Source: Methanobrevibacter sp. | Lineage (GTDB): Archaea > Methanobacteriota > Methanobacteria > Methanobacteriales > Methanobacteriaceae | Direction: 5' to 3' | Assembly: GCA_017434555.1 (NCBI GenBank) | Contig: JAFRFB010000060.1 | Location: forward strand, 1-35,518 | Length of the DNA: 35,518 nt | Part shown: one piece after another, positions 1 to 35,518 of the stretch | Layout: every line of letters begins with the position of its first letter | Numbering within the stretch: position 1 is the stretch's first letter | Translations under genes and position numbers: made by a program | Notes under the pieces: generated by a model | The model's input: only the letters and a program-made list of their open reading frames with translations | Databases searched by the model: none | Told to the model about the DNA's origin: nothing

Positions 1-32
1 ATCAGAATAATATCATAAAACAAAAAAAATGA

Positions 33-50
33 ACCGGTAAGACAACCGGG
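33..50. other. GC-rich short hairpin in a leader/intergenic region
   Basis: CCGGT at 34-38 pairs with ACCGG at 45-49 around a 6-base loop, in an otherwise AT-rich stretch before the first gene. It could end the transcript of a gene lying left of the window or be part of a 5' leader. No further structure is clear. Confidence 0.25.
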
Positions 51-153
51 GATAGCTTGGATAATACTTATACTCAAAAGAGCATAACTGCCCAAGAATA
101 ATTTTACCAAATGACACAAACATTAAGTAAAAGTCTATAATTAAGGTGTGATT

Positions 154-669
154 ATGAACATCAAGAATTTAATTCTGATAATTGCAATAATCGTGGTTGT
201 TGTAGGTGCGGGTGTCTTTTTAATTTCACATATACCTCATCCGAAAGCGGATTCTAAAATTGTCATGACAAGCAACGCCACATTGACTGAAGGGGATAAT
301 TTTACAGTTAAACTGACGGATTTAAACGGAACTCCTCTTTCAAATCAAAAGATTAACGTTACAATAGTAAGCGGAAGCAACGGATCTCTTCAAAAGTCCT
401 TAGTTAGTGATGCCAAAGGTGAAGCGGGCTTTGAAGTCGATACATCAGCTATTGGCAACTGTGCTGTGATGGTAAAATACGCAGGAAACGATGAGTTCAA
501 CGGATGCAATATGACTGAAAACGTAAGAATTGAACAGAAAGTCGTTATAATCAATACCAATTCAACGAATATTTTGGCAAATAACACGACTTATTCTTCT
601 GTGGAAACCTATGAGGATAATTACAATTATTACTATGAAGGTGATGATGTTCAAACATATGTTGATTAG
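154..669 (+). CDS. Small membrane-anchored Ig-like surface protein
   Basis: A 171-residue protein with an N-terminal hydrophobic segment (about residues 4-26, rich in I/V/L) that acts as a membrane anchor or uncleaved signal. An Ig-like beta domain follows (about 35-125), with the usual pattern of these folds: a start like 'TLTEGDNFTVKLTD', then 'NGTPLSNQKINVTI', a 'DAKGEAGF' strand and a 'VKYAGNDEFNG' strand. Such domains are typical of methanogen adhesin-like proteins, but this one has a single copy and no cell-wall-binding domain. Several N-x-S/T sequons (NAT, NFT, NVT, NGS, NMT, NTT) suit an N-glycosylated exported protein. The tail is rich in Tyr/Asp. I chose ATG 154 because AAGGTG at 143-148 lies 5 bases ahead; a GTG at 148 in the same frame would overlap that site. 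The partner and exact function are unknown. Confidence 0.7.
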   Translation: MNIKNLILIIAIIVVVVGAGVFLISHIPHPKADSKIVMTSNATLTEGDNFTVKLTDLNGTPLSNQKINVTIVSGSNGSLQKSLVSDAKGEAGFEVDTSAIGNCAVMVKYAGNDEFNGCNMTENVRIEQKVVIINTNSTNILANNTTYSSVETYEDNYNYYYEGDDVQTYVD

Positions 670-705
670 AAAATCACCATTTATTATTTTTTTTAATTAA
701 TTTTT

Positions 706-767
706 CTTGTAGTCTTTTTAGTACAAGCATTTATATAGGTCTTGTAGTCTTTTTACTACAAGCATTT
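706..767. terminator. Two tandem near-identical stem-loops between convergent genes
   Basis: Two 27-base direct repeats (706-732 and 741-767, differing at one base) each hold a CTTGTAGT arm, a CTTTTT loop and an ACTACAAG or AGTACAAG arm. The second copy forms a perfect 8-bp stem. They lie between the surface-protein gene and the end of metY, so they probably act as a terminator for one or both. The tandem duplication is unusual. Confidence 0.45.
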
Positions 768-863
768 TGTAAAAAATCAAAAAATCAGTATTTTTGTAGA
801 TAATATAGTTTTATGGTGTTTTAGGTTAAAAAAAGGAAAATATTAGATGTGGGTACATCTAAA

Positions 864-2150
864 TTAAATTTTATCAAGAGCCTGGTCAACGTCAGCCAGG
901 ATATCTTCAATGTCTTCAATTCCAACTGAAAACCTGATTAAATCTGGAGTAACTCCTGTTGAGAGCTGCTGTTCAGGTGAAAGCTGTGAATGTGTTGTTG
1001 AAGCAGGGTGTACCACAAGTGACTTCGCATCTCCGATATTTGCTAAAAATGATAATAGCTCAACGTTTTCAATGAATTTGAGTGCTCCGTCGTAACCTGC
1101 CTTAAGTCCGAATGAAACTATTCCTCCGTAACCCTTTTCAGCATACTTTTTGGCCACTTCATGGTTAGGGGATGATTCAAGACCTGAATATGTTACCCAT
1201 GCAACTTTAGGATGAGCCTCAAGATGCTTTGCAACAGCCATTGCATTGGAAGCGTGTCTTTCTATTCTCAATCCTAGAGTTTCAAGACCTTGCAGGAGTA
1301 AAAATGATCCGAAAGGTGAAGGAACTGCTCCGGTATCTCTTCCGACAACCGCCCTGATTCTTGTAGTAAAAGCAGCTTTGCCGAAAGTTTCTGCAAAAAT
1401 CAAACCGTTATAAGTCTCATCAGGTTCGGATAATGTCGGGAACTTGCCGTTTGTCCAGTCAAAGTCACCCTTTTCAATGATGATTCCGCCTAAGGTTGTA
1501 CCGTGACCGCCAATGTATTTTGTTGCAGAGGAAGCGATAATATCTGCTCCATGGTCAAATGGTCTTACAGAACCGATTCCAACAGTATTGTCAGCTATTA
1601 ATGGAATTCCGTTTTTATGTGCAATTTCTGAGATTTTATCAAAATCCGGAATGTCCAGTTTAGGGTTTCCTATTGACTCCACATAGATTGCACGGGTTTT
1701 ATCGTCAATTGCACTTTCAAACTCATCCGGAGACTGTGAGTCCACAAATGTGACTGTACGGCCCAGTTCCTCCAATGTGTTTTCAAAGAGTTCATAGGTT
1801 CCACCGTAGAGATTGTCTGCTGAAACGATATTGTCTCCGACCTGTGTAAGGTTGATAATTGCATAAAATATTGCAGCCATTCCTGAAGCCGTTGCATAAG
1901 CTGCAGTTCCGCCTTCAATGGCAGCCATTCTTTTTTCAAATGCTTCAGTAGTCGGATTGGTCAGTCTTGTGTAAATGTTTCCTCCTTCCTTAAGTGCAAA
2001 TCTGTTTGCAGCCTGTTCTGGAGTATCAAATACATAAGAGGTTGTCTGATAGATTGGAGTTACCCTTGAGCCGGTTTCATCCACTTCTTCCTGGCCCGCA
2101 TGCACGCCAATCGTTGATATATTTTTCTTGTTTTTAATTTCATATGCCAT
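864..2150 (-). CDS. metY: O-acetyl-L-homoserine sulfhydrylase
   Basis: A cytosolic PLP enzyme of the Cys/Met-metabolism family that makes homocysteine from O-acetylhomoserine and sulfide (direct sulfhydrylation branch of methionine synthesis). The 428-residue length is normal for this subfamily and longer than cystathionine gamma-synthase/lyase. Visible family marks are the N-terminal 'YQTTSYVF' and 'YTRLTNPT' segments, the PLP phosphate-binding region 'ATASGMAAI', 'ADNTVGIG' and the Schiff-base lysine in '[11 protein letters not shown]'; the C-terminal '[12 protein letters not shown]' and 'RFSVGIED' also match. I chose the ATG at 2150 because a GTGAT-like site lies just ahead; a GTG at 2159 is the alternative in-frame start. 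It is transcribed alone, facing away from the next gene. Confidence 0.92.
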
Positions 2151-2225
2151 AATAATCACTTAACATATTTATTGAAACTTTTTAATATATTATTTCATGG
2201 AAAGATTTGTTTTCTGTATTACAAA

Positions 2226-2241
2226 ATTTTTAAATAGAATA
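2226..2241 (+). promoter_or_regulatory. Candidate TATA box for the zinc-ribbon/PH-domain gene
   Basis: The stretch reads AATTTTTAAATAGAAT, a good archaeal TATA-like element. It lies in the 186-base gap between two divergent genes (metY and the gene at 2337). It is about 100 bases before the ATG, so it would imply a long leader; other AT-rich stretches in the same gap cannot be excluded. Confidence 0.3.
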
Positions 2242-2336
2242 TTATTAAAATATTAATATGATGTTGATATCTGCATAATATTTTTTCAGATATTATAGTT
2301 CAATTAACCAATAAAATCTTATTATGGAGGTTTAAA

Positions 2337-3017
2337 ATGGCAAAATATTGTCAAAACTGTGGTGAAGAATTAGAAGAAGATCAAGTTTTCTGCAGTAACT
2401 GCGGATCTAAAATTGGTGAAACCAAATCAACTGTTGATAATATAAATAAATCTTTCAGTAAACTAAATGACACCATAAGTAATGTTTCAGATGATTTTTC
2501 TGATTCATTTTCATATCTGTTTGATATCTATAGAATTAATATGATGAATGATGAAAGGGTAATTAAGCATGCCGAAATACATCCCGGCTCTTTATATGTG
2601 CCTTTACTTTTTGTGGGAATAGCATTTCTGCTTATGATTTTTACATTTTTTATAATGACTCCAGTGTTTGTATTAGCTATGGCATGGTTAGTAATCAGAT
2701 TCATATCATATACAAGTACTGATTTAATTTTAACTAATAAAAGAGTATTCGGTAAAACAGGTTTAATATCAACTACCCAGATGCAAAGTCCTTTGAACAT
2801 GATTAATTCAGTCGCTTTCAATAATGGGATAATTGGAAAACTCTTAGGTTATGGAACTGTCCATATTACAACGGCATCTACCGTTTACAAATTCAGATAC
2901 ATTAAAGATGGACAGACAATATACAGTGATATTTTCAATCAGCTTGAAAGAAGTAAAAAAGAACAGTTACAGGAACATGCTGAAGCTATTGCAGAAGCTA
3001 TTGCCCGTAAAGATTAA
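2337..3017 (+). CDS. Zinc-ribbon membrane protein with bacterial PH-like domain
   Basis: A 226-residue protein with an N-terminal zinc ribbon (Cys5, Cys8, Cys19, Cys22), an amphipathic linker (30-75), two adjacent hydrophobic segments (about 86-107 and 108-124), and a C-terminal bPH_2-like (YdbS/DUF304) domain: the 'STDLILTNKRVFGKTGLIS' strand pattern, then 'IGKLLGYGTVHITTA'. The family is found at membranes in many archaea and bacteria, without a settled function. The tail is helical and Ala/Glu-rich. The start is firm: GGAGG at 2326-2330 lies 6 bases before the ATG. It stands alone and ends at a strong stem-loop facing the next gene. Confidence 0.8.
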   Translation: MAKYCQNCGEELEEDQVFCSNCGSKIGETKSTVDNINKSFSKLNDTISNVSDDFSDSFSYLFDIYRINMMNDERVIKHAEIHPGSLYVPLLFVGIAFLLMIFTFFIMTPVFVLAMAWLVIRFISYTSTDLILTNKRVFGKTGLISTTQMQSPLNMINSVAFNNGIIGKLLGYGTVHITTASTVYKFRYIKDGQTIYSDIFNQLERSKKEQLQEHAEAIAEAIARKD

Positions 3018-3024
3018 AATTTTT

Positions 3025-3051
3025 TGCTGATGAATAAATTTTTCATCAGCA
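3025..3051. terminator. Bidirectional stem-loop terminator
   Basis: TGCTGATGAA (3025-3034) pairs perfectly with TTCATCAGCA (3042-3051) around a 7-base loop. T-rich sequence lies on both sides, between two convergent genes that stop at 3017 and 3070. Confidence 0.7.
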
Positions 3052-3069
3052 TGAACTATTTTTTAAATA

Positions 3070-3543
3070 TTAGAATAAATTATTAAAATCAATTGTATCT
3101 GCTACATCAATTCCCTGGTTAATTTTTTCAGCGGAGTTGTATGCATCGAATATGCCGTATCCCCAGATTAAAAGCCATGTAATCCATCCGATGAATACCA
3201 GCATCAGAATTCCGGAAATTATTGCCCCGATAAAGAGAAGTATTCCCTTTTTGGTTAATCCTACATATACCTGACCTAAACCTACAATTAAAAATGACAG
3301 TATTGCAGCCAGTCCTGGGCTTTTGTTTTTCTTAACGAGAGGATATGTATTGTTGGTCTGTGGATTAACTGTTGATGCACCACATTCAGGACAGAATTTA
3401 GAGCTTTTCGGCATTTCAAAACCGCAGTTTTGACAAAATTTTGTTTCTTTAACTGGTTCTTCTTCGATGACTTCACTGCCACATTCTCTACAGAATTTGG
3501 CTCCTTGCGGCAATTCACAGCCACAGTTTTTGCACGCTACCAT
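3070..3543 (-). CDS. Double zinc-ribbon protein with TM2-like membrane domain
   Basis: A 157-residue protein with two zinc ribbons in tandem (Cys4/7/18/21 and Cys37/40/51/54), a short linker, then a hydrophobic domain with about two to three membrane segments (78-96, 100-118, 119-135). 'AILSFLIVGLGQVYVG' and 'WGYGIFDAYNSA' resemble the TM2/DUF5683-type small membrane domain. Zinc-ribbon plus small membrane domain proteins are common in methanogens; the role is not known. AAGGTG at 3551-3556 sits 7 bases before the ATG. It lies downstream of the helicase gene on the same strand, but a terminator at 3624-3648 separates them. Confidence 0.8.
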   Translation of the reverse strand: MVACKNCGCELPQGAKFCRECGSEVIEEEPVKETKFCQNCGFEMPKSSKFCPECGASTVNPQTNNTYPLVKKNKSPGLAAILSFLIVGLGQVYVGLTKKGILLFIGAIISGILMLVFIGWITWLLIWGYGIFDAYNSAEKINQGIDVADTIDFNNLF

Positions 3544-3623
3544 TAAAATACACCTTGATTATTATAAATTAATGTCTGTTTAATTTGCGATATTTATTAT
3601 TATAGTATTCCTATAAAAAGATT

Positions 3624-3648
3624 AAAAAGTGATTTAGTATCACTTTTT
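3624..3648 (-). terminator. Stem-loop terminator of the UvrD-like helicase gene
   Basis: AAAAAGTGAT (3624-3633) pairs perfectly with ATCACTTTTT (3639-3648) around the loop TTAGT. The arm overlaps the helicase TGA stop (3640-3642), and on the minus strand the stem is followed by a T-rich tract. Confidence 0.65.
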
Positions 3649-6600
3649 ACAGATTTTTGTGTAAGGACATCCTGAACAGTCCTCACAGTCGGAATCAAAT
3701 TCATTGTTTCTTATTTTTTCAGCTGTTGTTCTTAGTTCTTCTTTAAGCTCTTCAATATAATAGTCATCTATATTGAATGAGAAGAGTTTATCTCCTTTAT
3801 ATTTGATGGCATATATTTGAATTTCCTCAATTTTATGGCCTTCAAATTCCTTGTTTTCATCACGTAGTGCCATTACATAAAAGTGAAGCTGTTTTCTGTA
3901 TTTTTTAAGGAAATCCTTACTTACAAGTGATGTGTTTTTATAGTCAAGAATTCCAAGTTTGCCATCTTTTTCATAGATTAAATCAACAACACCTGAAAAT
4001 GCATAGTTTTCACCTCTTATGTAGAATGGATATTCACTGTTTAATATTGTCAAGTTGTTTCCAACTTCATTGTAATATCTGACAACGTCTTTTGTGATTG
4101 TTTCAAGTTTTAAATTATATTTGTCAGGATATTCTTCTTTAAATTTAAGATTGGCCTTTTCAAATAATCTTTCAACAGTTTTTGCGGCTTCTTCATCACC
4201 AATATATACGTTATCGTTGGCTTTTACCTTTTTATTGATGATTTCTAGTGCTGAGTGTATGAATATACCGTCATCGATTTCCTTTTTGGTTGAAAATTTA
4301 AATCCGAGTTCATTCAGGAGCTTGTATTTGAAGGGACATTCGTTGTAGTTTTCAAGTGCAGTGAAACTTAAATTGACGATTTCAACATCCTCGCCATGTT
4401 CTTTTGGTGAAAGAATGTTTATTGATATGTCATCGGGGTTAATTAACTTGGCATAATCAAGGTTTTCATCAATTACGTTATTTATGCGTTCAGGGCCTTT
4501 TGAAATTGCCCTGATGTTTTCATCACAGCAGTCATCTATTGCTCTTTCAACGCTTTCAGCAGAGTCCTTGACAATGCTTGATAAAATCAGTTCGTCTTCT
4601 GCTCTTGTTTTTGCAACATAGATTACCCTTTCCTCTTCCTGAATGTGTGATGATTTGGCATCGCCGTCATACTTGTCATAAGCCAGGAATTCTTCTGGAG
4701 TGTATGTGACTGATTCTGTGTCTGATTCCTTAAATGATGAAGGAAAACCGTTGTCACGTAGTGAGGCCAGAATTACAACCGGAAACTCCAAACCTTTTGA
4801 AGCGTGAACGGTCATGATTTGAACTGCATCTTCATCAGGCTTATATGCGTCAAGGTTTTGTATTGAACGCTTTATAAACCAGAATGCGCCTCTAAGGCTT
4901 CGGTCATACATTACTTCTCCGTAAACTGACATTGACGGTATGATTGCTCCAAGGTTATTTGCGATATCCTCATTGTTGTTGATTAAATCTTCGGTTAAAT
5001 ATCCTGTAATATCGCATAAGAGTTCAAAATAAACTTCAGATATTGTTGGTCTGTCGTAATATGACTCTGCATTGACTCTGGCTTTGAGTTCATTCAGTTT
5101 ATGGAAGAATTTCAAATCCTTTTCATCGCTTATTCCGTATTTGTTTAGGTTTTCATCACTTAATATTGGCTTTTTGACACGGCTGAAGACTTCTTCCTGA
5201 CGCATCTGCTCTTTTGAAAATATTCCGCTGAACTTTTTGATTCCTCTTTTTCTTCCTTCTATTTCAGAGCATACTATCTTATCAGTATCAATGACATTTC
5301 TTACAAATTCATCATGCAGGTTATTCAGTATATTTTTGGTGTCATCTGAAAGTTCAAAGAGTGCTTTGTTGTCATTTGCACCGGTTAATGTCTTTAAGTT
5401 TAGCCATTCGTCTGTTTCTCTTGGAACGAAAGTGTAGTAAGGGTCATCTTCCTGAATTAAATGATACATCAGAGTTAAGATGTATTTCAGCTCGTCACAG
5501 TCTTTTAAATCTCCTGTTCCTTTTACCTGATAGTTGATGCCGTTTTTTTCGAGAAGTTCGATTAACGTATCAAAACATGATGATCTTGATTTTACTGAAC
5601 GCATCAGTATTCCTATATCTGAAAGCTTAAGCTTTCCGTCAGCCATAATGTATTTGATGATTTCAAGGATGTTTTCAGCTTCTTTTGTTTTGTCTTCATT
5701 AACCATGAAGTAGATGTCGTTGGATTTGCCGTTTCCGCATTTTGCAGGAATCAACTGATCCGGGGAGTCATAATGAGGTAAAATAAAGTCCTGTGACAAA
5801 TCGATAATCTCTTTGGTTGAACGGTAATTGGTTGATAAAAAGACTTCCTCGAACTTTTCTGAGTATTCATCAATAAGTTCCTTGAAATAGTTTTTGTTGG
5901 AGCCTCTAAAACCGTAGATACTTTGGTTAATATCTCCTACAACGGTAAATGATTCTGTTTTAGGGTTTTCAATGAACTTTCTGAATAGTTCCATCTGAAC
6001 AGGGTCTGTGTCTTGAAATTCATCAATCAGTATATTTGTGTATTTGGGAACATGTCCGTCGTCTATTTTACTTAATGCCTTAATCTGCATCTGATTGTAG
6101 TCAATTGAGTTTTCCCTTTTTAAGAGGTCGAGATAATCCGGGTATGACTTTGCAATCTGGATGTATTTTGCATTCTTGTAGGACTCTTTAAACTCATCAT
6201 TTTCCTTTACTTCATCTGATGGAAACTCTCCATCATTTTCTTCCATATACGTTGTTACAAACTCAACGAATTCGTCTGAAACTTTAAAATTCGCTTCAAG
6301 GTAATCTGTGAGTTTTTCTGTGTCAGCATTGAATGTTGAATATTCGCTGTATTTGGAGATGATATTTGTGATATCATAATTTCCTCTGATATATGATTCG
6401 TTTTCAAATCCGAGGTCTTTCAGGTGTTTTTTGATGAAGAGATTTAATTTGTCTCCTTCTGAAACTATATCCAAACCGACTGTTCCTGTCTCTTCAAGGA
6501 TTTTTAAACAGAATGAATGGATTGTGGAAATCTGCATCTTTTGAACGTCACTTGCAGGGATATCTCCTTCAATAAGTCTGTCTTTTAGCTCATCAGCAGC

Positions 6601-6783
6601 TTTTGTAGAAAATGTGATTATTAAAAAGCTTTCAGGTTTTGCTCCAAGTTCATTAACCATATATTTGACTTTTTCAACGATTACACGTGTTTTTCCAGAA
6701 CCAGGTCCTGCCTGAACACTTAAAAATTTATCGCCTTCATATTCAACGATTTTCTTTTGTTCCTCATTCAATTCAATTGCCAT
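3640..6783 (-). CDS. UvrD/AddA-like helicase fused to an Fe-S PD-(D/E)XK nuclease
   Basis: A 1047-residue protein that should unwind and degrade DNA ends, in the manner of AddAB/RecBCD helicase-nucleases. The superfamily 1 helicase core spans about 1-700: Walker A 'AGPGSGKT' (25-32), 'TFSTKAADEL', 'DEFQDTD' (254-260), 'GDINQSIYGFRG' (283-294), 'STNYRS', 'TVHASKGLEFPVV' and 'RVIYVAKTRAEDEL'. The C-terminal 230 residues hold a RecB-type nuclease with 'GILDYKNTS' and a Cas4/AddB-type iron-sulfur site: one Cys in 'NECPFKYKLL', then Cys1036-x2-Cys1039-x5-Cys1045 at the extreme end. One chain therefore combines what AddA and AddB share out. The start is set by GGAGT at 6790-6794. Role in repair or in anti-phage degradation is not decided by sequence. 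No partner gene is adjacent. Confidence 0.85.
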   Translation of the reverse strand: MAIELNEEQKKIVEYEGDKFLSVQAGPGSGKTRVIVEKVKYMVNELGAKPESFLIITFSTKAADELKDRLIEGDIPASDVQKMQISTIHSFCLKILEETGTVGLDIVSEGDKLNLFIKKHLKDLGFENESYIRGNYDITNIISKYSEYSTFNADTEKLTDYLEANFKVSDEFVEFVTTYMEENDGEFPSDEVKENDEFKESYKNAKYIQIAKSYPDYLDLLKRENSIDYNQMQIKALSKIDDGHVPKYTNILIDEFQDTDPVQMELFRKFIENPKTESFTVVGDINQSIYGFRGSNKNYFKELIDEYSEKFEEVFLSTNYRSTKEIIDLSQDFILPHYDSPDQLIPAKCGNGKSNDIYFMVNEDKTKEAENILEIIKYIMADGKLKLSDIGILMRSVKSRSSCFDTLIELLEKNGINYQVKGTGDLKDCDELKYILTLMYHLIQEDDPYYTFVPRETDEWLNLKTLTGANDNKALFELSDDTKNILNNLHDEFVRNVIDTDKIVCSEIEGRKRGIKKFSGIFSKEQMRQEEVFSRVKKPILSDENLNKYGISDEKDLKFFHKLNELKARVNAESYYDRPTISEVYFELLCDITGYLTEDLINNNEDIANNLGAIIPSMSVYGEVMYDRSLRGAFWFIKRSIQNLDAYKPDEDAVQIMTVHASKGLEFPVVILASLRDNGFPSSFKESDTESVTYTPEEFLAYDKYDGDAKSSHIQEEERVIYVAKTRAEDELILSSIVKDSAESVERAIDDCCDENIRAISKGPERINNVIDENLDYAKLINPDDISINILSPKEHGEDVEIVNLSFTALENYNECPFKYKLLNELGFKFSTKKEIDDGIFIHSALEIINKKVKANDNVYIGDEEAAKTVERLFEKANLKFKEEYPDKYNLKLETITKDVVRYYNEVGNNLTILNSEYPFYIRGENYAFSGVVDLIYEKDGKLGILDYKNTSLVSKDFLKKYRKQLHFYVMALRDENKEFEGHKIEEIQIYAIKYKGDKLFSFNIDDYYIEELKEELRTTAEKIRNNEFDSDCEDCSGCPYTKICKK

Positions 6784-6835
6784 AATTTAACTCCATTTTT
6801 CTTAGTATTAGTTATCTGATTTGATTAAAATAAAA

Positions 6836-7132
6836 TTATCCATAATTTTCTCCAATCCAACCCTGATTGTTCGGCCATCCGCAACAGAAGCAGTGACTTT
6901 CATCTTCTAAAGGTTCTCCGCACTCAGGACATCTGCATCCTCCTTCAAATCCGAATTCATCAGAGCAGTGTATGCAGTGCCAGTATTCCTCATTCAAATC
7001 GAATAATGTTCCGCAATCCTCGCATCTGTAAAAACCTTCTCCATAGTCGAGTCCATGACATTCAGGACATTCAAATTCTGCTTCCTCTTTTTCTTCATCA
7101 ATTTCGCTTCCGCATTCAGGACATTCAATCAT
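6836..7132 (-). CDS. Cysteine-rich multi-zinc-ribbon protein
   Basis: A 98-residue protein made almost entirely of zinc-binding knuckles: Cys4/7, 22/25, 37/40, 53/56, 66/68/71 and 81/83/84, enough for about three zinc sites, in an acidic background. No enzyme domain is visible; such proteins may bind RNA, DNA or protein partners. The frame is open further upstream to 7177, but GGTGA at 7137-7141, four bases before ATG 7132, sets the likely start. It lies 52 bases upstream of the helicase gene on the same strand, so the two may be co-transcribed. Confidence 0.7.
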   Translation of the reverse strand: MIECPECGSEIDEEKEEAEFECPECHGLDYGEGFYRCEDCGTLFDLNEEYWHCIHCSDEFGFEGGCRCPECGEPLEDESHCFCCGWPNNQGWIGENYG

Positions 7133-7246
7133 CTTATCACCAAAAAAGTAATTACAAGTTAACAATACTTTATACACAATTACATTTATATTTGGTGGTG
7201 AATATTTATTTCGGGTTGGAAAACTGCTTGAAAATGATATAATTTA

Positions 7247-7254
7247 TTTATATA
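7247..7254 (+). promoter_or_regulatory. TATA box of the winged-helix gene
   Basis: TTTATATA centred about 25 bases before the ATG at 7275. With the normal archaeal TATA-to-start distance, transcription would begin at or next to the ATG, giving a leaderless mRNA; no Shine-Dalgarno site is seen. Confidence 0.5.
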
Positions 7255-7274
7255 TTGAAAACATAAATGATATT

Positions 7275-7541
7275 ATGGAAGCTTCTGATGAAATTTTTGA
7301 AGAATTGGGCTATGTAATGAGCTCAAAACACAGGCCAAATGTAATGAAATCATTAAAAGAACGTATGAAAATGCCTTCCCAGATTTGTCAAGAACTTGAT
7401 TTACTCCCAAATCATATTTCCATGATTTTAGGTGAGTTAAAAGACCATGATCTTGTAGTATGCGTCAATCCCAATGCAGCAAAGGGCAGACTGTACAGAT
7501 TAACTGAAAAGGGTAAGGCTGTTTTAGAATATTTGGAATGA
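7275..7541 (+). CDS. Small winged-helix DNA-binding regulator
   Basis: An 88-residue protein that is a single ArsR/MarR-like winged helix domain. Helix 1-2 runs around 'MSSKHRPNVMKSLKE', the helix-turn-helix is 'MPSQICQELDLLPNHISMILGELKDHDLV', and the wing is 'NAAKGRLYRLTEKGKAVLEYL'. No sensor domain or metal-binding cysteines of ArsR type are present (one Cys in the HTH and one before the wing). It probably represses or activates transcription; its target cannot be read from the sequence. Divergent from the zinc-ribbon gene that starts at 7132. Confidence 0.8.
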   Translation: MEASDEIFEELGYVMSSKHRPNVMKSLKERMKMPSQICQELDLLPNHISMILGELKDHDLVVCVNPNAAKGRLYRLTEKGKAVLEYLE

Positions 7542-7764
7542 TTTCTTGTTTTAAACACAATAATGCCTAAAATTATAAATGTGCCGTGAACACATCTTTG
7601 TCGGTTGATTTAGTTGGTAGAATGGGATATAGGAGATTCTTTAGACTATTAAAAGACTCTGAATCTATTTGCCTCTCTTATTTTCTATATATATCTTATG
7701 TCTAAAGTATTAATAAATGTGCTGAAATGCAAATCTATTTAAATTCGTTTAATCTTATAATTAA

Positions 7765-8190
7765 ATGGGATACACCATGCATGAAGATGATATAAAAACC
7801 TATGATGAACTCGAACCTGGAGAAAAAGAAGTATTTGATACTTTCAGGCAGATGAAATTAACAGCTGATCATGCAACCTTTAGGTATCACAAACTTAAGC
7901 TTGAAGATCTTTTAGAGGATTATGATAAGCTTAGGAAGTTACGAGAAGAAATTCAAGAAAAATACTTCTCTATCTATGATGAACTGCTTTCCGGAGGTTT
8001 AATTGACGGAGAACTGGATGGAAGCGATTGGGGTTTCATCCGTGAAAACGAAAATGAAACCTGGGATGCCGAATATAATTTGATGGCTGAAATAAAAGCC
8101 CAATTGGATTTGGCAATTTCCATGATAGAAAGCGGTGAAGCAGAAAGGTTAATAATTGAAGAAGAGAACAATATAGGTTTCAATCATTAA
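7765..8190 (+). CDS. Hypothetical acidic helical protein
   Basis: A 141-residue, strongly charged protein predicted to be mostly helical: long helices around 'EKEVFDTFRQMK', 'YHKLKLEDLLEDYDKLRKLREEIQEKYFSIYDELL' (split here only by description) and a C-terminal helix. It probably forms a coiled coil. No cysteine, membrane or catalytic motif is seen and I recognise no family. TTTAAATT near 7738-7745 lies about 25 bases ahead of ATG 7765, suggesting a leaderless start; ATG 7777 is the alternative. A stem-loop region follows. Confidence 0.6.
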   Translation: MGYTMHEDDIKTYDELEPGEKEVFDTFRQMKLTADHATFRYHKLKLEDLLEDYDKLRKLREEIQEKYFSIYDELLSGGLIDGELDGSDWGFIRENENETWDAEYNLMAEIKAQLDLAISMIESGEAERLIIEEENNIGFNH

Positions 8191-8256
8191 TGTGGTTCTG
8201 TATTCTAAATAATAATTAAATAAATCACGACCCTAAGTGTTATTGCACTTAAATTA

Positions 8257-8317
8257 AAAGTAAGGAATTAGATTAGTTGGTAGTTTTTCCGCAATTCCTT
8301 ACTTTAACCCTTTTTTT
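8257..8317 (+). terminator. Strong stem-loop with T-run
   Basis: AAAGTAAGGAATT (8257-8269) pairs perfectly over 13 bp with AATTCCTTACTTT (8293-8305), and CCC plus seven T follow at 8308-8317. It lies about 65 bases after the gene ending at 8190. A smaller hairpin (TAAGTG/CACTTA, 8234-8251) precedes it. Terminator is the simplest reading; a structured small RNA is possible. Confidence 0.55.
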
Positions 8318-8387
8318 AGAATAATCTTTTTTTAGCATAGATTTTTAAATCAAGCTTTATTTGTTTTTAAAATTGAATATTATTATA

Positions 8388-8546
8388 TTGAGAGTGACGA
8401 AACTTCTGCAATTATCCCTAGGGCATATTCACAAATTCATTCTTATAATCTGTTAAAAAAACTTCGTCAGTATCATATTATCCAAATATCAATGAAAAAT
8501 GGTAATTCGTGAAAATTTAAAATTTAATTTTGGCGGTCACTCTTAA
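8388..8546. repeat. Imperfect terminal inverted repeats of a 159-base element
   Basis: TTGAGAGTGAC (8388-8398) matches the reverse complement of 8536-8546 at 10 of 11 positions. The inside holds an open frame that ends at a TGA near 8510. A miniature or decayed mobile element is possible, but no target-site duplication is seen. Confidence 0.25.
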
Positions 8547-8586
8547 AATCCTAAAATCATTTATCAGATATTTTACCGTCGGATTA

Positions 8587-9081
8587 TCATTTATGTTTAG
8601 TTGAAGATATAATACCTTTTATTAATGACACATCATCTGCCAAATTAAGTTTTTCTATCTCTCCATCAAAATTGATGAATATGATGTAATTATAACCATC
8701 TTTATTGAATTCAGCATAAGTAAAATTTTTTTCGTTTCCCTGACATTTTTCTACAAGTAAATTGTTTTCTGTATAATTTTCAACTACTATGTAATCTATA
8801 CCAGAATATTTGTTTTTGATTGACAAATTATCAAATGATTTCACTTCATTCATATTTAAATATCTATGTACTTCACCGTTTATTGGAACACCTGTTCCTA
8901 AATAAATTTCATCTACATGTTTATCGAGAGAAGACCATCCGTCTGTTATTTCAAAACCATCAGGTATTTCTATTGAAAATTGTTCACATGATATTGTATT
9001 TGGTCCGAATAAACCTGCTCCGACACTTGATACTGATAAAAAAATAAATAAAATACTTATGAAAAATAGAAATTTTTTCAT
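8587..9081 (-). CDS. Hypothetical secreted protein
   Basis: A 164-residue protein with a clear N-terminal signal peptide (Met-Lys-Lys start, hydrophobic core residues 3-17, Ser/Gly/Ala-rich cleavage region near 18-24). The mature part has two Cys, mixed beta content, and a pattern ('CEQFSIEIPDGFEI' and 'YIIFINFDGEIEKLNL') seen in small exported proteins of Methanobrevibacter; I do not recognise a characterised family. AGGTG just upstream marks ATG 9081 as the start rather than the upstream in-frame Met at 9111, which would put charged residues before the signal. Transcribed alone. Confidence 0.65.
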   Translation of the reverse strand: MKKFLFFISILFIFLSVSSVGAGLFGPNTISCEQFSIEIPDGFEITDGWSSLDKHVDEIYLGTGVPINGEVHRYLNMNEVKSFDNLSIKNKYSGIDYIVVENYTENNLLVEKCQGNEKNFTYAEFNKDGYNYIIFINFDGEIEKLNLADDVSLIKGIISSTKHK

Positions 9082-9286
9082 TGAAAAACACCTAATAATC
9101 ATTTTTATCATTATTATGTTAAAAATATTATCATAATGGGAGTGTAAAAAATTTTACTGATAGTATACCTCTTATATTTTACAAATTTTGCCTTCAGAAT
9201 AATTGGCAGATATATATCTAACATATCTAATTCAAATTTTCATCTTCTATTTCATCTAAAGGTTTTTTTGAATATCCTTTAGGAAA

Positions 9287-10324
9287 TTATTTTATATTAT
9301 CTTTTTCGTCTAAAGATATTATTGTAGTTGGATCTAGTGAGCCTTGACTTTTATTGTGTAGATATAAATCCTCATCATCATTGATTAATTCCATATTGTC
9401 CAAATCAACATCATACACTACAGTTTCACCGAAACCCATATCAAAACGAGCAATAACATGTATCCTATCGTTGAATATGAAATCGAATCTGTTATCATCT
9501 AATTGTGAACCATATCCGCCGTCACATCCTTTAAACTTAAATCCGGTTCTTTTTTCTGTATCCTTAATTAATTTTTTAAATGATTTGTCTGAAAGTAACT
9601 TGTCATGATTGTGTGTGACTTTAAAATCCTCGAAGACTCTTGCGCTACCCGGAACATACTCACAGGTATATCTTGTTTTAAAGTATTTGTGTTCTTTTTC
9701 AAATATGAAATCAATTCCATAATTGCTGTTTTTAATTTCAACTAATCTAGAGTCGTTGGATTTCATTAAAACTAGTGATCTCTTAACAAGTCTTGCTATT
9801 TCAGATTCATCCCATATTCTTTTGCTTAATATGTCAGTTAGTTCTTCTGCAAGTTTTTCAGGTGATTTTCCTGGAGGCTCTATTAATGGCTTTCCACATT
9901 CAATACAGTAATTATAATCAACAGTATATACGCAATCACAGTCCATACATAATCTTACAGGATATCTGTTTTTTATGATAAAATCTGTTGCTTCGGAGTA
10001 ATATTGGCCATGCTTGTTTATTATCTTACAGCATAGCTCAATAATCCAATCCTGATTAAATGGGTTATCTCTTACTTGTGATTTTTCAAAATTATTCATC
10101 TTTTCATATGTCCTGAATGAATAATCAAGATAATAGAAAGCATCTTCATAATGTTGCAGGTTATAATGTTCTCTTGCATAGTTGATGTATTGTCTGAAGT
10201 TATCGACAATATCTTCTTTTGATGATTCGCCATCATTGTCTCTTAAGTAACCCATATATTTGATGTCTGGAACTCCAATGTCATTTCCATCACCAATAGG
10301 GTCACCAACTTGCCATTCCCTCAT
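9287..10324 (-). CDS. Hypothetical protein with central zinc knuckle, possibly truncated at its C-terminus
   Basis: A 345-residue protein. Residues 35-120 are helical and may form TPR-like pairs ('FRQYINYAREHYNLQHYEDAF'-type pattern around 43-63). A zinc knuckle follows (Cys126, 129, 131, 140, 143), then an alpha/beta C-terminal domain (190-325) that looks ordered but that I cannot name. GAAGGT at 10333-10338 supports the ATG at 10324. After the TAA stop at 9287-9289 the same frame stays open for 19 more codons, ending at a TAG at 9227-9229, and encodes a charged, protein-like tail ('GYSKKPLDEIEDENLN'). This suggests a recent nonsense change or an overlooked read-through. No neighbour explains the function. 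Confidence 0.65.
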   Translation of the reverse strand: MREWQVGDPIGDGNDIGVPDIKYMGYLRDNDGESSKEDIVDNFRQYINYAREHYNLQHYEDAFYYLDYSFRTYEKMNNFEKSQVRDNPFNQDWIIELCCKIINKHGQYYSEATDFIIKNRYPVRLCMDCDCVYTVDYNYCIECGKPLIEPPGKSPEKLAEELTDILSKRIWDESEIARLVKRSLVLMKSNDSRLVEIKNSNYGIDFIFEKEHKYFKTRYTCEYVPGSARVFEDFKVTHNHDKLLSDKSFKKLIKDTEKRTGFKFKGCDGGYGSQLDDNRFDFIFNDRIHVIARFDMGFGETVVYDVDLDNMELINDDEDLYLHNKSQGSLDPTTIISLDEKDNIK

Positions 10325-10461
10325 GTTGATATACCTTCATTAACATTAATTTATTAAAATTTTGTAGTAACAACTTAATAACAATTACTGTTAATTGTAA
10401 TGGTTAATATTTGAAATTTCAGATTCACTTAACCTTACAAATTAGGCAATATTTTTTAAAT

Positions 10462-10715
10462 TTATGGAAATGTGGTTTGATTGTTGTAAAACATTAAATC
10501 AATGTCTTTTTCAAAAAGTAGGTATGATGCTTCTGTTGAGTAATATTTAGGTAATTGCCAGTTAGAATTCAGATTTAACTCCTTTTTTAATAGCTTCATC
10601 TAATTAGTTTAAAATTAGTTTAACGCCAGATTTCATTAGAAATGAAACGATATGTCTATTTTTGTGCATTTCCAATGCTTTTTTTTAAGTTCATTTCCTA
10701 AATTGTGGTTATAGC
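10462..10715 (-). pseudogene. Decayed PLD-like (HKD-type) nuclease/helicase fragment
   Basis: On the minus strand, three frames together spell one protein. One gives 'KKALEMHKNRHIVSFLMKSG' followed by 'VKLILN', a stop, then 'LDEAIKKGVK' (10565-10684). A second gives 'ILTGNYLNITQ' (10536-10567). A third gives 'EASYLLFEKDIDLMFYNNQ' and then a stop (10462-10540). This order matches the phospholipase-D-like domain found in DUF3427/COG3886-type helicases and stand-alone nucleases ('VSF-ESGLKLLL...GVKIRILTGTYLN.T.P.AL'). At least two frameshifts and two stops are present, and the HxK motif that should follow is gone. The third frame alone could be read as a 45-residue ORF, but it is better explained as debris. 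Confidence 0.65.
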
Positions 10716-10768
10716 ATTATTTTCTATTTTATCTCTATATTTTTTAAGTATTTTGATTTTTCAAAAAT

Positions 10769-10816
10769 AATTTATACAAACATTAACATAAATTAATAAC
10801 AATTATATTTAGGGTG
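10769..10816 (+). promoter_or_regulatory. Promoter and Shine-Dalgarno site of the mcrBC operon
   Basis: AATTTATAC (10769-10777) is a TATA-like box; the start site should fall near 10800. AGGGTG at 10811-10816, five bases before ATG 10822, is the ribosome site. Confidence 0.5.
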
Positions 10817-10821
10817 TTATC

Positions 10822-13425
10822 ATGGCAAATATGTGGATGGTTCGTGCTGGTGAATATGCATTTTTATATGATGATTTTAAAAATTTTAACATTGTAGCTG
10901 TTGGATGGCAGGTTCCTGATTTATCCGGTAAAAATCCGGAGGAAATTAAGCAAATAATGGAAAATAAGTATTCTGATGTTACAAAAACTAGTTTAGCAAT
11001 ACAATCAGCTCAAGTAATTAAATTTGTTTGTGAATTTGAAATTGGTGATTTTGTAGTTTCATATGATCATTTTACTCGAAAATATATAGTTGGTCAAATT
11101 ACTTCTGATTATTATTATTCAGATATTATTTCTAAAAAATATGGAGAAAATAACGAATTTTATTCTCATGTTCGGGATGTTGAATGGATTGGTGAGACTA
11201 GAAGGGATGATTTATCAACAAATACGGCCAAATCACTGAATGCCACTCAAACAATATTTAATATTCGGGATGCTTATAAAAATGATATTTTATATTGCTT
11301 AAATTTAGATAATATTGAATGGACAAATTTCTATATGGAACTGGCGGATAAATTGATTGAATATAAAGATGATAGGTCATCTTTAATTAATAAAATTCAA
11401 AATATATTCAATGAATTGAATATGAATTTGCCCTCACTTGAAAGAAATGATGATGGAAATATTATAATTCCATATGATATAGATCCTTTCACTGTTTTTG
11501 CTCTTTTTAACAAACAAATATCTGCTGAAAAGCGCATTGATATTGTAAAACAGTTTAAAAAAGAATTTTCGATTTCTGCCAATGCTCCATATACATTTCA
11601 TGGGATTGCTGTAGTTAATAATATGGCTGCTACTTTTTACTATTTTAATAAAAATCGTGGCGAAAATGATATTGATAACATGTGGAATCTTTTTGAAATA
11701 GCTTTAAAATATTCTGAGGAAAATAAAAAAGATTTCATTGAAGTTTATGATAAAGTTATAAATCAAAAAGGTATTCGTTGGAATATTTCAATGGCATTGA
11801 ACTGGGTTAGACCCTTTAATTTCATCAACTTGGATGCAAATAACAGAACACTGTTGTCTCAAGAGAAAATATTTTCCAGTGAGTTTAAAGACCAAATAAA
11901 ATCATTAAAATCTCCTCCTTCTGGTGAAGAATATCTTAAAATATGTCAATATTGTAATGATATAATTTATGAAACTGATAAATATGTTAGTTTACCAGCA
12001 TTATCTCATAGTGCATACATGAATAACTTAAAAAATAATAAAGAATCCTCCAATGATGGAATTGGTGATGATGATGTTAAAAATATTAAATATTGGTTAA
12101 TTTCGCCTGGAAGAGGTGCTGAATTTTGGGATGAATTTTATAAAAATGGTGAAATGGGAATTGGTTTTGATGGAACTGGTGATTTAAAGCAATATAACTC
12201 TAAAGAAGAATTAAAAATTAAATTCCAGGAAATATATGATGATAATTCTTCCCATAGGAATGATGTGCATGCTTGTTGGCAATTTGTTCATGATATACAA
12301 ATTGGGGATGTTGTATTTGCTAAAAATGGAATGTCTGAAATAATTGGTAGGGGAATTGTTGAAGGGGATTATGAATATGATACAAATAAATCTTATCATA
12401 AAATAAGAAAGGTAAAATGGACTAATAAAGGTAATTGGGAATCAAAAGATACATTGCCTATGAAAACATTAACTGATATCACTAATTACACAGAATTTGT
12501 AAAAAATATTAAAGAATTGTTTATAGATGAAGAAAGCAGTGAAGATGAGATTTCAGAAATAAAATATCCAGATTATAGTTTAAATAAATTTTTAGAAGAG
12601 GTATATATTTCAGAAGATGATTATAATACACTTTTTAATTTACTAATAAATAAGAAAAATATAATTGTTGAAGGCGCTCCAGGTGTTGGAAAAACATTCA
12701 TGGCCAAAAGACTTGCTTATTCAATAATGGGTGAAAAAAATAGTGAAAGGGTTATGATGGTTCAATTCCACCAAAGTTATTCTTATGAAGATTTTGTAAT
12801 GGGTTTTAGGCCGGTTAAAGATGGATTTGAACTAAAGCACGGATCTTTTTATCAATTTTGTAAAAAAGCAGAAGAAGATTCTGAAAATGAATATTTCTTC
12901 ATAATAGATGAAATTAACAGAGGTAATCTAAGCAAAATCTTTGGTGAGCTCTTTATGTTAATTGAAGCAGATAAAAGAGGAGACAAAAATAAAATTCAAT
13001 TACTGTACTCTGATGAACTGTTTTTCATTCCAAAAAATCTTTACATTATTGGATTAATGAATACCGCAGATAGATCCTTAGCAATGCTTGATTATGCATT
13101 AAGACGAAGATTTGCTTTCTTTGATTTAAAACCTGCATTTTCATCTGATGGTTTTATTAATTATCAAATGGAATTAAATGATGAAAGATTTGATAATTTA
13201 GTATTAGCTATTAAAGAGTTAAATGAAGAAATTAAAAACGATGAAAGTTTAGGTGAAGGCTTTAGAATAGGCCATAGTTATTTATGCAATTTAAAATCAG
13301 CGGATAATTTGGATTTCATAATAGAATATGAATTAATTCCACTATTAAAAGAATACTGGTTTGATGAGCAAGACAAAGTCAGATATTGGTCAGATAAACT
13401 AAGAAGCGTGATTGAGTTTGATTAA
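10822..13425 (+). CDS. mcrB: McrB-type GTPase with two EVE/PUA-like reader domains
   Basis: An 867-residue subunit of a modification-dependent (type IV) restriction system: a hexameric AAA+ GTPase that moves DNA for the McrC nuclease. Residues 1-150 form an EVE-like domain ('MWMVRAGEYAFLYDDF', 'FEIGDFVVSYDH'); 170-400 are an alpha-helical region seen in EVE-McrB proteins; 420-560 form a second EVE-like domain ('YWLISPGRGAEFWDEFY', 'DIQIGDVVFAKNG'); and 590-867 form the AAA+ motor with Walker A 'GAPGVGKT' (618-625), 'DEINRG' (696-701) and the McrB signature 'MNTADRS' (746-752), followed by the arginine-finger region 'LDYALRRRFAFF'. EVE/PUA folds read modified cytosines, so the target is probably modified foreign DNA, but the base is unknown. 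It overlaps mcrC. Confidence 0.9.
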   Translation: MANMWMVRAGEYAFLYDDFKNFNIVAVGWQVPDLSGKNPEEIKQIMENKYSDVTKTSLAIQSAQVIKFVCEFEIGDFVVSYDHFTRKYIVGQITSDYYYSDIISKKYGENNEFYSHVRDVEWIGETRRDDLSTNTAKSLNATQTIFNIRDAYKNDILYCLNLDNIEWTNFYMELADKLIEYKDDRSSLINKIQNIFNELNMNLPSLERNDDGNIIIPYDIDPFTVFALFNKQISAEKRIDIVKQFKKEFSISANAPYTFHGIAVVNNMAATFYYFNKNRGENDIDNMWNLFEIALKYSEENKKDFIEVYDKVINQKGIRWNISMALNWVRPFNFINLDANNRTLLSQEKIFSSEFKDQIKSLKSPPSGEEYLKICQYCNDIIYETDKYVSLPALSHSAYMNNLKNNKESSNDGIGDDDVKNIKYWLISPGRGAEFWDEFYKNGEMGIGFDGTGDLKQYNSKEELKIKFQEIYDDNSSHRNDVHACWQFVHDIQIGDVVFAKNGMSEIIGRGIVEGDYEYDTNKSYHKIRKVKWTNKGNWESKDTLPMKTLTDITNYTEFVKNIKELFIDEESSEDEISEIKYPDYSLNKFLEEVYISEDDYNTLFNLLINKKNIIVEGAPGVGKTFMAKRLAYSIMGEKNSERVMMVQFHQSYSYEDFVMGFRPVKDGFELKHGSFYQFCKKAEEDSENEYFFIIDEINRGNLSKIFGELFMLIEADKRGDKNKIQLLYSDELFFIPKNLYIIGLMNTADRSLAMLDYALRRRFAFFDLKPAFSSDGFINYQMELNDERFDNLVLAIKELNEEIKNDESLGEGFRIGHSYLCNLKSADNLDFIIEYELIPLLKEYWFDEQDKVRYWSDKLRSVIEFD

Positions 13426-14449
13426 GATAAAAAATATTTATTATATGCTTTCATATGCATTTTATGCATTAAATGATGATAAATATAAGAAAGTTGAAAC
13501 AGAAGAGTTTGAAAATACTGCAGAACTTTTTGCAGAGATTTTAGCTATTGGTGTTTCAAAACAGATTAAACAGGGATTGGTTAAAGACTACATTGATGTA
13601 AGTGAGACCACTTCATCAATTAGAGGAAAAATTGAAATTACAGATTCAATCAATTCACAATCATTTTTAAAAAAGCAGTTAACATGCACTTATAATGAAT
13701 TTAGTGTAAATTGCTATTTAAATCAGATATTAAAGTCCACTATGTTAGTTTTGCTAAAATCAGATATTTCTTCTATTCAAAAGAAAAAACTAAAAAATAT
13801 TTTAAGGTATTTTACAGAAGTTGATTTGATAGATGTTAATTCAATAAATTGGAAAATACGATTTGACAGAAACAATCAAACTTATAGAATGCTGATTGGA
13901 GTTTGTTATTTGACCATCAAGGGGTTGCTTCAAAGTGAAAAGTCTGGTGAGACTAAATTGATGCAATTTATTGATGATCAATTAATGAATCGGTTGTATG
14001 AGAAGTTTATACTAAATTACTATAAAAAAGAGCACCCCTCTGTTAAAGCTAGCGCATCACAAATCAATTGGCAGCTGGATGACGGTATAGATTATCTGCT
14101 TCCAAGAATGCAGAGCGATATAATGCTTGAGTATGGAGATAAAGTTTTGATTATTGATGCTAAATATTACAAAAATACAACTCAAAGCTATTATAATACG
14201 AATACTATTCATTCAGGCAATTTATATCAGATTTTTACTTATGTTAAAAATAAACAGTTGGAAAACTGTGATTTGGAAGTTTCCGGAATGCTTCTTTATG
14301 CAAGGACTAATGAAGAGATTTTGCCCAATAACTCTTATCAAATGAGTGGGAATAAAATAAGCGTCAAGACTTTAGATTTAAATCAGGATTTTTATTTGAT
14401 TAAAGAGCAATTGGATGGAATTGTAGAGGATTATTTATATGGATATTGA
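13418..14449 (+). CDS. mcrC: McrC nuclease subunit
   Basis: A 343-residue McrC-like protein that activates the McrB GTPase and cuts DNA. The N-terminus 'IKIKNIYYMLSYAF' is the family's standard opening, followed by the DUF2357-like helical region. The C-terminal PD-(D/E)XK nuclease is visible: Asp234 in 'RMQSDIML' and Asp247-Ala-Lys249 in 'LIIDAKYYK'. There is no ATG at the family start; TTG 13418 gives exactly the expected N-terminus, with GTGAT about six bases ahead, while TTG 13412 would add two residues. The start overlaps the end of mcrB by 8 bases, which implies translational coupling. The gene ends by overlapping the next ATG by 11 bases. Confidence 0.87.
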   Translation: MIKIKNIYYMLSYAFYALNDDKYKKVETEEFENTAELFAEILAIGVSKQIKQGLVKDYIDVSETTSSIRGKIEITDSINSQSFLKKQLTCTYNEFSVNCYLNQILKSTMLVLLKSDISSIQKKKLKNILRYFTEVDLIDVNSINWKIRFDRNNQTYRMLIGVCYLTIKGLLQSEKSGETKLMQFIDDQLMNRLYEKFILNYYKKEHPSVKASASQINWQLDDGIDYLLPRMQSDIMLEYGDKVLIIDAKYYKNTTQSYYNTNTIHSGNLYQIFTYVKNKQLENCDLEVSGMLLYARTNEEILPNNSYQMSGNKISVKTLDLNQDFYLIKEQLDGIVEDYLYGY

Positions 14450-14879
14450 AAAATTAAAAAATGATTTTAAAATATATGTTTTAGACAATAATAATCATAT
14501 AATGGACAATGATTTAGCAATTGATTATGAAATAAATCACAATGGAATATATATTGAATTAATTGAAATCAGAGAAGGTTTCTGTAGTGGCTGTGATGAA
14601 TTTGATTTTTATATTGTGGATAATGATTTTTACAATAATTTAACCGATTATATCATAATAACGCCTAAAGAAAGGATAAACCTTCCGGTTGGCAATGATA
14701 GTGAGCTTGAATATTTCAAATTTGGTGTTAAAATCATACAGGATGAAATATGCTATGGAATTAATGATTCTGATGAATTCATGGACTTTGGAAATGATTA
14801 TTTATTGTTTTCAGACAATGCCAATTTATATGATTATCTGATTGATAAAATGAAAGGGATAATGAGGCCATATGAATAG
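14439..14879 (+). CDS. Hypothetical small acidic protein in the mcrBC operon
   Basis: A 146-residue, very acidic protein with alternating hydrophobic residues that suggest a mainly beta fold. A single Cys-x2-Cys ('FCSGCDEFDF') lies near residue 50. I recognise no family. AGAGGA at 14425-14430 precedes the ATG. It overlaps mcrC by 11 bases and the SWIM gene by 8, so it is a fixed member of the operon. It could be an accessory or regulatory subunit of the restriction complex, or act with the SWIM proteins; the sequence does not decide. Confidence 0.6.
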   Translation: MDIEKLKNDFKIYVLDNNNHIMDNDLAIDYEINHNGIYIELIEIREGFCSGCDEFDFYIVDNDFYNNLTDYIIITPKERINLPVGNDSELEYFKFGVKIIQDEICYGINDSDEFMDFGNDYLLFSDNANLYDYLIDKMKGIMRPYE

Positions 14880-16416
14880 TTGGGAATTTTTATTTGAAGA
14901 AAGGATTCTGAATCGGGGATATTTTATCACAGATGATGTGAAAATATTAAACAGAAGCCCGAGAGAAGTCAATGCCATTGTCAGCGGAACATTTGATTAT
15001 GACGTCAGAATAGAATTTGACAAGCAGGGATATGTTGATTCTATGAGCTGTACTTGTCCTTATTTTGAAAGGGATAACTGCAAACACCTTGCAGCACTAC
15101 TGTACTTTCTGGAAGAAAATGAAGAGAATGATGTTGAAAGTGATGATGAGAGTATTGAAGAGTTGTTTGAAAGTATTGATGATGAAAGGCTAAAAGAATT
15201 TCTCCTTGAGGAGCTTTATGTTAACTGGGAGTTGAAAAACAAATTCAGACTTCAGTTCGCATCAAAAGTTGATGAAAATTACTATAAGTCAAAACTGGAT
15301 AATATAATTTATGAGGATGACTTTTCATTTGAATTGTCCTATTTTATTCGTGAAGATATTGAATTTCTCTTTGACAAAAAGGAATATGGGCTGATTTTGG
15401 AGCTTGTTGATGATGCGTTCATAAGTTCCTGCTATAAACTGGAATATCCATGGAATGATAATTATCATGATAATTTAAAAGAGATTGGGGAGGTAATATC
15501 CAGATTATCCTCTACAAATATTAGCGATGAAGTTTTTGAATGGCTTGTATCTGTTGTTCGCTATAAATGCGATGAAGACTATGCAAATATCTTTTTTGAA
15601 ATTCTTTTCTCCAACTTTAATTTGAAATATCAGCTTGAGGATAAATATGATCTCGTCAATGCAATTATTCCAAAAACGAATTCATATTATAGAGAATCCT
15701 ATATCCTGGCTAAAATCCGGCTGATGCATGATTTGAACTATCCTCAAAGTGAAATCGATGAATTCAGATTGAAATATTTAAAATATCCTAAAGTAAGGCA
15801 GCAATTCATAGATGAAGCTATTGAACTTAAGGATTACTCGAAAGCCATTAAATTAATTAAAACAGGAATTTTAAACTCAAAATATGACAGTGACAAACAT
15901 CAATTCCACATTCAGCTGAAAGAATTATACCTAAAAAGTGATGATTTGGACAATTACAAAAAGGAACTCTTCCAGATTATTATAAAATACTGTGACATTG
16001 ATGACTATAAGGAATTGAAAAAGCAATATGAGAAAAACGAATGGGCAGAAATTAGAGAGGAAATATTTAAAAGCTGTATTGATTGCAATCGCTTTTTAAA
16101 TGAATGTTATGATTATGAGGGGCTTTATGACAACCTGATTGACAACATTTTTCATGAAGCGGATTTATCACTTTATAAAAATAAGCTATCCAAAGACTAT
16201 TCCGGCCGTTTGCTTGAAAAGTATTCAAAGATTGCAAATCAAAAGGTTTCCAAAACCGGTTCAAGAAAACATTACCGAGATATTGCTGATTTGTTAAATG
16301 AAATGCTAAGTATTTCAGGCGGTGAAAAAGTAGTTTCAGAAATGTTAAATGAATGGAAAGTGAAATATAAAAACAGACCTGCCATGTGGGATGAATTTAA
16401 AAGAGTAAAAATATGA
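14872..16416 (+). CDS. SWIM zinc-finger protein
   Basis: A 514-residue protein with a SWIM-type zinc finger near the N-terminus: Cys60-x-Cys62-x7-Cys70-x-His72 ('CTCPYFERDNCKH'). A short strand-rich segment before it (35-58) completes the usual SWIM fold ('EVNAIVSGTFDYDVRIEFD'). The remaining 430 residues are helical, with repeats that look TPR- or HEAT-like ('KLIKTGILNSKYDSDKHQF', 'LYLKSDDLDNYKKELF'). SWIM fingers bind DNA or proteins and are often found beside SNF2 helicases or, as here, in defence gene clusters. GAGG at 14864-14867 precedes the start; the stop overlaps the next gene by 4 bases (ATGA). The function in this operon is inferred only from linkage. Confidence 0.75.
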   Translation: MNSWEFLFEERILNRGYFITDDVKILNRSPREVNAIVSGTFDYDVRIEFDKQGYVDSMSCTCPYFERDNCKHLAALLYFLEENEENDVESDDESIEELFESIDDERLKEFLLEELYVNWELKNKFRLQFASKVDENYYKSKLDNIIYEDDFSFELSYFIREDIEFLFDKKEYGLILELVDDAFISSCYKLEYPWNDNYHDNLKEIGEVISRLSSTNISDEVFEWLVSVVRYKCDEDYANIFFEILFSNFNLKYQLEDKYDLVNAIIPKTNSYYRESYILAKIRLMHDLNYPQSEIDEFRLKYLKYPKVRQQFIDEAIELKDYSKAIKLIKTGILNSKYDSDKHQFHIQLKELYLKSDDLDNYKKELFQIIIKYCDIDDYKELKKQYEKNEWAEIREEIFKSCIDCNRFLNECYDYEGLYDNLIDNIFHEADLSLYKNKLSKDYSGRLLEKYSKIANQKVSKTGSRKHYRDIADLLNEMLSISGGEKVVSEMLNEWKVKYKNRPAMWDEFKRVKI

Positions 16417-17327
16417 ATTTAAATCAAATAAAAAACAAAAATATTAAGAGTTTAATAAAAAAGCTTTCAAAATTTCAGAGTTTCGATGATGCTCCAAGAG
16501 ATTTACGTGACAATCTCCTTATGGAGCTTAGATTTGCAGTTCTTATTGTTCCTGCATATGACGTAAATGAGGATACATTCAAAATCAAATATTTTAAACT
16601 TACAGAAAACTTTGATAATTTTCACGTCTATACGGATTTATCCGAGTTTAAAAAAAACAAGTCAAAAGATTTTACACCAATGAATTATGAATTGCTGGAC
16701 TTTGAAAATATAATTTATTTTACTATCGCCAATTTGATTATCAATGATGCATATGAAATTCCAATGAGTAGAATCTGGGATTCAATCAGCAAGGAGAATT
16801 CAAATAGATATTTCTTTGAGGAGTATTCACATGACTATAGTCTTGAAGACACTTTAAATTTAATCAAATCATTTAACAATGAAAAATTAATATGTTATCT
16901 CAATGAAAGAAAGAGTATTCAAAGTTATGATGCTCTTTTTCATGTTTTAAACAAATCTGTTGTATTTGCAGACATTCAAGTCATCGGCCAAAGTGATTCG
17001 ATTCTTTTGAGTCATGAAGTCGAGTCATATTATTGTATCAGCGAAGACAACTGTATTGTTACCTACACCGATTTGGAGTCATTTAATGAGGATTATTTTG
17101 CAGTCGTTGACTGGTTAGAACTGATTTTATTTGTAATCCGTTATCAGTTAAATGGCATTAAAATTAAAACCGCAGGGCATGAAATTAAACTTTCAAGAAA
17201 TCAGCTCGTAAAGCATTTTGACAGGATTTGCCAATCAATTTATGAGTATAATTATACAAATACATTCAGATATATATTCAAAGTGGAGGATTATGTAAAT
17301 GGCAGAAAAATTAAACTGGAGAGATGA
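16413..17327 (+). CDS. Hypothetical protein between two SWIM genes
   Basis: A 304-residue protein without cysteine clusters, membrane segments or known motifs, mixed alpha/beta by eye. It starts within the stop codon of the first SWIM gene (ATGA overlap) and ends 29 bases into the second. No strong Shine-Dalgarno site is visible, so it probably depends on translation of the upstream gene. Family not recognised. Its strict placement between two SWIM proteins suggests it forms a complex with one or both. Confidence 0.6.
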   Translation: MNLNQIKNKNIKSLIKKLSKFQSFDDAPRDLRDNLLMELRFAVLIVPAYDVNEDTFKIKYFKLTENFDNFHVYTDLSEFKKNKSKDFTPMNYELLDFENIIYFTIANLIINDAYEIPMSRIWDSISKENSNRYFFEEYSHDYSLEDTLNLIKSFNNEKLICYLNERKSIQSYDALFHVLNKSVVFADIQVIGQSDSILLSHEVESYYCISEDNCIVTYTDLESFNEDYFAVVDWLELILFVIRYQLNGIKIKTAGHEIKLSRNQLVKHFDRICQSIYEYNYTNTFRYIFKVEDYVNGRKIKLER

Positions 17328-18048
17328 ATTTTCAGATGAAATTATAAATCAATCCAATGACTATATTGACTTTATTAGAGATGTTTATATTAATGGATGT
17401 CATATTAATGCAAATCTTAAAAAATCATCACACTTCCATGTAAGAATTAATATAAAAGATAATAAAGTGGATTATATGTTCTGCAATTGCCGAAAAAAAG
17501 GCAACTGCAAACATCAGGCCGCCGTTTTAAGATATGTGGAAGAAAATAATCTTTTAGAAAAAGAAAAAGATTTCCTGAATTTGATTGAAACTGTAGATGA
17601 TAATCTTTTAAAGGAGTTTTTTGTTGAAGTTTTAACAGAAGACCATGTTTTGAAAGAAGAGTTTATTCGAAGATTTAAAAAGGAACCTAAAATTGACTCT
17701 AAACCTTATTTTGATAAATTGAATTTCATTATTGAAACTTCAAAAGGTAGCGATTATTATAATTTCGGATATTATGATATTGATGTTTTGGCCTCCAGAA
17801 TACATGACTTTTTATGTGATGAAATTTTTGAGTTAATGAGAATGCATCAGTATGAAGTTGTTTTTGAATTGCTAGACTATATTGCCGATGTTTTAAATGA
17901 TGAAATGTATGTGGATAACGATTATTGGTATGATGCCTGCGATGAGTATCTTCAAATTGCATATACACTGCAAGATACATATGTCTTGTCTCATGAGCAG
18001 TTAGATCGTTTGGATTGTGATTGTTCATTCATGCATCAATATATGTGA
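17299..18048 (+). CDS. Short SWIM zinc-finger paralogue
   Basis: A 249-residue protein with a compact SWIM finger, Cys62-x-Cys64-x5-Cys70-x-His72 ('CNCRKKGNCKH'), followed by the same type of helical region as the 514-residue SWIM protein. Both have a 'LKEF' helix followed by an acidic segment after the finger, and 'FELLDYIADVL' here aligns with 'LELVDDAFISS' there. It stops where its paralogue still has about 270 residues. Its last residues ('CDCSFMHQYM') look unlike the rest and could come from a frameshift. GGAGG at 17285-17289 lies nine bases before the ATG. It is the last gene of the mcrBC operon. Confidence 0.68.
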   Translation: MAEKLNWRDEFSDEIINQSNDYIDFIRDVYINGCHINANLKKSSHFHVRINIKDNKVDYMFCNCRKKGNCKHQAAVLRYVEENNLLEKEKDFLNLIETVDDNLLKEFFVEVLTEDHVLKEEFIRRFKKEPKIDSKPYFDKLNFIIETSKGSDYYNFGYYDIDVLASRIHDFLCDEIFELMRMHQYEVVFELLDYIADVLNDEMYVDNDYWYDACDEYLQIAYTLQDTYVLSHEQLDRLDCDCSFMHQYM

Positions 18049-18277
18049 ATATTCAAACTTTAAATGCAGTCATTATAATTTTTTGGTATTTTTCATTAGA
18101 AATACTTTAAATAATGTTATACCATCATCTGATTAAATATAAAAAATTAAACTAACATCAACGATATTCAAAATAAAATTAATAAAAATGCATGATAAAT
18201 ATTAAACTATTAATTTAATCAAGTCTTAAATCAATTAAACAATAGTGAAAAATAAAACATAATTAGTCTAGATGAGA

Positions 18278-18322
18278 CCATAATTTATACCAGAAGTTAG
18301 AAATATTAATTAGTGCAGAGGT
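18278..18322 (+). promoter_or_regulatory. Promoter and Shine-Dalgarno site of the DUF2779 gene
   Basis: AATTTATACC near 18282-18291 fits a TATA box about 40 bases before the ATG; GAGGT at 18318-18322 is the ribosome site, six bases before ATG 18329. The rest of the 280-base gap is AT-rich without a gene. A weak GTATTT/AAATAC stem near 18090 may end the previous operon. Confidence 0.4.
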
Positions 18323-18328
18323 AACATT

Positions 18329-19822
18329 ATGAATAATGTTTTCTTATCAAAATCCAGCTACTGCAAATGTGTGCAGTGTGAAAAGATTCTTTGGCTGGAA
18401 AAATATAAATCTGAATATTTGCCTGTAAATACTAATGAATCAAATTTTAAAACAGGTATGGAAGTAGGTGAACTTGCAAAGGGACTTTTTGGTGATTATG
18501 AAGAGGTTTATTATGATAAAAATCTCAGCGTAAGGATTGAAAAAACAAAGAATTTGCTTTTGGATAAACCCAATATCATTGCAGAAGCATCATTTACCTA
18601 CAACAATAATTTCTGCAGTGTTGATATCCTGAAAAATGATTCTGATGGTGTTGAGATATATGAAGTAAAAAGCTCAACAAAAATCAAGGACATTTACCTC
18701 GACGATGCTTCATACCAGTATTATATTCTTACGAATTTAGGTTTTAATGTAAAGAATGTCTCTATTGTTTATGTTAACAATGAATATGTAAGAGGCAATG
18801 ATTTGGATATTGAGCAACTCTTTAAAATAGAAGATATTACCGATATAGCTATTGAAAAGCAGGCAGAAATCAGAAATTACATTGATTTTATAAATGATTT
18901 CATCAATTCTCATAACGGAGATAATGAGCCGGAAAAAGATATAGGAAAGCACTGCTTTGATCCTTATTCCTGCAGTTTCTGGAATTACTGTACAAAAGAA
19001 CTGCCAAAACCTAATGTTTTTGATATTGCTGGAATGTTTAAATCTAAAAAATTCGAAAAGTATTATGAAGGAAAAATCTCTTTTGAGGATTTGAAAAATG
19101 AAGATTTAAACCCGAAATATCTCGAACAGATTGATTTTGAGTTAAATGACCGTGAAGCGAAAATCAATAAAAAAGCTATTGAAGATATTCTATATTCTCT
19201 CAGATACCCGTTATATTTCATTGATTATGAAACCTGCCAGTATGCAATACCTGAGTATAGCGGGACAAAACCATACCAGCAGATACCTTTCCAGTACTCG
19301 CTTCATATAATTAAAGATGAAACCTCACCGATAGAACATAAGGAATACCTGGCAGACGTTAATGATGATGATTTAATCAGAACTTTTGCAGAAAGTATGA
19401 TTCATGACATGCCCGAAAACGGAAGCGTAATAGTCTATAATAAATCCTTTGAAGCCAGCAGAAACAAGGAAATCGGGAAAATGTATTCTGATTTAAAGCC
19501 GGAAATGGATAGATTCAACAACAATATGGTTGATTTGATGATACCCTTTAAAAACAGGGATTATTATACAAAAGAAATGAAAGGTTCCTATTCCATAAAA
19601 TATGTTTTGCCTGCATTATATCCTGATGATGTGGAACTGGATTACTCTGAGCTTTCATTAATACATAAGGGTGATGAGGCATCCCAGGCTTTTTTAAGCT
19701 TAAAATATAAGACTCCTGAAGAGCAGGAAGAAATTAGAAAAGCCTTACTTGAATACTGCAAACTTGATACCTATGCAATGGTAAAGATATGGGAAAACTT
19801 TAGGGAAGTTATAGTTCGTTAA
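18329..19822 (+). CDS. DUF2779 protein: Cas4-like nuclease plus DEDD-type exonuclease-like domain
   Basis: A 497-residue protein. The N-terminal half (1-220) is a Cas4/RecB-like PD-(D/E)XK nuclease with an iron-sulfur site: Cys12 and neighbours ('YCKCVQCEKILWLEKY'), Asp99, Glu112-Val-Lys114 ('YEVKSS'), and a closing cluster in 'CFDPYSCSFWNYC'. The C-terminal half is DUF2779, which has an RNase H/DEDD exonuclease look: Asp299 and Glu301 in 'YFIDYETCQY', a middle Asp region ('NNMVDLMIPF') and 'YCKLDTYAM' near the end. Cas4-like nucleases process DNA ends. It may belong to the defence region, but it has its own promoter and is convergent with the next gene, which ends only 23 bases away. The biological role of the family is not established. 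Confidence 0.8.
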   Translation: MNNVFLSKSSYCKCVQCEKILWLEKYKSEYLPVNTNESNFKTGMEVGELAKGLFGDYEEVYYDKNLSVRIEKTKNLLLDKPNIIAEASFTYNNNFCSVDILKNDSDGVEIYEVKSSTKIKDIYLDDASYQYYILTNLGFNVKNVSIVYVNNEYVRGNDLDIEQLFKIEDITDIAIEKQAEIRNYIDFINDFINSHNGDNEPEKDIGKHCFDPYSCSFWNYCTKELPKPNVFDIAGMFKSKKFEKYYEGKISFEDLKNEDLNPKYLEQIDFELNDREAKINKKAIEDILYSLRYPLYFIDYETCQYAIPEYSGTKPYQQIPFQYSLHIIKDETSPIEHKEYLADVNDDDLIRTFAESMIHDMPENGSVIVYNKSFEASRNKEIGKMYSDLKPEMDRFNNNMVDLMIPFKNRDYYTKEMKGSYSIKYVLPALYPDDVELDYSELSLIHKGDEASQAFLSLKYKTPEEQEEIRKALLEYCKLDTYAMVKIWENFREVIVR

Positions 19823-19845
19823 ATGATGCCTTGAAGTAGTATTAA

Positions 19846-22800
19846 TTATTTCCATCCTATTCTTTCCATTTCTTTTTCGAATTTGGATAATAAATTTATA
19901 TCTAAATTTAATTCAATTAATATGTCTATTTTATTATCAATTTTATTTGTTATAATACGATTTATATAATTTTCAAAATATTTAAAATTGGATAATGCAT
20001 TAAATAACTTATTTTCATTAATTAAACCTTTAATCAAAATATTAATATTTGATTCAGTATTTGAAAGATAAGATATTAATATATCACTTTCAGTTTTTTC
20101 ATCATGTATTTTAATAGTTGTTTCATTAGGATTATAGTTATATAATTCTCTTTTTAATGTTGATATTGCTTTATCAAAATCCCTAACTCCCCATCTATAA
20201 TTATTTTTCAAAACTTCATCATATACTTTAAAAATATTTTCATTTGAAATGTATATTTTCTTTCCATTGATTTTTCTAGTAAAAACCCACATAGAAGAAG
20301 GTTTTTCTAACCATGCAAATCCTGTTTTACTTGGAATTGTAAATAATTCTTCATATTTGTTATTTAATGGTTTTAAAATATTCTCATATTCATTTGGAAG
20401 TATATTGAGGATTTCATCACATTCTTTAGGCATATTTTGTGGGATATTCCTTGTTGTTTTTGCATTTTTATTTTCTTGCAATGATTTAAATGCTTTATGT
20501 TTATCTCTTACTCCCCAAGTTAGTTTATGTTTACAAACTTCCTCAAATAATTCTTGAATACTTTCATTCCGAATATTATATGGCTTTTTATTTATATTTC
20601 TTGCATATGACCATTTTCCTCCAGAAAAATTAACCCATGCAAATCCTGTTTTACTCGGAGTAGTGAATTTTTCTTCAAATTTTTCTGGAAGTGGATCAAG
20701 AATATCCTTTGCTACAATTTCATCAGTATTATCCTGAGTTGGTGAATCATCTTCTATTAAGTCACCATATAACTTTAAGAATGTATCTATATTCCAATTA
20801 GGATTAGGGTGTTGTTGATTGCTTAATGTTTTGATAGCTTTTTCTTTATCTATTACACCCCAAATATTTCCACTTTCTAAAACTTTTTCAAATAATATAT
20901 ATAAATTTTCATCAGTTCTTTTAAATTGTTTTTTATCAATGCTTTTTGTGTAAATCCATTTATTTCCCACCTTATTTGTCCAACCAAAGCCAGTTCTATT
21001 ACTTTGAGTCGAATAATTGGCAATTGGTTTTAATAAATCTTTATATTTTTCATAATCAATATTTTTAGATGTATTTTCTGTATCTTTTAAATATGCATTT
21101 AGTTCAAGTTCTATTTCGGATTTTAACTTATTAATTTTTTTTATTTCATTATAAAAATTAACAAAAATTTCTCCAATATTTTGTTTTCCTCTGTTTATCC
21201 AATATGTATATGTATCATATGGAAAATCAACGATTTCACAGGCTTCTTTATCTGATTTTCCTTTAATCAATAATTTTAATATTTTATTCATTAATTTTAT
21301 AATACTTTGACTACCGATACTTTTTTCTTGTTTTACAGTTGGGTATTCACCAATTTGATTTAAAATTTTGGCTTCTATAAAATTATTATAAAAATCCTCT
21401 TCTTTACTTTCTAATTCATGTTTTACATTTTCATAATCTAAATTTGATTCATTACAAGCTTCTTTTATACTATATCCTTGTTTAATTAAATCAAAGAAAT
21501 TTACATCATATTCTTTACATTTAGTATAGAATTCTTTATAGTCTTCTTCACCAAGTCTTCCATATTCATACCATGACAAAATACTTTTTTCATAAGATCC
21601 ATTTTTATATTTTTTAGCAGCTTCTTGGATAGTTAATCCTTCGTTAATCATATTAATGATATTATTCTGTATTTCTTTGTCTTCATGTTCTTTAGTTATT
21701 TCACGTTTAATTTTAGTATATTTATTTAAAAAATCAGAAAATGGTTTTTTATTTTCTTTTCCATTTGAAAACCAATCGTTTAAAACATTTTTGTCTAGTG
21801 ATGCTTGTTTACATGAATCCTCATCACTCCATCCTTGTGAGATATATTCTAAAAATATTTTTCGTTTAGCATTGTTTAAATCACTTTCAAATTCTTTTAT
21901 AACATCATCATAGTCTTCTTTGTTTATTTGGTTGAATTGGTTTAAAAATTCGTTATATGGGATAATATTATTTTCACCTAGGATAATCCAATCATCAATT
22001 GTTTTTTTGTTAATAATATTGGATTTTTTGCAAGCTTCCTCAATATTTTTATTTTCTTTAAATGATTCTAAAAAATCATTATTTTGTTTTATAAGTTCTT
22101 TTAGTGAATATGCTTTAATTGTTCTTTCAATTTTACTTAATTTTTTATAAAAATCGATATTTTCTTTTCCAAATCCTTGTCTGCCTTCATTAAACCAATG
22201 GGTAATTTTATAAAGAGGAATATTTGCAATAATGGATGCTTCTTTTCTTGTTCTTTTTCGTGACATTGCATCTAAAACAATTTCTCTTTTATTTTCATTT
22301 GTTGTTTTTTTAGTTTCTTTAGTTTGTGAAGATTCAAGTGGAGTATCATATTCTTCTTTATAATACTTTTTAATAAATTTTAGTCCAGTTTTTTCATCTG
22401 TTAAAATATAATTTTGTGTATTAAATTTATTTTTAATCAAATCATTTTCAAGTAAATTCCAAATATTTCCTTTTAATTGGAATGTATCTTTAAAATATGC
22501 TTTTAAATCATTTTCGCTAAATTCATCTTCCCATTTTACATATTTATTTAACTGTTTTAAAAATACTGCTGATCTAATTAATTTTTTACATTTTTTACAA
22601 TTGTTTTCATATCCATCATCACTATTTTCACTACTATAAAAATTGGATATTTCTAATGTTTCGCCGCAGGTTTCACAAGTTTTATTTAATGAAACTGATG
22701 TTTTTTCATCTGTTTTAATTTCAAGATTGCACTCCTGAGCGAATTTATCTAAAGTATCTCTTGGTTTAAGAATATATTTGGAATTCTTTTTAGTAATTAG

Positions 22801-24234
22801 ATTAAATTCTTGTAATGTCCAGATATAGTCTTGAATTTGTAATTTTTTCAAATTAATTAATTTTAAATCGTCTTGTCTAAATGGAATTCCTGGGTCAATT
22901 GATGGTAATAACTTTTCAAGTATTGAAACTGCATATTGTTTTCTTAAACATCTTTTACAGATATTTTTTTCACTATTTTTATTCAAAGATCTGCCACATA
23001 TAGAACATTTATTAAGAGTTGTTTTTTCTTCTTTTTTGTTTTCTCCATATTCTAGTAGAGTTTTTTCTTTAACTTTAGATTTAGGAGTATTATTAATATT
23101 ATATGCTTGGTAAAAATTGTAATATTCACTATTACCTAGTTTTCCTTGATTAATCCAATTTTTAACTAAATATTGAGGAATATTTACTTCTTCGAGAGCT
23201 TCTTTATTAGTTTTCCCATTCTGTTTTAATTTAATAAATTCTTCCATTAGTGCATTGTTTTTAGATGTTTTATCTGAATTTTTAATTTTAGAAGTGCCTT
23301 TAATTTTCATATATTCATTGTAAAATCCATTATATTCACTAGATTTATCTTTTCCTTTTTCAATCCAAGAATTAAATTCATTTAAATCCAAATTTGATTT
23401 TTTCAATGAATCGTTTAATTTTTTATCTTTAGAATATTCATCTAAAAATACATTCATTTTTATAATATCCATTTTTGAAAGATTTTCATTAAAGTTTTTT
23501 GTTTTATTTTGACTAACAAGGTTATAGTAACTTGTCATTAAATTATCATTAGCTGTTTTTGAAACTCCTGAATTATTTAATTCATTGTATTTTTTATAAA
23601 ATTTAGCATATTTTTTGTCGTTATTTTTGCCAGATTCTAGCCATAAGTCTAGTTCTTCTTTTGTTATATTGGCAATTTTTAAAGATTCTTCAACAGTTTT
23701 ACCTGCTTTAATTGAATTTAAAAATAAATTTTCACGGGATACTGGTTTGATTTTTTCAATTTCTTTAATTAATTTTTCTATATTTTCAATGAAATTTCCA
23801 TTTATGTTTCCCAGGTCAATGGTTTCAACATTAATATATGTCCCTTGAAAGATGGCAGATTTTTTAATTGAGTAATTATTTAAATTAATATTCCTGTATT
23901 TTTTAATTAAAATATTTTTATCAACATATAGGTTATTTTTATTAATCATTCCTAAACAATTTTTATTATATATCTCATTTTTTGGAAAATCATAGATTAG
24001 AATATAATCTTCAAGAGAAACATCATCGGAGCTTGAATTAACAATACCGAATATATAGAAATATTTATTTTCATTTTCTGAATGTGCAAACCAGATTTTT
24101 CTACCTTTTGAGTAGAAAATTCTATTTATTTGCCCAATATTTTTTGTTTTATAAAATTTATCTATTTTCAAAGGATATTTGACTTTTAATTTTTTTAAGA
24201 ATTGTTCATGTTCTTTTTTAATTTTTTTAATCAT
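19846..24234 (-). CDS. Giant HTH-repeat/zinc-ribbon protein (protein A)
   Basis: A 1462-residue protein that I cannot assign to a characterised family. Residues 1-150 form an unrecognised mixed domain. Nine copies of a ~52-residue helix-turn-helix-like unit (three at 168-382, six at 650-1034) share 'G.T..EA....NI....V..W...GK......FY..Y..I'. Two zinc ribbons lie between (Cys410/413/426/429 and Cys520/523/546/549), each followed by a winged-helix-like stretch ('IPFRQDDL...IWTLQEFNLI' pattern). Three copies of a ~60-residue unit with 'TGFAW' and 'WGV.D..KA' follow (1078-1137, 1194-1252, 1301-1360). A helical tail with an acidic/Asn-rich composition ends it. The units resemble the DNA-binding part of phage terminase small subunits, so multivalent DNA binding is an inference. 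No catalytic motif is seen. It is divergent from the operon at 24412 and shares modules with protein B. Confidence 0.8.
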   Translation of the reverse strand: MIKKIKKEHEQFLKKLKVKYPLKIDKFYKTKNIGQINRIFYSKGRKIWFAHSENENKYFYIFGIVNSSSDDVSLEDYILIYDFPKNEIYNKNCLGMINKNNLYVDKNILIKKYRNINLNNYSIKKSAIFQGTYINVETIDLGNINGNFIENIEKLIKEIEKIKPVSRENLFLNSIKAGKTVEESLKIANITKEELDLWLESGKNNDKKYAKFYKKYNELNNSGVSKTANDNLMTSYYNLVSQNKTKNFNENLSKMDIIKMNVFLDEYSKDKKLNDSLKKSNLDLNEFNSWIEKGKDKSSEYNGFYNEYMKIKGTSKIKNSDKTSKNNALMEEFIKLKQNGKTNKEALEEVNIPQYLVKNWINQGKLGNSEYYNFYQAYNINNTPKSKVKEKTLLEYGENKKEEKTTLNKCSICGRSLNKNSEKNICKRCLRKQYAVSILEKLLPSIDPGIPFRQDDLKLINLKKLQIQDYIWTLQEFNLITKKNSKYILKPRDTLDKFAQECNLEIKTDEKTSVSLNKTCETCGETLEISNFYSSENSDDGYENNCKKCKKLIRSAVFLKQLNKYVKWEDEFSENDLKAYFKDTFQLKGNIWNLLENDLIKNKFNTQNYILTDEKTGLKFIKKYYKEEYDTPLESSQTKETKKTTNENKREIVLDAMSRKRTRKEASIIANIPLYKITHWFNEGRQGFGKENIDFYKKLSKIERTIKAYSLKELIKQNNDFLESFKENKNIEEACKKSNIINKKTIDDWIILGENNIIPYNEFLNQFNQINKEDYDDVIKEFESDLNNAKRKIFLEYISQGWSDEDSCKQASLDKNVLNDWFSNGKENKKPFSDFLNKYTKIKREITKEHEDKEIQNNIINMINEGLTIQEAAKKYKNGSYEKSILSWYEYGRLGEEDYKEFYTKCKEYDVNFFDLIKQGYSIKEACNESNLDYENVKHELESKEEDFYNNFIEAKILNQIGEYPTVKQEKSIGSQSIIKLMNKILKLLIKGKSDKEACEIVDFPYDTYTYWINRGKQNIGEIFVNFYNEIKKINKLKSEIELELNAYLKDTENTSKNIDYEKYKDLLKPIANYSTQSNRTGFGWTNKVGNKWIYTKSIDKKQFKRTDENLYILFEKVLESGNIWGVIDKEKAIKTLSNQQHPNPNWNIDTFLKLYGDLIEDDSPTQDNTDEIVAKDILDPLPEKFEEKFTTPSKTGFAWVNFSGGKWSYARNINKKPYNIRNESIQELFEEVCKHKLTWGVRDKHKAFKSLQENKNAKTTRNIPQNMPKECDEILNILPNEYENILKPLNNKYEELFTIPSKTGFAWLEKPSSMWVFTRKINGKKIYISNENIFKVYDEVLKNNYRWGVRDFDKAISTLKRELYNYNPNETTIKIHDEKTESDILISYLSNTESNINILIKGLINENKLFNALSNFKYFENYINRIITNKIDNKIDILIELNLDINLLSKFEKEMERIGWK
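20155..21003 (-). repeat. Three copies of a ~60-residue 'TGFAW...WGV' unit in protein A
   Basis: Units lie at 20824-21003, 20479-20655 and 20155-20334. Each has an aromatic 'KTGFAW' start, a 'W.(Y/F).R.I..K' strand, 'NE(N/S)' before an amphipathic helix, and 'WGVRD..KA...L' at the end. The pattern suggests a small alpha/beta binding module of unknown type. Confidence 0.7.
21133..22287 (-). repeat. C-terminal array of six HTH-like units in protein A
   Basis: Residues 650-1034 carry six ~52-residue units (starts near 650, 719, 791, 856, 912, 980). The fifth is degenerate and lacks the tryptophan. Signature residues are 'EA' in helix 1, 'W' in helix 2, then 'G(K/R)' and 'FY'. Confidence 0.7.
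22393..23007 (-). repeat. Paired zinc-ribbon module of protein A shared with protein B
   Basis: Residues 410-614 align end to end with residues 139-342 of protein B. Shared are four-Cys ribbon, 'LEKLLPSIDPGIPFRQDDL' versus 'LEEIIPITGVGIPFKKEDL', 'IWTLQ(E/D)FNL', second four-Cys ribbon, and 'GNIWNLLENDLI' versus 'GKIFNLQDNDLI'. Confidence 0.75.
23089..23733 (-). repeat. N-terminal array of three HTH-like units in protein A
   Basis: Residues 168-382 carry three units, for example 'IKAGKTVEESLKIANITKEE' followed by 'LDLWLESGK' and 'KFYKKYNEL'. They share the signature of the six-unit C-terminal array. Confidence 0.7.
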
Positions 24235-24290
24235 AAAATAACCAGTTTATATTAATTTAATAATAATTTTATATTACTCAGTATTTATTT

Positions 24291-24406
24291 TTATTTAAAT
24301 GATTTTATTCAGTTAAATTCGATTTTTAATGTAAATTATTTGTTTAAATCAACGAATTTATATAATTAATTTTATAAGGTGTGATAAACTTATATTAATA
24401 TAGGTG
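24291..24406. promoter_or_regulatory. Divergent promoter region between protein A and the operon
   Basis: For the plus strand, TTTATATAA (24357-24365) fits a TATA box and AGGTG at 24402-24406 is the Shine-Dalgarno site, five bases before ATG 24412. For the minus strand, the complement of 24290-24300 reads as TTTAAATAA-like, about 60 bases before ATG 24234. The whole control region for both sides is only 177 bases, so the two arms can be co-regulated. Confidence 0.5.
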
Positions 24407-24411
24407 TTAAT

Positions 24412-24834
24412 ATGGAAGATAAATTCAAGGATTTCTATGATACTTTAATTGAAAATTTAGAATCATATAATGGAGAATATGCTTCTTTTATAGATTGTGG
24501 TCCTAATTTATTTAAATTGCTTTGTGATGTATTAGATCAGGATATTAAAAGAGAATTAAGATTAGATGTCTGTGGTGCAATTGCTTATTATGTTGTTCCA
24601 ATGGATATTATTCCTGAGCAAGTTTATGGTCCTTATGGTTATATTGATGATATTTTCATGTCTGTTTATGCTTTACAAAGAGTAGCGGATGAATATGGTT
24701 ATGATTTCCTTCAAAATATTTGGGAATATGATAATAATATTAAAGATGTGATGGATGACTGTTATGAAAAGTCAATTGAAGTCTTAGAAGAAGATGATAT
24801 TAAAGCTATTTTAACTTATACTGGTTTGGAATAA
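24412..24834 (+). CDS. DUF1232 (YkvA-like) domain protein
   Basis: A 140-residue protein whose central part (about 55-85) carries the DUF1232 signature: 'CGAIAYYVVPMDIIPEQVYG' and then 'GYIDDIFMSVYALQRV'. This matches the family's pattern of 'aL.Yli.P.DlIPd...GyiDD'. Family members are small, often membrane-associated or stress-linked proteins without a defined activity; here the hydrophobic part is short. The flanks are acidic helices. It starts the operon, 57 bases ahead of the next ATG. It may fill the place that a TerB-type protein takes in related ATPase-helicase loci, which is an inference. Confidence 0.72.
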   Translation: MEDKFKDFYDTLIENLESYNGEYASFIDCGPNLFKLLCDVLDQDIKRELRLDVCGAIAYYVVPMDIIPEQVYGPYGYIDDIFMSVYALQRVADEYGYDFLQNIWEYDNNIKDVMDDCYEKSIEVLEEDDIKAILTYTGLE

Positions 24835-24857
24835 TTTATATTGCATAATTAATAAAC

Positions 24858-24873
24858 AGGAGGGTTTTAAATA
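24858..24873 (+). promoter_or_regulatory. Strong Shine-Dalgarno site pointing to an ATA codon
   Basis: AGGAGGG (24858-24864) lies six bases before ATA at 24871, which is in frame with the gene listed from 24892 and directly follows an in-frame TAA (24868-24870). The first in-frame ATG is 27 bases from the site. The sequence may use ATA as start, giving an N-terminus 'SNNVNEM' ahead of the listed Met. Confidence 0.5.
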
Positions 24874-24891
24874 TCAAATAATGTAAATGAG

Positions 24892-26109
24892 ATGATGATT
24901 GAACAAACAATTGTTGATTTATCAGAACATATTGATATTTCTGAAGGTTTTAAAAAAGAAGATTTGGAGGATTTTTTCAATGAAAATAAAATTGAGAGTT
25001 CGCTAAATCTTTTAATAGAAAATAATTTACTTTTTGAAGAAGAAGGTAACTTTTATTTTGATGAAGAAGTAATCGATCAATTTAATGCTCAAATGGATAA
25101 CTTAAATGATGAAGAAGTTAATAGTGATTCAGATAAACAAGAATCCAGTGAAAGCGATTCTATTCAAGAAGAAAATGAACCTTTAAATACAAGATCTAAG
25201 GAAGTTTTATCTATATCTGATATTTCTATTCAACACGAAACTGAAGAAAATACTATAAAATACTCTAAAAGTAAAACTTTAGATGATTTTGCTGATAAGT
25301 CTGATAAACCAGCGGATTTTGAATCTAAATTGTCTATGGTTCGAGAAAAATCAGAAAAAAATGTTGATAACTCTAGATATTGGATTCATAAAACAGATTT
25401 TTCTATTTTGGAGGATATTCATAAATTAAACCAAATAGGTTCTGAAAAACCTAAATCTAAATATATCAAAGAAATTAAACCTAATGATTATATTTTATTG
25501 ATTGTAAATAATAGGGGTCATTTGGACTTTTTTGGTTTAACAAAAGTTGATGAAATTATAAATATTGAAAAACGAGATAATTCTGATTTTTATAAATATT
25601 ATAAATCTGATATTCAGTTAAAATTAAAATCAATCAGGTACTTTAATAATCCTATTGTTGGTGCCGATATTGATAATGAGTTATCATTCGTTGAGAAAAA
25701 TAAGAAAATATCTTCTTATATTAAAACAGATTATAAAGAAATTCCGAAAGATGATTTTAAAAAGATTATGAAACATGGACACTTTATAAAGTCATTTCCA
25801 GCATATTTCGACAGTGTTGATTTAAATTTAAAGGAATTTTTAATGAATTCTATATTATATTTATATAATAACTTAAAAAACAAACAAAAATCTGAATTAA
25901 TTGAGATTAAAGTATTTTTGCAAAAATTGCAGGAGTTTGTTGCTAAATTAGGTGTTAAATTAGATTATGAGTATCTTGTTGAATTTTATTCTTGGAATGC
26001 AATTGAATTGGAATTTACACATGTGCCATATAGGGATCCTGATAAGGCTATTCCATTATATGATACAAGGGGAAAGAAAAAAGAATATGCATATATTGAT
26101 TTAAAATAA
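24892..26109 (+). CDS. Winged-helix-like and EVE-like domain protein of the ATPase-helicase operon
   Basis: A 405-residue protein (412 if the ATA at 24871 is the start, which the strong AGGAGGG site favours). Residues 5-55 look like a winged helix ('FKKEDLEDFFNENKI', 'LLIENNLLFEEEGNFYFD'). An acidic Ser-rich linker follows (60-130). Residues 160-290 resemble an EVE/PUA-type reader domain ('SRYWIHKTDFSILEDI', 'IKPNDYILLIVNNRG', 'DFFGLTKVDEI'), and the C-terminus is helical. EVE-like folds bind modified bases in DNA or RNA, so this could be the recognition subunit; this assignment is by pattern only. It lies 13 bases before the ATPase gene. Confidence 0.6.
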   Translation: MMIEQTIVDLSEHIDISEGFKKEDLEDFFNENKIESSLNLLIENNLLFEEEGNFYFDEEVIDQFNAQMDNLNDEEVNSDSDKQESSESDSIQEENEPLNTRSKEVLSISDISIQHETEENTIKYSKSKTLDDFADKSDKPADFESKLSMVREKSEKNVDNSRYWIHKTDFSILEDIHKLNQIGSEKPKSKYIKEIKPNDYILLIVNNRGHLDFFGLTKVDEIINIEKRDNSDFYKYYKSDIQLKLKSIRYFNNPIVGADIDNELSFVEKNKKISSYIKTDYKEIPKDDFKKIMKHGHFIKSFPAYFDSVDLNLKEFLMNSILYLYNNLKNKQKSELIEIKVFLQKLQEFVAKLGVKLDYEYLVEFYSWNAIELEFTHVPYRDPDKAIPLYDTRGKKKEYAYIDLK

Positions 26110-26122
26110 TTGGGGAATTTGT

Positions 26123-27385
26123 ATGAATTATGAATATATACTTAGTGCTTTAAAAAACGGAATTGTTCCAGAAAGTGGAACTAGAGACTTTTGTTTAGGT
26201 CGTGACAATGAGATAGCAGAATTTGAAAGATTACTTTCAGAAATTGATACAAAAGAAAAATCTCATGTTAAATTTATAAAAGGTGAATTTGGTGCGGGTA
26301 AATCTTTCTTTTTAAAAGTTATTGAAGAGATGGCATTTGACCAGAATTTTGTTGTATCATGGGTTACTTTAGGTAATGATGTTCACTTTAATAAAATTGA
26401 TGTTGTTTATAGAAATATTGTAAATAAATTAAGATGTAAAACTGGTACTTCTCTAGACCATATTATTGACAGATGGATTACTGGATTAAAAATGATGGCA
26501 TTTGAAGAAACATCTGACCCGGTAAAACAGAATAATTTGGTTAAAGAGAATTTATATTCTGATTTGGCAAATACCAGAGAACATGCTAATGCTTTTGCTG
26601 TAGCTATTGAAAACTATAACCGATTAATGAATGAAGAAGATTATAAAACTGCTGAATATGCAAAAGCATGGCTGCGTGGTGATGCTAATATTCCATTTAG
26701 TGAAAAAAGAAAATTTGGAGTAAAAGGTGATGTGGATAAACATAATGCATTAAACTTTTTAGAAGCATTATCCGTTTTTGTTAAATCAATTGGATACTCT
26801 GGTTTAGTAGTTCTTTTTGATGAAGCAGAATCTATCATGGATATTCCTAGAAAAGATTTAAGAAATACTGCATATGATTATATAAGAACTATGTTTGATA
26901 ACTGTGATTTAGGAAAATTCCATAATTCATTATTTGTTTTTGCCGGAACTCCACCATTATTTGATGATTCTAAAAAAGGTATTGTTTCATATACGGCATT
27001 ACATGATAGAATCAAATCTATGTTAGATACTGACTTAACAGATATGAGACGTCCAATTTTTGAACTAAAAGGTTTCACTGAAGAAGATTTAGTTGAAATT
27101 GCAGGTAAATTAATGATTATGCACGAAGAAGCTTATGGCTGGAATGCAAGTGATAAAATAACTCCTGCTATTAATGATATCGTTGGAATTCATGCTAATA
27201 ATGCGAGGTTAACTGGGGGTAGAGTTACTCCAAGAACTTTCATTCGTTCATTTGTTAGTGTGTTAGATACAGTTCAGCAAAATCAAACATTCTTCAATGA
27301 TTCAAATCAAATTATTGAGTTATTTGATGAACAAGAAAATAATTTAGAAGATGATATTGACGATATTTTCGATGATGATTGGTAA
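26123..27385 (+). CDS. DUF2791 P-loop ATPase, BrxD-like
   Basis: A 420-residue ATPase of the DUF2791 family, which includes BrxD of type 2 BREX. The opening 'ALKNGIVPESGTRDFCLGRD' is typical, Walker A is 'GEFGAGKS' (54-61) followed by 'FFLKVIEEMA', a family block 'VSWVTLGNDVHFNKIDVVY' comes next, and Walker B is 'LVVLFDEAES' (228-237). The C-terminal domain ends in a very acidic tail ('DDIDDIFDDDW'). GGGGA at 26112-26116 gives the start. In known loci this ATPase sits beside an Lhr-like helicase (BrxHI) or a TerB protein, and the helicase is indeed next, 10 bases away. It probably forms a motor or clamp loading the helicase; no other BREX core gene is present here. Confidence 0.85.
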   Translation: MNYEYILSALKNGIVPESGTRDFCLGRDNEIAEFERLLSEIDTKEKSHVKFIKGEFGAGKSFFLKVIEEMAFDQNFVVSWVTLGNDVHFNKIDVVYRNIVNKLRCKTGTSLDHIIDRWITGLKMMAFEETSDPVKQNNLVKENLYSDLANTREHANAFAVAIENYNRLMNEEDYKTAEYAKAWLRGDANIPFSEKRKFGVKGDVDKHNALNFLEALSVFVKSIGYSGLVVLFDEAESIMDIPRKDLRNTAYDYIRTMFDNCDLGKFHNSLFVFAGTPPLFDDSKKGIVSYTALHDRIKSMLDTDLTDMRRPIFELKGFTEEDLVEIAGKLMIMHEEAYGWNASDKITPAINDIVGIHANNARLTGGRVTPRTFIRSFVSVLDTVQQNQTFFNDSNQIIELFDEQENNLEDDIDDIFDDDW

Positions 27386-27395
27386 AGGTTAATTT

Positions 27396-29618
27396 ATGAC
27401 AGATAATCTTATTTCAAGTTTAGATAATCGCCTAATGTATTTTTTATCAGAACAATTGGGCTGGAATGATTTAAATTCAATTCAAAATAAAGCTATTCCT
27501 AACGTTTTGGATAATAAAGACACGTTAATCTTGGCTCCAACTGCTTCAGGTAAAACTGAAGCTGCATTAATTCCAATATTTAATGATATTCTCACTAAAG
27601 GTCATGATCCATTAAGCGTTCTTTATGTTTCTCCGTTAAAGGCATTAATTAATGATATGTTTAATCGTATTGAGCGATGGGCAGATTATTTCGACTTAAC
27701 TGTTACAAAATGGCATGGCGATGTTACTAAATCTGAAAAAGATAAGTTTGTTAAAAATCCTACTGATTTTTTATGTATAACTCCAGAATCTCTTGAAGTA
27801 ATATTAATGAATAAAAATTTTGATGATAAAGAAAATATTTTTTCTAATATTAAATTCATTTTAATCGATGAAATTCATTATTTTGCTGATTCTGATAGGG
27901 GAATACAGCTTAATTCATTATTAAATCGGATTAAAAAATATACTTCAGATAATGTTGTTACAGTTGGTCTTTCAGCTACGGTAGGTAATCCTGATTTAAT
28001 TGCAGAATGGGTTAATCCTAATAATCCTGCAGATATTATTAGAGATACTTCGGGTCGTCAATTAAAATATCTTGTTTTACCATTTAATGAGTATAATATT
28101 CATATTCCATTAAAACGTTTTAAAGACCGTAAAGTATTAATTTTTGTTAACTCACGAGCAACAGCAGAGTTAGCTTTTAGAACTTTAAAAGATAATTTAA
28201 ATTTAAAAAATATTTATATTCACCACGGTTCTATTAATAAAGAGACTCGTGAAGAAAATGAACGAAAATTCAAAGAGGATGCTGGTGGATTTATGGTGTC
28301 AACTTCTACTTTAGAGTTGGGAATTGATATTGGTGATATAGATGTTGTTGTTCATTTAAACCCACCTTATAGTGTAAGTTCATTTTCCCAAAGAATCGGT
28401 CGTAGTGGACGTAGGTCGAAGGTACAAAGAACCATAATCCTTTCACAAGGAATGAATTTAATTGTAGCATTAGCGGAATTGATATTGTATTTTGAAAACA
28501 AAGTTGAAGAAATTAGTATTTCAACACACTCAAAAGATATATTTTTCCATCAATTACTTAGTTCTACTTTTGAAAAAGGTAGAGTGCATGCTAAAGAATT
28601 ATATAATGAACTAAAAGATTGCTATGCATTTTCTGATATTAGTTATGAAGACTGTAAAAATCTACTTAAATTCATGGAAGAACAGGAATTTGTCGATATT
28701 AATCAAGGTTATATTAGTTTAGGATATAATTTTGAAAAAACTTTTGGAAAAAGAAATTTCATGGAATTTTTTGCCGTATTTTATCCAAGTTATGAATATA
28801 AAATTTTTGAAGGAAGAACAGAAGTTGGAGGTTTAGATGTTTCATTTGCAACAAACTTAGATGTTGGGGATGAATTTGTATTGGCAGGTAAATTATGGAA
28901 AGTAACTTCTATTAGTCATGATAATTATAGAATAAGTGTTTCTAAAATGCCAAATGCTAAAAAAATTGTTCCTAAATGGGTTTCTGATGGTCCTGCACTT
29001 CCTTATTTAATATCACGTAAAGTATATGAAATATTGCTAGGTAATTTTGATAAAAATTATTTAAAATATTTTAAAAAAGGCACTGGAGATTATATTAAGG
29101 ATTTAATTTCTAAAGCAAGTGAATATGGTTTTTCTAAAGATCTAATTCCAGTTAATATTGATTCTAAATCAAAAGAAGTTACAATATATACATTTGCAGG
29201 AGATAAAGCTAATAGGCTTTTAATGAAGCTATTTAATTTATATCATGATACTTATCTTGAAATGGTAACTCCTTTCTTTATATCATTTAAAGTTCGAGGA
29301 AATGAAATATCTGAATCAGATATTGAAAATCTGATTTATAGTGTTGAAGATATTTTAAATGAGGAAAATATTGAGCTTTTAATTGATGAAGTAAGTAAAG
29401 AATTTAAGAAAAATAAATTTATTAATTATTTATCTCCTCAGGATAGGGCAGATTTAAAAATGAATTTATTCTTTAATCGTGAAGGATTAATAGATTTATG
29501 TAAAAATAACATGGTTTATTTCATATCAAAATCATCATTTAAAGAAGAATACTTGAATGAGGTAATGAAATTTGTTAATAATGAAGATAATGAAATAAAG
29601 GTTTTAGAAGATGGTTAA
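27396..29618 (+). CDS. Lhr-like superfamily 2 helicase, BrxHI-like
   Basis: A 740-residue ATP-dependent helicase. Visible motifs: Q region 'LNSIQNKAIP', Walker A 'APTASGKT' (47-54), 'VSPLKALINDMFNR' (Ia), 'DEIH' (158-161), 'GLSATVGN' (191-198), 'VLIFVNSRATAELA' (IV), 'STLELGIDIGDID' (V) and 'QRIGRSGRRS' (332-341). This is the Lhr/COG1201 type; the C-terminal 400 residues are a winged-helix and beta-rich extension shorter than in full Lhr. The pairing with a DUF2791 ATPase just upstream is that of brxD-brxHI in type 2 BREX and TerB loci. An AAAGGTT site precedes ATG 27396. It overlaps the next gene by 8 bases. Confidence 0.87.
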   Translation: MTDNLISSLDNRLMYFLSEQLGWNDLNSIQNKAIPNVLDNKDTLILAPTASGKTEAALIPIFNDILTKGHDPLSVLYVSPLKALINDMFNRIERWADYFDLTVTKWHGDVTKSEKDKFVKNPTDFLCITPESLEVILMNKNFDDKENIFSNIKFILIDEIHYFADSDRGIQLNSLLNRIKKYTSDNVVTVGLSATVGNPDLIAEWVNPNNPADIIRDTSGRQLKYLVLPFNEYNIHIPLKRFKDRKVLIFVNSRATAELAFRTLKDNLNLKNIYIHHGSINKETREENERKFKEDAGGFMVSTSTLELGIDIGDIDVVVHLNPPYSVSSFSQRIGRSGRRSKVQRTIILSQGMNLIVALAELILYFENKVEEISISTHSKDIFFHQLLSSTFEKGRVHAKELYNELKDCYAFSDISYEDCKNLLKFMEEQEFVDINQGYISLGYNFEKTFGKRNFMEFFAVFYPSYEYKIFEGRTEVGGLDVSFATNLDVGDEFVLAGKLWKVTSISHDNYRISVSKMPNAKKIVPKWVSDGPALPYLISRKVYEILLGNFDKNYLKYFKKGTGDYIKDLISKASEYGFSKDLIPVNIDSKSKEVTIYTFAGDKANRLLMKLFNLYHDTYLEMVTPFFISFKVRGNEISESDIENLIYSVEDILNEENIELLIDEVSKEFKKNKFINYLSPQDRADLKMNLFFNREGLIDLCKNNMVYFISKSSFKEEYLNEVMKFVNNEDNEIKVLEDG

Positions 29619-32600
29619 CTGTAAATATTGTGGTGAAAGTACATCAAATAAAAATGCAATCTGTAATAATTGTAAAAATAAATTAAATGCTAAAAAATAT
29701 TTAAAAGCTGTGCTAGTTAATTTTAAGCCTGATGAGGTTTTTTCTAAAAGGAATTTGGGATTGTATTTAGATAAATCATTTAATGTCGATATTGTTCTTT
29801 TAACACTGAATGATTATGGTATGGTTGTAAGAAGAGGATCTCATGGATATAAATTAGCAACAAAAAAAGCTATTGATGAATTTTTATCACAGGAAGATTT
29901 AACTCAAATTAAATCTAAAAAAACTAAAAAATCTTCTAGACGTAAATCTAAAAAGAAATCTAAGTTAAAATCATCTAATATTAAAAAAGATTCCTTTAAT
30001 AATGAACCCAAAGTCATTAAAAAATGTAAAATTTGTGGTACGGATTTACCTCCAAATTCCAAAAATGATATTTGTAGAAAATGTAGTAAAAAAGCACACG
30101 CATTAAATGTTCTAGAAGAGATTATTCCAATTACTGGTGTAGGAATACCTTTTAAAAAAGAAGATTTGGATAATTTATATAATAATAATCCTATTAAATC
30201 TAATGATACAATTTGGACATTACAAGATTTTAATTTAGTAAAATCTATTGATACTAATACATTTGAATTAGTATCTGAAGGCAAATTAGACCAATTTTTT
30301 AAAGAAAATAATAGTTCAAATACAGTTTCTGATTTACTTTCAAAAACATCATCCAAAACATTACAAAAAACTTGTTTAAAATGTAATAAAGCATTATCTA
30401 TCTCAGAATTTAGAAAAATATCTGAAGATGAATATAGTGATTATTGTAAGAGTTGTGATAAAAAAATTAGAACTGCTAGTTATGCCATTGAATTTATAGA
30501 CTGTGTTGGATTCAAAGAATTTAAAATAAGCGATGTTAACATTGAAAATGCTCAGGGTAAAATATTTAACTTGCAAGATAATGACTTGATATCATTTAAT
30601 GGAAATTCTTATCAATTAGTTGATGAAGAAATTGTTTATTCATATATTAATCATAATACTGATGATAACGCTCAATTTGAAAATATTTTGGAAGCATTTA
30701 AAGAAGATGTAACGATGATACAAGCAGCTAAGAGTGTTGGCGTATCAAATGTTGAAGTTACAAAGTATTATATTGAGGGTAAAAACGGTAACCCTAAGTA
30801 TGTTCATTTTTTCAATGAAATAAATACAATTAAATTTAATAAACTTGAAAAAATGCCTTGTCCTAAATGTAAATCAAAATCAGGTTACTATAAAAATGGT
30901 AAATGTAAAAAATGCGGCTATGTAAATATTTCTTTATTATCTCTTGATAAAAAAATGGATTTTGTCCTATCACACATTAGAGAAAATAATAGCGTCAAAT
31001 CTGCAAAAGAATTGGATATTCCATATGATAATGTTAAAAATTGGAATAAATTAGGAAAAGCTGGACTTTCACCTTATGATAAATTTTATAAAGGAATTAT
31101 CAATATTAAAGAAGAAAGTAAAGAAAATGCAATTAAAAGAAATAAAATTGATCCTATAGAAGAGAGATTAAATGGATATCTTAGAAAAATACAAAGTACT
31201 GAATTAACTTTAGATAAAAATATTATTAAATTAAAAAGTATTGATTTAGATAATAAAAAAATTAAATCTGAATATGATGAAATTTATTCTGAAATAAATA
31301 TCATGAAAAATGACTTGATTTTCCAAAAGAATGAGATAAAATCTATTAAAGATAGTTTAATGGATTATTCTATTGATGAATTGGATAATATTAAATCATT
31401 TGATATAAAAGGCACAAGATCTATTTCTCTAAAAGTCAATAAATTACTTAAGAAAAATGATGAATATACTATAAAACAAGTTAATAAATATATTTCTAAA
31501 TTAGAAAATCAAATAATGCTAATTAAAGTAAATATCAAAGTTTCTGATAGTAATCTATTAAAATTAGAAAAAACAAGTTTTGTAGATTCTTTGAAGAATG
31601 AAAGTATTGAATTAATTGATTCCATTACAGAGTATAAGTCATATTTAAATAAAAAAAATAAATTAATAGATGAAAAAATATCTGATTTGAAATCTAAAAA
31701 TATATCTTTTGATTTAGATGAAATAAAAATTAATTTCAATGATTATTCATTCATGGTTGATGTTTTAATTTCAAAAAATAAGAATCTTATTTCTAAACAA
31801 ATGGAAATGATAATAACGAATCTTGATGAAAACAAAGAACTTAATCAAATTTATGTTGATTTAGGAATTTCATCTGATGATGCAAAATCATGGTATGATT
31901 TAGGTAAATTCGGAAATAAAGACTATATAAAATTTTATGATAAAATTAATGAATATAATGATAAAAAAGAAAAATTAATCTCTGAAAAATCTAAAAATAA
32001 TCTGATTGAAGAATTAGAAAAAGAATTGGAAAATACTAATGAATTAATTACAGATTTACATATTAATAGTTATAATTTATCTAAGATATTTGTCATGGAA
32101 TCGTTAGAATCCGATATATTGAGTATATCTGATGAAACTGAAGATTTAAAGTTAAAATTAAATAATTACAAATCAGCTATTGAAGAAAATTTATCTAACA
32201 TGAAAGAAAATCATGGTTCTGAAATAACAATAGATTATATAGATTTTTCAGCTGAAATAGAAAATTTAATTTCAAGAAGTAAAAAAATAATTTCAACAAA
32301 TGAAAAATTAATCTCAGAAAAGCTCAATAAAAACACTGATACAAAAAATAAAAATGAAGATGTATCTCAAGTTAAACATCTTTCAAATCGGAGTAATTCA
32401 TATACTCGAGGGCAAAAATATCCTAAAAAAGTGTCTAAAAGAAGATATAAGGCTAAGCTTATTAAAGAATATGAAAATAAAAAGATTGTTATATCTGATG
32501 AACTTGAAAAGTTAAATAAAGATATTACAAAATTAAATGATTTTGATTTGGATAAATCATTAAATTATTCCAAATCTAAATTAATTCGTGAATTATATAC

Positions 32601-33195
32601 ATATAAAACAAATTTAATTAATTATTCCAAATCTATTGATATATATTTATTAAATATTAAAAATAATGATGATTATTCAAATTTTTATATTGAAGAATTT
32701 GAATTTATGGATTATTCAAATAAGATAAATGAGTTGATTTCACAATCAAAAGAATCTAATTCAAATTCTATAAAGCATAAGAATTTGAATGATTTAAATA
32801 AAATATCTTCTTTTGATAAAAAAATTGAAGAAACAAATAATAAAAATAATTCCTCCGGAGTATTGAATAAATTAATTAATAAATTTAAAGAAAATTCATC
32901 TGAAGAGTCTAGCATGAAATTAAATGAAAAAAGTTCTTCTAATGAGTCTAATGTTGATTTAAATAAAGAAAGTCCAACGGAAAACAAACTCCAAAATTCT
33001 AATAATGAATCTAAGAATGAATCTCAAGAGGAATTAGTTTTAAAATATTATAAAGAAACAAAAGATTTGGTAAAAGCTTCTAATCTTGCTAATGTTCCAC
33101 TATTTTTAGTTAAATTTTGGTATAATGAAGGTAAAAAAGGCAAACAACAATATATTGATTTTTATAATCAAATGAAGAAAATTGAAAAACTATGA
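29611..33195 (+). CDS. Zinc-ribbon, HTH-unit and coiled-coil protein (protein B)
   Basis: A 1194-residue protein, partial paralogue of protein A. An N-terminal ribbon (Cys4/7/18/21) and winged-helix-like domain (28-95) lead to a very basic Lys/Ser linker (101-127). The shared module follows with two ribbons (Cys139/142/155/158 and Cys255/258/279/282), then a further ribbon (Cys417/420/432/435) and four HTH-like units (about 354-408, 447-500, 750-790 and 1142-1194). Residues 505-1020 are largely long coiled coils, interrupted by the third unit. The last unit ('YKETKDLVKASNLANVPLF') is the clearest. No enzyme motif is seen. It overlaps the helicase gene and ends 15 bases before rpoA1. A scaffold that binds DNA and the motor proteins is my inference. 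Confidence 0.8.
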   Translation: MVNCKYCGESTSNKNAICNNCKNKLNAKKYLKAVLVNFKPDEVFSKRNLGLYLDKSFNVDIVLLTLNDYGMVVRRGSHGYKLATKKAIDEFLSQEDLTQIKSKKTKKSSRRKSKKKSKLKSSNIKKDSFNNEPKVIKKCKICGTDLPPNSKNDICRKCSKKAHALNVLEEIIPITGVGIPFKKEDLDNLYNNNPIKSNDTIWTLQDFNLVKSIDTNTFELVSEGKLDQFFKENNSSNTVSDLLSKTSSKTLQKTCLKCNKALSISEFRKISEDEYSDYCKSCDKKIRTASYAIEFIDCVGFKEFKISDVNIENAQGKIFNLQDNDLISFNGNSYQLVDEEIVYSYINHNTDDNAQFENILEAFKEDVTMIQAAKSVGVSNVEVTKYYIEGKNGNPKYVHFFNEINTIKFNKLEKMPCPKCKSKSGYYKNGKCKKCGYVNISLLSLDKKMDFVLSHIRENNSVKSAKELDIPYDNVKNWNKLGKAGLSPYDKFYKGIINIKEESKENAIKRNKIDPIEERLNGYLRKIQSTELTLDKNIIKLKSIDLDNKKIKSEYDEIYSEINIMKNDLIFQKNEIKSIKDSLMDYSIDELDNIKSFDIKGTRSISLKVNKLLKKNDEYTIKQVNKYISKLENQIMLIKVNIKVSDSNLLKLEKTSFVDSLKNESIELIDSITEYKSYLNKKNKLIDEKISDLKSKNISFDLDEIKINFNDYSFMVDVLISKNKNLISKQMEMIITNLDENKELNQIYVDLGISSDDAKSWYDLGKFGNKDYIKFYDKINEYNDKKEKLISEKSKNNLIEELEKELENTNELITDLHINSYNLSKIFVMESLESDILSISDETEDLKLKLNNYKSAIEENLSNMKENHGSEITIDYIDFSAEIENLISRSKKIISTNEKLISEKLNKNTDTKNKNEDVSQVKHLSNRSNSYTRGQKYPKKVSKRRYKAKLIKEYENKKIVISDELEKLNKDITKLNDFDLDKSLNYSKSKLIRELYTYKTNLINYSKSIDIYLLNIKNNDDYSNFYIEEFEFMDYSNKINELISQSKESNSNSIKHKNLNDLNKISSFDKKIEETNNKNNSSGVLNKLINKFKENSSEESSMKLNEKSSSNESNVDLNKESPTENKLQNSNNESKNESQEELVLKYYKETKDLVKASNLANVPLFLVKFWYNEGKKGKQQYIDFYNQMKKIEKL
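30025..30636 (+). repeat. Paired zinc-ribbon module of protein B shared with protein A
   Basis: Residues 139-342 match residues 410-614 of protein A in cysteine positions and in 'GIPF(R/K)', 'IWTLQ(E/D)FNL' and 'LL/LQ.NDLI' blocks. The two copies lie on opposite strands about 7 kb apart, too diverged for recent duplication by eye. Confidence 0.75.
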
Positions 33196-33210
33196 ATATA
33201 GGTGTCTGAA

Positions 33211-35518
33211 ATGAAGGAGTTCATCAAAAAAATTGAAAGAATTAACTTTGGATTAATGTCTCCAGAGGATATTCGTAAAATGTCTGTTGTTCGTCTTGAA
33301 ACTCCAGATACTTATGACTCTGACGGTTATCCAATTGAAAATGGTTTGATGGATCCTCGTTTAGGTGTTTTAGACCCTTCACTCAGATGTCATACCTGTG
33401 GTGTCAGAGGTGGGGACTGTCAAGGACACTTTGGTAGTATTGAACTTGCAAGACCAGTTCTTCATGTTGGTTTTGGAGATATCATTCATAAAATATTACG
33501 TTCAACCTGTAACGAATGTGGACGTGTTCTCTTACCTGAAGATGTTTTAGAAGAATACAGAGAAAAAATATCTGATGCTTTAAATCATAAAGAAAACTTA
33601 GAAGATATCCTTAAAAAGATTCAAAATGACGCTAAAAAAGTTGAAATGAATGAAACTAAACAAAATGATATCGTCAATAAAATCATGGATCAGATTTATC
33701 CTGATGATGCTGACTATGATGAAATTGAAAGAGATGAAATTTTGTTAAATATCTTAAATCAACTTTATGCTGAAGCATACATGATAAGGGATGAAGGTGA
33801 AGAAAAACCTCAATTTTCATACATCGATCCAAAAATGCTTTGTCCTCACTGTAGGAAAAACCAACCTTTAGCAGACATTGAAGCAAGTTACGACGTGCTT
33901 GAAACTAAAAACACTGCAGATATTAACAAAATCAAGGAAAATATCCGTAATAATATCGAAAGTGATTACGCTAAAAAAATAGCTAAAATTGATAAAAAGC
34001 TCGATGAACTTCAAAGTGCTGAAGAAATCGACAGTGAAGCTGTTGAAAAACTGGAAGATGAAAGAGCTAAAGTTGTCGAAGATCAGGAAATCAAATCAGA
34101 TAAAAAATTCGAAACTGAATTTAAAAGAAGCATTCCAGTCTTTATCAGAACTTATGTTCAAAATCTCGTTCAAGAACCTATCATTTTAGATAGTCCTACA
34201 ACTATTAGTCAGGGAAATTATAAATTAACTGCTTCTGAAATTAGGAAAAGATTAGAAAAAATTCCTGATGAAGATATCTTTGTTTTAGGTATTAATCCTG
34301 AAGTGGCCAGACCTGAATGGATGATTTTGACTGTTTTACCAGTTCCTCCAGTAACAGTAAGACCTTCTATTACCTTAGATACAGGTGAACGTTCAGAAGA
34401 CGACTTGACTCACAAGTTAGTAGATATCTTACGTATCAATCAAAGATTAGTTGAAAATATGGAAGCAGGTGCTCCACCATTAATCGTTGAAGACTTGTGG
34501 GATTTATTACAATATCACGTTACTACTTACTTTGATAATGAAGCTAGTGGTGTTCCACCATCCAAACATAGAACTGGAAGACCTTTAAAAACCTTAACCC
34601 AAAGGTTAAAAGGAAAAGAAGGAAGGTTCAGATCCAACCTTTCAGGTAAACGTGTAAACTTCTCTGCACGTACTGTAATTTCTCCAGATCCAAACATCAG
34701 TATTAACGAAGTCGGTGTTCCTGAAATGATTGCAAAAGAGGTAACCATACCTGCTTATGTAAACGACTGGAACATTGATGAAATCAAGACTTATGTTGAA
34801 AACGGTCCGGATATACACCCTGGTGCAAACTACATGATTACCGAATCTGGAAGCAGAAGAAGGATTAATAATGAAACTAAAGAATTCATCCTTGAAAATT
34901 TAAAACCTGGAGACATTGTAGAAAGACACCTTAAAGATGGAGACATGGTTTTATTCAATCGTCAACCTTCACTTCACAGAATGAGTATGATGGCTCACGA
35001 AGTAAGAGTATTACCTTACAAAACTTTCAGATTAAACTTATGTGTATGTCCTCCATACAATGCAGACTTTGATGGAGACGAAATGAATCTCCATGTTTTA
35101 CAAACTGATGAGGCTCGTGCAGAAGCTAAATCATTAATGCGTGTACAGGAGCATATCTTATCTCCAAGGTTCGGTGGACCTATTATCGGTGCAATTCACG
35201 ACCACATTTCCGGAGCATACTTATTAACAAGAAAATCAATGAAATTTAGCGAAGAACAGGCTTTACAAATTGTCCGTAAATCTCATTTACCAATTCCGGA
35301 AAACGACGGTGAAAAATGGTTATTAAAATCTGAATCAGAAGAAAGCCCAGAAATAGAAAGGGAAATAGCCAAAAGGACCAAAAATGTCCGTGGAACCAAA
35401 GCTGATAAGGAAGCTTACCTTAACACTTTAGATTTAACTGAAGATGAAAAGGCTAAACGTCTTAAAGCAAACAAATGGACTGATGAAGAAAAAGAAATCA
35501 TCAAACAAAATGCTCACA
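33211..35518 (+). CDS. rpoA1: DNA-directed RNA polymerase subunit A' (5' part)
   Basis: The window shows the first 769 codons of the archaeal largest-subunit N-terminal half; the reading frame is open to the end. The start '[20 protein letters not shown]' is typical, followed by zinc sites ('[16 protein letters not shown]', then 'CNECG' and 'CPHC'), the '[20 protein letters not shown]' bridge region, and the Mg-binding catalytic loop '[10 protein letters not shown]' (residues 617-626). GGTG at 33201-33204 lies six bases before ATG 33211. A long charged coiled-coil-like stretch of about 100 residues follows 'CPHC' (about 33870-34170) and looks like an insertion. It begins 15 bases after protein B, where rpoB would be expected to precede it. 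It may rely on its own internal promoter, which I cannot identify. Confidence 0.95.

Follow-up and report, generated by a model that had tools for sequence, protein, structure and literature searches.

The six-gene run

The 35,518-nucleotide stretch of DNA analysed here (the window) comes from an archaeal assembly of 3.15 Mb (G000), probably of a Methanobrevibacter-like member of the Methanobacteriales, and contains, at positions 10822-18048, a run of six consecutive open reading frames on the forward strand, each of which overlaps the next (Table 1). The initial annotation had described this block as six overlapping genes that join McrBC to two SWIM proteins and two unknown proteins, and its coordinates proved accurate. 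The junction overlaps that it gave, 8, 11, 8, 4 and 29 bases, are reproduced when mcrC is started at the TTG codon at 13418, which matches the position at which mcrC homologues begin; with the mechanical start of the reading frame at 13412 the mcrB/mcrC overlap would be 14 bases. All six frames can be accepted as real genes, not chance frames, because their homologues are conserved in other genomes, at identities of 54-80% for McrB and McrC, 63-71% for P146, 62-67% for SW514, 28-49% for P304 and 73% for SW249 (one relative, in G014).

A TATA-like element lies upstream of mcrB and is probably the promoter of the whole block, and a GGTG ribosome-binding-like site is found at 10813-10816, ahead of the same gene. 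The gene overlaps suggest co-translation. Since most genes of the block keep a Shine-Dalgarno-like site of their own, the further proposal that the six proteins are made in a fixed ratio does not follow from the overlaps.

Table 1. Features of the window discussed in the text
Feature	Position	Strand	Description
UvrD helicase-PDDEXK nuclease	3640..6783	-	assigned by Pfam
TATA-like element	10771..10776	+	tttata, ~46 bases upstream of the mcrB ATG
mcrB	10822-13425	+	867 aa
mcrC	13418-14449 (mechanical ORF start 13412)	+	343 aa (345 from 13412)
P146	14439-14879	+	146 aa; orphan, partner gene of SW514
SW514	14872-16416	+	514 aa; SWIM and TPR-like alpha-solenoid
P304	16413-17327	+	304 aa; predicted double SseB-domain protein
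SW249	17299-18048	+	249 aa; short SWIM protein (finger plus tail)
Cas4-like/DUF2779 nuclease-like gene	18329..19822	+	DUF2779 8.8e-45
1462-aa protein	19846-24234		very low GC
Four-gene run	24892-33195	+	looks like a BREX- or Shango-related variant

McrB and McrC

The identification of the first two genes as mcrBC is upheld by Pfam, NCBIfam and PDB matches. McrB matches Pfam AAA_5 (1.9e-22) and the E. coli McrB structure 6hz4 in the PDB (2.2e-87 over 278 residues), and its AAA+ GTPase domain (residues 608-764) carries the Walker A sequence GAPGVGKT at 618, DEINR at 696 and MNTAD, the NxxD motif, at 746. The GTPase domain is preceded by two mutually homologous reader-like domains (about residues 1-164 and 423-580; hhalign probability 97.6, E 2.7e-12), and residues 1-164 match PADLOC PDC-S02. 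We read these front domains as EVE-like readers of modified bases; the Pfam EVE family gives no match to the N-terminal domains of McrB. McrC matches Pfam McrBC (4.7e-35) and the NCBIfam equivalog NF007277 (393.8 bits, cut-off 338), and contains a PD-(D/E)xK-type nuclease motif, D...DAK (DIMLEYGDKVLIIDAKYY).

The locus shares with the McrBC type IV restriction system of E. coli K-12 the mcrB-mcrC gene order, the GTPase motifs, the PD-(D/E)xK nuclease of McrC and an equivalog-level McrC, and differs from it in that its McrB has two homologous reader-like domains in place of DUF3578 and in that the run has four additional genes. Judging from these matches, genes 1 and 2 appear to form a canonical, standard two-gene type IV restriction system, which would act as usual: McrBC would read modified DNA and translocate with GTP, and McrC would cut.

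McrBC-type operons extended by separate cassettes have been described in the type III-A CoCoNuTs (PMC11090510), and the window resembles them in having a McrBC-type core with extra gene cassettes in one operon. The CoCoNuT cassettes set out there comprise TerY-like VWA domains, ATPases and CARF proteins, whereas those of the window are of the SWIM/SseB kind, and in an informal comparison nothing was seen that marks the window McrBC as a CoCoNuT. The main text of this McrBC census (Bell et al. 2024, PMC11090510) makes no mention of SWIM or SseB, and a literature search found no article that links either of them to McrBC.

The four add-on proteins

Both SWIM proteins recognized in the initial annotation hold up. 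The fingers of SW514 and SW249 score 24.4 and 22.1 bits against the Pfam family (PF04434; cut-off 19.6), with matches at 2.1e-5 and 1.1e-4, respectively, and both contain the motif CxCx(n)CxHxxA that they have in common with other SWIM proteins. In SW514 the zinc finger is N-terminal (residues 60-75), and the AlphaFold model (pLDDT 89) consists of a SWIM hairpin followed by a helical, TPR-like alpha-solenoid, which resembles TPR and other helical-repeat folds most closely. The PDB fold matches were also considered as a clue beyond the fold class and set aside, as they show a helical repeat only. Unlike other SWIM zinc-finger proteins, SW514 has its finger joined to a TPR-like solenoid, with no SNF2 ATPase.

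Only one of the two proteins described as unknown has remained so. P304 gives no match in a direct Pfam scan, but its relatives match SseB (PF07179) at 1.7e-16, 1.9e-12 and 1.3e-6, with two stretches each; it can be named, through these relatives, as a predicted double SseB-domain protein which, unlike them, itself falls below Pfam detection. P146, by contrast, stays an orphan: it has an invariant CxxC, belongs to no family in Pfam, NCBIfam or PHROG, and its AlphaFold model, built from three sequences, is too low in confidence for use (pLDDT 43.5). Among 61 genomes, P146 orthologues are present only in G035 and G013, where both stand immediately before an SW514 orthologue. Another archaeal genus (g26) has solenoid-SWIM genes in tandem with short SWIM genes, adjoining a 166-171-aa protein (L110, L113); this protein, upstream of the tandem genes, was considered as a relative of P146 and rejected for lack of similarity.

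Searches of Pfam, PADLOC, NCBIfam and further families detected no enzymatic domain in P146, SW514, P304 or SW249, so these proteins most likely act by binding, and our best guess from their domains is that the module would be a non-catalytic binding scaffold. No relatives of the four were found in viral contigs, and a plasmid search returned weak SWIM-region matches in haloarchaea only and none for P304.

McrBC and the add-on genes in other genomes

Gene neighbourhoods were surveyed in 152 genomes of the class and in 341 genomes of a clostridial class. An McrC match is present in 29 of the 152, and 15 of these 29 have a McrC of the window type, defined by at least 57% identity. At most four of the 15 window-type loci have a SWIM or SseB gene adjoining mcrBC. 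SWIM genes follow mcrC in two, the window itself and G035, the latter with the P146-SW514 pair; G104 has a DUF6398-SseB gene that overlaps mcrC by 14 bases and is followed by a SAP-like protein, and in G122 an SseB gene precedes mcrB. The remaining window-type loci have unrelated neighbours or none. In G009, mcrC overlaps a DUF2779 gene by 8 bases with no gene between, and the DUF2779 gene of the window, 74% identical to that of G009, lies 3.9 kb beyond mcrC with the four add-on genes in the interval. Across the class, the add-ons were not found as the conserved unit with McrBC that a six-gene extended system calls for.

The add-on genes, or their close equivalents, also occur by themselves. 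With no McrBC on the stretches seen, neighbouring SseB and SWIM genes are found in G035:C78, G116:C189 and G019:C102, and G014 has a remnant of such a pair. Several contigs of the survey are short enough for an McrBC past the end to escape notice. The genus contains 32 SWIM loci, two of them beside an intact mcrC and one near an mcrC 3' remnant. Solenoid-SWIM relatives were examined at about 15 loci in g26, for the most part in chromosomal contexts that recur, and at 13 loci in Clostridia; none of these has McrBC beside it. The initial annotation had offered, as grounds for abandoning its proposal, that the SWIM block be found mostly away from mcrBC. This is the case for SWIM genes at large, and it is not the case for the P146-SW514 pair, which was seen three times: behind mcrC in the window and in G035, and alone in G013, where McrBC is on a different contig. 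In the SW514 tree the two McrBC-linked sequences are sisters, joined next by the free G013 sequence and with G116 outermost, so one linkage event may explain the pairing with McrBC.

Small accessory cassettes seem to be gained and lost at the end of mcrC, since the DUF6398-SseB cassette of G104 (L155, G104:C35, 6098-11549) is bracketed by a duplicated mcrC 3' end whose two copies share 94.6% identity over 350 bp. In G116 a lone mcrC 3' remnant lies 0.9 kb after a SWIM gene of the SW514 type, the fourth of that type. Neither an mcrC 3' duplication nor long direct repeats, as an insertion scar, were found around the block in the window.

Because most McrBC relatives are without the add-ons and each pair, or a close equivalent, is found without McrBC, we consider it likely that the block comprises a standard McrBC plus two optional accessory pairs, which make up a separate SWIM/SseB module, and is not a six-subunit restriction enzyme. 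The initial annotation had left the choice between an extended type IV system and an McrBC with a distinct SWIM-based module attached; the neighbourhood surveys, in which the pairs are separable and SWIM genes at large lie mostly away from McrBC, favour the latter. Weighing against it are the presence of P146-SW514 beside McrBC in two of three cases, the SW514-type gene near an mcrC remnant in G116, the four tight overlaps behind mcrC, and the contacts of SseB genes with McrBC or LlaJI loci in G104, G122, G001 and G027. Given this pairing, the overlaps and the SseB contacts, the add-ons may yet have a functional tie to the nucleases. In G027 a LlaJI-type McrC runs on into a P304-like SseB N-terminus (L060, G027:C57, 3522-5246), which may reflect gene fusion or the decay of an adjacent gene.

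Defence-island context and alternative readings

The block lies among other genes of the defence-island kind. Homologues of the window UvrD-PDDEXK gene have SWIM or McrBC genes nearby in several genomes. Further along the window is the four-gene run, which seems to be a variant related to BREX or Shango. Its products are a protein of 405 aa, a BrxD/SngB-like ATPase (PADLOC 1.8e-77 and 4.1e-66), a BrxHI/SngC-like helicase (PADLOC 5.7e-152 and 2.6e-127) and a protein of 1194 aa that has a zinc ribbon at its N terminus and gives no PADLOC match. Between this run and the DUF2779 gene lies the 1462-aa protein, which has helix-turn-helix-like (HTH_28) matches, no clear family and three similar C-terminal segments with a KTGFAW... 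motif.

Seven of the 32 SWIM loci of the genus are within 10 kb of mcrC or of a strong UvrD-PDDEXK homologue, which under a rough uniform null gives a binomial P of about 1e-6 (3e-8 to 4e-5 at a chance of 1-3% per locus). Together with the SWIM genes that adjoin Csm CRISPR operons in two unrelated genomes, G111 (a remnant) and a Ruminococcus, and with the repeated adjacency of SWIM, SseB, PRiA4_ORF3 and SAP-like genes, this enrichment speaks for SWIM/SseB genes as a general set of defence-island accessories, which would serve McrBC, LlaJI-type, Csm and UvrD-PDDEXK systems alike. We nevertheless regard such a set as unlikely: the anchors were picked after the loci had been seen, 25 of the 32 loci are elsewhere, and accessory genes cluster in islands without any functional link, so that generic clustering of defence genes could by itself bring SWIM genes near nucleases and the enrichment is a lead, not proof. 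PRiA4_ORF3 (PF07929) proteins separate SseB from SWIM genes, or a SWIM gene from the helicase-nuclease gene (L061, L120), and in G111 (L163, G111:C18, 527-8457) Csm3-Csm4-Csm5-Cas6 are followed by the SWIM remnant and then by a 79% homologue of the window helicase-nuclease.

The two pairs might instead be independent conflict modules of a toxin-antitoxin-like or regulatory sort that the island simply houses, an idea that suits their organization as two-gene units with overlapping frames, their patchy distribution and the occurrence of remnants and pseudogenes, but that we hold to be doubtful at best, as no toxin or nuclease domain was found and the solenoid-SWIM gene of g26 is common and keeps to recurrent chromosomal contexts. 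Quite improbable is an extended type IV system, in which the SWIM and SseB proteins would be McrBC cofactors (for example in DNA loading or restraint) and the six genes one functional unit: the five overlapping junctions, the P146-SW514 pair directly behind mcrC in two genomes and the different SseB fusion that overlaps mcrC in G104 agree with it, yet the majority of window-type McrBC loci, G009 among them, have none of the four genes, the pairs also live alone, and the McrBC-linked SW514 proteins are sisters for which a single linkage event may suffice.

Implications

Under the reading that we favour, a standard McrBC with a separate SWIM/SseB module, the pairs P146-SW514 and P304-SW249 would have come to lie downstream of mcrC, ahead of the gene that follows in the island. 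From the domains present, contacts with nucleic acid or protein would fall to the SWIM finger, and a scaffold role to the solenoid and the SseB partner; the add-ons would then probably form a stand-alone regulator or an accessory of the island rather than nuclease subunits. Far more speculative, and in our estimate very unlikely, is that solenoid-SWIM and SseB proteins represent an unrecognised non-catalytic helper family for McrBC, LlaJI-type, type III CRISPR and UvrD-PDDEXK systems, whose targeting they might alter or which they might restrain.

Overlapping genes behind mcrC, then, need not belong to McrBC. A formerly unknown protein of the block can now be assigned SseB domains, and the evidence as a whole points to SWIM-solenoid proteins as recurrent yet optional residents of archaeal defence islands.

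What the first reader, a model, noticed from the sequence alone, without database searches (positions are those of the whole stretch)
19846..33195. Candidate undescribed system built on a BrxD/BrxHI-like pair and two HTH/zinc-ribbon giants
The sequence shows a DUF2791 ATPase and an Lhr-like helicase adjacent in one operon, with a DUF1232 protein, an EVE-like protein and two huge proteins that share modules. The pair is established knowledge as an accessory of type 2 BREX and TerB loci, yet no PglX methylase, PglZ, PglW kinase, PglY or TerB gene is visible. Inference: A and B serve as multivalent nucleic-acid sensors or scaffolds, the EVE-like protein as reader, and the ATPase-helicase as motor; the effector would be unwinding itself or a nuclease supplied by a neighbour.
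Basis: partly seen in the sequence, partly recalled or inferred. Interest (0 to 1): 0.85.

Follow-up and report, generated by a model that had tools for sequence, protein, structure and literature searches.

The report
Methanogen EVE–BrxD–helicase putative defence cassette
In methane-making archaea, a motor pair known from two bacterial anti-phage systems (an ATPase plus a helicase) is always found beside a modified-base-reader protein, and usually beside a giant zinc-ribbon/DNA-binding protein; this looks like an undescribed, probably defensive gene cassette whose first gene seems to start with the abnormal codon AUA or AUU.

Summary
The genes are real and placed as described. Window 19846-33195 encodes giant A (-), a DUF1232 protein, an EVE-domain protein, a BrxD-type AAA+ ATPase, a BrxHI/Lhr-type helicase and giant B. 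This is a conserved cassette, not a chance cluster. Of 152 genomes of the phylum, 21 have a full BrxD-type ATPase and all 21 have this EVE protein beside it. The ATPase and helicase each form their own clade, separate from BREX types 2/6 and from Shango (SngABC). PglZ was not found in 12 host genomes. No TerB protein was found, though the genome-wide SngA search had no positive control. It is therefore neither BREX nor a demonstrated Shango member. The EVE domain is confirmed by profile and predicted fold. A/B-like giants accompany most copies, but their zinc-ribbon/winged-helix module and the DUF1232 gene also occur without the pair, so they are a second, portable module. Unexpectedly, most EVE genes have their best ribosome-binding site before an in-frame AUA or AUU, not AUG. 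Best reading: a new variant of the BrxD-BrxHI motor systems, probably anti-mobile-element, with EVE as reader, giant A as docking scaffold and BrxD loading the helicase. No nuclease is encoded; function is untested.

The parts
19846..24234 (-). Giant A, 1462 aa: HTH-like repeats (168-381, 650-1035), two zinc-ribbon/winged-helix modules (406-500, 515-623), three AP2-like repeats (1081-1360), C-terminal domain (1380-1462)
   Evidence: one homologue, usually divergent, in most cassettes
24412..24834 (+). DUF1232 protein, 140 aa; partner of zinc-ribbon/HTH proteins, not obligatory for the ATPase-helicase pair
   Evidence: PF06803 1.8e-8
24857..24864 (+). Shine-Dalgarno CAGGAGGG, 6 nt before ATA
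   Evidence: duplex -10.5 kcal/mol
24871..24873 (+). Probable start codon ATA of the EVE gene (the first ATG is 24892)
24871..26109 (+). EVE protein: N-terminal winged-helix-like segment, EVE/YTH-type domain, C-terminal helical domain
   Evidence: linked to BrxD in 21 of 21 genomes
26123..27385 (+). BrxD-type (ORC/Cdc6-like) AAA+ ATPase, Walker A GEFGAGKS, Walker B VVLFDEAE
27396..29618 (+). BrxHI/Lhr-like SF2 helicase, motifs I-VI intact
29611..33195 (+). Giant B, 1194 aa: three zinc-ribbon/winged-helix modules (3-93, 134-231, 250-347), four HTH-like repeats; overlaps the end of the helicase gene by 8 nt
   Evidence: second gene of this type only in G096

Best explanation
An autonomous cassette of Methanobacteriales, most likely anti-mobile-element defence. 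It combines a conserved trio, EVE reader + BrxD-type AAA+ loader + BrxHI-type helicase, with a portable DUF1232 + zinc-ribbon/HTH giant module. Proposed mechanism (inference): the EVE domain recognises a modified or abnormal base; the giant docks on DNA through its many HTH, zinc-ribbon and AP2-like modules and concentrates the complex there; BrxD, an ORC/Cdc6-like ATPase, loads the helicase at the marked site; translocation and unwinding block replication or transcription of the invader, or expose single strands to host nucleases. The trio's first gene appears to be throttled by an AUA/AUU start codon. Shown: gene content, linkage, separate clades, EVE fold, intact ATPase and helicase motifs, the start-codon pattern as a sequence feature. 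Inferred: every functional step.
For: EVE and BrxD co-occur in 21 of 152 genomes (hypergeometric 7e-25, related genomes not independent), adjacent wherever the contig allows. Both motors have intact motifs. ATPase and helicase trees each give one clade for the cassette (98/99 and 100/100), beside BREX 2/6 with moderate support, Shango outside. Homologues act in anti-phage systems: Shango, tested in P. aeruginosa (PMC10250203), and type 2 BREX, whose BrxD is proposed as loader of BrxHI (PMC12839542). Neighbours are often restriction-type genes: McrBC-like (window; G160), GmrSD (G138), Eco57I-type methylase plus an integrase-like gene (G105), AAA-PDDEXK_9 (G152), HSDR_N and methylase (Spirochaetales MAG). 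Patchy in mesophiles: 2 of 37 genomes of the window's genus in the first sample. EVE fold: 2p5d TM 0.77 of target.
Against: No nuclease or modification enzyme travels with it. In one thermophilic-looking family 7 of 8 genomes keep it (the eighth has a remnant) at a conserved place; HerA and NurA genes lie beside it in L032, which fits host DNA maintenance too. G160 lacks the helicase and G153 lacks a nearby giant. No relative in viral contigs or, for BrxD, in phage records. No functional data.
Confidence: 0.5

Rival explanations
1. Host DNA-maintenance module: an ORC/Cdc6-like loader with an Lhr-like helicase and an EVE reader works at stalled forks, breaks or transcription complexes of the host chromosome.
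For: Nearly universal and at a conserved place in family f2; HerA and NurA genes adjacent in L032; no nuclease or methylase; absent from viral contigs.
Against: Patchy in the window's own family, next to restriction genes in several unrelated loci, and motor homologues are defence parts.
Confidence: 0.27
2. A derived Shango or type 2 BREX system in which TerB (SngA) or PglZ/PglX was replaced by the EVE protein and giants.
For: Same ATPase-helicase dyad; PADLOC scores SngB 4e-66, BrxD 2e-77, SngC 3e-127, BrxHI 6e-152; the trees place it next to BREX 2/6.
Against: No PglZ in 12 hosts; no SngA hit (control silent); profile-profile comparison of SngA with EVE, DUF1232 or giants gives nothing (shallow profile); separate clade in both trees.
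Confidence: 0.15
3. Giants A/B and DUF1232 belong to a different module, for example transcriptional or nucleoid proteins, that only neighbours the EVE-BrxD-helicase trio.
For: DUF1232 next to a zinc-ribbon/HTH protein recurs in about 14 genomes without BrxD; a related giant is fused to TFIIB repeats; G153 has the trio without a nearby giant.
Against: A high-scoring giant lies next to the trio in 17 of the 18 loci where the contig is long enough to judge, in two families and varied gene orders; the window EVE protein itself carries a similar winged-helix segment (E=3e-4).
Confidence: 0.25

Closest known systems
Shango (SngA TerB protein, SngB ATPase, SngC helicase)
   Same: Adjacent DUF2791/BrxD-type ATPase and Lhr-like helicase in one operon; no nuclease within the three genes
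   Different: No TerB-domain protein detected; EVE reader and zinc-ribbon/HTH giant instead; motors form a separate clade
Type 2 BREX (Pgl): BrxD and BrxHI dyad
   Same: Homologous dyad, gene order BrxD then helicase; nearest clade in both trees with moderate support
   Different: No PglZ; no PglX, PglW or PglY seen in the window; type 2 BREX is reported absent from archaea (PMC12839542)
DUF499 systems (BREX-Related): ORC/Cdc6-like ATPase, SNF2 helicase-nuclease, methylase, often a standalone EVE protein in archaea
   Same: Same logic: ORC/Cdc6-type ATPase + SF2 helicase + standalone EVE (PMC7641849)
   Different: Different ATPase and helicase families; here no methylase and no nuclease
EVE-McrBC type IV restriction
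   Same: EVE domain as presumed modified-base reader; a McrB/McrC pair with EVE-like N-terminus sits upstream at 10822-14449
   Different: Not a McrB/McrC pair; no nuclease partner

Membership tests
Type 2 BREX | PglZ phosphatase/nuclease | tested here: not met
   PF08665 absent in 12 host genomes, controls ring in 4
Type 2 BREX | PglX methylase, PglW, PglY in the locus | tested here: not met
   No such hits among the window proteins scanned or the cassette neighbours scanned; not searched genome-wide
Type 2 BREX | BrxD + BrxHI dyad inside the BREX clade | tested here: not met
   Dyad present but in its own clade, sister to BREX 2/6 with moderate support
Shango | SngA with TerB_N/TerB/TerB_C | tested here: inconclusive
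   PDLC03958 no hit in 12 genomes but control silent; no TerB Pfam hit among the window proteins scanned; hhalign prob <1% with a 3-sequence profile
Shango | SngB and SngC homologues adjacent | tested here: met
   SngB 4.1e-66, SngC 2.6e-127; but separate clade
EVE/YTH (PUA superfamily) readers | EVE fold | tested here: met
   2p5d E=1.2e-12 by sequence profile; TM 0.77 of target by fold
EVE/YTH (PUA superfamily) readers | binding of a modified base | not testable with these tools
   needs a binding assay
DUF499 BREX-Related systems | DUF499 ATPase, N6-methylase, SNF2-type helicase | tested here: not met
   No DUF499 or methylase in the cassette; the helicase is Lhr/BrxHI-like
Anti-phage defence system | protection against phage, virus or plasmid | not testable with these tools
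   only homology and genomic context available

The most novel reading that the evidence does not exclude
A third autonomous class of BrxD-BrxHI systems, so far seen essentially only in Methanobacteriales, in which an EVE reader replaces TerB or PglZ/PglX logic, a rapidly rebuilt zinc-ribbon/HTH/AP2 giant supplies docking, and expression is gated by a conserved AUA/AUU start codon. Since archaeal aIF1 disfavours non-canonical starts, the operon could be tuned by, or respond to, disturbed translation initiation.
Probability: 0.35. Interest if true: 0.8.

Novelty: new variant of a known kind. Interest (0 to 1): 0.6.

Why it matters
It shows that the BrxD-BrxHI motor pair works outside BREX and outside TerB-type Shango, pairs it with a modified-base reader, and brings it to methanogens, where few defence systems are studied. 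Finding the same pair in a third setting makes it testable what the pair itself does. Some carriers are probably cultivable thermophilic methanogens (probably Methanothermobacter; inference), so deletion is realistic. The conserved AUA/AUU start would be a rare case of programmed non-AUG initiation in archaea.

Tried and rejected
TerB-like domain hidden in DUF1232, the EVE protein or the giants: no support by hhalign, and the best structural matches of the EVE model are to its EVE part. A hidden nuclease in A/B: no domain found; fold search of three zinc-ribbon/winged-helix modules gave only weak winged-helix matches, none below 0.001. Rfam: nothing. tRNA: none. Viral or phage carriage: none. 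EVE on plasmids: none. Naming the organisms: 'Methanothermobacter' for family f2 is an inference from order, genome size, 46-50% GC and a pseudomurein-binding protein; a PDB identity search gave nothing.

Full report
WHAT IS THERE. The window (contig C120 of a 3.15 Mb genome of the order Methanobacteriales; nearest named relatives are Methanobrevibacter MAGs) holds, at the coordinates given: giant A (19846-24234, -), a DUF1232 protein (24412-24834), an EVE protein (24892-26109, probably from 24871), a BrxD-type ATPase (26123-27385), a BrxHI/Lhr-type helicase (27396-29618) and giant B (29611-33195), then rpoA1 six bases on. From EVE to B the genes are 13 nt apart, 10 nt apart, and overlapping by 8 nt, so they look like one operon. 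Domain identities: PF10923 1.3e-95, helicase PF00270 1e-36 with Lhr winged helix, DUF1232 1.8e-8; PADLOC BrxD 1.8e-77 / SngB 4.1e-66 and BrxHI 5.7e-152 / SngC 2.6e-127.

EVE. Pfam alone is sub-threshold (E=0.07), but the profile of nine homologues finds the solved archaeal EVE proteins 2p5d (1.2e-12) and 1wmm (1.4e-4). The predicted model (pLDDT 85) matches 2p5d (TM 0.77 of the target), 2hd9 and many YTH m6A readers. It carries an extra C-terminal helical domain that gave no strong match of its own among the best hits. In the window the protein also has an N-terminal segment resembling the winged-helix part of A/B (E=3e-4).

GIANTS. A and B share modules (38% identity over about 230 aa, E=2.7e-28). 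Profiles built here find in A nine HTH-like repeats, two zinc-ribbon/winged-helix modules, three AP2-like repeats and a C-terminal domain; in B three zinc-ribbon/winged-helix modules and four HTH-like repeats. Shuffled controls gave 0-2 hits per 340 sequences. The HTH and AP2 profiles were built mainly from A and B, so their scores there are circular; the hits in the giants of other genomes are not. The name 'AP2-like' is by eye. Three modules of B fold with confidence (pLDDT 86), but no solved structure matches below E=0.001.

CONSERVATION. Synteny: in G021 and in seven genomes of another family (f2) the same DUF1232, giant, EVE, ATPase and helicase genes lie together. Phylum-wide, 152 genomes: strong BrxD in 21, strong EVE in the same 21 plus G144, whose EVE is cut by a contig end. 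Hypergeometric P=7e-25 treats genomes as independent, which they are not: f2 members are near copies; about seven genera of two families remain. A high-scoring giant is adjacent in 17 of the 18 cassettes that can be judged; G153 has none nearby and the others are cut by contig ends. DUF1232 is adjacent in about two thirds. B-type second giants occur only in G000 and G096. G045 keeps only the helicase and the 3' end of BrxD. G160 lacks the helicase.

WHAT IS NOT SPECIFIC. The zinc-ribbon/winged-helix module is found in 47 of 152 genomes, about 27 of them without BrxD, mostly at weaker scores in proteins of 320-1050 aa. The DUF1232 family is in 34 genomes, and in about 14 without the pair it lies next to a zinc-ribbon/HTH-repeat protein. 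So DUF1232 + zinc-ribbon/HTH protein is a portable two-gene module, and the trio EVE-BrxD-helicase is the other module.

PHYLOGENY AND MEMBERSHIP. With Shango, BREX 2/6 and other relatives from plasmids, both ATPase and helicase trees put all cassette copies in one clade (98/99; 100/100), next to BREX 2/6 with moderate support (91/84; 90/88), Shango outside. The sampling outside archaea is small. PglZ is absent from 12 hosts. SngA is not found (control silent) and not related by profile (shallow profile). Hence neither BREX nor demonstrated Shango. The published survey of BREX reports no type 2 BREX in archaea and suggests that BrxD loads BrxHI (PMC12839542). The EVE survey describes a similar logic in archaea: EVE with DUF499 (ORC/Cdc6-like) and an SNF2 helicase-nuclease (PMC7641849). 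I found no description of this cassette in the held library; most subscription papers are not held.

CONTEXT. Restriction-type neighbours: McrB/McrC upstream in the window, McrBC-like genes in G160, GmrSD in G138, AAA-PDDEXK_9 in G152, Eco57I-type methylase and an integrase-like gene in G105, HSDR_N and a methylase in a Spirochaetales MAG. In the f2 locus L032, HerA and NurA genes lie beside it. No relatives in viral contigs, nor of BrxD in phage records.

START CODON. In most EVE genes the only strong Shine-Dalgarno (-7 to -10.5 kcal/mol) sits 4-9 nt before an in-frame ATA or ATT. Nine of the loci examined have no ATG/GTG/TTG at all before the conserved W-x-H motif, and in the window and G096 the canonical codons before it have only weak Shine-Dalgarno matches. 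All 15 BrxD genes in the same loci have their best site before ATG. In f2 the codons just upstream of the first ATG vary mainly at third positions and conserve protein. I score 14 of 17 EVE against 0 of 15 BrxD genes (Fisher 1.5e-6; 9 of 12 against 0 of 12 lineages, 3e-4; the sorting into classes was mine). Of 600 random ATA/ATT in the window only 2 have a site of -8 or better. aIF1 is reported to disfavour non-canonical starts in archaea (PMC6237735). Translation from these codons is not shown.

MECHANISM. Best supported: reader (EVE) + docking scaffold (giant) + loader (BrxD) + helicase; target foreign or abnormal DNA; outcome blocked replication or exposure to host nucleases. Homology and context support defence at about even odds; host maintenance is the main rival. 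All steps beyond intact motifs and fold are inference.

Noticed in passing
window:24857-24891; L029, L030-L036, L091, L092, L096, L097, L098, L100, L101: EVE genes appear to start at AUA or AUU with a strong Shine-Dalgarno, in many separate lineages, while neighbouring BrxD genes use ATG.
   Followed up: partly
window:33202-35517; G000 C68 (L051), C96 (L053), C89 (L052): rpoA1 is duplicated: the copy in the window follows the cassette, a second 5' copy beside the rpoB genes has an in-frame TGA and 17/401 mismatches, and a changed 3' copy is fused to an unrelated ORF; C89 carries a normal-looking 3' part. Insertion between rpoB and rpoA1 with gene duplication, or an assembly mix.
   Followed up: partly
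L206-L221: DUF1232 gene beside a zinc-ribbon/HTH-repeat protein of about 880 aa in many genomes without BrxD, often near SseB-like and AAA genes.
   Followed up: partly
L129:19-3087: A zinc-ribbon/winged-helix giant fused to TFIIB repeats (PF00382 6.5e-22), hinting at a transcription link of this protein family.
   Followed up: no
L106:12589-17983; L062:267-4928: A different, deep-branching cassette with two BrxD-like ATPase genes and a helicase in a cyanobacterial plasmid and a Desulfobacterales contig.
   Followed up: no
window:10822-19822: McrB (with EVE-like N-terminal stretches) and McrC followed by unassigned genes, a SWIM zinc-finger protein and a DUF2779/Cas4-like protein.
   Followed up: no
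L037 (G045): Deletion remnant: intact helicase and the last part of BrxD remain at the conserved place.
   Followed up: yes
L060: EVE-BrxD-helicase trio in a Spirochaetales MAG next to restriction genes; transfer or binning error unresolved.
   Followed up: partly
L098, L099: EVE protein with two tandem EVE-type units in genus g23.
   Followed up: no
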